In this document: positions 1 through 32,598 of the stretch, piece after piece
Layout: the number at the start of each line of letters is the position of its first letter
How positions within the stretch are numbered: the first letter of the stretch is position 1
IMG/VR virus record: IMGVR_UViG_3300037237_000074
Location: 1 to 32,598 of that record
From: a virus
Length of the DNA: 32,598 nt
Reading direction: 5' to 3' (one strand)
Notes under the pieces: model-generated
Database searches by the model: none
What the model saw: only the letters and a program-made list of their open reading frames with translations
What the model was told of the DNA's origin: nothing
Translations under genes and position numbers: made by a program

Positions 1-194
1 CCATCTGCTACCTCCGGTTGGGTGGGCAATCCCTTGTGATTCACAAGGGGTTCCGCAGGCCGGGCGTGCTCGTCGGCGATGGCTGCCAGGTCAGCGAGCA
101 GCACGGCGGGTATCCGGCCATCGTGGTCTAGCAGCGTCCGGTAATGCCGCTTCACCACGGCAGTGTGACGGTCGTTCAGCGTCTCCCGGTCCAT
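1..194 (-). CDS. Hypothetical protein in packaging operon, cut by left edge
   Basis: The reading frame is open from ATG at 194 (or GTG at 197) to the left edge, giving at least 64 residues beginning MDRETLNDRHTAVVKRHY. It is charged and probably helical, with no transmembrane segment or motif I recognise. It lies 15 bp downstream of the terminase-small-subunit-like gene on the same strand, where the terminase large subunit or a short packaging gene is expected. No strong Shine-Dalgarno is visible, so translation may be coupled to the upstream gene. The function is unknown and the C-terminus is outside the window. Confidence 0.6.
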   Translation of the reverse strand, partial: MDRETLNDRHTAVVKRHYRTLLDHDGRIPAVLLADLAAIADEHARPAEPLVNHKGLPTQPEVAD

Positions 195-209
195 CACTTG
201 CCGGCCGCC

Positions 210-644
210 CTACCGAAGTTGATCAAGGTCGATCCCTTCCACGATGTGAACCACGGGCATCACGGTCACCGTCTGCCGTGGTGGCAGCTGCCCCAGTTCC
301 TCGGCCACGGTGTGCAGGATCGCCGTCCTGGCCTTGATCCACTCGTGGTGGTCACGCTTGTCGTTGCCGAGCGCCAGCGCGTAATCCGACTGGTAGGCAA
401 GGATCCGGTTCTCCTTGCTGGCGATCCACAAGCCTGCGAACTCGTTGCTGAGCTCGGCCTTGATCTGGTCTATCTCCCACTCGTGCTGCTTGGCGAACTG
501 GGTGACGTAGGACGGGCTGACGCCGAAGTCGCGGGCGAGCTGGGCGCGCTTCCGCTCACCCGTGGCCAGGGCTCGCTGTAGTTTGCGCCGGTCGAACGGC
601 GTGAGCTTCCGTGAAGTCAAGCCTTTAACTGTCCGCTCGGTCAT
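210..644 (-). CDS. Terminase small subunit-like HTH protein
   Basis: 144 aa. The start is ATG at 644, preceded by AGGAAG/GGGGAG and overlapping the upstream stop as ATGA; the longer open frame upstream of this is not needed. Residues about 14-45 form a helix-turn-helix (RRKLQRALATGERKRAQLAR, then DFGVSPSYVTQFAKQHEWEI). A helical middle with YQSDYALAL and a C-terminus with AEELGQLPPR follow. This architecture is typical of actinophage terminase small subunits, which oligomerise, recognise the pac or cos site and recruit the large subunit. The family call rests on pattern recognition. Context supports it: it is early in the minus-strand late operon beside the repeat-rich region 839-1281. A generic phage HTH regulator is the alternative. 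Confidence 0.6.
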   Translation of the reverse strand: MTERTVKGLTSRKLTPFDRRKLQRALATGERKRAQLARDFGVSPSYVTQFAKQHEWEIDQIKAELSNEFAGLWIASKENRILAYQSDYALALGNDKRDHHEWIKARTAILHTVAEELGQLPPRQTVTVMPVVHIVEGIDLDQLR

Positions 645-838
645 CTTCCTAGTCTCCCCTTTCCTTGCCGGGCCCGGTAGTCGCGCTGCGCTTGTGCGTT
701 GCCGCAGCGGTCGGTGCAGAACATGGCATCCGTCCGGCCGCCTTCGCCGCGGTAGAACACGTTGGTGCAGGTCTCGCTGGCGCACACCTTGGCCTCTGGG
801 AGCGGTGCGCGGCAGGTGGGGCAGCGGTCGGGTTGCAC
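641..838 (-). CDS. Small zinc-finger protein, first gene of packaging operon
   Basis: 65 aa, GTG start at 838. Cysteine pairs CPTC (residues 6-9), CASETC and FCTDRC indicate two zinc knuckles, followed by a basic tail (QRDYRARQGKGRLGR). The pattern FCTDRCGN followed by a basic helix resembles CGNR-type and HNH-associated zinc fingers, but no HNH catalytic residues are present. It probably binds nucleic acid or acts in packaging, since it is translationally coupled (ATGA) to the terminase-small-like gene. The inverted repeats at 837-890 lie directly upstream and may contain the late promoter. Confidence 0.65.
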   Translation of the reverse strand: MQPDRCPTCRAPLPEAKVCASETCTNVFYRGEGGRTDAMFCTDRCGNAQAQRDYRARQGKGRLGR

Positions 839-890
839 GGAGTGACTCTATCGCTCCGTAAGGTGTCCGGCCGCGCCGACGTCCTTACGG
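837..890. promoter_or_regulatory. Nested inverted repeats upstream of the packaging operon
   Basis: Two dyads are visible: ACGGAG (837-842) with CTCCGT (854-859), and CCGTAAGG (857-864) with CCTTACGG (883-890). Reading leftward, a GATAGAGT element about 15 bp before the GTG start could be a -10 box. This is where the late minus-strand transcript should begin, so a promoter with operator is the simplest reading. No regulator can be assigned from sequence alone. Confidence 0.45.
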
Positions 891-891
891 G

Positions 892-1001
892 TGATGGCAA
901 GGTGCCATGCGGTTGCCATGCCCGGGAAGCAAAGTGCTTCGCGTTTGCTTCGGTCTTGCTTCGGTCTTGCTTCGGGTTTGCTAGGCGGTTGGTTCGGGGT
1001 A
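892..1001. repeat. 11-bp helically phased repeat array A
   Basis: The stretch divides into ten consecutive 11-bp units with no gaps. The clearest are TGCCATGCGGT (903), TGCCATGCCCG (914), GCTTCGCGTTT (936), GCTTCGGTCTT (947), GCTTCGGTCTT (958, exact copy), GCTTCGGGTTT (969) and GCTAGGCGGTT (980). An 11-bp period is about one helical turn and is not a multiple of three, so it argues for protein binding rather than coding. Its position about 55 bp upstream of the packaging operon suggests a terminase recognition (pac/cos) site or a late-control region. Confidence 0.75.
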
Positions 1002-1037
1002 ATCACTCTCAGTACACATTCTGATTACCGAGAGTGA
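998..1037. repeat. Two interleaved inverted repeats between the 11-bp arrays
   Basis: GGTAATC (998-1004) is complemented by GATTACC (1023-1029), and TCACTCTC (1003-1010) by GAGAGTGA (1030-1037). The two dyads overlap and cannot both form hairpins at once. The A/T-richer centre (GTACACATT) stands out in this GC-rich DNA. It could be an operator, a cleavage or nicking region between the arrays, or an origin element. Confidence 0.6.
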
Positions 1038-1046
1038 GCACCCTGG

Positions 1047-1340
1047 ATGGAACTCAGCGCGGGGCTGCGGGCAGCCGAGGCCGAGCTAGCCAGGCGCCCG
1101 CCGCCACCGATGACCCTTGAGTCGCATCCGCTGAGCTGCTGGCTGCTGGCCGAGATCTACGCCGCCCGGGATCGCATGTGCGATCGCACACCGATCGCAG
1201 GTGCGACGGGTTCGGGAGAGTCTCATGAGAGTCTCCCGAAGGTCTCACGAGGGTTACGCGAAGGGTGCGCGAGGAATCGCCAGCACCCTACGGCTTACCC
1301 TTCGGCTTACCCTGCACGAACGAGCCCCAGCCTGGCGTGA
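1047..1340 (+). CDS. Possible small protein (doubtful)
   Basis: An open frame of 97 codons from ATG at 1047. The first about 45 residues look protein-like (MELSAGLRAAEAELARR, then SHPLSCWLLAEIYAARDRM). The remainder is translated from the 11-bp repeat array B and the last 53 codon-strand bases overlap the GntR gene on the opposite strand. There is no convincing ribosome binding site. A short real gene with a fortuitously extended C-terminus is possible; pure chance is equally likely. No function is suggested. Confidence 0.3.
   Translation: MELSAGLRAAEAELARRPPPPMTLESHPLSCWLLAEIYAARDRMCDRTPIAGATGSGESHESLPKVSRGLREGCARNRQHPTAYPSAYPARTSPSLA
1169..1281. repeat. 11-bp phased repeat array B
   Basis: From 1216 six in-phase 11-bp units follow each other: GAGAGTCTCAT, GAGAGTCTCCC, GAAGGTCTCAC, GAGGGTTACGC, GAAGGGTGCGC and GAGGAATCGCC. 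Before them, units starting GATCGCA recur every 11-12 bp (about 1170, 1182 and 1193), then GACGGGTTCGG at 1205. The unit sequence differs from array A but the period is the same. The array ends 6 bp before the stop of the GntR gene. Probably a multimeric protein-binding platform. Confidence 0.7.
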
Positions 1341-1530
1341 TCTCCACGAGCCCGGCGTCGCGCAGGTAGGCGAGCACCTTCCGGGCCGTGTTCCGGGCGA
1401 TGCCGTACTGCTGCGCCAGCGTGACGATCGACAGCATGGCGCCAGCGGGTAGCTCGCCGCTCTCAATCTGTGACCTGACCTGCTCAGCGACCTGCCGCCA
1501 CGGTGGTACGGCCGAGCCACGGTCAACCAT
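1288..1530 (-). CDS. Minimal GntR-family regulator (KorSA-like position)
   Basis: 80 aa, ATG at 1530 preceded by AGGTG. The whole protein is a GntR winged helix: PPWRQVAEQVRSQIESG, LPAGAMLSIVTLAQQYGIARNTARKVLAYLRDAGLVEI, wing TPGWGSFVQG. The usual C-terminal effector-binding domain is absent, since family members are normally about 230-260 aa. It is divergent from the transfer-type operon beginning at 1606. In AICEs and Streptomyces conjugative plasmids a GntR repressor (for example KorSA of pSAM2) occupies this place and represses transfer, so the same role is inferred here. The C-terminus KPKGKP comes from a 12-bp DNA repeat. Confidence 0.85.
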   Translation of the reverse strand: MVDRGSAVPPWRQVAEQVRSQIESGELPAGAMLSIVTLAQQYGIARNTARKVLAYLRDAGLVEITPGWGSFVQGKPKGKP

Positions 1531-1605
1531 GCCCGCACCTTACCTAGCGGTGACATGTCCACGTCAGGTAGGGCGTGTCAGGGCGTGGCATGGCACACTG
1601 AGGAC
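1531..1605. promoter_or_regulatory. Divergent promoter/operator between GntR and transfer operon
   Basis: A 75-bp intergenic segment containing the perfect 8-bp palindrome GACATGTC (1552-1559), flanked as TGACATGTCCACGTCA, and a second GTGGCATGGCACAC element near 1584-1597. It is the obvious operator for the adjacent GntR protein and the promoter region for the operon to the right. Core promoter hexamers are not clear. Confidence 0.5.
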
Positions 1606-1815
1606 ATGGACGCACTTGCGCAGGGCTTACCTGCTCGGCCCGAGCCGGGCATCGCCGACGTGCTCACCGAGTTCGGCGAGACGCATCAGATCGAGTTCGC
1701 CGAGTTCTGCGTCGTCGCCGTGCGGCGGCCGACGCCAAGCCAGCAGGAGGTCACCACGGGACGGAACCTGACCGAGCTGCTTGCCAAGCTGCGGGCCGAG
1801 CGCGATGGCACCTGA
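1606..1815 (+). CDS. Small hypothetical protein, first gene of transfer operon
   Basis: 69 aa from ATG at 1606 (MDALAQGLPARPEPGIADVL). An in-frame ATG at 1555 would add 17 residues but lies in the presumed operator. The start at 1606 has only GAGGAC directly in front, so the message may be near-leaderless. The product is acidic and soluble, with no recognised domain. It overlaps the next gene by 11 bp and is probably co-regulated with the transfer genes by the GntR protein. Confidence 0.55.
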   Translation: MDALAQGLPARPEPGIADVLTEFGETHQIEFAEFCVVAVRRPTPSQQEVTTGRNLTELLAKLRAERDGT

Positions 1816-2023
1816 CGTGAAGCGCTGCCCCGGGCATCCGGGCAGCGTTGACCTGGTGGTCGGCGACCCCGCACACATCGACCCGATCCACCTGACTGCC
1901 GCCGAGTGGCAGGAGTTCGTCACGGCGATCAAGGCCGGGATGTACGACGACGTGACCCGGCACCTAGACGCCGTGGCCGGCGGTGCGCACAAGTCTCGAG
2001 GCCAGCCGCCGGCCGCGGTCTGA
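1805..2023 (+). CDS. Small protein resembling the C-terminal half of DUF397
   Basis: 72 aa, ATG at 1805 (MAPDVKRCPGHPGSVDLVVG). The segment HLTAAEWQEFVTAIKAGMYD resembles the conserved end of actinobacterial DUF397 proteins (F/L-S/T-x-x-E-W-x-x-F-x-x-x-x-K-x-G-x-x-D). The N-terminal DUF397 half is not evident, so the match is partial. DUF397 proteins often accompany helix-turn-helix regulators, which suggests a regulatory partner role, but this is inference. It ends just before a GC-rich hairpin. Confidence 0.55.
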   Translation: MAPDVKRCPGHPGSVDLVVGDPAHIDPIHLTAAEWQEFVTAIKAGMYDDVTRHLDAVAGGAHKSRGQPPAAV

Positions 2024-2037
2024 CAACTGAATCGGGC

Positions 2038-2073
2038 GGGGCCGCCCAGGAGATTAAAGCTCCGGGCGGCCCC
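2038..2073 (+). terminator. GC-rich hairpin ahead of DUF2637-traB genes
   Basis: GGGGCCGCCC (2038-2047) pairs with GGGCGGCCCC (2064-2073), and after one bulged A the stem continues with GGAG/CTCC around a 7-nt loop (ATTAAAG). There is no U-tract. It could be a rho-independent-like actinomycete terminator or an attenuator limiting expression of the downstream translocase operon. The ribosome binding site for the DUF2637 gene lies 24 bp further on. Confidence 0.55.
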
Positions 2074-2109
2074 TCGACCAGTCACCTGACGGAACCAGGA
2101 GACCAGATC

Positions 2110-2757
2110 GTGTCACCAGACATTACAGACGTGTCGCAAGACTCGTCACTAGATCCTGACCGGTGGATCCGGCGCGGAATCTACGCCGGGGTCGCGCTCG
2201 TCGCGGCGTTCGCATTCATCGTCAGCTACAGCCACATCTACGACCTTGGACGGCAGCACGCAGAGTTCGGCATCGCCGACCGGCTGCTGCCGCTGAGCGT
2301 TGACCTGCTCATCGTCGCGGCGACGCTCGTGCTGTGGCTGCAGAGCCGCAGCGGGGCGGAACTGACCGGGCTTGAGCAGAAGCTGCCACGCGGCACGCTG
2401 TGGGGCGGGATTGGCGCCACGGTCGCCGCGAACATCGCCTACGGCCTGCCTCACGGGTGGCTGGCGAGCGTCATCTCCGCATGGCCCGGCGCAGCTTTCG
2501 TCGCCGCTGTCGAACTCGCGATCGTCGCCGTCAAGGCTGGCCGGTTCGGCCTGCAGCCGGGCGCGTCGCCGCAGGCCAGGCCGGTGCCGTCCGATTCCGT
2601 CGGGGCTGCGAAAGCTGCATACGACGCGACAGTGCTGGCCGGCAATCCGCTGTCCCGAAACCAGCTCACCGAGCGGTTCGGCATCACCCGTGCGCAGGCC
2701 GACGAGATCCGCGAGCCCGCCGTCAGCGCATCCCTGAATGGAGGCCCGCCAGCATGA
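2110..2757 (+). CDS. DUF2637 polytopic membrane protein (Spd-like)
   Basis: 215 aa, GTG start at 2110 with AGGAG eight bases upstream. Four hydrophobic segments lie at about residues 24-41, 59-77, 96-112 and 121-140, the DUF2637 arrangement, including LPLSVDLLIVAATLVLWLQ. The C-terminal 60 residues are soluble and contain a helix-turn-helix-like stretch (LSRNQLTERFGITRAQADEI). DUF2637 proteins are found next to the TraB/FtsK-like translocase in AICEs and Streptomyces plasmids, and are thought to help transfer or intramycelial spread. The stop overlaps the translocase start (ATGA), indicating coupled expression. An upstream in-frame extension to 1906 is rejected for lack of a start signal. Confidence 0.8.
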   Translation: MSPDITDVSQDSSLDPDRWIRRGIYAGVALVAAFAFIVSYSHIYDLGRQHAEFGIADRLLPLSVDLLIVAATLVLWLQSRSGAELTGLEQKLPRGTLWGGIGATVAANIAYGLPHGWLASVISAWPGAAFVAAVELAIVAVKAGRFGLQPGASPQARPVPSDSVGAAKAAYDATVLAGNPLSRNQLTERFGITRAQADEIREPAVSASLNGGPPA

Positions 2758-4805
2758 CCACCGACCAGCGTGACCACGACGCCGAAGTGATCGAACTGCA
2801 CCCTCAGACCGAGGCGACGGAAGTTGTCGGCGAGCCCGTCGCCGACGCCGGCCCGCTCGTCCTTGAGGAGCCCGGGACGCGCCGCCAGATCATCCCTGAG
2901 AACTGGCGCCGGGACAGGATCCGGGCGACGGTCGAGCACCATGCAGGACTGCACTGGCACCGTGCGAAGTTCCACGGGGTCCGGGCGCCGATGTACGCGC
3001 TCAAGACGGTGTTCTATGCGTTCGCCGGCGTGATGGTGCTGACCGGGACGCTGATGCGGTGGTGGCACTGGACCGATGGGTGGGTGCTGGAATCGCAGGC
3101 TGTCGCGAAGGGCAACGCGGGGCACGGCGAGGCGATGGCCGCACACAAGCAGGGCATCAAGACGCGGGGCACGCGGGGCCGGATCGTGTTCGTGTGCGGC
3201 GTGCTGGCGCTGCTGCTGCTGATCGCGATGGTGGCGTTCCTGCCGGGCTGGGCTCAGCTGGCGGTCGCGACGGTCGTGTTCGGCGTCCTGGTCTACTACG
3301 GCAAGCCGGACGGCAAGTCGCTGGCTACTGCCGCGGTCGTGCCGCCTAAGTACATGGAGCCGACCCCGGAAGTGATCACGCGGGCTATGGCCAGCCTGCG
3401 GATTCAGGAGATCAACGCGCTGGTCAGGGACGGCGAGCGCCTGGCGTTCGTCACCGACGTTCACCGCGACGGGCCCGGGTGGGGTGTCGAGATCGACCTG
3501 CCTCACGGCGTGACCGCGAAGTCGATCGTCGCCAAGCGTTCCGAACTTGCGTCTGGCCTGCGGCGTCCGCTGTCGGCGACGTGGCCGAAGGGTGTCCCCG
3601 GTGAGCATGAGGGACGCCTCTCACTGTGGATCGGCTTCCAGGATCTCGCCAAGATGAAGGCGCCGGCGTGGCCGCTGCTCAAGGCCGGGCAGGCGGACGT
3701 GTTCGCCGGGCTGCCGTTCGGCACCGACCCGCGTGGCCAGCGGGTTGACGCCGGGCTGTTTGAGGTCAACTGGCTGGTCGGCGCCGCCCCAGGTCAGGGT
3801 AAGACAGCGGCGATCCGCGTGCTGGCCTGCGCCGCCGCGCTGGATCCGCTGGCCGAGATCTGGATTCACGAGCACGCCGGCAAGGGTGACCTTGAGCCGC
3901 TGGCGCAGGTCTGCCACCGCTACGTTTCCGGGCTCGATGACGAGTCGATCGCTTACGCGGCCGAGTCGCTGCGGATGCTGCGGAAGGAACTGGACCGCAG
4001 GTCGGTGCAGTTTAAGAAGATCCCCCGGGTGGACAAGCCAGACGGCAAGGTCACGCGGGACATGGCCGCGAAGCGCAGCCAGCACCTTTACCCGATCGTC
4101 GCGTTCTTTGACGAGGTGCAGAACGTGTTCATGCACCCGGAGTTCGGCGAGAACGCCAAGGCGGACGCGGCCTACATCCTGCGTGTCGGCCGGGCGTACG
4201 GCCTGATTCTGGTGCTGGGCACGCAGCGGCCGGCGGCCGACGCGGTGCCTACCTCGGTCAGCGGCATCGTCACCAACCGTTTCTGCCTCAAGGTGCCCGA
4301 CCAGCCGTCAAACGACCTGGTGCTCGGCACGAGTTCCTACCGGGCCGGATACGACGCGACGGTGTTCCGCGCCAAGACTGACGCCGGGATGGGGTGGCTC
4401 AAGGCCGAGGGTGACCCCCAGATCGTCAAGACGTACTACCTAGACCTGAACGCTACGGAGAAGGTCGCGAAGCGTGCCCGGGGCATCAGGGAGGCGGCCG
4501 GGACGCTGACCGGCTACGCGCTCGGCGAGGCTGGCGAGACGCCCGAGCGGAACTTCCTGCTCGACGTGCTCAACGTCTTCGGCGCCGACGACAAGCTCTG
4601 GTCCGAGACCGTCGCGGCGAGGCTGGCCGAGCGGATCCCGGAGGCGTACGACGCCGTTACCCGGGATTCCGTGGCCAGCCAGCTACGCAAGGCCGGGGTC
4701 GCGGTGAAGGACGTCCGCGAGACCGGCAAGGCGCAGCGGAAGGGCTGCGAGCGGGCCGACGTCGAGAGTGTCGCGGGTGTCGCGGCTACCGGGGGTCGGC
4801 TGTGA
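2754..4805 (+). CDS. TraB/FtsK-SpoIIIE-type DNA translocase
   Basis: 683 aa, ATG at 2754 with GGAGG 8-9 bases upstream. Three transmembrane segments lie at about 80-102, 144-163 and 166-183. The cytoplasmic RecA-like motor has Walker A GAAPGQGKT (343-351), Walker B PIVAFFDE (447-454) and the FtsK-type GTQRP motif (489-493). Residues about 600-662 form a winged-helix-like C-terminus. In Streptomyces plasmids a TraB of this layout forms a hexameric pore and moves double-stranded DNA between mycelia after its winged helix reads short repeats in clt. Host FtsK is less likely because of the short N-terminus and the neighbours. A dense repeat array starts inside the 3' end of this gene and continues downstream, the position of clt in known systems. 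Transfer function is inferred. Confidence 0.85.
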   Translation: MTTDQRDHDAEVIELHPQTEATEVVGEPVADAGPLVLEEPGTRRQIIPENWRRDRIRATVEHHAGLHWHRAKFHGVRAPMYALKTVFYAFAGVMVLTGTLMRWWHWTDGWVLESQAVAKGNAGHGEAMAAHKQGIKTRGTRGRIVFVCGVLALLLLIAMVAFLPGWAQLAVATVVFGVLVYYGKPDGKSLATAAVVPPKYMEPTPEVITRAMASLRIQEINALVRDGERLAFVTDVHRDGPGWGVEIDLPHGVTAKSIVAKRSELASGLRRPLSATWPKGVPGEHEGRLSLWIGFQDLAKMKAPAWPLLKAGQADVFAGLPFGTDPRGQRVDAGLFEVNWLVGAAPGQGKTAAIRVLACAAALDPLAEIWIHEHAGKGDLEPLAQVCHRYVSGLDDESIAYAAESLRMLRKELDRRSVQFKKIPRVDKPDGKVTRDMAAKRSQHLYPIVAFFDEVQNVFMHPEFGENAKADAAYILRVGRAYGLILVLGTQRPAADAVPTSVSGIVTNRFCLKVPDQPSNDLVLGTSSYRAGYDATVFRAKTDAGMGWLKAEGDPQIVKTYYLDLNATEKVAKRARGIREAAGTLTGYALGEAGETPERNFLLDVLNVFGADDKLWSETVAARLAERIPEAYDAVTRDSVASQLRKAGVAVKDVRETGKAQRKGCERADVESVAGVAATGGRL

Positions 4806-4971
4806 CGGGCTGCCTAGGAAGTGAATCCTGCCGGTCGCGTCGCGGTCAGCCGCGACAGCGCGACATCGCAGGTCAGAGCGTCGCGCTCGCTGGCCAGTGT
4901 CGCGGCGATTCGCATAAGCGCAGGTCAGCGAGTGTCGCGGAAGCGCGACAGATCTGCGGGCCAGCGCGACA
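4767..4971. repeat. TGTCGCG repeat cluster, candidate clt/TraB recognition locus
   Basis: The 7-mer TGTCGCG occurs exactly at 4769, 4778, 4898 and 4933, and its complement CGCGACA at 4851, 4859, 4944 and 4965: eight copies in 203 bp. AGTGTCGCGG is repeated exactly at 4767, 4896 and 4931. The first two form a tandem GTGTCGCGG pair. GCGCGACAGAT occurs at 4943 and 4964, and GCAGGTCAG twice. Degenerate copies (GTCGCG) lie at 4834, 4839 and 4880. Most of it lies in the 183-bp gap after the translocase gene. Clusters of 7-8-bp TraB recognition sequences are known at this relative position in Streptomyces plasmids. Confidence 0.8.
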
Positions 4972-4988
4972 GATTCGGGGCCTGAGCC

Positions 4989-5525
4989 GTGCCGCTGAAA
5001 CTCAAGATTCAGCCGCCGCTGATCAAGTGCGGCGACTGCGGCAAGTCCCATCGGGCGGGCACGCGGCATACCTGTGTCACGCGCCTGGATCGCAAGCCGC
5101 GGACGCCGCGCAAGACGACGCTCAGCGGGCCGCGGCTGCAGTTGTTCACCTGCGGCGACTGCGGCAAGGCTGCCGGGCCGGGTCACTCGTGCCGGACGCG
5201 AACCGACTTCAAGGGCCGGAAGCGCAAGCAGGAGAAGGCCGAGGCCGACCGGGCGAAGAAGGAAGCGGCCGAGCGGCGCAAGGCAGCGGCGGCGAAGAAA
5301 CGGAGCGAGGCGCATGACCCCGAAGACTGCGAAGACGAGGACTGCCAGCGGTACGGGTGCGTCATGTTCCGGCGCGGGTGGCAGAAAGGCTACGAGGCCG
5401 GGCAGGGCGCCGGGTTCATTGCTGGCCATGCGGCCGGGTACGAACTCGGTCACGGCGAGGGTCAGCAGGAAGGTCACGCGCAGGGTTACAGCGAGGGTGT
5501 CGCAGCCGGGTCCGCTGGCAAGTAG
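4989..5525 (+). CDS. Double zinc-knuckle protein with charged helix and Gly-rich tail
   Basis: 178 aa, GTG at 4989. Two similar knuckles are present: KCGDCGKSHRAGTRHTC (residues about 14-30) and TCGDCGKAAGPGHSC (about 54-68). A Lys/Glu/Ala-rich probable coiled coil follows (about 80-108), then an acidic CEDEDCQRYGC segment. The tail from about residue 130 is built on G-x3-G repeats (GYEAGQGAGFIAGHAAGYEL), which often pack as helices. It is the first gene after the TGTCGCG cluster. Small zinc proteins recur in AICE transfer operons as mobile element transfer proteins; the exact role is unknown. Confidence 0.6.
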   Translation: MPLKLKIQPPLIKCGDCGKSHRAGTRHTCVTRLDRKPRTPRKTTLSGPRLQLFTCGDCGKAAGPGHSCRTRTDFKGRKRKQEKAEADRAKKEAAERRKAAAAKKRSEAHDPEDCEDEDCQRYGCVMFRRGWQKGYEAGQGAGFIAGHAAGYELGHGEGQQEGHAQGYSEGVAAGSAGK

Positions 5526-5532
5526 CGCCGCG

Positions 5533-5811
5533 GTGCCTGCGTGGCTGTTCAGCCGTCCCGGGATGACGGCGACGCTCGTGATCGCGGGCGTGGTCATCGT
5601 CTACTGCCTGCTCGTGCTGGCGATGCCGACCGGGCGCTGCTGGAAGTGCCGCGGCAGGGTGCGCGGCGGCTGTAAGCGGTGCAGGAACACGGGCCGGCGC
5701 TATCACCTGGGCGCGACGGCTATCCACCGTTTCTACTGGTCCGCGCTCGGTAACCGGCTGCGTGAACGCCGCCGCGAGCAGTTGGCCGAGGCTAGGGAGG
5801 CAGTGAAGTGA
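5533..5811 (+). CDS. Membrane protein with DnaJ-like Cys motif
   Basis: 92 aa from GTG at 5533; alternatives are GTG at 5497 and ATG at 5563, and none has a good ribosome binding site. One transmembrane helix (TATLVIAGVVIVYCLLVLAM) is followed by four cysteines arranged CWKCRGRVRGGCKRC, a zinc ribbon, then a basic helix (NRLRERRREQLAEAREAVK). The topology suggests a membrane-anchored zinc protein facing the cytoplasm. It ends in a GTGA overlap with the next gene. Probably an accessory protein of transfer or spread; function unproven. Confidence 0.65.
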   Translation: MPAWLFSRPGMTATLVIAGVVIVYCLLVLAMPTGRCWKCRGRVRGGCKRCRNTGRRYHLGATAIHRFYWSALGNRLRERRREQLAEAREAVK

Positions 5812-5966
5812 GCAAGCTCTTGAAATGGGTGCTCGGCGCGTTCGTCGTGTTCTACATCCTGAGCGATCCGAGCGCGGCGGCCGGGACGGTTCACGGCCTG
5901 CTCGGCGACCTGCAGAACGCCGGCAACTCGCTGGCGCAGTTCGTCAGCGGGCTAGGGAGCAAGTGA
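5808..5966 (+). CDS. Small membrane protein
   Basis: 52 aa. GTG at 5808 overlaps the previous stop (GTGA) and GGGAGG lies about 8 bases upstream. It begins VSKLLKWVLGAFVVFYIL, a single transmembrane or signal-anchor helix, followed by a small amphipathic Ala/Gly-rich segment ending GLGSK. Too short for family assignment. Its stop overlaps the next ATG by one base, so it is translationally coupled within the small-protein series typical of spd-like genes. Confidence 0.65.
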   Translation: MSKLLKWVLGAFVVFYILSDPSAAAGTVHGLLGDLQNAGNSLAQFVSGLGSK

Positions 5967-6130
5967 TGGCCCGGCTGCTGCCCATCGTGGCCGTGCTGCT
6001 GTTCGCGCTGGCCTACCCCCGCGCCGCCCTGATGGTGGCCGTGCTGGCCACGTCGGCGACGGTCGTGATCGTCCGCTACCTGATGCATCACCGGACGGTC
6101 TTCCAGGTCGGCGGCCGAGCGTATGCCTGA
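5966..6130 (+). CDS. Small two-helix membrane protein
   Basis: 54 aa, ATG at 5966 (TGATG junction). Two hydrophobic stretches, LLPIVAVLLFALAYPRAAL and MVAVLATSATVVIVRYLM, suggest a helical hairpin in the membrane with a short polar C-terminus. No domain is recognised. It resembles the tiny membrane proteins between tra and the operon end in actinomycete elements, which are implicated in plasmid spread. Confidence 0.65.
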   Translation: MARLLPIVAVLLFALAYPRAALMVAVLATSATVVIVRYLMHHRTVFQVGGRAYA

Positions 6131-6350
6131 CGCCGGGCGGTACGCCGAGGCGTTCCGGGCGATGTGCCTGAACGGCATCGACGAGTACGCCGCAGGGATC
6201 ACGGACGAGACAGGCGAGTACCTGCGGCTGAACCGTGCGATGGGCGAGGCCAGGGAGCAGCTCGGCGTGCCGTGGTGGCGCCGCTGGCTCATCGAGCGGC
6301 GGATCCTGCGGGAACTCGACTACTGGAATCGCACGGGGGGTTACGGCTGA
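6123..6350 (+). CDS. Small charged hypothetical protein
   Basis: 75 aa, ATG at 6123 overlapping the previous gene by 8 bp. It is soluble and rich in Arg/Glu, with helical segments (YAEAFRAMCLNGIDEYAAGI and VPWWRRWLIERRILRELDYW). The Trp/Arg-rich amphipathic second helix could associate with membranes. No known family is recognised. The gene ends in a TGATG junction with the next one. Confidence 0.6.
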   Translation: MPDAGRYAEAFRAMCLNGIDEYAAGITDETGEYLRLNRAMGEAREQLGVPWWRRWLIERRILRELDYWNRTGGYG

Positions 6351-6763
6351 TGCCTGAGTTCATCCGTCCCAAGCGGGCGATCATCGAGACGGGCGGCGGC
6401 GATTGGGTCGGCGTGCTGGTGACGCTGGTGGTCGGCGCGCTGGTGGTCGGCAGCCTGGTCGTGTTCGTGATGGCTCACGTCGTGCTGCTGGCCTGCTGCC
6501 TGGCAGCTGCCGGCCTGGTGCTCGGCGGGTTCATCGCGTGGTCGCGGTGGATCTCGAGCCCTAAGCGCCTCGCTGAGCTCCGGGCGGCCGAGCCTGCGGA
6601 ACTGCCGAACATGAGTGCCACTCATGTTGCGCTGCCCCGTGGCTGGTCAGCGGCAGTGCCGGCCCGGCGGGCACTGCCTGCGCCGGCCGAGTATCACCTT
6701 CACCTGCACGGCGTCTCACCCGATGAGGCGGCCGAGTTCATCAACCGTAGGGAGCTACCGTGA
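6350..6763 (+). CDS. SpdB-like membrane protein
   Basis: 137 aa, ATG at 6350. A polar N-terminus (MPEFIRPKRAIIETGGGDW) is followed by two adjacent transmembrane helices at about 20-65 (VLVTLVVGALVVGSLVVFVM and LLACCLAAAGLVLGGFIAW), then a soluble region with Pro/Ala-rich linker ending HLHLHGVSPDEAAEFINRRE. This plan resembles proteins of AICE transfer clusters between the translocase and the operon end. Spread function is inferred only from context. Confidence 0.6.
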   Translation: MPEFIRPKRAIIETGGGDWVGVLVTLVVGALVVGSLVVFVMAHVVLLACCLAAAGLVLGGFIAWSRWISSPKRLAELRAAEPAELPNMSATHVALPRGWSAAVPARRALPAPAEYHLHLHGVSPDEAAEFINRRELP

Positions 6764-6945
6764 TCATCGCCGTCATCGTCGTCATCGTCCTGCTGTACCT
6801 GATGTTCCACGTCGGGGCCGGTCACGCCCACTACCGGCACGCCAGAGCCGCTGGCCTCCGCCCTAATTTCTACTGGTCGAGTGTCCGCGGGCCGTACGCC
6901 AGCGTCCGGCTGCCTGGTGGGTTCAGGGTCGGGCACAAGCTCTGA
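6760..6945 (+). CDS. Small single-pass membrane protein
   Basis: 61 aa. GTG at 6760 overlaps the previous stop (GTGA). An N-terminal hydrophobic helix (IIAVIVVIVLLYLMFHVGAG) is followed by a basic, aromatic C-terminus (YRHARAAGLRPNFYWSSVRG). No domain is recognised. It is the last gene of the coupled membrane-protein series; the next gene has its own upstream promoter-like motif. Confidence 0.6.
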   Translation: MIIAVIVVIVLLYLMFHVGAGHAHYRHARAAGLRPNFYWSSVRGPYASVRLPGGFRVGHKL

Positions 6946-6955
6946 ATGCCCCCTC

Positions 6956-6978
6956 AACTTGTCGCACTCAGTGTGGCA
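6956..6978 (+). promoter_or_regulatory. Shared promoter/operator motif, copy 1
   Basis: AACTTGTCGCACTCA (6956-6970), three variable bases, then TGGCA. The same arrangement recurs at 11754-11776, and the core TGTCGCACACA lies at 9487 between the XRE and excisionase genes. It sits 19 bp before the ATG at 6997 with GAGGAG in between. TTGTCG may serve as a -35 element, but no convincing -10 is seen, so an operator is equally possible. Confidence 0.6.
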
Positions 6979-6996
6979 TCATGAGGAGAAGCGCCA

Positions 6997-7335
6997 ATGA
7001 GAGGAACGACGACGATGACTCTGCCCCCCGCTGCCGAGCTGGTCGCCCTGGTCCGCGAGCAGGGTCCGGGTGTGCTCGACCAGTACGCCCCGGAGATCGA
7101 CCAGCTTGCGGACATCCCTGCGATCGCCGGGTACCTCGGCATCCAGCCGCGGACGATCTACCGCGAGCGCGGGCGCAAGCGGGCCGGCGGGCCGCGGTGG
7201 CCTGAGCCTGAGCCGCTGCCCGGCCGGTCGAAACTGTGGAAGTGGCGGACCATCGTCGTGTTCCGCGCCGGGGCGCCGCAGAACGGGACCGCCAGTTGGT
7301 CCCGGCCGGCCGAGGCAGGCGAGCCCAGTGAGTGA
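6997..7335 (+). CDS. HTH DNA-binding protein
   Basis: 112 aa from ATG at 6997, with GAGGAGAAG upstream; ATG at 7015 is a possible alternative. A helix-turn-helix lies near residues 39-60 (ADIPAIAGYLGIQPRTIYRE), followed by a basic segment RGRKRAGGPRWPEPEPLPGR and a beta-like end KLWKWRTIVVFRA. The form is like a MerR/excisionase-type HTH_17, where a small wing reads DNA. It may regulate the operon or act as a recombination directionality factor, though a better Xis candidate exists at 9621. It overlaps the next gene by 8 bp. Confidence 0.65.
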   Translation: MRGTTTMTLPPAAELVALVREQGPGVLDQYAPEIDQLADIPAIAGYLGIQPRTIYRERGRKRAGGPRWPEPEPLPGRSKLWKWRTIVVFRAGAPQNGTASWSRPAEAGEPSE

Positions 7336-7630
7336 GCCAGCCGTTGCCGCGCAGATCCGCGCCGTGCTCGGCGCGGCGCGCAGCCCGATGTCACCGACCG
7401 AGATCCGGGACGCACTCCGGGTCCGGCCGGCTGGCGACGGCCGGACCCGGGGGCACAGGCAGTGGGTGCTCTGGCAGGTGGACGAGTTCAACCCGGCGCT
7501 GACGGACATGCTGGCCGCGGGGGAGATCGTGATCGCAGTGAACTCGACGGGCGACGAGCCGTGGAAGGCTGCGCTGGCCGGCCGGGCCAGTTCCGTCGTG
7601 GTTCCGTCAGACCCCCCGCACAGTCCGTAA
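7328..7630 (+). CDS. Winged-helix-like small protein
   Basis: 100 aa, GTG at 7328. PTEIRDALRVRPAGDGRTR following a short helix (AAQIRAVLGAARSPMS), and a later DMLAAGEIVIAV strand pair, suggest a winged helix. No specific family is recognised. It is the last gene before the candidate attachment region, and its transcript would run toward the integrase terminator from the opposite side. Confidence 0.55.
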   Translation: MSEPAVAAQIRAVLGAARSPMSPTEIRDALRVRPAGDGRTRGHRQWVLWQVDEFNPALTDMLAAGEIVIAVNSTGDEPWKAALAGRASSVVVPSDPPHSP

Positions 7631-7742
7631 CTTTCCAGAGGTATCCAGTGGCGTTGTGCCTGCTAAACCGGCAGGTGCGGGGAGTCGCCCCAGGTAGCCA
7701 AACTGCCTGTCTAAGTTCGCGATGTACTACGACTGTTAGGCA
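7631..7742. other. Candidate attP region beside integrase
   Basis: A non-coding 112 bp between the end of the transfer-type operon and the integrase terminator, on the 3' side of int, the usual location of attP. It contains similar direct repeats TGCCTGCTAA (7657-7666) and TGCCTGTCTAA (7704-7714) and an inverted partial copy TTAGGCA (7736-7742), which could be integrase arm sites. Short dyads CCTGC/GCAGG and GGGG/CCCC are present. I could not fold it as a tRNA or tRNA 3' end, so the core and host target are unknown. Confidence 0.45.
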
Positions 7743-7784
7743 AAAAAGGGCCCCTCACCTGCGCAAACAGGTGAGGGGCCCTTT
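7742..7784 (-). terminator. Strong intrinsic terminator after integrase
   Basis: A perfect 17-bp stem, AAAGGGCCCCTCACCTG (7745-7761) with its complement (7768-7784) and 6-nt loop CGCAAA. Read on the minus strand the hairpin is followed by six T, a textbook intrinsic terminator 10 bp after the integrase stop. It should also insulate the integrase from the plus-strand transcript. Confidence 0.9.
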
Positions 7785-7793
7785 CCAGTTCCG

Positions 7794-8915
7794 TCACAGT
7801 TCCGTCCGGCTCGCGAAAACAGCCTCTAGAACAGCGTTCGTCTGCTCGTCCGTGTCGGGCCACAAGTGCCCGTAGACGTCGAGTGTCGTCTTGGCGCTGG
7901 CGTGCCTCATCCGGGCCTGGACCTTCTTCACGTCGGCCCCGGAAGCGATCAGCAGCGACGCGAGGTAGTGGCGCAGGTCGTGATACCGGAACCCGGCCGG
8001 CAGGCCGTCCACGGTCGCCCTGGCCTTGCGTATGGCCCGTTCGAGCCGCCACGGGCCGACCTGCCTGCCGTCGTCGTCCACCAGCACCCAGTCGCCGGAC
8101 CACTGCGCCGAGTGCGTGATCAGTTCCGTGATCAGCGAGGCGGGGATCGGGACAGCCGTCCGGCTCGTCTCCGACTTGAGCAGTTGCGCCGGGTACTGGA
8201 CGGCCGGGTTGAGCATCCCGGTCACCAGGTCCACGTCGCCGGGCCGCAGCCCGCACGCCTCGGCCAGCCTGAGCCCGCCCATCGCGCCGAGCAGGACCCC
8301 GATCTGCAGGTAGGGAGGCATCGCCCCGTACAGCTGCCAAATCTGCTCTGTAGTGGCGCAGTAGGCCCGCTGGGATCCGCGGCCGGGGGAAGTCTTGCGG
8401 GAACACGGCGACGAGCCACGGAGGCCGTCAGCCACGGCGTCGTTCATGATCTGGCACAACCTGCGGTAGCAGGCGAAGACGTAACTCGGCGCGTAGCCCT
8501 CAACGGTCATGCGGGCCGTCCAGCCCTTCACCTGTGACGGCTTGATCGACGCGACGGTCTTGCCGCCGAACTCTTTCTTGATCTGGGCGATGTGAACCTG
8601 TGCCTGGCGCACCGTGGATGGCCGGCGCGTGCCGTAGCCGGCCAGCCAGACGTCGCACCACTGGCCGACCGTGACCTTCGCTTTGCGCGGGTCCTGGTAG
8701 ACGCCCCGGGCTGCGTCGGTCTCCTGCGCGGCGCCGTACCGCTCGGCGTCGCCCTTCTTCGCGAACGCCTTCGTCGGCTGCTGGCCGCCCGGCATGTTCC
8801 AGACGGCGAGCCAGCGCTTCGCGTCCTTATCGCCGCCCCGGTCAGGATGGCGGGCTGTCTTGCGCTTGGGCCCACGGGTGCCGGACGTGTGCCACAAGTC
8901 CTTGACGTGGCTCAC
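7794..8915 (-). CDS. int: Tyrosine recombinase integrase
   Basis: 373 aa, GTG at 8915 overlapping the stop of the upstream XRE gene (GTGA). The N-terminus has a basic beta segment of the arm-binding type (RWLAVWNMPGGQQPTKAFAK). A SAM-like core-binding domain covers about residues 75-160 (TVGQWCDVWLAGYG onward). The catalytic domain has Arg216 (GGLRLAEACGLR), His312 and Arg315 (HDLR), His338 (MRHAS) and nucleophile Tyr348 (DVYGH), so all key residues are present. It should carry out site-specific integration at attP, likely at 7631-7742. A small upstream frame extension is rejected. It is co-transcribed with the regulator and ends at a strong terminator. Confidence 0.95.
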   Translation of the reverse strand: MSHVKDLWHTSGTRGPKRKTARHPDRGGDKDAKRWLAVWNMPGGQQPTKAFAKKGDAERYGAAQETDAARGVYQDPRKAKVTVGQWCDVWLAGYGTRRPSTVRQAQVHIAQIKKEFGGKTVASIKPSQVKGWTARMTVEGYAPSYVFACYRRLCQIMNDAVADGLRGSSPCSRKTSPGRGSQRAYCATTEQIWQLYGAMPPYLQIGVLLGAMGGLRLAEACGLRPGDVDLVTGMLNPAVQYPAQLLKSETSRTAVPIPASLITELITHSAQWSGDWVLVDDDGRQVGPWRLERAIRKARATVDGLPAGFRYHDLRHYLASLLIASGADVKKVQARMRHASAKTTLDVYGHLWPDTDEQTNAVLEAVFASRTEL

Positions 8916-9478
8916 CCGAACACCTTCTCCGTGTTGATCGCCGCCGTCATGGACTGCTCGAGCATGGTCCGCAACTGCCACGGCGTGACGCCTGCCGTCA
9001 GCGCCCGGTAGATCAGCGACCGCATCTCGCCGGCGAACTCAAGGCCCGGCCCGTCTAGCGACAACTGGAAACGGTGCGGCCGGTTCTCCATGACGAACTC
9101 GGCCGTGTCGTGACCCGTGCCGGGGGCGAGTGGTTGCTCGCCCGTCGCCCACGCCCACATCCGGCCGAGTGACTCCTTCATGTCCGGCGTCAGCGGCTCG
9201 GTATGGCTGAGCGACGTCATCGGGGTCATGGGCCCGGGGAGCAGCAGCAGGTTCGGGGAGACGTCGAGCACGGCAGCGACGGCGACGAGCTCGTCAGCGT
9301 TCAGCGGGCGCTCGCCGGACTCGACGCGGATCAGGCCCGTGTCCAGGATCGGCTGACCCATGCCCGCTAGCTGGCGGGACAGTTCGCGCAGGCTCAGCCC
9401 GCGCCTCTGGCGGATTCGTTTCATGTTGGCCGCGACCCGTTTCGTCGTCGGGCCGACCACCTTCTTCGTAGCTGGCAT
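8912..9478 (-). CDS. XRE-family HTH regulator, probable immunity repressor
   Basis: 188 aa from ATG at 9478. Residues about 14-80 are an XRE helix-turn-helix (RVAANMKRIRQRRGLSLREL, then an insertion, GLIRVESGERPLNADELVAV and LDVSPNLLLLP). The C-terminal about 100 residues are soluble and have no peptidase signature. No Shine-Dalgarno precedes the ATG, so translation may be leaderless. It is divergent from the excisionase and in one operon with the integrase, the layout of a lysogeny switch. The repressor role is inferred. The motif TGTCGCACACA in its own promoter, also found in similar form at 6960 and 11758, is a candidate binding site. Confidence 0.85.
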   Translation of the reverse strand: MPATKKVVGPTTKRVAANMKRIRQRRGLSLRELSRQLAGMGQPILDTGLIRVESGERPLNADELVAVAAVLDVSPNLLLLPGPMTPMTSLSHTEPLTPDMKESLGRMWAWATGEQPLAPGTGHDTAEFVMENRPHRFQLSLDGPGLEFAGEMRSLIYRALTAGVTPWQLRTMLEQSMTAAINTEKVFG

Positions 9479-9593
9479 AACCGCAGTGTCGCACACAAGG
9501 CGACTGCGGACTATCGCTTGACGCTGCGTAACCCATCTGGTAAACCTGCTGCTGCACATCCAAAACAGCAGGCGCACATGTAACGTAGGAAAC
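9479..9593. promoter_or_regulatory. Lysogeny switch intergenic region
   Basis: This divergent region contains TGTCGCACACA (9487-9497, part of the imperfect dyad GTGTCGCACAC), a possible rightward promoter TTGACG (9518-9523) with TAAACC (9541-9546) at 17-bp spacing, and the inverted repeat CCTGCTG (9545-9551)/CAGCAGG (9566-9572). The last overlaps the proposed -10, fitting an operator controlling excisionase and early genes. Confidence 0.6.
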
Positions 9594-9620
9594 ATGCGCC
9601 ACGTTCGGGGAGGCAGCATC

Positions 9621-9827
9621 TTGCCAGTCAAGGAACGCGACGAACTCATGACCACCGAGGAAGTCTCCGCAGCGCTCAAGGTGCCCGTGCGCACGCTGCA
9701 CGACTGGCGCCTCAAGGGGAAGGGCCCCAAGGGCGCCAAGATCGGCCGCGGGCTGCGCTACTGGCGCAGCGAGGTAGACGCATGGGTCGCCGGCCAGTTC
9801 GCCGCCGAGCAGACGGGCCAGAACTGA
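9621..9827 (+). CDS. xis: Excisionase-like HTH protein
   Basis: 68 aa if started at TTG 9621, which has GGGGAGG eight bases upstream. ATG at 9594 (spacing too short) and ATG at 9648 (typical MTTEEV start, distant site) are alternatives. MTTEEVSAALKVPVRTLHDW, then GKGPKGAKIGRGLRYWRSEVDAWV, is the HTH_17/MerR-like excisionase fold with its basic wing. Such proteins bend attachment-site DNA and direct the integrase to excision. Its place divergent from the regulator-integrase operon fits this. A purely regulatory role cannot be excluded. Confidence 0.8.
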   Translation: MPVKERDELMTTEEVSAALKVPVRTLHDWRLKGKGPKGAKIGRGLRYWRSEVDAWVAGQFAAEQTGQN

Positions 9828-9828
9828 T

Positions 9829-10332
9829 GTGGCCCGCTGCGACATCCCGCGAGCGCAGTGCCTCAACTGGCACATCCGCGACTGCCTGCGGGACCCCAAA
9901 GAGTCAGGAGACCGACTCGGCGGCGTCGTCGCTAGCTACCGGGCTCTATGCCCCAGCCATCCCGACAGCGAGCACAGTCTCTCGGTCAGCGTCGGCGAGA
10001 AAGCCCGCATCGTCTGGCACTGCTACACCAAAGACATCCACGGCAAGCTGCTCTGCAGTCCGCTGGCCATTCGCGCCGCTCTCATCCGCGACGGATGCGA
10101 GGCCGACTGCCTCGGGATGCCGAAGGATGACGAGCAAGACCTCATCGACCAGTTGGCCAAGCTCTACGCGGCCGGCCTGCATCACTCTGAACTGCGCTGG
10201 CGGATTTTCTCACTCGTTCAGGGATTCGGAGGTGAACTGCCCCCCAAGGGTCGCTACCTCGGGGGGAGACGGAAGTTCGCTGCCGATGCCGGGGTCGCTC
10301 AACCTGACCTGTACCGAGCTAAGAACCGATGA
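9829..10332 (+). CDS. Primase-type (CHC2-like) zinc protein without catalytic domain
   Basis: 167 aa, GTG at 9829, two bases after the excisionase stop; an out-of-frame ATG overlaps at 9827. The stretch Cys41-Pro-Ser-His44, then DSEHSLSVSV and IVWHCY (Cys65), resembles the DNA-primase CHC2 zinc domain, although the second CxxC pair is degenerate. The N-terminus has further cysteines (4, 11, 19). The C-terminus ends in a helix-turn-helix-like FAADAGVAQPDLYRAKNR. No Toprim or Prim-Pol catalytic domain follows. It could recognise single-stranded or origin DNA in replication. The 18-bp repeats begin 73 bp downstream, which is suggestive of an origin. Confidence 0.55.
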   Translation: MARCDIPRAQCLNWHIRDCLRDPKESGDRLGGVVASYRALCPSHPDSEHSLSVSVGEKARIVWHCYTKDIHGKLLCSPLAIRAALIRDGCEADCLGMPKDDEQDLIDQLAKLYAAGLHHSELRWRIFSLVQGFGGELPPKGRYLGGRRKFAADAGVAQPDLYRAKNR

Positions 10333-10404
10333 CACCAGTACCTACCGCGTAAAAAGAGAGGCTGTCAAGTCGTGCAGGTCAGGCCCATATTCGGCCCCTG
10401 AAAA

Positions 10405-10463
10405 AGTGCTACGTCATGTAGCAGTGCTACGTCATGTAGCAGTCGAGTGCTACGTCATGTTGC
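10405..10463. repeat. Three 18-bp dyad repeats (iteron-like)
   Basis: AGTGCTACGTCATGTAGC is repeated exactly and in tandem at 10405 and 10423. A third copy at 10446 has one change (T for A at position 16), after a 5-bp spacer. Each copy holds the inverted arms GCTAC and GTAGC. The preceding bases include A-runs (GTAAAAAGAGAG, TGAAAAAG). Located between a primase-zinc-like gene and the next open frame, they may be replication iterons or a triple operator. Confidence 0.85.
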
Positions 10464-10482
10464 ACTCTGGCGGGTGGTCGGC

Positions 10483-10833
10483 ATGACCGACGACGCTCAG
10501 GTCTTGATCGCAGCCCGCAAGCGCTACGCCGTCGAGCAACTGATCGGCGGGCCGGCCCAGGTGCCCGTGACGGTCATCACGCCCGAGGTCGAGCGCGCCG
10601 CTCGCCAGTGGCACGCCTGCTCGCAACTGATACACCGCCGCCCGTGGCGCAGCGTGGCGCTGTGGAGGATGTGCCTGCAGGCCATCTTTGACAGCGACGG
10701 GTACGTGACCGGCGACCCCGCCGTGCTACTGCCCCGTGACCGGGCCGGCTTCATGGCGCTCGCCAAGCGGACGCCGGACGTAGACCGCGGCCGGGCAGCG
10801 TTCTTGTTCCGTCAGCGGGCAGGTGCCCGATGA
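10483..10833 (+). CDS. Hypothetical early protein
   Basis: 116 aa, ATG at 10483 with GGGTGG just upstream; a longer frame would start inside the 18-bp repeats. It is basic and mostly helical (MTDDAQVLIAARKRYAVEQL, then VERAARQWHACSQLIHRRPW). No domain I can name. It is directly downstream of the iteron-like repeats and overlaps the next gene (ATGA), so it may belong to a replication or early regulatory unit controlled through them. Confidence 0.6.
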   Translation: MTDDAQVLIAARKRYAVEQLIGGPAQVPVTVITPEVERAARQWHACSQLIHRRPWRSVALWRMCLQAIFDSDGYVTGDPAVLLPRDRAGFMALAKRTPDVDRGRAAFLFRQRAGAR

Positions 10834-11387
10834 CGGCCGGGCTGGCCGATGGGCGCCGGGCTCGTGATGCCGGGATGGCCGCCGCGGAGTCGCGCCGGGC
10901 CGCCGAGCAGGACAAGGCCGTCATCGACGCCGCTATCGAGTACCTCGCCGGCACGGGTGAGGAGTTCAGCGCCAACGACGTGCGGCCCCTGCTGCCCAGT
11001 GTCGCGGGCTCGCTGATCGGCACCCGTTTCCTGGCCGCGTCAAGGTCGGGGCTGATCGAGCGCGCCGGGACGACGCAGGCCGACCACGAGGAAGGCCACG
11101 CCCGTCTGCTGTCTACGTGGCGCCGGGCGAGCGGAAGCAGCCTTCCGGCCGGAAGCACAGTTCCGCACGGAAGCAGGCTTCCGGCCGGTGGGGTGCAGCC
11201 CATTGCACCGCGGGTGAGCCCGGAGGCTGAGCAGGCCATGCGCAGGGCTGAGTGCGCCCTGGCTGGCGGCAGAGGTGCCACCGGGCTGAGGAACACGACC
11301 GAGGCCCGCGCACTCATCAGGCAACTGCTGGACGCCCTTACCGACGCGACCGGGGCCGAGCCCGCATCCACCGACAGCCTGTTCTGA
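10830..11387 (+). CDS. Winged-helix-like phage protein with hexapeptide repeats
   Basis: 185 aa, ATG at 10830 (ATGA overlap). Residues about 30-95 (EFSANDVRPLLPSVAGSLIG, then AASRSGLIERAGTTQADHEE and GHARLLSTW) look like the small phage winged-helix proteins in which a recognition helix is followed by a wing. A linker follows, made of three six-residue units GSSLPA, GSTVPH and GSRLPA encoded by perfectly spaced 18-bp repeats (11133-11186). The C-terminus is helical and ends TDSLF. Function unknown; probably an early DNA-binding protein. Confidence 0.6.
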   Translation: MTAGLADGRRARDAGMAAAESRRAAEQDKAVIDAAIEYLAGTGEEFSANDVRPLLPSVAGSLIGTRFLAASRSGLIERAGTTQADHEEGHARLLSTWRRASGSSLPAGSTVPHGSRLPAGGVQPIAPRVSPEAEQAMRRAECALAGGRGATGLRNTTEARALIRQLLDALTDATGAEPASTDSLF

Positions 11388-11400
11388 GAGGAAGAACACC

Positions 11401-11655
11401 GTGAGCGCACGTACCCACATGGCCGACATGGATCTGTACGAGGAAGCCTGCCAGCAGGCCGGCCGGGTCATCCCCCCCGCAAGGAACGCCAACAATGCCA
11501 GCTGGCCGGTCATCAAGATCTACCACCGCGCCTGCCGCGAGATGGAAGCGCACCCCAGGCACGCCGGCCCGATCCGCTGCCTTGCCGTGCTGGACATGGC
11601 CCGCACCGTCGAGCGCATCAACCACGCCAACCGCCCGGCCGACACCCTGCTGTAA
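11401..11655 (+). CDS. Small hypothetical early protein
   Basis: 84 aa, GTG at 11401 with GAGAGGAAG about 8 bases upstream. The sequence is helical (ADMDLYEEACQQAGRVIPPA, then WPVIKIYHRACREMEAHPRH and LDMARTVERINHAN) with no signal peptide or metal motif. No recognised family. Its stop codon lies within the first of three tandem TAACGCCGTTAC repeats. Confidence 0.6.
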   Translation: MSARTHMADMDLYEEACQQAGRVIPPARNANNASWPVIKIYHRACREMEAHPRHAGPIRCLAVLDMARTVERINHANRPADTLL

Positions 11656-11741
11656 CGCCGTTACTAACGCCGTTACTAACGCCGTTACCCCCGCAAGATC
11701 TGCGCCCCCGCAGAAGTTGCGCCCCCGCAGATATTGCGGGG
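11653..11741. repeat. 12-bp x3 and 17-bp x3 repeat cluster with hairpin
   Basis: TAACGCCGTTAC occurs three times in perfect tandem (11653, 11665, 11677); each contains the dyad TAACG-C-CGTTA. Then come 17-bp units TTACCCCCGCAAGATCT (11685, diverged), GCGCCCCCGCAGAAGTT (11702) and GCGCCCCCGCAGATATT (11719). The last forms a hairpin CCCCGCA (11723-11729)/TGCGGGG (11735-11741). It lies between two early transcription units, directly before copy 2 of the shared promoter motif. Confidence 0.85.
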
Positions 11742-11753
11742 TCCACCACCCGT

Positions 11754-11776
11754 AACTTGTCGCACTCAAGATGGCA
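11754..11776 (+). promoter_or_regulatory. Shared promoter/operator motif, copy 2
   Basis: AACTTGTCGCACTCA (11754-11768), three variable bases, then TGGCA: identical to the site at 6956 apart from the spacer. It is followed after a few bases by TGCTAGACT, a possible -10 region, and the ATG at 11798. The duplication of an intergenic sequence ahead of two unrelated genes indicates a common regulator or sigma factor. Confidence 0.6.
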
Positions 11777-11797
11777 AGTGATGCTAGACTTGCCAAC

Positions 11798-11932
11798 ATG
11801 AACACGACAACTTCTGAGCCCCGGACCGAGCCCCAGACCGACCCCGCCGACTACGTGCCCAGCGAGGAAGACGAGCAGTTCGACAGCCTCATGGCCGCCT
11901 ACTTCCCGGCCGGCGCGACGCCCCCGTTCTAA
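11798..11932 (+). CDS. Small acidic hypothetical protein
   Basis: 44 aa, ATG at 11798: MNTTTSEPRTEPQTDPADYV then an acidic EEDEQF stretch, ending AYFPAGATPPF. No Shine-Dalgarno is evident, so the message may be leaderless from the motif at 11754. It is probably disordered. Acidic micro-proteins of this kind can act as inhibitors or DNA mimics, but nothing here proves that. A good AGGAG follows for the next gene. Confidence 0.55.
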   Translation: MNTTTSEPRTEPQTDPADYVPSEEDEQFDSLMAAYFPAGATPPF

Positions 11933-11945
11933 CCAGGAGACAGCA

Positions 11946-12152
11946 GTGCAGCAGGACCCAGACGACTACGGGCCCCGGGCCAACCGGGGCCACGAGGGAC
12001 GCAGGCAGAGCCGCCTGCTGGCCAGCCACGCCGGGCAGCGCCTCTCGTGGCGCCTCACGGACGGGGAAGACCACCCCGTGACCATCCGCAAGATCGACGC
12101 CAAGCCGGACGGCCAGCAGGACCAGCCCGCCGGCCGTCCGGCAGCCAGCTAG
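11946..12152 (+). CDS. Small hypothetical protein
   Basis: 68 aa, GTG at 11946 with AGGAGA upstream. A basic N-terminal half (RANRGHEGRRQSRLLASHAG) leads into a short beta-like segment (LSWRLTDGEDHPVTIRKID) and a Pro/Gln tail. No family recognised. Part of a run of small early genes each with its own ribosome binding site. Confidence 0.55.
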   Translation: MQQDPDDYGPRANRGHEGRRQSRLLASHAGQRLSWRLTDGEDHPVTIRKIDAKPDGQQDQPAGRPAAS

Positions 12153-12192
12153 CCCAGACCCGCATCCGCCAGGAAACAGGAAGGGACCAACA

Positions 12193-12468
12193 GTGAAAAT
12201 CCTAACCTTGCCCGCCCGCATACGTTCCCGCTGGGCTCAGTTCACGCAGGACAGCGACCAGCTTCACGAGTGGGTCCGCGAGCCGCTACCCGCGCAGGAC
12301 GAGACCGCGGAGCAGGCCGCGCTGATCGCCGAGCAGGCCGCGCTGATCCGCCAGCAGCGCGACCTGATCGCTCACATGCAGATGGCGCTGGTCGGCGCCG
12401 AAGTGGGCAAGGCCCGGGAGAACGTCGAGCAGATGAACGCCATCCTGAACGGGAAGCAGGTCACCTGA
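12193..12468 (+). CDS. Small coiled-coil protein
   Basis: 91 aa, GTG at 12193 with GGAAGGGA upstream. The centre repeats EQAALIAEQAALIRQQRDLI, a clear heptad-like coiled coil, and continues helical to NAILNGKQVT. It probably oligomerises. Short coiled-coil proteins of this type are frequent in actinophage early regions and have no assigned role. It is coupled to the next gene by TGATG. Confidence 0.6.
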   Translation: MKILTLPARIRSRWAQFTQDSDQLHEWVREPLPAQDETAEQAALIAEQAALIRQQRDLIAHMQMALVGAEVGKARENVEQMNAILNGKQVT

Positions 12469-12587
12469 TGCGATGCAAGTTCTGTTGCAAGCGGATCCAC
12501 TGCCCCTACTACTACGGCATGTGGCGCACCGTAGACGGCGGCACCCTGTTCTGCTACGCCAGCCGCACTGGCTACCATGCGCCGTAA
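12468..12587 (+). CDS. Cysteine-rich micro-protein
   Basis: 39 aa, ATG at 12468 overlapping the previous stop. It begins MRCKFCCKRIHCPYYYGMWR and ends ASRTGYHAP. The spacing C-x2-C-C-x4-C with a further Cys at 29 suggests one zinc knuckle. Too short for family assignment. It overlaps the next small frame. Confidence 0.5.
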   Translation: MRCKFCCKRIHCPYYYGMWRTVDGGTLFCYASRTGYHAP

Positions 12588-12690
12588 CCGCCGCCGCCGC
12601 TACTACGCCCCGATGTCCGGCCGCAGGCTGCGCCGCTACGCGCTCGCCCGGCTCATTCCCTGGCCTATCAGGTGGCTGCTCGGCATCTGA
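12577..12690 (+). CDS. Very basic micro-protein
   Basis: 37 aa, ATG at 12577 inside the end of the previous gene: MRRNRRRRYYAPMSGRRLRR then a hydrophobic C-terminal half (ALARLIPWPIRWLLGI). The Arg-rich head and amphipathic or hydrophobic tail suggest a membrane- or nucleic-acid-binding peptide. No ribosome binding site is clear; coupling to the upstream gene is likely. It may be spurious. Confidence 0.4.
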   Translation: MRRNRRRRYYAPMSGRRLRRYALARLIPWPIRWLLGI

Positions 12691-12707
12691 GAGAAGGTGA
12701 GACCCCC

Positions 12708-12752
12708 GTGATTGGACACGAGCGAATCCCCGAACCGTGGGAAGACGACTAA
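12708..12752 (+). CDS. Possible 14-residue terminal peptide
   Basis: GTG at 12708 with GAGAAGGTGAG 6-16 bases upstream encodes 14 residues (VIGHERIPEPWEDD) before TAA. It is listed because of the ribosome binding site and its position before the terminator, but the frame is so short that chance is the main alternative. Confidence 0.2.
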   Translation: MIGHERIPEPWEDD

Positions 12753-12764
12753 GAGACGCTAGAC

Positions 12765-12797
12765 GGGCGCCGCACCTGCCCCCCGGGTGCGGCGCCC
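12765..12797. terminator. Bidirectional hairpin between convergent operons
   Basis: A perfect 12-bp stem, GGGCGCCGCACC (12765-12776) with GGTGCGGCGCCC (12786-12797) and a C-rich 9-nt loop, followed on the plus strand by CTTAGCTT. It lies exactly between the plus-strand early genes and the minus-strand late operon, whose last stop codon is adjacent. It should stop both transcripts. Confidence 0.85.
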
Positions 12798-13445
12798 TTA
12801 GCTTGCCTGCCGTTCCTGCCAGGCCCGTTGCCGCCGCCGCGCCCCGACGATGCTGGTGTCGCGGATCGCTGGCCGCCCCAGCCGCGCATCGCGCCCCCAC
12901 TGCGGCGCGGGTGGCTCCGGGTAGTACCAGTGCCGCCGCGCCGCCCTGCGTGCCACTGAGAGCCGCTGCTTGAACGCTGCCAGGCTGATACCGAGCGCCA
13001 GCGCTGACGCCTCGTAGGTGCCGAACTCGCCGAGCACAGACAGCACTTCATAGTCGGTGTCGTGCAGTCGTGCGGCCACCTGCCAGACGGCGACGCGCTC
13101 GACCAGGTTCTCAACCCATTCAGGCTCGCCGCGGTCGCCTGCGTGCCAGTAGCGGGCGAAGCCGTGAATCATGCCGTGCGCGGGCCCGCGGTCCCGGTGA
13201 TGGTCGATGCCCCAGCCGCGCACAAGCTGCGCCGCCTCACGGTTGATAGCCTGCCGCGCCCCGTTCATCAGGTCCCCGATGCCCGGCGCGGCCTCGGCCG
13301 AGTAGAGGATCTCGACGAGCGCGCAGGCAGCGATGTCTTGCGCCTCGTCTAGCTCGACGGCCGTCGAGTACGTGCAGCGGGCAGCCTTGCGCGCCAGGGC
13401 GGCCAGACGGTCAACCGTCCAGCCGTGCGGCAGCTCGCCGTCCAC
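12798..13445 (-). CDS. Sigma-70-like / HTH protein, last gene of late operon
   Basis: 215 aa. The N-terminal part (DEAQDIAACALVEILYSAEA, with DLMNGARQAINREAAQLV) is helical like a sigma region-2 module. Residues about 115-170 (RVAVWQVAARLHDTDYEVLS and then YEASALALGISLAAFKQRLS followed by VARRAARR) match the region-4 helix-turn-helix pattern of ECF-type sigma factors. The C-terminus is basic (GARRRQRAWQERQAS). It might direct RNA polymerase to phage promoters or act as a DNA-binding remnant. Its position, last in the structural operon, is unusual for an early activator. Confidence 0.55.
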   Translation of the reverse strand: MDGELPHGWTVDRLAALARKAARCTYSTAVELDEAQDIAACALVEILYSAEAAPGIGDLMNGARQAINREAAQLVRGWGIDHHRDRGPAHGMIHGFARYWHAGDRGEPEWVENLVERVAVWQVAARLHDTDYEVLSVLGEFGTYEASALALGISLAAFKQRLSVARRAARRHWYYPEPPAPQWGRDARLGRPAIRDTSIVGARRRQRAWQERQAS

Positions 13446-13470
13446 TGGCCTGCCCGCTGCACGTAGCGCG

Positions 13471-13755
13471 TCAGGAAGCCGGCGGGGCCGGGGTCACAGC
13501 CGGGTCGGCCGCCTGCAGCTGCGCGGTGAACCCGTTGATGCTCGCCACCACGGCCTCGGCCTGGTCGGCGGTCACGCCGCCCGAGATCGACGCGGCGAGG
13601 TCGGCGAGGAAGGTCGTCACCTCGGTCCCGAGCGCGGTCACGGCAGCGTTCAGGTCGTCAACAGCAGCCATCTGCTTGTCCAATCTCTCGAGGATGGCGT
13701 CCAGCCGGGCGGCCAGATGCCTGCAGTGCTCGTGCTCACACGGCGGCCAGTTCAC
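13471..13755 (-). CDS. Small coiled-coil late protein
   Basis: 94 aa, GTG at 13755 chosen because GGAGG lies 7 bases upstream; an in-frame ATG at 13779 lacks a site. N-terminal CEHEHC could bind metal. The rest is helical with hydrophobic spacing (LAARLDAILERLDKQMAAVD, then LGTEVTTFLADLAASI) and a Pro/Ala end. Such proteins are common after tail genes of actinophages; role unknown. It overlaps the membrane protein gene, so a lysis-related role is possible. Confidence 0.55.
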   Translation of the reverse strand: MNWPPCEHEHCRHLAARLDAILERLDKQMAAVDDLNAAVTALGTEVTTFLADLAASISGGVTADQAEAVVASINGFTAQLQAADPAVTPAPPAS

Positions 13756-14245
13756 CGCAGTGCCTCCGCCCCGGAACATCCCAGTGCGGCAGGTATCTCA
13801 GCTTCCATAAGGGCCCCTCCCGGTCGAGCCGTTCGGTCTCAAACAGCTCCATGCGTTTGCGCATGTCCGCGACGTCCACCGACAGCTGCGAGATCTGCGG
13901 GCTGGTCGCCAGCCGGTGCGCCGCATGGTCTGCGGCCAGCGTGTCCACAGCATCCCGCAGCGACGTCCCGCCGTTCGGGAACACCTGCACAGTGATCCGC
14001 CCGACGTTCGCGCTGAGCGTCTCGATGCGCGCTTCCATCCCCGGCCGTGGCGCGAGCCCGTCGCGTGCGGGCTGCCCGAAATATGAGTCAAGGAAGTGCG
14101 TGATCCGGTTCGACAGCCGCCACGCGTGACGGGCCGCCCACCAGAGCAACCCGGAGACGGCGACAGCCGCAGCGGTCAGCCCCCCGATCCACGCCGGGAG
14201 GTTCGAGCTGCCCGCCGACGCCGACGCGATCCAGTGGTGGGCCAT
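13736..14245 (-). CDS. Membrane-anchored coiled-coil protein (DUF2746-like, holin candidate)
   Basis: 169 aa, ATG at 14245 with GAGAAGGTGA upstream. One transmembrane helix at about 16-40 (LPAWIGGLTAAAVAVSGLLW) is followed by a soluble region with NGGTSLRDAVDTLAADHAAH and a coiled coil (QISQLSVDVADMRKRMELFE). The segment N-G-G-x-S-L-R-D resembles the mycobacteriophage DUF2746 family, often found near lysis genes. A holin-accessory role is possible; one helix only makes a classical holin less certain. Confidence 0.55.
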   Translation of the reverse strand: MAHHWIASASAGSSNLPAWIGGLTAAAVAVSGLLWWAARHAWRLSNRITHFLDSYFGQPARDGLAPRPGMEARIETLSANVGRITVQVFPNGGTSLRDAVDTLAADHAAHRLATSPQISQLSVDVADMRKRMELFETERLDREGPLWKLRYLPHWDVPGRRHCGELAAV

Positions 14246-14246
14246 G

Positions 14247-14822
14247 TCAGTTCACCTTCTCGAAGATCGTCCCCACGCACGCCAGGGTCGGCGAGCCGGT
14301 AGCCGACGCCCACTTGGCCTGCACCGCGAAACTGTTCGCTGCCGTCGAGTCCTGCGTGATGGCCGAGTGCGTGGCGCCGCGGATGCCGACCGTGTTGTCC
14401 GCCGCGGTGCCCGGGGCGAGCGCGTTCGCTGTCTCGCTGACCCCGCCGCTGATCGACGCGTACCAGGTGGCTGTCGAGCCCGGCGCGACACAGACGATCT
14501 TGATGATGAACTCGAAGTCGAACGCCGCCGACGCTGAGAGGGCCGTGGAGACGATCGCCGGGGTGGTGCCGATCTGCGTGCCGGCCAGCGCGCAGGCGAG
14601 CGTGAGCGTCTGCTGTGTGCTGCCCCAGGTGCCGTTCCCGAACGTGGTCAGCCGGTAGGCAGTGCCCGCGAGCGCGTCACCCGCCGGCAGGTTGTAGCTG
14701 CTGCTCAGGTTCGCGAAGGTCGTGTTGTTCACCGTGTGCGCCGTGGTGTCCGCTGTGCCGTAAATCCGGTTCAGCACGGCCGGCGTGATCGGCTGGCCAG
14801 CCAGGACGAGTGTCTGCCCCAT
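14247..14822 (-). CDS. Beta-rich distal tail protein
   Basis: 191 aa, ATG at 14822 with AGGGGGA upstream. It begins MGQTLVLAGQPITPAVLNRI, then a Ser/Thr/Ala-rich beta region (YRLTTFGNGTWGSTQQTLTL, FDFEFIIKIVCVAPGSTATW) ending TIFEKVN. This resembles small minor-tail or fibre proteins that follow the large tail gene in actinophages. It is probably a virion component at the tail tip. No enzyme motif is visible. Confidence 0.6.
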   Translation of the reverse strand: MGQTLVLAGQPITPAVLNRIYGTADTTAHTVNNTTFANLSSSYNLPAGDALAGTAYRLTTFGNGTWGSTQQTLTLACALAGTQIGTTPAIVSTALSASAAFDFEFIIKIVCVAPGSTATWYASISGGVSETANALAPGTAADNTVGIRGATHSAITQDSTAANSFAVQAKWASATGSPTLACVGTIFEKVN

Positions 14823-14830
14823 CAGTCCCC

Positions 14831-17800
14831 CTATAGCGCCGCGTAGGCGATCGCGGTGAGGCTGACGGCCTCCCCGGCGTTGTGTGCCTTCTGCACCCCG
14901 TTGACCGAGCGGGTCACGGTGAACGTCTGCGGGCTGCTCGTGCCGTCGATCTCCGTGACGGTCATGTCCTCGCCCGCGATGGTGATGCCGAACGGGAACG
15001 CATAGCCGTAGTCAGCCAGGTCGATCCACACGGCGTTCGGGCTGGGAGTGTCCACGGCGAACGACGTGTCGCCCGTGCCGATGCCCGAGTGCAACTGGCT
15101 GCCGTCCGTGTTGGCCCTGGCCAGCGTTCCCGTGCCGTCGTCGGCGAGCGCGATCTCATACGGCACTTCCGGCACGCAGGTCGCCGCGATGACCCACTGG
15201 TAGGCGTTCAGCGTCTCCGTGTAGCCGTAGATCAGCTGGTCGATGTTGCCCGGGGGAAGCGGCGCCGACGCGGTGTCGATCACCTGCAGGTGATCCCCGA
15301 TATCGGCCGCCACCGTGTCGGCGAAGTCCGGCAGGATCTCCTGCCGGGCCATGTCCAGGTTGATCTGCGGATACCGCAGCTCGTCCACCGTGCCGATGTA
15401 GGCCGTCCACGACGCGAGGTCCGGAAGCTGGCTGTCGTCGTAGACGTTCGGCGACTGGGAAAAGGTGTACGGGCCCACCCCGTCGGGCGGATCGGAGACC
15501 GACAGCGGGCCCGTGGTCACCTGGAACTCGCTCGAGGATCCGTTCGGCCGGGACATCGTGACGTCGTTGCGCAATAGCTGGTCGTCGTCGGTGGGCTGCA
15601 GCGGGAACGCCAGCTCGGCGATGCCGTAGTCAAGCTGCACGGCCGGGTCCTGGACGTACAGCGAGTAGCGGGAACGGTAGGCCACCCCGAACGAGTCCCG
15701 CGTCTCAAACAGCAGGCCCCGGTCAGCGTCTTCGCAGTCCTGCAGGAGCTGGGTCACCTTGACCGGCAGTTGCGGGCCGACCAGCGCCGTCGAGTCGGTA
15801 TAGCCCGCAGCGTCGGTGAACACGTAGGGGATGCCCTGCTCAGTGCAGACCCGCACGAACCGCGCAGCGGCAGTCTCACCCGCGTACGCGGCCAGCGGGC
15901 CCGCCAGTGCGGTGATCGTGTCGTAGCCGCTCTCCTGCAGCGTCAGGTGCGCCCACGACGTAGACATCAGGGTGCCGGCCGGGTTCATCACCGCGTCGAA
16001 CGGCTCGCCGAGACTGGCCGACGTGAGCGTGCCCGTGGACGTCGCCGCCGCCGTGGATTCGCCGGCGATGATGCCGGTCAGCTTGTACGCCACATTGCTG
16101 CCCGACGTGGTGAGCTCGGCACTGACGAGCAGGTAGACGCCGTCAGCGCCGAACGTCACCTCGCCCGTCGTGAACAGCTGCGCCCCGGCGCCCGTGAACC
16201 CGGACAGGGTCAGGCTCCCGCCGTTCGCCGTGTTGTAGATCACGTCCGCGTAGTCGATCGTGCCCGTCGTATACATCCGGGCCACGACACTGCCGTCCAC
16301 GTCGCCGCCGCTGGGGATGTGCAGGACGAAGCGCATCACGTTCGCCGTCACGCCCGCCGCTGGCGCCCCGCCCGCCGCCCAGGAGACGCTGATCAGGCCC
16401 TTAGCGCCCGCCGCGTTGCCTCCGAGCGAGTCATAACCGCCGCCGCCGCCGCCCGGCAGCGACGTCGGCGAGGCGTTGAACGACGACCCGGCCAGCGTCC
16501 CGCCGCCAGGACCCCCGCCAGTGACAGCCGCGCCGCCCGCCTCGGTCGCCCCGGCGTTACCCGCGGAAGCCGACCCGCCAGACGACCCGCCACCGCCGCC
16601 GACAGCAGCAGCAGGCGCCGCCGTGGACGTGTACCAGTAGCACTGCACCTCACCGCGGGCACCGCTGCCACCACTGCCGCCCGTCGAGGATGCGTTTGTG
16701 TACCCGCCGCCGCCACCACCACCGGGCGCGCTGCCGCTCTTGCCGGTACGGGAACCCGACGTCGAGATGCCGCCATTGCCGCCAGAGCCGCCAGCCGGGA
16801 CACTGCCAGACCCGCCACCGCCGCCAGCGCCAGCTCCGCCGCTGGGACCGCCCTGCCCGCTCCCGCCGCCGCCGCCGATGCTGGCCCCGCCGCCACCGCC
16901 GCCGCCCTTGTTCCCGCCGCCACCGAACCCGCCGCTGCCGCCGTCGTATGTTCCGGTCTCGCCACCCAGGCCACCCGCAGCGCCGGGCGTGCCACCGCTG
17001 CCGCCCGACGTGGAGAACGAGCCGTTGAACTTTGACGGGCCGGGGCCGATACCGCCGTCGCCTATACCGCCACCAGCGCCGCCAGTGCCGACCGTGACCG
17101 AGTAGTTGTTACCTGCCGACACGCCCGGGTTAGCGCTCGTGAAAGCGCCCCCGCCGCCTGCGCCGCCGCCGTCGCTGGCGCCACCCCCGGCGCCGCCAGC
17201 ACCCGGACCCCAGAGGTAGACGGTCAGCGACCCGGGGACATAGTTCGACGGGCACGACCAGGTGCCCGACGACGTGAACGTCTGACTGGACTGCGACTCG
17301 CTGCCCGACCCCCCAGGACCGCCTGAGCCCGCCGCTCCCGCCCCGCCGGCATAGTGAGTCGTGGCGCTGCTGCCGGTGCCCCCAGTGCCGCCTGTAGTCC
17401 CGTCAGAACTGCCCGAGCCGCCGCCGTGCGCCACGACCGTCGTGGACGAGTCCCCGTGCATCGTGGTGGTGCCGCCAGCGCTGCCCACCGTGTAGCTGTA
17501 GGCGTTCCCCGGCGTCACGGCCAGCGACCCGGACGCGTACTCGCCGCCACCGCCACCAGCGCCGCCCGTGTTCCCGTTGTAACCCGAGCCGGTCCCGCCA
17601 CCGCCCCAGCACTGCGTCAGGATCGCGTTCACGCCCGCAGGCGCAGTCCACGACCCCGACGACGTGAAGACAGCCGTGTTGGCCACGGGCAGCGCCCCGG
17701 CTACGCCCGTCGCCCCGGTGAACACTGCCCCGTTCATCGCCGGGAACGGTGCCGCAGACGCCAGGCCGCTGTCGCTCGCCAGCGTCGGCGCCCCGGTAAA

Positions 17801-19297
17801 CGTCATCGGGAAGCCGCCAGGCAGGCCAGAGGCGAGCGACGTCGCCAGCGACCCATCTTCGGCGGGCCACCACGCCAGAGGCGCCGTGTCGAGCGTCGCG
17901 TAGTAGCGGAACAGCGCCGAGCGGAGCGCCGCGTTCTGGTTCAGCCGCCGCAGGATCCCGTTCGCCGTGATCGACACGTAGATGTCGTTGCCGGTCTGGT
18001 CCCACGACGGAGGCCACTCGGCGATCTCGCCCCAGAAGCGGTAGGTGAGGTCCGGGGTGAACGCATCCGACTGCGCCGACACCCGGAACTGCGTGTTTCT
18101 GCCGATCAGCCCGTAGTACGGCGACAGCGGGTTACGCGGCGAGAACTGGCCGCCCCGGTTGTTCAGCTGGAACGTGCAGGTCGCCGGGTTCGACGTGCCC
18201 GCGCTCGACTCGTCCGGCCTGCCGCGGACGATCGTGATGGTGGCCCGCTGGTACACGTAGTCGGTGATGTCGGTCCAGGTGCCGCCGACGTTGAGCTCGA
18301 ACAGCAGGTTGAGGACGGACTGCGGGAACGGGAACGCTTGGTAGACCGTCCCGGACAACGCCAGCGGAGACAGCGCGAGGCCGCCGGTCGCCGAGTAGGT
18401 TTCGGTGTCCGTCGCCGACATGTGCAGCGGCGACAGCGCCAGCGAACCCGTGCCGATGTTGCCGACCTTGCCCGTGCCGGACATCGCCAGTGGCGGCAGC
18501 GCCACGCTGCCGCTGGACGGGATGACGCCGTTGTTCCCGGTGCCGGACATCGCCAGTGGCGGCAGCGCCAGCGACCCGGAGGTGGTGACCGGGTTCGCGA
18601 CCGCCACGGTCCCGGACATCTTCAGCGGCGACAACGCCATGCTGCCCGTAGACGTGGTGTTGCTGGTAGCCGGGAGGAAGGTTGCTACCACCGCCGCGAT
18701 GCCACCGGAAGTTCCAGTGCCCGAGTAGGTAGCCGTGCCTGTAGACGTCGTGATCTGGTACCCGGAAGTGGCGCCGTAATTGCTTGGCGGTGATACGGCG
18801 CTGAAGTTCGTCCAGGGAGACGACGGGCCCGTACACGTAACGGTGGCAGTGCCCGAGTTGTCGAACGCCATCCCTACCCAGAACTCAGCGGCCTGAGCTG
18901 TGGTGGAAGTCGTACCCGAACTGAAGGTGGTACCGACGCTGGTTGTAGCGCTTCCGCTGCTCACGTCCAGCGGTGACGAGGTGGCGAGACCCGAGACTTC
19001 GTAGGCGAAGATGATTCCCTGAGCGATCGTGCCGGTGATGCCAATTGCTGTTTGGCCACCAGCACAGTTGGGGTCAGCCCAGACGGCTACATGGCCGGCA
19101 TCGCTCCCAGTGTTGGCCCCTGTAGCCACTTGCGCGAAGTTGCCCGCCGACCCCCCGAGGGTGACGCCGGTTGGGGCAGTCGTGCCGCCGTAGTTCCCGA
19201 CGAGCACGATGAGGCAGTTGCCCGCCGTGGTTGAACTGCTGAGCGTGAGCGCAGTGTTGCTGGTTACGGTCTTGTGCTGGACCAGGGTGATGCTCAC
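14831..19297 (-). CDS. Large glycine-rich minor tail/receptor-binding protein
   Basis: 1488 aa, GTG at 19297 with GGGGG upstream. Order: beta-rich N-terminal domain (1 to about 215); five units of about 21-23 aa like SGSLALPPLAMSGTG (about 215-330); the conserved actinophage minor-tail block with GTWTDITDYVYQR, RGRPDES and NNRGGQFSPRNPLSPYYG (about 340-420); an extreme Gly-rich stretch (about 550-975) with WTAPAGVNAI and FTSSGTWSCP repeats; and a C-terminal block with ARFVRVCTEQGIPYVF. It should form the tail tip and contact the host envelope. The long N-terminal extension before the conserved block is unusual. The opposite strand has long open frames here; these are compositional shadows. 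Confidence 0.8.
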   Translation of the reverse strand: MSITLVQHKTVTSNTALTLSSSTTAGNCLIVLVGNYGGTTAPTGVTLGGSAGNFAQVATGANTGSDAGHVAVWADPNCAGGQTAIGITGTIAQGIIFAYEVSGLATSSPLDVSSGSATTSVGTTFSSGTTSTTAQAAEFWVGMAFDNSGTATVTCTGPSSPWTNFSAVSPPSNYGATSGYQITTSTGTATYSGTGTSGGIAAVVATFLPATSNTTSTGSMALSPLKMSGTVAVANPVTTSGSLALPPLAMSGTGNNGVIPSSGSVALPPLAMSGTGKVGNIGTGSLALSPLHMSATDTETYSATGGLALSPLALSGTVYQAFPFPQSVLNLLFELNVGGTWTDITDYVYQRATITIVRGRPDESSAGTSNPATCTFQLNNRGGQFSPRNPLSPYYGLIGRNTQFRVSAQSDAFTPDLTYRFWGEIAEWPPSWDQTGNDIYVSITANGILRRLNQNAALRSALFRYYATLDTAPLAWWPAEDGSLATSLASGLPGGFPMTFTGAPTLASDSGLASAAPFPAMNGAVFTGATGVAGALPVANTAVFTSSGSWTAPAGVNAILTQCWGGGGTGSGYNGNTGGAGGGGGEYASGSLAVTPGNAYSYTVGSAGGTTTMHGDSSTTVVAHGGGSGSSDGTTGGTGGTGSSATTHYAGGAGAAGSGGPGGSGSESQSSQTFTSSGTWSCPSNYVPGSLTVYLWGPGAGGAGGGASDGGGAGGGGAFTSANPGVSAGNNYSVTVGTGGAGGGIGDGGIGPGPSKFNGSFSTSGGSGGTPGAAGGLGGETGTYDGGSGGFGGGGNKGGGGGGGASIGGGGGSGQGGPSGGAGAGGGGGSGSVPAGGSGGNGGISTSGSRTGKSGSAPGGGGGGGYTNASSTGGSGGSGARGEVQCYWYTSTAAPAAAVGGGGGSSGGSASAGNAGATEAGGAAVTGGGPGGGTLAGSSFNASPTSLPGGGGGGYDSLGGNAAGAKGLISVSWAAGGAPAAGVTANVMRFVLHIPSGGDVDGSVVARMYTTGTIDYADVIYNTANGGSLTLSGFTGAGAQLFTTGEVTFGADGVYLLVSAELTTSGSNVAYKLTGIIAGESTAAATSTGTLTSASLGEPFDAVMNPAGTLMSTSWAHLTLQESGYDTITALAGPLAAYAGETAAARFVRVCTEQGIPYVFTDAAGYTDSTALVGPQLPVKVTQLLQDCEDADRGLLFETRDSFGVAYRSRYSLYVQDPAVQLDYGIAELAFPLQPTDDDQLLRNDVTMSRPNGSSSEFQVTTGPLSVSDPPDGVGPYTFSQSPNVYDDSQLPDLASWTAYIGTVDELRYPQINLDMARQEILPDFADTVAADIGDHLQVIDTASAPLPPGNIDQLIYGYTETLNAYQWVIAATCVPEVPYEIALADDGTGTLARANTDGSQLHSGIGTGDTSFAVDTPSPNAVWIDLADYGYAFPFGITIAGEDMTVTEIDGTSSPQTFTVTRSVNGVQKAHNAGEAVSLTAIAYAAL

Positions 19298-19317
19298 CAG
19301 AACCCCCTACGGGCAGG

Positions 19318-19354
19318 CGTCACCACGGCAGGACTAGCTCCTGCCGTGGTGACG
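19318..19354 (-). terminator. Perfect 16-bp hairpin inside tail operon
   Basis: CGTCACCACGGCAGGA (19318-19333), loop CTAGC, and its exact complement (19339-19354). It separates the 141-aa tail protein gene from the 1488-aa tail gene on the minus strand. No T-run follows. It could partly terminate transcription to lower fibre synthesis, or protect the upstream mRNA end. Confidence 0.75.
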
Positions 19355-19374
19355 GTTCCGGTGGTCATCGCTGG

Positions 19375-19800
19375 CTAGGCTTCGGACTGCGTGATCGTGA
19401 ACGCAGAGCAGGACACGGTCGCACCCGAGGTGATCGACAGCGAGTTCAGGTTCAGGTCCGCACCCGAGGTCCCCACGCTGCCCATCGCCGCCACAGTCGT
19501 CCCGTTGGACAGCAGCAACGCGAAATACCCAGCCGTCCCGGTGTTCCCCGCAGTGCCGGACGTGATCGAGTTCGCGGTCGCGGTGACCACTCTCGAGCCG
19601 GTCGAACCGGACGCCGACGACGCACCGAACGCCGTGCTGCCCAACGTCAACGTGGCCAGCAGCGTCCCGGCCAGCGCCTGGTTCGCATCACCAGGCTGCG
19701 ACCCGGTGTAGATGACCATTTTCCCGCTGTTCAGCAGCGCAGTGACAGCATTGACGCCTGCCTCTACTTCCGCATCCGAGAAAAACGGGTTGTTAGCCAC
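19375..19800 (-). CDS. Small structural tail protein
   Basis: 141 aa, GTG at 19800 with GGAG nine bases upstream; a TTG at 19815 is less likely. It begins MANNPFFSDAEVEAGVNAVT, then MVIYTGSQPGDANQALAGTL and LLATLTLGSTAFGAS. The pattern of a Y-x-G-x-Q-P-x-x-A-x-x-A-L segment followed by L-L-A-T-L occurs in many phage minor structural proteins, which supports a virion role. The remainder is Ser/Thr/Gly-rich beta structure. It precedes the strong hairpin at 19318. Confidence 0.65.
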   Translation of the reverse strand: MANNPFFSDAEVEAGVNAVTALLNSGKMVIYTGSQPGDANQALAGTLLATLTLGSTAFGASSASGSTGSRVVTATANSITSGTAGNTGTAGYFALLLSNGTTVAAMGSVGTSGADLNLNSLSITSGATVSCSAFTITQSEA

Positions 19801-19930
19801 GGTTCCCCGCTCCAATCTGCGGCAGCGACAGGCCGCCGCCGCACGTGATCACCTGCGGTGCGTCGCTGCCCGTGCCCGAATCGTCGCTGGCCGTGACCGG
19901 CTCAGTGCGCGGCTCGTCCTGGTCGTCCAT
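19793..19930 (-). CDS. 45-residue acidic protein between tape measure and tail genes
   Basis: ATG at 19930 with GGAGGG six bases upstream encodes 45 aa: MDDQDEPRTEPVTASDDSGT followed by a C-terminal VITCGGGLSLPQIGAGNRG. The stop overlaps the start of the next gene by 8 bp, so it would place ribosomes for it. The product is acidic and probably disordered. Function unknown; it may serve mainly as a translational coupling peptide. Confidence 0.5.
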   Translation of the reverse strand: MDDQDEPRTEPVTASDDSGTGSDAPQVITCGGGLSLPQIGAGNRG

Positions 19931-19942
19931 GTCATCCCTCCG

Positions 19943-22900
19943 TTAGCGCCCGAAGGCCGTCTGCACGCTGCCGCCGCCCTTGGTCCTGACCCACTTGCGG
20001 ATAGCGGTCACCATGAACTGCTCGAACTCGCTCGCCCCGGCCGACGAAACCTCGAGCTGCACCGGGCCACCCCCGGCCGCAGCGCCGACCGGCTCAGGGC
20101 GGCCCGTGCCGTTGTAGGCCAGGGACACGCCCGTCGGCAGCCATCCGCCCCGGTCATAGGACCCGATCGACAGTTCCGACTGCCACGCACCGATCGGGCC
20201 GCCGTACTTCTGCTGCATGTAGTTGGCCATCCAGGTGATCTGCGCGCCCGGCTGGCCGCTGTTCGCGTTCCGGTCACCCGCGAGCGAGAGGCCCCACCCG
20301 CCGTATTCGTTGCCGAGCGACCCGCCGCCACCGGACACGCCGTGACCGAGCGCCTGAGCGATGCCGAGCGCGCCGGACCCCGCGTTCTGAATGGTGCTGC
20401 TCCAGCCCGACTCGCGCATGGCGACGTTGTTCCAGTCGGTCCAGTTCTGGCCAGACGCCCACTTCGGGTACATCTTCTTGGCCAGCGCCGCGTTCGCGGA
20501 TGGAGCGCCGCCGCCAGGTGTGCCGCCACTGCCGCCCGAGCTGGCCCCAGCACCCATGATCTGCTTCCAGGTGCCCTTCACCATGTCCGCGATCATCTTC
20601 GCGGGCAGCGTCGCGATCACAGACGCCCAGTGCCCGCCAGCGCCGCCGTTGCCGCCCGGCATGATGCTCGACAGCGCGTTACTGAACGCCACCTCGTTGC
20701 CCGTCGCCGCGGCGAGCGTCATCTTCGCCACCGCGCCCGCGTCGCCGACGATCCCCCCGGCAGCGAAGCCAGGCACGCCCATCGCCCCGAGCAGCGGCGC
20801 GTACTTCTGCGTCCGCTGCTTGTCCACGACCGCTTCGCCGTCCTCAAGCAGCGCCAGGTTCCGGTCGCCGCCACCGAAGCCAGCCAGCCGGCCACCCGTC
20901 GAGAGCGAGATAGGCGACACGCTCGGCAGGTCCAGCGAGCCGAGGCCCAGCGCGCCCATCACGTCGTCCCAGAGGCGCCGGATGCCGCCCATGTAGACGT
21001 CATTGATCACGAAGTTGATCGGGCTGCCCATGATCTTTTCAAGCGCGCCCCAGCCCGACTTCGCCTCGCCCTGGATGTGGCCCCACACGGTGCCCATCGC
21101 CGAGCGCAGGTCGCCGAGTTTGCCCGTTACCCAGTTGTAAGCGTTCTTTACCGGGTTAATGATGTCGTTGTAGACCAGGCCCCAGGCCGCCGTGGCGTCG
21201 GACTTGACCGTGCCCCAGATGCCCTTGATGGCGCCCTGCAGGTCGCCGACCTTGGACTTCACGTCGTTGTAAGCGTTCTTTATCGGCGTGAAGATGTCGT
21301 TATAGGTCGCGTTCCATGCGGCTACGGCATCAGACTTGATCGTGTCCCAGATGCTTTTAATGGCCGACTGCAGATCGCCAATCTTGCTTTTAACGTCGTT
21401 ATAGGCGTTCTTTATCGGCGTGAGAATGTCGTTATAGACGACCTTCCATGCGTCCTCGGTCAGCGACTTGATCTCGCCCCACACGTCGCTGACCGCGGAC
21501 TTCATGTCGTCCCAGACCTTGCCCGCGGTGCTCTTGAGGTCGTCCCAGATACCGGACAGCGCCGACTTGATCGCGTTCCAGATCTGCACGCCCACGGCCT
21601 TGACCGCGTTCCAGGCGCCCTTCCAGTTGCCCGTCATCAGGTCGAGCAGGACCTTAAAGTCAGCAGAGATAACGTCCCAGGCGATCTTCAGCGCCGCTTT
21701 GATGACGTCCCAGACGGCCTTCGCGACGCCCTCCATGACGTCGAACTCGGCCTTCCAGATGTCGCCGATCACCTTAAGCGCGGTCTGCAGCGGCGACGGC
21801 AGGTCGTGGAACAGGCCCGTGACGAACTTCACCGCGTCGTCGGTCCAGTTCTTGATGTCCGTCCAGATCTGCTGCCAGTGGGTGCCGAGGAAGCCGACAG
21901 CGGCGATGATCGCGATGATCAGCGCCGGGATCGGGTTCATCGCGATAGCGATAGCGGCCAGGATCGGGATGAGCAGGTGATTCTGCGACAGCCACTCGAT
22001 CGTCTTGGCGATCAGGCCGGCCAGCATCGCGATCAGCGGCGTCGCGATCTTGAGGATGGTGAGCAGGCCGGACGACAGTGCGTCGATGAGGATGGTTGAC
22101 AGCTGGCCGACTGCCTGGATCAGTACCGGGAACGCCGGGGCCAGGCCCTTGATCAGCCCGTTGATCAGCGCCGCGATCGGCTTAGCGAGGCTCTCAAGCG
22201 CGTCGCCGAGGATCGCGAACACGCCCGTGTTCTCAAGCGTGTTGAACACGGACGAGAGAGTTTTGCCGAGGATCGCGAAGCTGGGAGCCAGGCCCTTGAG
22301 CAGCTGGCCCACCGACCCGAGCACGCCCGCCAGGTCGCCGAGCACCGCGCCTGCCAGGTCGGCGAGCACCTTGCCGACCGGGATCAGGACCGGCAGCACG
22401 CCGTCGATGGCCTTGCCGAACGACGCGACCGCCGGCGCTAGTGCCGTGGCGAACATCTCGCCGAGCTTCCCCAGGATGGGGAAGATCGTGTTCACCAGGT
22501 CCAGGATGGCTTTCAGCACCGTGGCGGACGGTCCCTCCGCCGCGGCGAAGTCGTGGAACATCGAGCCGAGCGACTTGCCCAGGTCGCCGAACGCCCCGGC
22601 GAGCGTGGCGAATACCGGCTTGGCGCCCTTGATCATGGACAGGAATCCGGGCAGCGCCCCGCTGACCAGCGCCTCGAATCCCTTGAGGAGCGGCTGAATC
22701 AGCGGCGCGACGCCGGCGAACACGGCCTTGAACTCAGGCTCTAGTCCCTTGAGGTAGCCGCCGATCTGCGACATGGCCTGTTCCATCGGCTTCGCCAGCG
22801 GCTCGACGGCCGACTTGAAGATGCCCTGGATCTTGGTCATCGTGGACTGCACGTCGGTCGCGAAGCCCTTGTTTGTCTTTTCAAGGATCATGAACCCGGC

Positions 22901-23953
22901 GCCGAGCACGCCGAGACTGGACCCGACAGACACGATCGCGGGTATCACCGCGAGCAGCGCCCCGCCGATTCCCACGATGCTGGCCTGCATCCCGGACAGC
23001 CCGGCGATGCCCGGCATCGCGCCCCCGGCGAGGTTCCCGCCCGCCGAGGCCGCACTGCCGCCCGCCGAGGCGGCAGCGCCGGCCAGGCCGCCGCCCTTAC
23101 CGCCGCCGCCGAACGACGGCAGCCTGAACTTTGACAGCACACTCTTGAGTGCCGACGTGAACCCGCCGCCGTAGCTGGTACCGGCCGCCTGGCCGTCCTT
23201 CTGCGCTGCGCCGCTGCTGCTGCTGCTGAACAGGCCGCCGAGCAGCGACGACACTTTGCTGCCGGACAGGTTCGCGGCGAACCCCGACATGAAGCCCTTG
23301 CCGGCGTCCTTACCGGACTGCTCGCCCGCCGCGACGTCCGGCCCGGACCCGGCGCCGCCGAACAGCCCGCCGAGTATCGAGCCGATCTGGCTGGACACGC
23401 CTGAGAAGCCCTGACGCAGCCCGGACGAGAACCCCTTGGCCGTGTCCTCACCCGAGGCCTTGGCGTCGCTCACGGTGCGTTCTGACGCCCCGGAGTTGCC
23501 GAACAGGCCGGCCATGACCCCGGACAGCTGGCCGCCGACCGACGCGAACCCGTTGTTCAGGCCCTTGGCGAAGCCCTGCGCGATGTTGTTGCCCTGCTTC
23601 GCGGCGTCCTGGGTGACCGTGTTCCCCGCCGAGCCGAACAGCTTGTTCCCGCCCGACGTGCCGAACAGGCCCGACAGCAGCCCGGAACCTAGCGACGTCT
23701 GAAACTTCTGCAGCATCCCGCGGGCCAGGCCGGTGCCGACCTGCTGCCCGGCCCGGTTCGCGTCGCTGGCCGTCGAGCCGCCGCCCTTGCCGGACAGCTC
23801 GCCGAGCAGCCCGCCGCCCGTCGCCTTGTTGAAGTTCCCGCTGAACCCCTTGCCTGCGTCCGTCCCGGCTGCCTCGAACGAGTTCTTTATCCCCTTGAGC
23901 GCCTTCGTCGCCTCGTCGTTCGTGCGGATCGTGATCTCGACCAGGTTCGTCAT
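19943..23953 (-). CDS. Tape measure protein with lytic transglycosylase domain
   Basis: 1336 aa, ATG at 23953 with GGAGGG upstream. The first 300 residues hold diverged repeats with GxxxAxGFxxGLxxGF and GLFG motifs. Hydrophobic stretches (ASIVGIGGALLAVIPAIVSV; IPILAAIAIAMNPIPALIIA) follow, then long helical regions and three 44-residue repeats. Residues about 1145-1290 are a soluble lytic transglycosylase-like domain with catalytic-type Glu1181 (VAMRESGW) and GALGIAQ. It spans the tail lumen, sets tail length (very roughly 0.15 nm per residue, so about 200 nm) and may open peptidoglycan during injection. It sits directly after the tail chaperones, as usual in siphophages. Confidence 0.93.
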   Translation of the reverse strand: MTNLVEITIRTNDEATKALKGIKNSFEAAGTDAGKGFSGNFNKATGGGLLGELSGKGGGSTASDANRAGQQVGTGLARGMLQKFQTSLGSGLLSGLFGTSGGNKLFGSAGNTVTQDAAKQGNNIAQGFAKGLNNGFASVGGQLSGVMAGLFGNSGASERTVSDAKASGEDTAKGFSSGLRQGFSGVSSQIGSILGGLFGGAGSGPDVAAGEQSGKDAGKGFMSGFAANLSGSKVSSLLGGLFSSSSSGAAQKDGQAAGTSYGGGFTSALKSVLSKFRLPSFGGGGKGGGLAGAAASAGGSAASAGGNLAGGAMPGIAGLSGMQASIVGIGGALLAVIPAIVSVGSSLGVLGAGFMILEKTNKGFATDVQSTMTKIQGIFKSAVEPLAKPMEQAMSQIGGYLKGLEPEFKAVFAGVAPLIQPLLKGFEALVSGALPGFLSMIKGAKPVFATLAGAFGDLGKSLGSMFHDFAAAEGPSATVLKAILDLVNTIFPILGKLGEMFATALAPAVASFGKAIDGVLPVLIPVGKVLADLAGAVLGDLAGVLGSVGQLLKGLAPSFAILGKTLSSVFNTLENTGVFAILGDALESLAKPIAALINGLIKGLAPAFPVLIQAVGQLSTILIDALSSGLLTILKIATPLIAMLAGLIAKTIEWLSQNHLLIPILAAIAIAMNPIPALIIAIIAAVGFLGTHWQQIWTDIKNWTDDAVKFVTGLFHDLPSPLQTALKVIGDIWKAEFDVMEGVAKAVWDVIKAALKIAWDVISADFKVLLDLMTGNWKGAWNAVKAVGVQIWNAIKSALSGIWDDLKSTAGKVWDDMKSAVSDVWGEIKSLTEDAWKVVYNDILTPIKNAYNDVKSKIGDLQSAIKSIWDTIKSDAVAAWNATYNDIFTPIKNAYNDVKSKVGDLQGAIKGIWGTVKSDATAAWGLVYNDIINPVKNAYNWVTGKLGDLRSAMGTVWGHIQGEAKSGWGALEKIMGSPINFVINDVYMGGIRRLWDDVMGALGLGSLDLPSVSPISLSTGGRLAGFGGGDRNLALLEDGEAVVDKQRTQKYAPLLGAMGVPGFAAGGIVGDAGAVAKMTLAAATGNEVAFSNALSSIMPGGNGGAGGHWASVIATLPAKMIADMVKGTWKQIMGAGASSGGSGGTPGGGAPSANAALAKKMYPKWASGQNWTDWNNVAMRESGWSSTIQNAGSGALGIAQALGHGVSGGGGSLGNEYGGWGLSLAGDRNANSGQPGAQITWMANYMQQKYGGPIGAWQSELSIGSYDRGGWLPTGVSLAYNGTGRPEPVGAAAGGGPVQLEVSSAGASEFEQFMVTAIRKWVRTKGGGSVQTAFGR
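21041..21436 (-). repeat. Three 132-bp (44-aa) tandem repeats in the tape measure gene
   Basis: Units run 21436-21305, 21304-21173 and 21172-21041. Each starts YNDI followed by xxPxKNAYN and contains GDLxxAxxxxW. The units differ at many synonymous sites. Tape measure proteins commonly vary tail length by gain or loss of such units. The frames TAYNDVK and ATYND use TAT/TTT-ending codons more often than the surrounding gene. Confidence 0.8.
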
Positions 23954-23959
23954 CCCGGA

Positions 23960-24256
23960 TTACCCTCCCTCCTGCGGTCTCGGCCTGCCCAGTGCTTCCA
24001 CGCGCAGCAGCCGGATGATGCTCGCGTCCTCCGCCAGCGCTTGCGACGGTGTGCAGTGGAAGCGGTCGCATATGTCCAGCAGCGTCAGCGCCTCGATTAG
24101 CTCGCTAGGGGCTCCGATGCGTTCCCCATCTGCAGCGATGCATCCGGCGAAGTCTCGGTAGAGGCTGAGTTCGCCGGCGATTGATTTGGGACCGTGGACA
24201 TCGCCCCGACCCACGCCTGGAAGATCTGCAGGATGACGGGCAGTTCCTCCTCGCAC
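23960..24256 (-). CDS. Tail assembly chaperone, frameshift (T) portion
   Basis: An open frame in the -1 register relative to the upstream chaperone, overlapping it by 160 bp. It has no convincing start of its own. Translation is expected through the CCCAAAT slip at 24184-24190, joining the upstream protein to SIAGELSLYRDFAGCIAADG and on to LRVEALGRPRPQEGG, 74 residues after the slip. The fusion would be about 184 aa (194 from the GTG start). In siphophages this G-T fusion binds the tape measure while the tail assembles. The gene ends 6 bp before the tape measure ATG. Confidence 0.85.
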   Translation of the reverse strand: MRGGTARHPADLPGVGRGDVHGPKSIAGELSLYRDFAGCIAADGERIGAPSELIEALTLLDICDRFHCTPSQALAEDASIIRLLRVEALGRPRPQEGG

Positions 24257-24543
24257 AGCCCGTCAAAGTCCGGGGTGATCGGCTTCCCTTCGGCGTCTTC
24301 CCGGTTCCACGAGACGACCGACTCGGACACCTTGCGGATCAGCGCCTCGGACGTGGCCAGGTCGCTGTCGGCCGTGGCCTGCATCCGCTGGACAGCGAAG
24401 AAGTCCTTCAGCGGCAGCGAGCGGATCCGCACCTCAAGGTCGTTGAGGTCGGGAAACTTCAGGTCGTACTCGGTCGCTTCCCTGCGCGATCCCATGTCGT
24501 ACCCCTTCGTCATTCGTTCCAGGCGCCGGGCTGCCCGGCTCAC
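24097..24543 (-). CDS. Tail assembly chaperone (G)
   Basis: 148 aa from GTG 24543 (GTGA overlap), or 138 aa from ATG 24513 (MTKGYDMGSRREATEYDLKF), which has GGAA just upstream and is the more likely start. It is soluble and helical (LKDFFAVQRMQATADSDLAT, then EELPVILQIFQAWVGAM). Position between tail tube and tape measure and the -1 frameshift identify it as the lambda gpG-type chaperone. The 0-frame tail after the slip site is Ser/Thr-rich (NQSPANSASTETSPDAS). Confidence 0.88.
   Translation of the reverse strand: MSRAARRLERMTKGYDMGSRREATEYDLKFPDLNDLEVRIRSLPLKDFFAVQRMQATADSDLATSEALIRKVSESVVSWNREDAEGKPITPDFDGLCEEELPVILQIFQAWVGAMSTVPNQSPANSASTETSPDASLQMGNASEPLAS
24184..24190 (-). other. -1 ribosomal slippery site CCCAAAT
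   Basis: Read on the minus strand the codons are GTC CCA AAT, so the heptamer C-CCA-AAT fits X-XXY-YYZ exactly and permits a slip to CCC AAA. The next frame is then open for 74 codons to 23960. Its position in the overlap of the two chaperone frames is the conserved place for this signal in long-tailed phages. Confidence 0.88.
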
Positions 24544-24809
24544 TGGCAGGTGCGGAGCGAGGCAGCGACGAACGCTGCTGCCTCGCGGGTGTTCCCGTGC
24601 AGTACGGGCGCGAGTAGCGCCGTGATCTGGCTGGCTGGCTTGTGCTGCTTGTGCAGGATGCAGACCTGCGCCGCTGCCGCATTGGCAGCGCGCACGCGGG
24701 CACTGGCCGTCGCGTGGACCGCCGCGGCCGGGGACGGTGACGCCGAGCCGCAGCCCGACAGAACCAGAGCAGCGACGGTCGTAGCAGCGGCGGCCAGTGC
24801 CCGCCTCAT
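24540..24809 (-). CDS. Small secreted lipoprotein inside tail operon
   Basis: 89 aa, ATG at 24809 overlapping the previous stop. A clear lipoprotein signal is present: MRRA, then hydrophobic LAAAATTVAALVL and lipobox LSGC with Cys20. The mature part is helical with two cysteines (QVCILHKQHKPASQITALLA; LRTCQ) that could form a disulfide. It should be anchored on the outer face of the cytoplasmic membrane of the host. Phage lipoproteins such as Ltp of TP-J34 block DNA injection by other phages by acting on the tape measure, so superinfection exclusion is a reasonable hypothesis. It is inserted between tail tube and chaperone genes, which is unusual. Confidence 0.85.
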   Translation of the reverse strand: MRRALAAAATTVAALVLSGCGSASPSPAAAVHATASARVRAANAAAAQVCILHKQHKPASQITALLAPVLHGNTREAAAFVAASLRTCQ

Positions 24810-25228
24810 CAGGAGTTGACCCAGGAGTTGACGGTGCCGTCGGCGAGCACGCCGGGCACCTGCCAGGTCAGCTCGCCCGTGTTGGCACGGGTGATCTGGT
24901 AGTCGGTCAGCAGCAGGTTCGCGCCGTAAGTGGGCTTGCTGGCGCTCGTGACCTGCAGCGTCCAGGCCCGCGCTACCGACGTGGACGGCACGGTCGAGAA
25001 CACGGCGTGGCTCATGTTCGCCGCGTTGTTGAAGATGCCGTTGAACGTCACGGAGACGTCAGACAGCAGCAGGATGCGCTCGTTCGCGGACACCCCGACG
25101 CCGGTCACGTCCTGCGATGCCCGGGGGGTCGAGAGCGTCCAGTTCGTGATGTCGTCGGTGATCGTCTGCGCGCCCGCACTGGCGTCCGCGACGGTGATTA
25201 CCTCACCGAGACCGGAAGTTTTGGCCAT
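24809..25228 (-). CDS. Tail tube-like protein, short paralogue
   Basis: 139 aa, ATG at 25228 (MAKTSGLGEVITVADASAGA). It aligns with the N-terminal 140 residues of the 401-aa tail protein: SGLG, D-V-T-G, S-A-N-E-R-I versus S-A-N-Q-R-I, a shared F-N-x-x-A-x-x-S-H and P-S/T-T-x-V. The second domain of the long form is absent. Alternatives to a second tube subunit are a tail-cap, distal tail or initiator role. Confidence 0.75.
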   Translation of the reverse strand: MAKTSGLGEVITVADASAGAQTITDDITNWTLSTPRASQDVTGVGVSANERILLLSDVSVTFNGIFNNAANMSHAVFSTVPSTSVARAWTLQVTSASKPTYGANLLLTDYQITRANTGELTWQVPGVLADGTVNSWVNS

Positions 25229-25234
25229 TGGTGA

Positions 25235-25696
25235 TCATCCTCTCTTTATGGCTGTCGCCAGCCGGTCGTTGTGCTCGCTGAACTCGTCCACCCAGCTGCC
25301 GGCGTGGGCGTGGACCCGCGGGGGGATGCCGCGGGGGTTGCCGCGCCAGTCGCCTTCGCTGACGAGGTAGCGGAACGGCCTGCCGGTCGGCAGCCGGTGC
25401 TCGCCCGCCTGGTAGCAGCGCTGGCCGGGCGCGAACACGAACTTGACCAGCGTCGGGCTGACGCGCTGCTCGGTCCCCTTGCGGGTCGCGTCGTGCGTGA
25501 TGAAGTCGTAGCGCCGCCGGCCGAGGTCGTCGGACAGATCGACGGTCGTGACCCAGCCGCAGCGGTAGGCCTCGCAGCGGATCTCGTCGCACGTCGCGGG
25601 CCGGAAGTGTGTCGTGAGCGGCCGGGACATGCTGAACGTCTTGTAGGCGGCCGGGCCCATCTTCGGCATGATGCTGCGGCCCGGGATGACGCCCAC
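25235..25696 (-). CDS. Conserved-type hypothetical protein between tail tube genes
   Basis: 153 aa, GTG at 25696 sharing one base with the upstream stop (TAGTG). Basic, with MGPAAYKTFSMSRPLTTHFR, then RCEAYRCGW and HDATRKGTEQRVSPTLVKFV, ending SEHNDRLATAIKRG. Cys and Arg/His residues suggest a compact fold but no motif is recognised. Similar-looking proteins occur in actinophage tail regions. Function unknown; a tail assembly role follows only from position. Confidence 0.65.
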   Translation of the reverse strand: MGVIPGRSIMPKMGPAAYKTFSMSRPLTTHFRPATCDEIRCEAYRCGWVTTVDLSDDLGRRRYDFITHDATRKGTEQRVSPTLVKFVFAPGQRCYQAGEHRLPTGRPFRYLVSEGDWRGNPRGIPPRVHAHAGSWVDEFSEHNDRLATAIKRG

Positions 25697-26901
25697 TAGA
25701 ACACCTGCCCGGCGACTGTGTTCTTCGTCAGCTGGACGCCGAACGACAGTGCGGTGAACCCGGCCGTGGTGACCACGTTCACGGCGACATAGCGGCGGAT
25801 GGTGGCCGTGTTGCCGATCGCGATGCGCTGCGCCCCGGTGGCCGTGGTCTGCGTGAACGCCAGCCCGGACACCGCCGAGAACGAGGCGTTGTCGGCGCTG
25901 TCGTAGATGCTGATGGTGGCGTCGGTGCCGGTGAACGCGGTCACCTGCAGGTATGCCTGGCCGCCGAACGACAGCGACGCGCCCGTGTCATAGCTGAGCG
26001 GCAGGACGAACACCTGCGCGTCGTCTGCATAGTGGACTTCGCTGGCCCCGCCGGTCGATGCGACCTTGACGCTGATCAGCCCGAACGCGGTCGTCGCCGG
26101 GGCAGTGACGGTGCCCGTGACCAGCGTCCATGCGGACGTCGAGTCAGCCGCCCCGGTGCCGAACGTGGTCGAGACCGACACCCCGGCCGAGGTCAGCCAG
26201 TGGACACCGACCGAGCAGGTGCGGGCCGACACGGCGGAGCGCACCCATGCCTGCACCTGGACCTGCTGCCCGGGGACGACCGCGAACGCCTGCGTGGCGT
26301 AACTCGCTGCGGCGCCGGACTCGGCCACCATGTCGCCGCTGGCCGTGGACGACATGGACAGCGAGTCGGCGCCGCCGTGATGCTGCGCCGACGAGTCGGT
26401 CGCCGTGTTGTTCGTGAGGCCAATCCAGTTGCCGATGCCGCCCTCAAACGTGGAGTTCGCGCCGGTCAGCGCGTTCGCCGCCGCATAGATCCCCGGGGTG
26501 AGCTGCTGGCCCCATTCCATGCCGTAGGCGTTGGCCTGCACTTCGGTCTTGAGGGTCAGGTTCCCGGTGTTGTCGCGGGTCGGGGCATAGTCGATCTGCT
26601 TCCCGTTGATGCTGGCGGCCGGGTTCCCGGTGGCGGTGCCGCGGAAGTATGTCGCGATGACGTCCGTGGTCGGCAGCGTGTTCAGCGCCAGGTGCGACGC
26701 GCCTGCGGCGAAGTTGAAGAACGACGTGAACTGCCAGTCGGCGTCACGCAGCCCGCCGATCCGCTGGTTGGCGCTGTACTTGATCCCGGTCACGTCGATC
26801 GGCGCGAGCGGGCCGGACATCTGGTCAACGCTGGACACGTCGCCGGACAGGTCGAAACCGCCGATGTAAAAGTTATCGCCCAACCCGGACTGTTTGGTCA
26901 T
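25696..26901 (-). CDS. Major tail tube protein with inserted carbohydrate-binding-like domain
   Basis: 401 aa, ATG at 26901 (TGATG junction). Residues 1 to about 140 are the tail-tube module (MTKQSGLGDNFYIGGFDLSG; DVTGIKYSANQRIG). From about 155 to 285 is a jelly-roll-like insert: NSTFEGGIGNW, SMSSTASGDM, VPGQQVQVQAWVRS, ending VHYADDAQVF, the CBM_4_9 pattern. The last about 115 residues form another beta domain. Tail-tube proteins bearing surface-exposed sugar-binding domains are known in siphophages. It should polymerise into the tube and decorate its surface. Confidence 0.82.
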   Translation of the reverse strand: MTKQSGLGDNFYIGGFDLSGDVSSVDQMSGPLAPIDVTGIKYSANQRIGGLRDADWQFTSFFNFAAGASHLALNTLPTTDVIATYFRGTATGNPAASINGKQIDYAPTRDNTGNLTLKTEVQANAYGMEWGQQLTPGIYAAANALTGANSTFEGGIGNWIGLTNNTATDSSAQHHGGADSLSMSSTASGDMVAESGAAASYATQAFAVVPGQQVQVQAWVRSAVSARTCSVGVHWLTSAGVSVSTTFGTGAADSTSAWTLVTGTVTAPATTAFGLISVKVASTGGASEVHYADDAQVFVLPLSYDTGASLSFGGQAYLQVTAFTGTDATISIYDSADNASFSAVSGLAFTQTTATGAQRIAIGNTATIRRYVAVNVVTTAGFTALSFGVQLTKNTVAGQVF

Positions 26902-27368
26902 CAGGCCACCTGGCTCCACATGTCGTTAAAGATCACCGGGATGGTGAGGGTCATTACGCGGAACATTGAGCCGCTGATCGTCACGTAGCCGGCCTGCGCC
27001 GACAGCTTCGGCCCGAACGCGCCGAGCAGGTCCACGTTCCGCACCGTGGCCCCGAAGTTGAAGTCGCCGCTGTAGGCGCCCATCAGGGTCGTCGCGGCGG
27101 TGAGGACGTCCGGGTCGATGCCGTCTTCCGGCTTCTGCAGCATCGACGTATAGATGCGGCCCATCAGGACCACCTCGCCGGACGTCGCCGACAGCCCGGA
27201 CGCCCCGCCGAGCGGCACGATTGAGTCGGCCCACACGGCGTAAGTCATCCCGCTGCCCGGCGACGACTTCGGCTCGTGCCCGTTCACCGAATCGAACACA
27301 CCCAGCGCCAGCCCGTGACTGATCGTGCTGTCCATCAGCCCGAGGATTGCCGCCTGGTCGAGCGCCAT
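26901..27368 (-). CDS. Tail terminator-like protein
   Basis: 155 aa, ATG at 27368 (MALDQAAILGLMDSTISHGL). It contains YAVWADSIVPLGGAS, RIYTSMLQKPEDGID and a C-terminal beta part (TVRNVDLLGAFGPKLSAQAG; FRVMTLTIPVIFNDMW). Size, the alternating order of an N-terminal helix then sheet, and position just before the tail tube gene fit the gpU-type tail terminator that caps the tube. Family match is by position and general form. Confidence 0.65.
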   Translation of the reverse strand: MALDQAAILGLMDSTISHGLALGVFDSVNGHEPKSSPGSGMTYAVWADSIVPLGGASGLSATSGEVVLMGRIYTSMLQKPEDGIDPDVLTAATTLMGAYSGDFNFGATVRNVDLLGAFGPKLSAQAGYVTISGSMFRVMTLTIPVIFNDMWSQVA

Positions 27369-27811
27369 CAGGCGTTCATCTCCCCGACGTACGGCCTGAG
27401 CGTGGCAGTGGCGCGGGCCGCAGCCACCCCGTTGAGCGCCTGCCCGGCCCTGCGCATCCCGTGGTAGCCCTTGAAGCGGGTGCTCGTGTTCCGGCTGCCC
27501 GTTCCCTCAAGCCACGGCCCGTAGGTCGCCAGGTCGTTCGTGACGATCGTCTCGGCCGCGCTGTCCGTGGTGATCAGCAGCGTGTAGCTCTTGCTGCCGG
27601 TCTGCGTCGTGAACGCCGCCGAGTGGTCCGTCGTCCTCATCCGGCTGACGAACTTCCCGTGGTTGGCCTTGATCGACGCGGTGAACGCAGCGGCGGCCAG
27701 TTTCTCGCCTTCGCTGGCCAGGTCGGCGCGGATCGCCTTGATGCCACGGGCCAGCGCGGCGTCCGCACGGCCGTCGAACATCGGCCCGCTGAACTTCACG
27801 TCGTCAGCCAT
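27368..27811 (-). CDS. HK97 gp10-like neck protein
   Basis: 147 aa, ATG at 27811 (TGATG with the upstream gene); the 18-residue longer frame is rejected. An N-terminal helix (RADAALARGIKAIRADLASE) is followed by beta segments and the characteristic YGPWLEGTGSRNTSTRFKGY and GMRRAGQALN. This W-L-E-x-G-x-x-R then R-F-x-G-Y pattern is seen in HK97 gp10-type proteins that join head to tail. Context between head connector and tail terminator agrees. Confidence 0.78.
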   Translation of the reverse strand: MADDVKFSGPMFDGRADAALARGIKAIRADLASEGEKLAAAAFTASIKANHGKFVSRMRTTDHSAAFTTQTGSKSYTLLITTDSAAETIVTNDLATYGPWLEGTGSRNTSTRFKGYHGMRRAGQALNGVAAARATATLRPYVGEMNA

Positions 27812-28875
27812 CAGATCACCCGGCTTCGTGCCTTGCGGCAGTAGCCGGTCTCCGCTTCGTCCCACAGGTCGGCGAGCGCCGTGCCCAGCCCGCGTTCGCC
27901 TTCCTCGCCCTGCGGATCGCTGTAACCGCCCGTTTCCTGCAGGACCCGCTGCCCGGCTTCGGCGATGTTCAGGTCACGGATCAGCAGCGGCGGCCGGTGA
28001 ACCGTGAGCGGTGCGCTGACCAGGTGCGTCGCCGCCGTGGTGCCCAGAGCGCCGCGGATCACCGTCAGCGAGCGGTAGGCGTTGATCGTCGCCCCGCCGC
28101 TGTGATCGGCCAGGACCGTGCCATCCCACGCCCGCTTCACCGTGACCACGCTGCCGGTCACGTCGGACACGAGCATCCGCTCGCTGTCGATCAGCAGCGT
28201 CTCGCCTGCGCTGGCCGAGCCGGACCCCGTGACCGTGATCGCGTTATCTGCCGCCGACTCGGTGGTGCCGCCGCTGACGATCGTGAGGCCCGTGCTGGCC
28301 GTCGCGTGATCGGACACGAGCATCCGCTCGCTGTCGATGACCAGGATGTGCCCCACCGTGGCCAGCGCCGAGTTCGACACCACGACCGTCGTGCCCGTCG
28401 TGTCGGTCAGCGCGGTGGCGAGCGTCCCGGCCGGGTCCGTGTCGATGCTGAACCCGTACGTGCCCATGACCGCGACGTCCCGCTGCGGGGTGTCGCCCTG
28501 CCCGAACGACCCCGACTTGGACCTGTCCAGTTCCAGGAACGTGAACGGCGGGCCGTAGTTCCACGGGCCCCAGAGGATGTTCGCGGCCAGGATGACGTTC
28601 CCGCCGCTGGTCACCACGGGCACGGTCACCGTGACGTCGGCGAGTTCGTTAGCGTCGAACCAGATGCGCCACGGGTAGGCCCGCTGGAAGTTGGGCCAGT
28701 CGTAGTAGCGGGTGTCTACCTTCGGGTAGAACACGCGGTGCATGTGATTGTCAATGTTCCGCGCCGCCGACTGCAGCGCCCGGTCAATCCGCTGGTCCTC
28801 ACGGGCCGTGAACTTGAAGTCGGGCGACCGCTTCACGTCCTCACGGGTCGCATAAACCGGCGTCGTTACAGCCAT
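27811..28875 (-). CDS. Head-tail connector (adaptor) protein
   Basis: 354 aa, ATG at 28875 with GAGGTGG upstream, overlapping the previous gene by 10 bp. It opens MAVTTPVYATREDVKRSPDF followed by helical ALQSAARNIDNHMHRVFYP, the adaptor pattern. The middle has two similar beta units, each with I-L/L-I-DSERMLVSD (at about 190 and 250). The C-terminus ends DLWDEAETGYCRKARSRVI. It likely docks under the portal. The repeated beta units are an elaboration not usual in small adaptors. Confidence 0.75.
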   Translation of the reverse strand: MAVTTPVYATREDVKRSPDFKFTAREDQRIDRALQSAARNIDNHMHRVFYPKVDTRYYDWPNFQRAYPWRIWFDANELADVTVTVPVVTSGGNVILAANILWGPWNYGPPFTFLELDRSKSGSFGQGDTPQRDVAVMGTYGFSIDTDPAGTLATALTDTTGTTVVVSNSALATVGHILVIDSERMLVSDHATASTGLTIVSGGTTESAADNAITVTGSGSASAGETLLIDSERMLVSDVTGSVVTVKRAWDGTVLADHSGGATINAYRSLTVIRGALGTTAATHLVSAPLTVHRPPLLIRDLNIAEAGQRVLQETGGYSDPQGEEGERGLGTALADLWDEAETGYCRKARSRVI

Positions 28876-29579
28876 GCTGGCCACCTCACTGCCCAGGCTT
28901 CCTCGGTCACGGCATCCGGCCAGCACGCCGGGTCGTGCAGGTCGCCCCAGGACCACCAGCCGCGAGGCTCGGCCAGCAGCGCGTGACTCCCGGGGAGTTC
29001 AGCGCCGAGGATGACCGGGCCGGGGGTCTCGAGCGGAACAGCGCCGAACCAGTCCGGCCGGACGCCAGCCACGCCGTACTCGCTAGCAGCCTTGAGCGTG
29101 GCCAGGATCGACGCCCCCGCCTCCGGGTCGTGCGCGGTGTGCCAGTAGAGCGACAGCACGTCGTCAGCGCCTACAGCGCGGCCTGAGAGCCGCAGCGAGG
29201 CAGCGACAGCCTCGGCCGAGCAGAGGCCGACGGCGCCCGGGGTGAGCGTCCGCTTCTTCGTGGCCTTCGCGGTCGGCTTCTTCTTCGCCGGGGCCTTCGC
29301 GGCCGGGCCGTGGATGACCTTGGTCGTCTTCGCGGTCGGTGCGGGCTTGGACGCTGGCGCCGTGCTCTTGTGCGCCTTCGCCGGGGCGTGCTTCGCCGGG
29401 GCCGTCTTGTGCTTGGCAGGCGCAGTCTTGGCAGGCCCGCCACCACCGCCGCCGCCAGCACCGCCGCCGCCGCCGCCGCCGCCAGGTGAAGACGGCGAAG
29501 TCGCCGCGGGGTGCTTGCTACCCCCGGCGTGCTTGGCCGTCGTGCCCTTCGGCGCCGGCTTCGCGGCAGGCTTGCGCAT
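28866..29579 (-). CDS. Lys/Ala/Pro-rich protein with papain/C39-like C-terminal domain
   Basis: 237 aa, ATG at 29579. Residues 1 to about 115 are low complexity: a basic Lys/Ala/Pro tract, a poly-Gly block (eight and seven Gly), then AKHKTAPAKHAPAKAHKS, much like the tail of histone H1-like proteins. The C-terminal half (GLCSAEAVAASLRLSGRAVG, then LSLYWHTAHDPEAG and GSHALLAEPRGWW) has a Cys near the start of a helix and a later His, as in C39/papain-like folds. Protease activity is unproven. It could be a virion-packaged DNA-binding protein, a head-maturation protein or part of the connector. Confidence 0.6.
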   Translation of the reverse strand: MRKPAAKPAPKGTTAKHAGGSKHPAATSPSSPGGGGGGGGAGGGGGGGPAKTAPAKHKTAPAKHAPAKAHKSTAPASKPAPTAKTTKVIHGPAAKAPAKKKPTAKATKKRTLTPGAVGLCSAEAVAASLRLSGRAVGADDVLSLYWHTAHDPEAGASILATLKAASEYGVAGVRPDWFGAVPLETPGPVILGAELPGSHALLAEPRGWWSWGDLHDPACWPDAVTEEAWAVRWPAWL

Positions 29580-29582
29580 GGG

Positions 29583-29960
29583 CTAGGCCGCCGCCCGGCG
29601 CCGGTCCATCATCTCGGCCAGGTTGTCGAGTTGCGTCGTCCAGACCGCGTTACCGGGCTCGTAGTTGCCGTCGTTGTCCTTGCGCCCGATCTGGTGACCA
29701 GCGGGCCGCACGCCCATGTCGGCGAGGAAGTTCTCGAACTTGCGCCAGCGCTCACAGACCGTGATGCCCCGGCCGCCGTAGTTCGGATAGCTCGCCTGCG
29801 ACGGGTAGCGGCAGCGGGCGATCATGTTCTGCCACGACACGTAGGTAGGGCTGCGGAGCACGCGCCCATCGGGTGACGTGGACGTGTGTCCGTGGCGCAG
29901 CGCAGTCCTGCGCCGCGTCTCCCGGTACTCGGGAGTGCGCTCATAACTGCCGGATGGCAT
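29583..29960 (-). CDS. Free-standing HNH-like endonuclease
   Basis: 125 aa, ATG at 29960. The core SPTYVSWQNMIARCRYPSQA, then YGGRGITVCERW and FENFLADMG, with IGRKDNDGNYEPGNAVWTT, matches the common phage family of small HNH/homing-type endonucleases with a Y-x-x-W-x-x-M-x-x-R-C motif and a late R-x-D-N-x-G-x-Y-x-P-x-N-x-x-W segment. These nick or cut DNA, often to spread their own gene, and sometimes help packaging. It sits between head genes on the same strand, suggesting an intergenic mobile gene. Confidence 0.75.
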   Translation of the reverse strand: MPSGSYERTPEYRETRRRTALRHGHTSTSPDGRVLRSPTYVSWQNMIARCRYPSQASYPNYGGRGITVCERWRKFENFLADMGVRPAGHQIGRKDNDGNYEPGNAVWTTQLDNLAEMMDRRRAAA

Positions 29961-30046
29961 CCGTTGACTCGCTTTCTGTCCTAGCCCGCATGGTGATGGG
30001 CCGGTATGCCTGGCTTATGTGGTGCTATTCGGTTGTTGACCTGCGG

Positions 30047-30256
30047 TTATATGCCGCTCATCGTGTTGACGTCGTAGTCACGCGGGTACTGCCAGCCGTC
30101 GAACGGGCAGAACAGGATCCCCGGCTCGGACGATGGCCCTTCTTTCAGCTGCGTGCCGTCGTTCGGGCAGGCCACGGGCGGGATGCTCGCGTAATACTCG
30201 GCGTACGCTGCCTGCTCCTGCAGCGTCGAGTAGAGATCCCAGCCCGTGACCGGCAT
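30047..30256 (-). CDS. Small zinc-ribbon protein
   Basis: 69 aa, ATG at 30256. After a helix (GWDLYSTLQEQAAYAEYYAS) it carries IPPVACPNDGTQL and ILFCPFDGWQY, two CPxDG knuckles that likely bind one zinc. Proteins of this size and pattern are frequent between capsid and connector genes of Streptomyces phages. Role unknown. The 86 bp downstream of it hold no gene. Confidence 0.65.
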   Translation of the reverse strand: MPVTGWDLYSTLQEQAAYAEYYASIPPVACPNDGTQLKEGPSSEPGILFCPFDGWQYPRDYDVNTMSGI

Positions 30257-30259
30257 CGG

Positions 30260-30637
30260 CTAGTCCTCCGTGTCCGCGGCCGGGGCCGTCCTGGTCACGA
30301 CCGTCGCCGTCGCTAGCACTGGCGCCCTAGGTGGGGCCGGTGCGGGCACCACGGCCGAGGCAACAGCGTCGGCTAGTTGCGCCTTCGTACCCGAGACAGG
30401 CAGGCCGAGTTCCCTGGCCTGGTCCTGCAGCTCGGCCTTAAGCACGACCGGCTCAGGCTCAGACTCGGCCACTTCCGGCACCACGGCCAGTTCCTCTGGC
30501 TGCGCCTCGGCCGCAGCCCAGGCGTTACTCGGGCCACCCGTCGTGGACTTCGGCATCTCGCGTTCCTCCCTGCACATAGGGCAGCTGGTGATCGGCCCGG
30601 CGATGGCCCGGCATCCGCAGTGCTCGCAGTCCCACAT
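30260..30637 (-). CDS. Zinc-ribbon plus SAP-like protein
   Basis: 125 aa from ATG 30637 (GAGGGAG upstream). N-terminus MWDCEHCGCRAIAGPITSCP, then MCREERE, is a zinc ribbon. A second in-frame ATG (about residue 28, MPKSTT) also has a good site, GGGAGG, so two products are possible. The C-terminal half LKAELQDQARELGLPVSGTK followed by AQLADAVA is a SAP/Rho-N-like helix-extended-helix DNA-binding motif. It could contact DNA in the head or be a small virion protein. Confidence 0.65.
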   Translation of the reverse strand: MWDCEHCGCRAIAGPITSCPMCREEREMPKSTTGGPSNAWAAAEAQPEELAVVPEVAESEPEPVVLKAELQDQARELGLPVSGTKAQLADAVASAVVPAPAPPRAPVLATATVVTRTAPAADTED

Positions 30638-30646
30638 ATGGCTCCC

Positions 30647-31159
30647 TCACAGCGCCGTGATCGTCGCGCCCGCGTCGTAGGGGACGTACGTCACAGACCA
30701 GGTGATCGCCCCGGTGCTGGTGGCGACCGTGGTCACGTCGATCGTGCCGGCCGGGACGATCAGCAGCCCGCCGCTGGTGAACGGGACACCCTGCCCGCCT
30801 GACGTGGTGTTCCACAGGAACGTGCCGTCCGCGCCGCTGGACAGCAGTGCGGTCGCCTTCGCCTGCGGGACCGCCAGCGACGTCCCGACGGCCTTCCCGG
30901 TGAGGTCGAGCGTGGCGCAGAACGACGCGGTAGACGCCGACCCGCCCGTAGGCGTATTGCCGACAGACAGCGTGGTCGCCTGCGACTGGATGACCGTGCT
31001 GACCACGCCAGTCAGCGACGTAACGACCACCCGCCCACCGGCCACGGTGAAGATGTGGCCGGTGGTGCTGACCGGGAGAGTCTTGGCTCCTCCCGTGACC
31101 AGCGCGCCGTATGCGGACGCCATGAGCTGCGCCGCCTGCGACGCCGGGTTCGCACTCAT
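30647..31159 (-). CDS. Head decoration-like protein B (paralogue of 31161-31652)
   Basis: 170 aa, ATG at 31159. Beta-rich with IFTVAGGRVVVTSLTGVVST near residue 36 and ITWSVTYVPYDAGATITAL at the end. Both segments match the neighbouring protein (LFTVHNGAVLVTSFFGLVTT; INWYITYVPLDEGA). Downstream of the capsid gene such proteins are often capsid decoration or head fibre subunits; no enzymatic motif is present. Probably arose by tandem duplication. Confidence 0.65.
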   Translation of the reverse strand: MSANPASQAAQLMASAYGALVTGGAKTLPVSTTGHIFTVAGGRVVVTSLTGVVSTVIQSQATTLSVGNTPTGGSASTASFCATLDLTGKAVGTSLAVPQAKATALLSSGADGTFLWNTTSGGQGVPFTSGGLLIVPAGTIDVTTVATSTGAITWSVTYVPYDAGATITAL

Positions 31160-31160
31160 G

Positions 31161-31652
31161 TCAGGCCGTCAGCGCCCCGACGTACGCGCCCTCATCGAGC
31201 GGCACGTAGGTGATGTACCAGTTGATCGCGCCGGTCTCCGCGTTGGATGCGGTCGCCGTGATGGTCCCGGCGGACACCGGGAACGGCGCGAGAATGCCGA
31301 ACGTGACGTTGCCCGCGTGGGCACCGATCGACAGGGCGCCCGGCTTGCTGGTCGTCGGCGTGTCGATGACCGAGAACCAGGTGCCGGCCTCCTCAGTGAT
31401 CGCGACGGTGGTCGCGATCCCGTTCGTCTCGGCCGTGCCGGTCGTCGGCGCGGTGCCGACCACGAAACCGGGGTCGCCGCCAGGCACGGTGGTGACGAGC
31501 CCGAAGAACGACGTGACCAGGACAGCGCCGTTGTGGACCGTGAACAGCGTCTGCGTTCCGGGACCGCCCTGCGGGAAAGCCAGGGCGCCCGTCCGCACGC
31601 TCTGCCCGAGCACGCTGATCCGCGCAGCGTCAAGGTTGAGCCAGTTGGACAT
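31161..31652 (-). CDS. Head decoration-like protein A
   Basis: 163 aa, ATG at 31652 (MSNWLNLDAARISVLGQSVR). It has the same beta scaffold as the next gene product: LFTVHNGAVLVTSFFGLVTT, a middle beta section, and VSAGTITATASNAETGAINW leading to YITYVPLDEGAYVGAL. Located two genes after the capsid. Role as a virion surface protein is inferred from position and composition. Confidence 0.65.
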   Translation of the reverse strand: MSNWLNLDAARISVLGQSVRTGALAFPQGGPGTQTLFTVHNGAVLVTSFFGLVTTVPGGDPGFVVGTAPTTGTAETNGIATTVAITEEAGTWFSVIDTPTTSKPGALSIGAHAGNVTFGILAPFPVSAGTITATASNAETGAINWYITYVPLDEGAYVGALTA

Positions 31653-31667
31653 GTCAGAAACCTCCTG

Positions 31668-32159
31668 TCACGCGCACGGGATGCGCAGGTTCGCGGGCTT
31701 CCGCTGGACGGTCAGGTCATACAGCACCGCCATCGGCAGCGTGGCCCCGGAGCCGCTGACCGTGACGTTGATGTAGTTGTAGGTGTCGGCCAGTTCGGAT
31801 ACGAGGAAGTCCACGTAGAACACGGCGCTGGTGGTCGAGATCGGGTTGGTCAGCACACCGTTAGTGGCTCCCCATCCCGTGCCCCCGACATAGGCAATGT
31901 TCTGCGACACCCAGTGGTTCGTGTTTCCTGTCAGCCGGGTGTAACCCGTGCCTGGCTGCCCGAACCCGAGTGCCGTGGTCCAGTTGCTCGTGGTGCCACC
32001 GCTGTACGCAGTGGACGCGGTGACGGTCAGGATCGCGGCGACGGATGAGCCGTTGACCGCCACGAAACCGATGCCCGAGCAGTCCGTGAGGCAGATGTTG
32101 AGACCAGACGGGCTCGCCACCACGTCGTATTCACGGCCTAGTGCCTTCATTCCAGCCAC
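31668..32159 (-). CDS. Beta-rich head-associated protein
   Basis: 163 aa, GTG at 32159 with GAGAGGAAG upstream; ATG at 32150 lacks a site. It begins MAGMKALGREYDVVASPSGL and continues Gly/Ser/Thr-rich, with VFYVDFLVSELADTYNYINV and VLYDLTVQRKPANLRIPCA at the end. It follows the capsid gene directly and may be a decoration or capsid-stabilising protein. No family is recognised with certainty. Confidence 0.6.
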   Translation of the reverse strand: MAGMKALGREYDVVASPSGLNICLTDCSGIGFVAVNGSSVAAILTVTASTAYSGGTTSNWTTALGFGQPGTGYTRLTGNTNHWVSQNIAYVGGTGWGATNGVLTNPISTTSAVFYVDFLVSELADTYNYINVTVSGSGATLPMAVLYDLTVQRKPANLRIPCA

Positions 32160-32204
32160 TTGAGGCTTCCTCTCCCCCCGGGGGCGTTACTGCCCGGGAT
32201 ACGT

Positions 32205-32228
32205 GCCCCCGGCCATGCGGCCGGGGGC
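32205..32228 (-). terminator. GC hairpin after capsid gene
   Basis: A perfect 10-bp stem GCCCCCGGCC (32205-32214) with GGCCGGGGGC (32219-32228) and a 4-nt loop ATGC, 11 bp after the capsid stop on the minus strand. No T-run is present. It likely limits read-through so that capsid is made in excess over downstream proteins, as in many phages. Confidence 0.7.
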
Positions 32229-32239
32229 GGGGCGATCAG

Positions 32240-32598
32240 CTAGGACCGGGTGGCCAGCTGGACGAACGCGGACAGGGTGTTCGCGCTGTTGTTGTGCGGG
32301 GTCAGCGCGGACTGCAGCCACGGCCGGCCGTCCACGCGCTCGATGATGCGGTAGGCGGTCTGGTCGTTCTGGAACGCGAACTGGTCCGACGCGGCCACTT
32401 CCACCGACTGCCGGTCACCGATCAGGTAGTAGGAAAGATCGACAAAGTTGATGTCTCCGGTGGTGCCGAGCGCCGGCACCTTCTCCGTGAAGATCACCGG
32501 GCGGCCGAGGATCGTCATGGGCGGGGTGTCGGTGCCGCTGGTGTTGCCGTATCCGCCGATCCAGATCGGGCCACCGCCAGTGCCCACAGACAGCGCCA
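32240..32598 (-). CDS. HK97-type major capsid protein, C-terminal part
   Basis: At least 119 codons; the 5' end lies beyond the right edge. It contains GRPVIFTEKVPALGTTGDIN, FVDLSYYLIGDRQSVEV, SDQFAFQNDQTAYRIIERVD and a C-terminal QLATRS. This G-x-P-V ... G-D-x-x-x-x-D-x-S-x-Y ... F-x-x-x-Q-x-x-x-R-x-x-x-R-x-D-G pattern is the C-terminal A-domain region of HK97-fold capsid proteins. It would be preceded by portal and protease or scaffold genes outside the window. Confidence 0.85.
   Translation of the reverse strand, partial: ALSVGTGGGPIWIGGYGNTSGTDTPPMTILGRPVIFTEKVPALGTTGDINFVDLSYYLIGDRQSVEVAASDQFAFQNDQTAYRIIERVDGRPWLQSALTPHNNSANTLSAFVQLATRS

Follow-up and report, generated by a model that had tools for sequence, protein, structure and literature searches.

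Features of the Locus

The window analyzed comprises the whole of IMG/VR virus record IMGVR_UViG_3300037237_000074, with a length of 32,598 bases. Both ends of the contig (1–200 and 32,240–32,598) fall between the small terminase gene (TerS) and the major capsid gene. The record is therefore a fragment that lacks the genes for the large terminase and the portal. No near DNA relatives of the window were found in phage and plasmid collections, and no tRNA, tmRNA or Rfam elements were detected within it. The host of the phage is of the actinomycete type. Two genes at 2110–4805, for a DUF2637 protein and for an ATPase of the FtsK/SpoIIIE-like type (60% to L002), are carried here by a phage genome but are otherwise typical of actinomycete conjugative elements. 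The features found around TerS are as follows:

210–644, minus strand: TerS (very probable), 144 aa, with a predicted N-terminal HTH and helical region (homology, TerL neighbors, AlphaFold model)
641–838, minus strand: CGNR zinc-finger gene, immediately upstream of TerS (Pfam PF11706, E 2e-6)
855–892: GC-rich inverted repeat CCGTAAGG...CCTTACGG, containing GGACGTCGGC (minus strand); fold −21.7 kcal/mol
896–919, minus strand: ATGGCAA box (plus-strand positions 913–919) and TTGCC box (plus-strand positions 896–900), past the inverted copy; the ATGGCAA box stands at equal spacing in the related viral contig L130
926–940: inverted terminal half-copy GAAGCAAAGTGCTTC (minus strand ...GCACTTTGCTTCCC); stem-loop match, conserved in L130
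935–1001, minus strand: array of six 11-bp direct repeats, unit ACCSGAAGCAA with an AGCAA core, directed toward TerS (autocorrelation, simulations, TRF, repeat finder)
997–1043: 18-bp inverted repeat I2 (GGGTAATCACTCTCAGTA/TACCGAGAGTGAGCACCC) on the far side of the array, 83% complementary; fold −23.8
1217–1271: second, weaker 11-bp array (AGAGTCTCATG/AGAGTCTCCCG/AAGGTCTCACG/AGGGTTACGCG/AAGGGTGCGCG), overlapping a 30-bp palindrome at 1211–1240 (TRF, repeat finder)
1288–1530, minus strand: small GntR-type winged-helix regulator (PF00392, E 4e-14), with a homologue in locus L131

The array stretch is thus bounded by the GntR-type gene and by the zinc-finger/TerS pair (838–210), all on the minus strand. 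An ORF on the plus strand at 1047–1340 was not called as coding and gave no family match above the cut-off. Palindromes between 850 and 1280 are located at 997–1043, 1172–1206, and 1211–1240; the second array and several long palindromes had not been part of the original prediction. A further palindrome, I1 (1538–1573), is probably the operator of the GntR-type gene itself.

The 11-bp Repeat Array

The direct repeat at 935–1001 is ungapped and consists of six units (TGCTTCGCGTT, TGCTTCGGTCT, TGCTTCGGTCT, TGCTTCGGGTT, TGCTAGGCGGT, and TGGTTCGGGGT), with AGCAA as the constant word of the minus-strand unit. Its self-match at offset 11 is 0.75 and, as had been predicted, it includes two exact copies of GCTTCGGTCTT, at 947 and 958. 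Among the period-11 scores of the entire 32.6 kb it ranks first at the three shorter lengths tested (44–66 bp), where it reaches 0.76–0.85; in 20 order-2 Markov simulations of the whole window the highest values were 0.62–0.67. Of 2000 local simulations, none matched it, and both TRF and a separate repeat finder (direct repeat D1) agreed. The autocorrelation proposed earlier as a check of the period gave a result above all simulations, and the repeat is real and the strongest 11-bp periodicity of the window. Many other short tandem repeats were also reported in the window by TRF.

The original prediction had extended the array to ten consecutive units over 892–1001, of which the six at 935–1001 stand. 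The first four (892–934) were rejected, their offset-11 identity of 0.375 being no better than chance (0.27 expected, p ~0.17), and they hold almost nothing of the consensus except the inverted half-copy and two GGCAA boxes. This half-copy (TTTGCTT; GAAGCACTTTGCTTC) closes the array on the TerS side, and is followed by the ATGGCAA box and then by the TTGCC box. The array itself is located at −290 to −357 from TerS, and the densest GCAA/TTGC cluster of the 32.6 kb, with eight words in 150 bp (the next best having five), lies 340 bp before this gene.

Identity of the Probable Small Terminase Gene

No Pfam or PHROG match above threshold was obtained for the product of 210–644. However, its designation as terminase-small-like in the original prediction is well supported by synteny, because its homologues adjoin a Terminase_3 large subunit both in L130 and in Streptomyces phage Dagobah (MT711977; Hardy et al., 2020, PMC7650747). 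The L130 homologue (3526–3966), with 62% identity, lies ~1 kb before TerL (5041–6372, Terminase_3 E 6e-9), while that of Dagobah (1282–1794), with 36.5% identity and annotated as a putative transposase, directly precedes TerL (1802–3253, Terminase_3 E 3e-9). Homologues at 62–65% were identified in viral contigs; none was found in plasmids, and an alignment search of genome contigs confirmed no relative. From synteny the product is very probably the small terminase, the window ending before its own TerL.

The AlphaFold model shows an HTH at residues 16–63 (pLDDT about 90) followed by helices, with an overall pTM of 0.42. Comparison of the model with PDB folds returned only generic HTH/homeodomain folds (Z up to 7), and a search of solved structures with the TerS profile returned no terminase and mostly weak HTH regulators. 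Matches in BFVD were weak and included small terminases (E 0.07 or worse). That terminases are missing from the structure and PDB fold searches is not evidence against the assignment.

Conservation of the Site in a Related Contig

A corresponding site was found in L130 which, together with L006/L165, is a stretch of one contig, IMGVR_UViG_3300029993_000061. Upstream of TerS this contig carries CCGAAGCAA-AC-CCGAAGCAA-AC-CGCTAGCAA-AC-CGTAAGCAA-GTTGCTTACC-CGCG-ATGGCAA, and this composite site, which closes with AAGCA-NN-TTGCTT-N-CC-N4-ATGGCAA, has the order, spacing and orientation seen in the window. Its words and spacing are kept while both flanks are unalignable. The L130 array overlaps the end of a DUF6011 gene and lies 1.3 kb from TerS, with small genes between them. 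When a degenerate pattern of the composite-site end was searched for, no other real occurrence was found in viral or genome collections; 19 matches in genome contigs were judged to be due to chance, none having an array or a TerS relative. No such array was present in the 8 kb upstream of TerS in L131 (TerS 48%).

Late proteins are shared by the two phages at up to 94% (92% for the capsid), as are TerS and an HTH protein of excisionase-like type (48–50%). No clearly similar replication gene was found, and the early region gave no match other than a marginal one (E 0.004) near a CHC2-like gene. When positions 210–644 and 30,647–32,587 are compared with L130/L165, the capsid and two neighboring late proteins show 90–94% identity and TerS only 62%, which suggests that the TerS/site end of the late module has been exchanged or has diverged fast.

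GCAA Words in the TerS Family and the Virion End of Dagobah

A scan with the TerS profile yielded 37 loci, of which 28 were usable for the cluster test; the 5-mer test covered 33 loci and the cut-box search 35. Because several of these loci are closely related, the counts are only partly independent. In 19.6 weighted cases (2.6 expected; 28 loci) the densest GCAA[A/G] window lay no more than 1 kb before TerS. In the 700 bp upstream of TerS, GCAAA was the most enriched of 512 canonical 5-mers (119 occurrences, 24 expected; 33 loci). Other 5-mers of the same composition were mostly near expectation, the exceptions, CAAAG and AGCAA, overlapping the GCAAA word. In Dagobah, nine GCAAA words stand within 380 bp of intergenic DNA ahead of TerS, while the remaining 2,842 bp of intergenic DNA has none.

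The direct terminal repeats of Dagobah (1,187 bp), the one relative with read-mapped virion ends, have been determined from read coverage and PhageTerm (PMC7650747). The mapped repeat end, GTGCGAC^GGTCCGAT, lies 24–26 bp beyond the last GCAAA (end from PMC7650747). A GACGGTC[CG]GA box was found in 17 of the 35 loci, once per locus, always in forward orientation upstream of TerS and never on the reverse strand, and in 14 of the 17 it follows a GCAA word by 14–50 bp. A profile built from 14 boxes matched six held-out loci (E 0.006 or better), again upstream of TerS. The conserved form GAC^GGTCCGA (L007 1040–1200, and upstream of TerS in L134, L137–L157, and L162) marks a clade of uncultivated Dagobah-like phages in which the box mostly lies 21–24 bp after GCAA words, the mapped virion end of Dagobah being inside it.

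Strict 11-bp phasing was confined to the window and L130. The Dagobah clade lacks it, and helical phasing of the GCAA words there was not significant (0.08 observed compared with 0.01 ± 0.09 in a random control). The phased form may thus be a feature of the window/L130 branch only. The earlier suggestion that a ring-shaped small subunit wrapping the DNA explains the period consequently finds no support beyond this subgroup.

Alternative Roles of the Array

The main rival explanation, which we consider unlikely, is that the array represents replication-origin iterons, with a phage initiator binding the AGCAA words at their 11-bp intervals. At least 120 viral contigs (GC 23–69%) contain three WAGCAA words with this spacing, and many of these arrays are inside ORFs which, among the matches listed, match DUF1376, DUF6291, DnaB_2 or PHROG replication-initiation, primosomal, and DnaD-like families. 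The phages bearing them are unrelated to that of the window and some of their units, such as CGAAGCAAAACCGAAGCAAAGCCGAAGCAAACGCGAAGCA of L091, are nearly identical to those found here. It must be considered that the WAGCAA word itself was searched for, so that the resemblance is partly by construction while the concentration in replication genes is not, and that the family proportions are indicative and apply among the matches listed. The arrays of this kind in L008–L127 (e.g., L091, L099, L112, L125, and L101), which lie inside replication-initiator, DnaD-like or DUF1376/DUF6291 genes, look like a widespread type of origin iteron, of which no description was found in the literature searched. 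The origin of phage lambda is likewise within a gene, gene O. The arrays of DUF1376/DnaD-like replication genes share the AAGCAA word and the 11-bp period on one strand with the window, but are intragenic and often followed by short simple repeats, whereas the window array is noncoding, adjoins TerS and ends in an inverted copy. Furthermore, no known initiator family was found among the window genes examined, and the replication-like genes of the window (CHC2-like, 9829–10,332, E 0.004; wHTH-like, 10,830–11,387) are ~9 kb away, beside their own 18-bp repeats (10,405–10,460). Dagobah has its GCAAA cluster at the virion end but a separate 12-bp iteron array at 38,569–38,664, and across the family the GCAA words are associated with TerS. 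Within the window, the repeat arrays beside the CHC2-like zinc-ribbon gene, at 10,405–10,460 (18-bp GTGCTACGTCATGTAGCA), 11,132–11,188 (18-bp GGAAGCA..TTCCGG, in a wHTH-like gene), and 11,653–11,738 (12-bp TAACGCCGTTAC), are candidates for the real replication origin.

It is also improbable that the array is an operator on which a small wHTH protein, either the GntR-type regulator or a BldC/Xis-like HTH_17 protein (9648–9827), assembles head to tail and controls the leftward zinc-finger/TerS operon. The array does lie upstream of this operon, and proteins of the BldC family are known to assemble on direct repeats (PMC5859096). HTH_17 homologues are common to the window and L130 (48%), and in L002 AATTCGG words at 11-bp spacing flank the integrase near an HTH_17 gene. 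However, BldC operators are arranged as 9-bp head-to-tail units with an AT-rich AATT word, AATTXXXX(C) (PMC5859096), an arrangement which the window units, being of 11 bp with GCTTCGG words and no AATT, do not follow. The GntR-type gene already has its typical palindrome at 1538–1573. L131, which has a GntR homologue, has no array, while no GntR homologue was found in the part of L130 examined. No sigma-70-like promoter was found at the array, and an operator would leave unexplained both the link to TerS and the family-wide link of GCAA words to the Dagobah cut box. The remaining explanations are still less probable. A recent slippage product with no function would agree with the identity of two adjacent units and with the many other short tandem repeats in the window, but is very improbable, as L130 retains the words, their spacing and the site's non-repetitive end although the flanks are unalignable. 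Least probable of all is a recognition site for the FtsK/TraB-like translocase of the phage (2754–4805), comparable to the 8-bp repeats of Streptomyces clt loci: its gene and the DUF2637 gene are close to the array, and L002, with its FtsK relative, also has 11-bp arrays, yet these have a different word and flank the integrase rather than the FtsK gene, and the array is present in L130, where no FtsK homologue was found in the parts examined.

In L002, two inverted 11-bp arrays (GAATAAATTCG; 2527–2561 and 4246–4279) flank the integrase and a stretch which by eye looks like the rnpB 3′ end; an excisionase-like gene of the HTH_17 type is nearby. The arrays are probably the excisionase-binding arms of an attachment site.

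A Putative Packaging-Initiation Site

The best-supported reading, to which we assign a probability of about one half, is that the 935–1001 array, its inverted copy and the GGCAA boxes to ~896 form a cis-acting packaging-initiation (pac-like) site. The array resembles such an element in being near the terminase genes and conserved with them, as the L130 site and the family-wide GCAA words indicate. We infer TerS binding to the array, the location of the cut and the relevance of the phasing. The small terminase would bind the repeated AGCAA/TTGCT words via its predicted N-terminal HTH domains. With a recurrence of 11 bp the words share one face of the helix, so that several of the oligomer's subunits could bind side by side. 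The large terminase would thereby be positioned to make the first cut on the side of the array facing TerS, and packaging would then proceed.

The packaging site proposed in the original prediction gains from the composite site in L130, from the GCAAA clusters of the TerS family, and from the proximity of the Dagobah cluster to a mapped virion end. It is also favored by the dense GCAA/TTGC cluster before TerS in the window, and by the window and L130 having late proteins, TerS and the excisionase-like HTH protein in common but no clearly similar replication, FtsK or GntR gene. Against it, the Dagobah cut box, which stands ~21–24 bp after the last GCAAA word, was found by pattern in neither the window nor L130, and by profile in neither of them upstream of TerS. 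Other points against it are the lack of the array in L131, the 1.3 kb between array and TerS in L130, the unphased words of the Dagobah clade, the similar AAGCAA arrays in replication-initiator genes of unrelated phages, the HTH_17 protein likewise shared with L130, and the generic HTH returned by the fold comparison. The packaging reading therefore rests on position, on the word, and on the L130 site, and not on a recognizable cut site. The GC-rich inverted repeat at 855–892, at which the Dagobah cut-box profile gave no match, is only a speculative candidate for the place of the packaging cut.

The putative site resembles that of Dagobah in having a homologous TerS directly downstream, a homologous late module, and a GCAAA/TTTGC cluster in noncoding DNA before TerS. 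It differs in that the Dagobah TGCAAAG/TTTGC words are in both orientations and have no strict 11-bp phase, and in that they are followed by the cut box. The pac regions of SPP1 and SF6 (PMC4737164) also have direct repeats at the small terminase gene and a TerS with N-terminal HTH domains, such as are predicted here. In SPP1, however, the region holding boxes A, B, and C takes in the promoters of TerS, the start of the gene and the cut site (PMC4737164), whereas in the window a single word forms a compact phased array that precedes the operon, and the DNA-binding domain of SF6 showed little sequence preference for the pac repeats (PMC4737164). In HK97 a defined DNA element near the cut is likewise read by TerS (PMC11331095), but there is no repeat array; TerS has been proposed to slide along the DNA surveying its sequence, and phased words are not bound by several outer HTH domains in that proposal (PMC11331095).

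Models of TerS-DNA recognition are divided among wrapping, threading, and lateral binding (PMC9611059; PMC4737164; PMC11331095), and a review describes TerS binding in vitro as weak and mostly non-specific, with wrapping, threading and interdigitation models competing (PMC9611059). A bolder and rather improbable reading is that TerS uses several HTH domains together to recognize identical 5-bp words set in helical phase. If so, specificity would come from the phase and number of weak sites, and the window would provide a natural, sequence-specific example of multivalent recognition of DNA by TerS, whether wrapping or lateral, the Dagobah clade being its unphased counterpart. For the question of how small terminases select their genome (PMC9611059), this TerS family is a natural comparative set: a short word recurs throughout, one branch has a phased array, and another has a conserved cut box beside a mapped virion end. 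It lets the idea of multivalent, phase-dependent recognition be tested on short DNA fragments.

Follow-up and report, generated by a model that had tools for sequence, protein, structure and literature searches.

A cluster of TGTCGCG repeats directly 3' of a TraB-like translocase gene is a candidate clt locus of a temperate tailed actinophage

The window, i.e., the whole stretch of DNA analysed here, comprises 32,598 bp and is an IMG/VR virus record. It carries a gene for a TraB-like DNA translocase, a cluster of short repeats at the 3' end of this gene, and further downstream genes of a tailed phage. The features are as follows.

2110..2757, + strand: DUF2637 membrane-type protein, an SpdB-like neighbour of traB (Pfam PF10935, E 2.9e-9)
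2754..4805, + strand: TraB-like DNA translocase, 683 aa (tblastn, AlphaFold2, PDB fold matches)
4769..4971, no strand assigned: candidate clt, eight exact TGTCGCG units (putative TRS) and three one-mismatch units; arrays lie likewise 3' of traB in relatives
4769..4784, + strand: units 1 and 2, within the 3' end of traB
4769, 4778, 4898 and 4933, + strand: exact TGTCGCG
4851, 4859, 4944 and 4965, - strand: exact TGTCGCG
4867..4875, - strand: TGACCTGCG, copy 1, an element enriched in the clt DNA of relatives
4919..4927, - strand: TGACCTGCG, copy 2, 52 bp from copy 1
4989..5525, + strand: first gene after the candidate clt, for a small protein with CxxC-type motifs
7794..8981, - strand: tyrosine integrase (PF00589, E 1.4e-15)
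8912-9739: HTH repressor-like gene
14831..19297, - strand: large phage protein, probably tail spike or phosphodiesterase-like (phrog_5313, E 3.9e-158; phrog_24476)
19943..23953, - strand: tape-measure protein with a lysis-like C-terminus (phrog_4197, E 2.9e-39)
32240..32596, - strand: C-terminal part of an HK97-type capsid gene, truncated at the end of the record (PF05065, E 6.8e-17)

The TraB-like protein (P0001) is an FtsK/SpoIIIE RecA-type motor with a Walker A (GAAPGQGKT) and a Walker B motif (FFDEVQN), both conserved in the alignment of its relatives; the gene is intact. The closest named relatives are actinobacterial plasmid FtsK/TraB proteins, which match about 90% of the protein at 38-40% identity (tblastn). 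A search of the protein against Pfam gave no family match. The best PDB folds are FtsK motors (FtsK at E 1.4e-13) and the conjugation protein TcpA. In the AlphaFold2 model (mean pLDDT 86.7) long hydrophobic helices of the membrane type lie within residues 56-183; the RecA motor is followed by helices and strands at about 601-674 in winged-helix order. As modelled, the protein combines N-terminal membrane helices with a C-terminal winged helix. In several relatives, too, a DUF2637 gene adjoins traB or lies in its vicinity. The product of 4989..5525 has no match in Pfam, and a stretch related to this gene follows the clt in L019, L021, L099 and L101-L103. The TraBs of L100 (106-2493), L101 (9818-12181) and L102 (9800-12244) possess an additional C-terminal FtsK_gamma domain (PF09397, E down to 2.8e-21), possibly a second DNA reader.

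The sequence-only reading of this DNA had counted eight copies of TGTCGCG, four per orientation, in 203 bp, and three copies of AGTGTCGCGG. Both counts are exact: the units occupy 4769-4971, and AGTGTCGCGG starts at 4767, 4896 and 4931. Three one-mismatch copies are located at 4833, 4838 and 4879. Units 1 and 2 are part of traB; the other six reside in the gap between the end of traB (4805) and the next gene (4989). It had further been proposed to compare the density with shuffled sequence. Here the local and the global picture differ. In 1000 dinucleotide shuffles the maximal number of TGTCGCG per 203 bp was at most 3 in 99.8% and never above 5, and the 205-bp region shuffled by itself contained 0-3 copies; the local clustering of eight is thus upheld. 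In the whole record of 32,598 bp TGTCGCG occurs 15 times against 15.6 expected, therefore a global enrichment does not exist. The clt DNA has no DNA-level match in plasmids, a search of Rfam gave no match, and a tRNA search found none. A cluster of ATCGCGAT at 21909-22048 was rejected as a candidate; it consists of degenerate in-gene repeats inside the tape-measure gene. In this gene, degenerate repeats of ATCGCGAT and GTCGTTATAG extend over 21280-22050, and many spacings are multiples of 3 (21, 33, 63, 99, 132 bp).

About 100 TraB relatives were collected from plasmids, GTDB genomes and virus contigs; a first genome scan with a single protein as query had returned nothing. At each locus the most clustered 7-mer directly 3' of traB was sought without recourse to known motifs, and the units were then refined by EM. 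Most of the relatives have a clustered 7-8-mer directly 3' of traB, nearly always in both orientations. The segment 3' of traB ranked first among all segments in 33 of 101 loci and within the top 3% in 70 of 101. A combined empirical test places this clustering far from chance, the loci being related and hence not independent. As a positive control, the motif-blind scan recovered GACCCGGA directly 3' of traB of pSVH1, which we take to be the letters of its known 8-bp TRS. No clear 7-mer cluster 3' of traB was seen at L053, L083, L084 and L110. Clustered repeats of 7-9 bp directly beside traB, by which a clt with its TRS is recognised, are present in the window.

The units differ between loci: GGTAGCG at L005, TGTTGCG at L022, L100 and L102, TGTTCCG at L019, and CTAGCGG, CTAGAGG, GCTAGCG and others elsewhere. 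Two further loci, L021 and L101, have TGTCGCG as well: in an AICE-like element the adjacent TraB is 58% identical, in the other case 50%. The unit had seemed new; evidently, it is not private to the element in the window. The mixed orientation, which had been interpreted as a possible sign of hexamer assembly on both strands, is real. Yet among 80 loci with a clear unit, 75 have it in both orientations, and so does pSVH1. Mixed orientation is the rule and therefore no sign of a special two-strand assembly.

Does the unit change together with the protein domain which supposedly reads it? In a partial Mantel test with 58 representatives the motif correlates with the winged helix given the motor core (r=0.16, permutation p=0.011); for motif and core given the winged helix p is 0.074. 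The sequence-only reading had suggested a comparison of repeats among relatives with diverged recognition helices; in the present comparison the unit drifts with the winged helix. A whole-protein scan for alignment columns that track the TRS was discarded; clade structure dominates and the top columns are in the motor.

A sharper relation was noticed among the AICE loci L023-L098, where the TraB wing residue ahead of a conserved Gly (NRRG versus NRIG/NLKG) tracks the base after CTAG. In AICE-type TraBs the two classes go with this one base in 38/38 versus 20/20 cases. Specifically, the base is C with the wing triplets ARR, NRR and TRR (43/43), and A with NRI or NLK (20/20) or, in a wider set, with NRI, NLK, NRA, NRN and NRQ (23/23); with NRT (n=7) and NRK (n=1) it is C. 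On a tree built from the motor region only, seven independent pairs agree, none disagrees and two show no difference (p=0.016); without NRT the ratio is 8:0 (p=0.008), bearing in mind that the rule was spotted by inspection, was tested on the same data set and holds within the AICE-type clade. The residue aligns with residue 663 of the window protein, in the second wing strand of the AlphaFold2 model. K663 of the window does not follow the rule in a simple manner. Seen on the model, the rule points to the second wing strand as the seat of a specificity residue, in addition to helix alpha3, which is named in the literature (PMC3583192). In the small sample of the window's own clade, the window and L021 have a VKDV...RKG wing and TGTCGCG in common, L005 and L111 have GGTAGCGG in common, and L020 and L099 both combine VKNV with a unit which, read by eye, is of the GTTA type. 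Taken together, these comparisons lend indirect support, which is strong in the AICE-type clade, to TRS units that would be specific for the cognate TraB winged helix.

The clts of the relatives also carry a conserved element, TGACCTGCG(N)AAAC, often as TGACCTGCGNAAAC. Two of the three copies of the TGACCTGCG core in the record are in the window clt. In 27.9 kb of DNA 3' of traB, GACCTGCGNAAAC was counted 19 times, versus 11 times in 1868 kb elsewhere; the reversed word is absent (0). The element is positioned at +146 in pSVH1, there as TGACCTGCGNAAAC, and at about +100 in many AICEs, and it occurs once or twice in phage clts. The full 15-mer is present at most 6 times per host genome of 8-13 Mb; outside clts it is mostly seen in what looks like intergenic DNA at a distance from traB. 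TGACCTGCGNAAAC as a clt-only signal was rejected, since intergenic copies not adjoining traB exist in hosts and phages as well. CTGACCTGCGNAAAC is seen in clts, among them that of the window (4867-4875, 4919-4927), between genes of actinobacterial chromosomes and in many GC-rich virus contigs; besides the window, the loci concerned are L112-L140 and L141-L220. CTGACCTGCGGAAAC was not found in the literature searched.

What is the carrier of this locus? HK97 capsid, tail cassette, integrase and a repressor-like HTH gene identify a temperate tailed phage (Caudoviricetes). The region 14831-32596 is a tailed-phage structural cassette. Portal, terminase and the N-terminus of the capsid are not within the record, the end of which cuts the capsid gene, and the record has no overlapping ends. 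An AICE is defined by integrase, rep and tra genes and by the lack of virion genes. The window is no AICE by this definition: capsid and tail genes are present. A rep gene was not recognised in the window.

The linkage of TraB with virion genes is not confined to the window. The record G001 (33,333 bp; loci L005/L017/L018) contains portal, ClpP-like protease, capsid, tape measure, integrase, TraB and an intact array of seven GGTAGCG units, with structural genes colinear to those of the window. The two ends of G001 share 459 bp at 98.9%, so that it is probably circular or terminally redundant. pPaSha2 of Pseudonocardia alni (L013, CP052773) is a closed circle of 41.9 kb with terminase, portal, protease, capsid and TraB. 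This plasmid resembles a phage-plasmid that carries TraB, with the portal match divided between two frames. Among 14 other virus records with a related TraB plus pPaSha2, portal was found in 9 and capsid in 9 above the curated cut-off, and at least one of both in 10, although neighbouring prophages could be part of the larger of these records. The combination of TraB and virion genes is thus seen in no fewer than ten further virus records or plasmids, of which one has overlapping ends and another is a closed plasmid.

The sequence-only reading had regarded the repeats as a candidate clt; it had overlooked the phage nature of the carrier and the second conserved element of the clt. The position-conserved clusters 3' of traB in relatives, including the clt of pSVH1, and the covariation of repeat and winged helix strengthen this proposal. 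Judged from sequence comparisons, the repeats at 4769-4971 are very probably the clt of the element, and TGTCGCG is the predicted TRS, which the TraB-like translocase encoded next to it would recognise by its C-terminal winged helix. Other interpretations must be weighed. The repeats might be operators of a repressor for the traB/spd operon or for the downstream genes and not be read by TraB at all. The array is indeed at the start of the downstream gene run, and the phage possesses the repressor-like HTH gene at 8912-9739. Yet operators would have to account for 8-11 units spread over 203 bp, for the retention of such an array 3' of traB in plasmids, AICEs and phages alike, for a unit that changes with the TraB winged helix, and for the clt of pSVH1 at the corresponding place. 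We consider operators quite improbable. Replication-origin iterons or a centromere-like array of a plasmid state are a shade more improbable still. Such sites are arrays of short repeats as well and the related pPaSha2 is a plasmid; however, neither a rep nor a par gene was recognised next to the array of the window, and at L021 it is traB that adjoins the TGTCGCG array, while an HTH gene (possibly rep) and the integrase are 3-6 kb off.

A different objection accepts the clt as genuine by descent and holds that TraB and clt are inactive cargo, either a relic or an AICE next to a prophage. Prophages and AICEs can adjoin, and the missing end overlap of the window record would fit. This is unlikely, though somewhat less so than the two readings above: G001 unites virion genes, integrase, TraB and an intact array within 33 kb and has overlapping ends, pPaSha2 is a closed circle with both modules, and the window TraB is intact with conserved motor motifs.

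Returning to the interpretation as a clt, the following mechanism can be envisaged. By binding to the clustered TGTCGCG units, TraB monomers would nucleate the motor hexamer on the double-stranded DNA. With its membrane helices as an anchor and with the help of the DUF2637 protein, the hexamer would then pump the element's dsDNA into an adjacent cell or hyphal compartment. Because the carrier is a temperate tailed actinophage, it probably has a route of transfer or spread in the lysogenic or plasmid state which is independent of virions. The TraB/clt module seems to pass between AICEs and phages, since the unit of L021 is also TGTCGCG. L021 (5234-8077) is a compact AICE-like element of the Streptosporangiales with a TGTCGCG array and possible cross-recognition with the phage TraB; an integrase is present, and no virion gene was recognised.

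We tentatively propose, at slightly less than even confidence, a more general view. A clade of temperate actinophages with a complete TraB/clt module would pass on its dsDNA genome from cell to cell, or within the mycelium, independently of virions. The TRS is common to phage and AICE-like elements, so that phage TraB and AICE clt could cross-mobilise. The clt would be bipartite, i.e., drifting TraB-specific units combined with the conserved TGACCTGCG(N)AAAC for another factor.

As far as the literature searched shows, the TGTCGCG unit and the second conserved element appear to be new, as do the TraB/clt module in a tailed-phage clade, the clts predicted for many AICE TraBs and the rule for the wing residue. 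A conjugation module of plasmids and AICEs together with its cis site inside tailed phages blurs the distinction between phage and conjugative element in mycelial bacteria. The comparative data provide predicted clt units for dozens of AICE-type TraBs. The specificity rule, according to which a wing residue sets one base of the TRS, is testable; with it, cross-mobilisation between elements would become predictable.

How does the locus compare with known systems? clt loci beside traB are known from pSVH1, pIJ101, pJV1 and pWTY27 (PMC3583192). The TRS of pSVH1 is an 8-bp repeat (PMC4170104, PMC3583192) and is read by the TraB winged helix (Vogelmann 2011, cited in these two papers). Like the window, pSVH1 from Streptomyces venezuelae has an FtsK-like TraB and a TRS cluster just 3' of traB in both orientations. 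Unlike the window, it is a small conjugative plasmid without virion genes, its unit is GACCCGGA, and its TraB is 31% identical over the matched part. The clt of pWTY27 has 7-bp units, TGACACC, in 175 bp and overlaps the 3' end of traA by 16 bp; TraA binds to it as demonstrated by EMSA and footprinting (PMC3583192). The window shares the 7-bp units and the overlap with the 3' end of the transfer gene, whereas pWTY27 is a theta plasmid with another unit in four direct copies. Actinobacterial AICEs (e.g., L021, L023, L034) have the TraB superclade and 3' TRS arrays in common with the window, in L021 even the unit TGTCGCG, but are integrated elements. For pSAM2, the AICE archetype, no clt motif is described (PMC9513070).

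Among phages, SpaA1, Gilgamesh and SIOphi have FtsK-like translocases, thus an FtsK/SpoIIIE-type motor in a phage as in the window; their similarity to the window TraB is weak and covers only part of the motor domain. INPHARED contained no phage with a close TraB relative; matches at E up to 10 were short stretches of the motor domain. A precedent, likened by description, is pZL12, a phage replicon with conjugal transfer genes: a conjugative Streptomyces plasmid-phage (Zhong 2010, as cited in PMC7157519 and PMC3583192) the transfer of which, according to a passage in PMC3583192, requires a major tra gene and two adjacent genes.

Follow-up and report, generated by a model that had tools for sequence, protein, structure and literature searches.

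A repeated intergenic motif in an actinobacterial phage and its possible link to the XRE regulator of the lysogeny switch

The window analyzed here, i.e., the whole of the IMG/VR record IMGVR_UViG_3300037237_000074 (32,598 bases), is a phage of soil-type actinobacteria in which the motif AACTTGTCGCACTCA-N3-TGGCA was found at 6956-6978 (S1) and at 11754-11776 (S3). The second copy forms one arm of an inverted repeat whose other arm, S3', lies over the start codon of gene 11798, and a weaker site (S2) is located beside the XRE regulator gene of the lysogeny switch. The initial annotation had proposed that one regulator, perhaps the XRE protein, acts at 6956, 9487, and 11754. On sequence comparison, a common phage-specific site at 6956 and 11754/11791, in control regions of early genes, is well supported, the link of 9487 to it is suggestive only, and XRE is a plausible binder. 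The features are listed in Table 1.

Table 1. Coordinates of the motif copies and of the genes discussed in the text
Feature	Position	Strand	Sequence, location or basis of assignment
S1	6956..6978	+	AACTTGTCGCACTCA-GTG-TGGCA; 51-bp gap between genes 6760 and 6997
S2 (weak)	9487..9505	+	TGTCGCACACAAGGCGACT, within CCGCAGTGTCGCACACAAGGCGACTGCGG; 9-27 bp 5' of the xre start codon
S3	11754..11776	+	AACTTGTCGCACTCA-AGA-TGGCA; left arm of the inverted repeat
S3'	11791..11813	-	AAGTTGTCGTGTTCATGTTGGCA (16/20); right arm of the inverted repeat, over ATG 11798 and the next codons
Inverted repeat, 60 bp	11754..11813		two 26-nt arms (20/26 complementary) around 8 nt
FtsK/TraB-like translocase (traB)	2748-4805		phrog_1358
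GntR-type regulator	1288-1530
Putative HTH DNA-binding protein, 112 aa, 3' of S1	6997..7335	+	phrog_597, E 1.3e-4; weak HTH_23
Tyrosine integrase (int)	7794..8924	-	PF00589, phrog_1
XRE (HTH_3) regulator, 188 aa (xre)	8912..9478	-	Pfam HTH_3, E 2.9e-5; phrog_11503, E 8e-14; homologues adjoining int/xis
Excisionase-like HTH protein (xis), divergent from xre	9594..9827	+	HTH_17, phrog_66
Acidic 44-aa protein, start within the S3/S3' repeat	11798..11932	+	sequence, translation

Motif copies, the inverted repeat and their distribution

A scan of the record for TGTCGCACWCA returned three exact matches (6960, 9487, and 11758), each of them plus-strand and outside coding sequence, and a control scan with the pattern reversed was empty. 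The core at 9487 and the intergenic position of all three copies were thus confirmed, and exact matches likewise bore out the initial annotation's longer motif with TGGCA at 6956 and 11754. Of the 42 direct 23-mer pairs in the window that agree at 20 or more positions, S1/S3 was the only one with both members intergenic and not of low complexity. In Markov versions of the window, the number of pairs at this level of agreement was 0-7 window-wide (mean ∼3), and when this was scaled to the 2,478 intergenic bases of the 32,598, ∼0.02 pairs were expected with both members intergenic, a figure which the post-hoc choice among possible repeats weakens without removing it. The S1/S3 pair is beyond chance. 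Both copies begin 41-44 nt 5' of an ATG (6997 and 11798) and are oriented with rightward transcription, S3' is reversed, and S2 opposes xre. The inner 19-mer of S1, TGTCGCACTCAGTGTGGCA (6960-6978), is an imperfect dyad. A consensus sigma-70 scan recognized no promoter at the sites, S1 included, and no counterpart of the -10 box of S3 was present at the same offset in S1.

S3', a degenerate minus-strand copy missed by the initial annotation, was the third-best match in the window, the next best reaching 14 of 20 positions. The inverted repeat reads AACTTGTCGCACTCAAGATGGCAAGT GATGCTAG ACTTGCCAACATGAACACGACAACTT, with GATGCTAG as its center, and its single-strand DNA fold had a z of -3.5. Enclosed by it is a -10-like hexamer, TAGACT (11785-11790), the -10 form in actinobacteria being TAnnnT. 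Because this hexamer ends 7 nt before the ATG and gene 11798 has no Shine-Dalgarno sequence, the gene is probably leaderless. On direct reading, three codons located in the right arm or immediately 3' of it (ACA, ACT, and TCT) have A or T as the third base, whereas those in the rest of the gene almost always end in G or C, which suggests that the DNA itself is constrained there. Relatives have ∼1.8 dyads with 26-nt arms of such quality per 32.6 kb; the special feature of the S3/S3' dyad is its coincidence with the repeated unit and not its size. No match to the dyad region (86 bp) was found in a blast search of phages and plasmids.

Two adjoining repeat arrays were observed just 5' of S3 (11653-11741), namely three copies of TAACGCCGTTAC (11653-11688) and three units of ∼17 nt resembling CCCCCGCAGATATTGCG (11688-11741). 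They include a 16-nt inverted repeat (94%), and a replication origin or further operators are possible.

At up to two mismatches, the motif was found in one of 396 phylum genomes and in none of 121 order genomes (517 sampled), and the reversed control pattern was commoner than the motif in the same host-group genomes. Given this rarity or absence, the motif is taken to be phage-specific and a phage protein is expected as its binder; judged by sequence, the sites belong to the phage of the window or its very close kin. The motif was not found in the traB relatives or the XRE relatives. A scan of viral contigs gave nine matches, mostly in AT-richer or unrelated contigs and at a rate compatible with chance, none with the full motif; a scan of viral contigs for the degenerate 26-bp form gave none. 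The gene preceding S1 (6760-6945) is kept near traB in loci L017 and L018, and the genes that follow differ in L017, so that the position marked by S1 is the edge of a module and not a conserved transfer gene. The initial annotation's link to distal genes of a transfer operon is therefore doubtful, the genes after the 6956 site not being conserved in traB relatives.

Genes and other repeats of the window

The structural genes are directed leftward, with the tape measure gene at 19943-23953. No near match to the first 25 kb was found among 50,697 annotated phages. The traB product was 38-40% identical to FtsK-annotated genes on actinobacterial plasmids. The nearest relative found, L097 (IMGVR_UViG_3300028800_001007, 33.3 kb), has traB (60%), the GntR gene, gene 12798, the integrase, and a tail gene in common with the window, and actinobacterial phages bearing traB appear to form a group. 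Gene 12798 (12798-13445) heads the leftward genes and encodes a protein of 215 aa with a relative (28-29%) in L097; it matched no Pfam or PHROG family and no sigma family. In a low-confidence structure model (pLDDT 48, too poor for a fold search), its C-terminal helices look, by eye, like an HTH or sigma region 4. Family searches with the 44-aa protein of gene 11798 found no family.

Of the 15 copies of the heptamer CGCGACA/TGTCGCG in the window, eight are clustered at 4769-4971, on both sides of the traB stop codon. In 74% of 154 traB loci, a stretch of 300 bp at the 3' end of traB ranked in the top 5% of its locus for a repeated heptamer, and the heptamer was specific to the locus: CGCGACA also in L019 and L100, CGCTACC in L097 and L101, CGCAACA in L099 and L102, CCTCTAG in Nonomuraea, and CCGCTAG in Micromonospora. 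In plasmid pWTY27, the clt comprises 16 bp of traA and the 159 bp that follow, and the TraB protein of pSVH1 is reported to recognize 8-bp motifs present as repeats (PMC3583192). The heptamer cluster of the window is in the corresponding place and is clt-like, with locus-specific heptamers as would be expected of TraB recognition sequences. The core of the S sites, TGTCGCAC, has a hexamer in common with the traB-end heptamer, which is probably an accident. Other repeats were observed at 10405-10467, a control region 5' of gene 10483 with its own repeat (three copies of AGTGCTACGTCATGTAGCA, each nearly palindromic), and at 935-1000, in the gap 5' of the leftward genes 210-838, where the 11-nt TGCTTCGGTCT is repeated four to five times in tandem.

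The weak site, candidate binding proteins and their possible action

S2 has only the 11-mer core in common with S1 and S3, and on the full motif it scored 12 of 20, as did more than 40 other places. When seen as a dyad (TGTCGC-N7-half site reversed) it fits better, and with a symmetric matrix trained on S1, S3, and S3' it ranked first among the places left in the window. By chance, 0.03-0.06 such places would be expected in the intergenic DNA as a whole and 0.0015-0.003 in the gap of 115 bp between xre and xis. In an unsupervised comparison S2 was not recovered (14 of 19 vs a null of 13-14), and by eye it has a longer inverted repeat of its own. Its membership with S1 and S3/S3' is no more than suggested.

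The leading candidate for binding the motif is the 188-aa XRE protein, which is made plausible by the conserved int-xre-xis switch of its family and by the position of S2, 9-27 bp 5' of the xre start codon. XRE homologues were present in 41 of the 345 genomes of the order searched, with at most 48% identity in whole-genome searches. The family adjoins a window-related integrase and/or excisionase in 15 of 20 actinobacterial loci (L190-L209), which makes the assignment of XRE as the switch regulator a good one; int-xre-xis is a recurrent, conserved switch. Searches of viral contigs and phages with XRE, gene 6997, and gene 7328 gave no useful close relatives, and no annotated phage record matched the XRE protein. 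By eye, many XRE relatives seem to be leaderless and to have a divergently oriented TTGAC element; in some, dyads are located close to the xre start or ∼70 bp 5' of it. The window motif was absent from the upstream regions of the homologues, and no recurrence of the switch dyads of the relatives was seen in the rest of their loci (5-20 kb); family-wide distal operators, or a family-wide regulon, are therefore not supported. The segment PILDTGLIRVE, at the expected place of the recognition helix, differs from that of all 20 relatives, and the operators of the relatives therefore need not match those of the window. The structure model of XRE, from a single sequence, was too poor for a fold search (pLDDT 44). 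The main rival is the 112-aa protein of gene 6997, a putative binder with a weak HTH assignment. The GntR regulator was rejected, its own 24-bp promoter gap containing no match to the motif.

We give close to an even chance to S1, S3, and S3' being operators of one phage-coded repressor of early genes, with XRE as the most likely binder, also on S2. At S3/S3', the two units, in inverted orientation, enclose the -10 box and extend over the start codon, and for this reason a bound protein would block the promoter of gene 11798. At S1, which follows the traB-linked genes, it would block transcription into genes 6997-7328, and could act either on read-through from the traB-linked genes, like a stoperator of L5, or on an undetected promoter. 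S2, weaker, more symmetric, and just 5' of the xre start, would serve autoregulation of XRE. In favor of the operator reading are the small expected number of intergenic pairs, the third copy lying exactly in inverted orientation next to the second, the placement of both strong sites shortly 5' of start codons, the codon choice at the right arm, the rank of S2 with a matrix trained without it, the switch position of the XRE family, and the rarity or absence of the motif in host-group genomes. It has against it that there are four sites only, that S2 was missed by the unsupervised comparison, that no promoter was recognized at S1, that the -10 box of S3 has no equivalent there, and that the XRE relatives do not have the motif and their switch dyads do not recur at a distance.

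The same placements could be explained if the 112-aa protein bound S1, S3, and S3' and controlled both 6997 (its own gene) and 11798; the 9487 core would then be a coincidence within a separate XRE operator, CCGCAGTGTCGCACACAAGGCGACTGCGG. S1 lies within the leader of gene 6997, whose product resembles phage DNA-binding proteins (phrog_597), and both the low full-motif score and the longer inverted repeat of S2 agree with such a coincidence; since the HTH assignment is weak and S2 still ranks first among the remaining places in the symmetric scan, we regard this as unlikely but credible. Quite unlikely, in our judgment, is a promoter element or activator site through which a phage sigma-like factor or activator, e.g., the 215-aa protein, turns on genes 6997 and 11798. 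The shared strand and nearly equal start-codon distances of S1 and S3 would suit it, as would AACTT in the motif, which resembles the -35 of ECF promoters, and the HTH-like multi-helix segment predicted with low confidence at the C-terminal end of gene 12798. However, the would-be spacer is conserved, no common -10 occurs at a fixed spacing, the reverse copy S3' is left unexplained, and gene 12798 has no sigma family match.

The S3/S3' repeat might instead serve in recombination or as a DNA structure, or might mask the start codon as a hairpin in the RNA, with S1 as a relic copy of one arm. Its strong single-strand fold is in keeping with this, and TGGCAAGT-GATGCTAG-ACTTGCCA provides perfect 8-bp arms around an 8-bp core, a geometry like that of tyrosine-recombinase sites; but the integrase gene is 4 kb away, a partner arm is missing at S1, and a hairpin would be absent from the mRNA if transcription starts at the ATG, which makes this explanation rather improbable. 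A chance resemblance or a non-functional duplicated fragment is also improbable: the pair was picked post hoc among many repeats and dyads of this arm length are not rare in relatives, but the expected number of intergenic pairs is small and the dyad coincides exactly with the repeated unit. Host regulators are indeed used by phages, and the motif could be the site of one borrowed by the phage, which the counts in host-group genomes largely refute and which we consider highly improbable.

Returning to the operator reading, its widest form would have one XRE repressor of a plasmid-phage hybrid tie together the lysogeny switch, an early gene with a 60-bp start-spanning double operator, and the genes behind a plasmid-type traB block, partly via a promoterless stoperator-like site. 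This seems unlikely. If the operator reading is right, a handful of short sites between genes would reveal the immunity specificity of the phage, and a transfer block of plasmid type would be seen next to control by a phage repressor. The sites offer a small, clean candidate regulon in the poorly known actinobacterial phages with FtsK/TraB translocases.

Comparison with known repressor systems

In mycobacteriophage L5 (cluster A), more than 20 operator/stoperator sites of 13 bp are distributed genome-wide, in promoter regions and short intergenic gaps, and the L5 repressor (183 aa) binds as a monomer with two DNA-binding domains (PMC9283540). The window resembles L5 in its repeated, asymmetric-looking sites in promoter regions or short gaps (S1, S2, and S3 being intergenic and S3' lying over a start codon), in the position of S1 in a short gap within a rightward gene run, and in the length of the HTH repressor (188 aa for XRE). 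It differs from L5 in having at most four places in a 32.6-kb record, which may be incomplete, and in sites that are longer than the 13-mers and have dyad character. No cluster A repressor structure was among the PDB matches of XRE, and no relation between the two proteins was detected.

As in the lambda immunity region, the HTH repressor gene is divergent from early genes and a dyad is located just 5' of its own start; the lambda operators are clustered in two neighboring control regions, whereas the sites of the window are 2-5 kb apart. In the actinobacterial phage phiC31, one repressor acts at many inverted-repeat sites spread over the early region. The window likewise has inverted-repeat sites across its early region, in far smaller number than phiC31, and an HTH repressor in an int-xre-xis switch, as in temperate phages of the dispersed-dyad-operator type, is present. 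From these comparisons, the arrangement would most simply be of a known general kind, the dispersed operators of one repressor, with a new operator sequence.

Follow-up and report, generated by a model that had tools for sequence, protein, structure and literature searches.

The window, by which we mean the whole stretch of viral DNA that was analysed (a viral record, 32,598 bases long, with a GC content of 0.68), comes from a soil actinobacterial virus, a siphophage whose tail operon lies on the minus strand (Table 1). A small lipoprotein gene is lodged in this tail cassette, as the earlier note had proposed, with a tube-like gene upstream of it and the chaperone pair, followed by the tape measure gene, downstream. 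Among the genome loci carrying relatives of the tube gene, 32 of 34 are titled actinomycetes, and the hosts of the tube relatives are largely monoderm in envelope type. Tube relatives were also seen in two MAG contigs labelled Dehalococcoidia and Chloroflexi (L105 and L116), which may be misbinned actinophage or may reflect a wider host range. No integrase was found among the window ORFs scanned.

Table 1. Features of the tail cassette around the lipoprotein gene, in order of transcription; positions refer to the window.
Feature	Position	Strand	Basis
First tube-like gene, with carbohydrate-binding module	25696-26919	-	CBM_4_9, E 1.9e-6
Tail-tube-like protein, 139 aa, adjoining the lipoprotein gene upstream	24809-25228	-	PHROG 10528 major tail protein, E 1e-5
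Lipoprotein gene, ATG start, 89 aa	24540-24809	-	ORF; start overlaps tube stop (TGATG)
Predicted signal peptide, residues 1-19, lipobox L-S-G then Cys20	24753-24809	-	Sequence; lipobox scan
Lipobox Cys20	24750-24752	-	ORF sequence
Mature domain, 70 aa, Cys20 (predicted lipid site), Cys50 and Cys88, three predicted helices	24543-24752	-	AlphaFold2
Hairpin at lipoprotein stop, before chaperone start, -18.7 kcal/mol	24518-24547	-	Predicted
Tail assembly chaperone, first frame	24097-24495	-	Alignment with 15 relatives
Second chaperone frame, via -1 slip at CCCAAAT (24184-24190)	23960-24190	-	Slippery heptamer
Tape measure protein, 1336 aa	19943-23953	-	PHROG tape measure families, best E 2.9e-39

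The cassette holds two tube-like genes, the first of which also gives a tail-tube match below threshold (E 0.033). The chaperone first frame does not match any family convincingly in Pfam and PHROG scans, and is identified as such because of its alignment with relatives together with the -1 slippery heptamer. Across the 153 related loci described below, a slippery heptamer is found in 126 (CCCTTTG in 74, GGGAAAA in 17, CCCAAAT and CCCAAAA in 12 each, CCCTTTA in 7, others in 4; none found in 27), and the extension is at least 60 aa long in 125 of these 126, the one in the window being 74 aa. The earlier note had placed the chaperone start at GTG 24543; the alignment with relatives prefers ATG 24495, which is most likely the correct start and leaves a 44-bp spacer behind the lipoprotein gene. 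Residues 1151-1258, towards the C-terminus of the tape measure protein, match PHROG transglycosylase families (E 1.2e-4 and 0.0012), and the protein may thus contain a wall-cutting domain. Elsewhere in the window, at 1906-4805 on the plus strand, a gene for a DUF2637 protein (E 3.7e-9) overlaps one for an FtsK/SpoIIIE-like protein (E 5.2e-19), a pair that recalls actinobacterial conjugative elements.

The lipoprotein gene and its product

The reading frame at 24540-24809 is strongly indicated to be a real gene by its codon-position GC. In 120-bp windows, the coding frame switches from tube to lipoprotein to chaperone at both gene borders, the GC-rich third position passing from above 0.9 in the tube frame through 0.82-0.88 in the second half of the lipoprotein frame to above 0.9 in the chaperone frame, while over the signal peptide region, the first 80 bp or so, the three frames are not told apart. 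Over the whole gene, third-position GC is 0.80, as against 0.9 or more in the flanks, a lower value that might be expected of a recently acquired gene.

No Shine-Dalgarno sequence was seen by eye before the lipoprotein ATG. Since this ATG overlaps the tube stop in the absence of such a site, termination-reinitiation is suggested, and the same overlap makes it probable that the protein is produced together with the tail tube, late and without a promoter of its own. A search that covered promoters of the sigma-70 type found no such site at 24000-27400. The earlier note had considered expression in lysogens from a local promoter, and the overlap and this search both speak against it. In the available passages of the literature, exclusion factors frequently have a promoter of their own and are expressed in the lysogen; that none is seen here counts against an exclusion role.

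The N-terminus of the 89-aa product reads MRRALAAAATTVAALVLSGC and continues with GSAS. Our own rule-based scan for lipoprotein (SPII) signals found a basic n-region, a hydrophobic h-region and a lipobox with its cysteine. The single-sequence AlphaFold2 model has a mean pLDDT of 81.1 and a pTM of 0.60, and the mature protein is basic, with six lysines and arginines against one acidic residue (pI about 10.1). In other words, the signal peptide ending in LSGC and the short, helical, two-cysteine mature domain are as the earlier note described them. Weak matches (E 0.035-0.97, none above cut-off) were obtained to seven NCBIfam models whose names refer to lipoproteins, to Rz1-like products or to products associated with lipoproteins; all seven matches start within residues 1-6 and support the type of signal only. 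The product is probably anchored at the outer surface of the host cell membrane.

The slot between tube and chaperone

Tube homologues were gathered from viral contigs, genome contigs and one cultured phage (Dagobah, whose host is Streptomyces coelicolor M600), with the window tube gene among the queries. The first search of viral contigs gave 126 relatives; loci were taken from the best 80 of these 126, the best 80 of at least 593 and the best 80 of 258 relatives, so that the sample leans to tubes resembling the queries. Deduplication at 95% identity around the tube stop reduced 290 loci to 160, and 7 without a chaperone match were dropped, leaving 153, the window included. The chaperone and the N-terminus of the tape measure protein, used as queries against viral contigs, gave no confirmed relative.

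From tube stop to chaperone start, the distance is at most 30 bp in 75 loci, 31-120 bp in 49 and more than 120 bp in 29; inserts above 120 bp are thus absent from 124 of the 153. Sorted by eye, the 29 inserts comprise three lipoproteins (the window, L006 and L127), four other exported or membrane proteins (L015, L045, L058, L250), seven HK97-gp10-like proteins (L004, L011, L027, L032, L039, L040, L082), six HNH-like proteins (L043, L060, L075, L107, L256, L307) and nine small or other inserts or slots without a clear ORF (L002, L025, L033, L071, L080, L152, L253, L258, L324). The HK97-gp10 name is our assumption for seven inserts that by eye resemble the window ORF at 27368-27865; the one of them that was scanned (L004) had no PHROG match. 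The one HNH-like insert that was scanned (L060) matches the PHROG HNH family at E 4e-7. HNH-like genes occur at the junction in six lineages and are of at least two types by eye, as if homing elements targeted this point. Taken together, the tube-chaperone junction is strongly indicated to be an insertion-tolerant slot; this agrees with the suggestion in the earlier note that the gene could be cargo, and its further remark that a lipoprotein is unexpected at this place is borne out by the count of 3 in 153 loci.

Predicted hairpins after the tube gene average -17.6 kcal/mol over the 153 slots, against -17.7 kcal/mol in the control, and an attenuator role for them was dropped as an idea, given this lack of general enrichment. 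Strong hairpins are found in a subset of loci only: the 23 loci with gaps of 60-129 bp have a mean of -22.7 kcal/mol, 15 of the 23 being at -20 or below. A strong GC-rich hairpin lies directly 3' of the tube stop in L006 (5001-5045), L127 (4409-4452) and L058 (6433-6476), and likewise in L003, L005, L008, L017 and L012, often with CCGG in the loop, repeated behind the stem.

A strict lipobox scan of the 160 deduplicated loci (1.29 Mb, of which the slots make up 16.4 kb) gave five matches on the sense strand, three of them inside tube-chaperone slots. The two others were judged not to be lipoproteins, one being a multi-TM protein (L059) and the other having an out-of-register start (L164). The 18 matches on the antisense strand show how many false positives the filter yields in DNA this rich in GC. 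In the 1.29 Mb there are thus just three lipoproteins on the sense strand that convince, all in the slot, and within these tail cassettes lipoproteins occur there and so far nowhere else; the scan does not fairly test whether the slot is favoured over other accessory sites, since the remainder consists mostly of core virion genes.

On the tube tree, the three lipoproteins need at least three state changes, and seven once the four further exported or membrane proteins are counted in (classes by eye). The nearest rows to the window are L127, L124 (without an insert) and L006. Since the three lipoprotein loci thus share one neighbourhood, a single old gain, with replacement and losses, is possible as well.

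Relatives of the protein

The slot proteins of L006, L127 and L058 form one family (alignment A5), the L058 member being non-lipid, and a lipoprotein of this family is also encoded on an actinomycete chromosome, where no tube or chaperone gene was detected in the surrounding 19.9 kb. The chromosomal lipoprotein of L331 had no match in phages. Membership of the window protein in this family was rejected, its hhalign comparison with A5 covering 6 columns at P 0.25; the C-x-G-(L/I) motif at the second cysteine of the family is absent from it by eye. The AlphaFold model of the L127 lipoprotein is poor (pLDDT 56.8).

No homologue of the window lipoprotein was found in phages and plasmids by tblastn, nor in viral contigs or genome contigs. 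The mature domain found none in 394 class-level genomes, an empty result that, having no positive control, shows little, and the whole protein gave chance-level matches only in four genomes (best E 0.003, with an internal stop). Solved structures and PADLOC gave no match, the best VIA-align structure comparison (Z 3.5) was to unrelated proteins, and no Foldseek match reached E 0.001.

Could the protein belong to DUF732 (PF05305), a family of secreted proteins and lipoproteins from actinobacteria and actinophages? Among the 50 viral structure matches listed, 7 are named DUF732 or DUF732-like, the best of those listed being an Aggie protein (probability 0.96, rmsd 1.1 over 45 columns). Like the members, the window protein has a helical domain of about 70 aa, as predicted by the model, and its cysteines are spaced by 38 residues as compared with about 40 in the members (by eye), in which both cysteines are invariant in 22 of 22 aligned; it differs in ending in CQ, whereas members usually end in YCP. 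Our own DUF732 HMM gave the window protein 9.2 bits, a score reached by 7 of 2000 shuffles and by 11 of 2000 with the cysteines fixed, in a local alignment that places the first cysteine in register, continues through the following stretch and ends before the second. The hhalign score is weak, being reached by 13 of 150 shuffles and 8 of 150 cysteine-fixed ones, and a Pfam scan at E up to 1 returned no PF05305 row, the gathering score of 22.4 bits not being reached. A host-type DUF732 peptide had no match in phages. Tentatively, then, the window protein resembles DUF732 in its model and cysteine spacing, and we do not file it as a member. DUF732 genes are present in actinophages with a function that is not known, and Troll4 76 is toxic on expression, as given in the consulted parts of papers cited here jointly (PMC7474061, PMC8612146, PMC9934374, PMC8092301 and PMC11373665, among others).

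Discussion

What might such a protein do for the phage? Superinfection exclusion in general is our best functional guess, one that rests on analogy because no homologue was found in phages, plasmids, viral contigs, genome contigs or the 394 genomes. Position alone does not imply exclusion, since HNH-like and gp10-like genes are found in the slot too. That phage lipoproteins or membrane proteins act in exclusion is described in the available portions of several papers (PMC3952083, PMC9586334, PMC10883804, PMC11480721, PMC4524720, PMC10884400 and others). In the searched literature, which leaves most subscription journals outside, no description of lipoproteins at the tube-chaperone junction of actinophages was found.

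The explanation that we tentatively put forward is that of a moron: a host-style surface lipoprotein, captured by the phage and expressed late, which would alter the envelope of the infected cell against further phages. It would be translated together with the tube late in infection, exported by its signal peptide and lipidated on Cys20, and would come to be anchored, facing outwards, in the cytoplasmic membrane of a monoderm host. There, its small, basic, helical domain would stand in the cell-wall zone, perhaps closed by a Cys50-Cys88 disulphide. Such a change in the envelope, on the model of small phage lipoproteins like T5 Llp, could block adsorption or DNA delivery by further phages; alternatively, progeny would not be wasted on cells and debris already taken. 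Either way, the protein would be a captured host-style one and not part of the virion. Like T5 Llp and Cor, it is a small lipoprotein encoded by a phage next to a tail gene, and it may have a disulphide; Llp, in the accessible text, adjoins the receptor-binding gene and contains a disulphide bond (PMC9586334). The difference is that Llp jams an outer-membrane transporter, whereas the hosts here are expected to be monoderm, and the PHROG Cor match is weak (E 0.18) and covers residues 11-38, the signal region and what follows. HK97 gp15 and JBD26 Tab are comparable as small cargo genes of long-tailed phages that bear on tape measure dependent steps. They differ in that gp15 is a predicted inner membrane protein and in that tab has its own promoter and lies on the other strand between terminase genes, and the portions at hand of the papers that describe them (PMC10883804, PMC10884400) call neither of them a lipoprotein.

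A serious possibility, if one that falls well short of even, is that the gene is host-style cargo tolerated in the slot and has no part in excluding phages: picked up by recombination that keeps the tail operon intact, it would be neutral or would serve the host envelope in lysogenic or late conversion. This would agree with the 26 of 29 inserts that are not lipoproteins (the six HNH-like and seven gp10-like genes among them), with the chromosomal member of the L006 family lying away from tail genes, with lipoproteins in just 3 of 153 loci and with the lack of a homologue, hence of any sign of long retention. However, two unrelated small lipoprotein families together with other exported proteins in one slot suggest some use, as does an intact frame with high third-position GC, and a gene that overlaps the tube gene so tightly is likely to be expressed. 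A lysogen exclusion factor of the Ltp or HK97 gp15 kind, binding the incoming tape measure protein as the earlier note had envisaged, is improbable. The Ltp-type proteins (TP-J34 Ltp, C. acnes phage gp41 and Gordonia GTE6 orf12) are phage lipoproteins too, expected to face outwards from the membrane of Gram-positive hosts; the window gene adjoins the chaperone and tape measure genes, and, according to the consulted part of PMC10883804, phages escape Ltp and gp15 exclusion when their tape measure or tail tube genes change. On the other hand, the Pfam scan of the window protein, at E up to 1, returned no row for the Ltp repeats (PF07553, the family accession as named in the available part of PMC4524720). 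What is more, the mature domain is, by composition, as basic as noted above, whereas Ltp is described, in the passages seen of PMC11480721, as acting through a negatively charged surface. The window gene also lies in the tail operon, with its start overlapping the tube stop and no promoter seen, whereas TP-J34 ltp lies in the lysogeny module (PMC3952083, in part); GTE6, which encodes the Ltp-type lipoprotein orf12, is apparently a lytic phage (PMC4524720, in part).

Could the protein instead be a component of the virion or of tail assembly, for example a tail-anchored factor for host contact? The location between tube and chaperone and the translational overlap would suit such a role, but 124 of the 153 loci do without any insert, of the remaining 29 loci 26 contain something other than a lipoprotein, and an export signal is unexpected for a tail assembled in the cytoplasm, all of which makes this decidedly improbable. 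A part in lysis, as a spanin-like or otherwise envelope-weakening lipoprotein, is very unlikely: the weak matches to a PHROG Rz-like spanin (E 0.038) and an NCBIfam Rz1-like model (E 0.046) span residues 1-30 and 6-46, that is, mostly signal peptide, the hosts of the relatives are largely monoderm and the gene does not lie in a lysis cassette. Finally, that there is no gene at all, only a chance frame in GC-rich DNA, is barely credible. The lack of a homologue, the undistinguished first 80 bp or so and the 18 antisense lipobox matches in 1.29 Mb would fit a chance frame, but the frame switch over the rest of the gene, its close fit between tube stop and chaperone, and a lipobox in the only place where relatives too have lipoproteins all argue against it.

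Returning to the late-expressed lipoprotein moron, one may go a step further and ask whether the junction is a dedicated exchange slot, at which unrelated two-cysteine surface lipoproteins from host families were gained repeatedly as a late, tube-linked class of exclusion factors, protecting the burst rather than the lysogen; we consider this broader proposal rather unlikely. If the window protein is an exclusion factor, it would be the product of a lipoprotein exclusion gene wired to the translation of the tail tube and acting late. If true, this would give a testable role to the helical two-cysteine lipoproteins of actinobacteria and their phages, such as the DUF732-like proteins and the L006 family. 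The slot is also of practical use in itself, since candidate cargo genes could be collected quickly by reading the tube-chaperone junctions of more actinophages.
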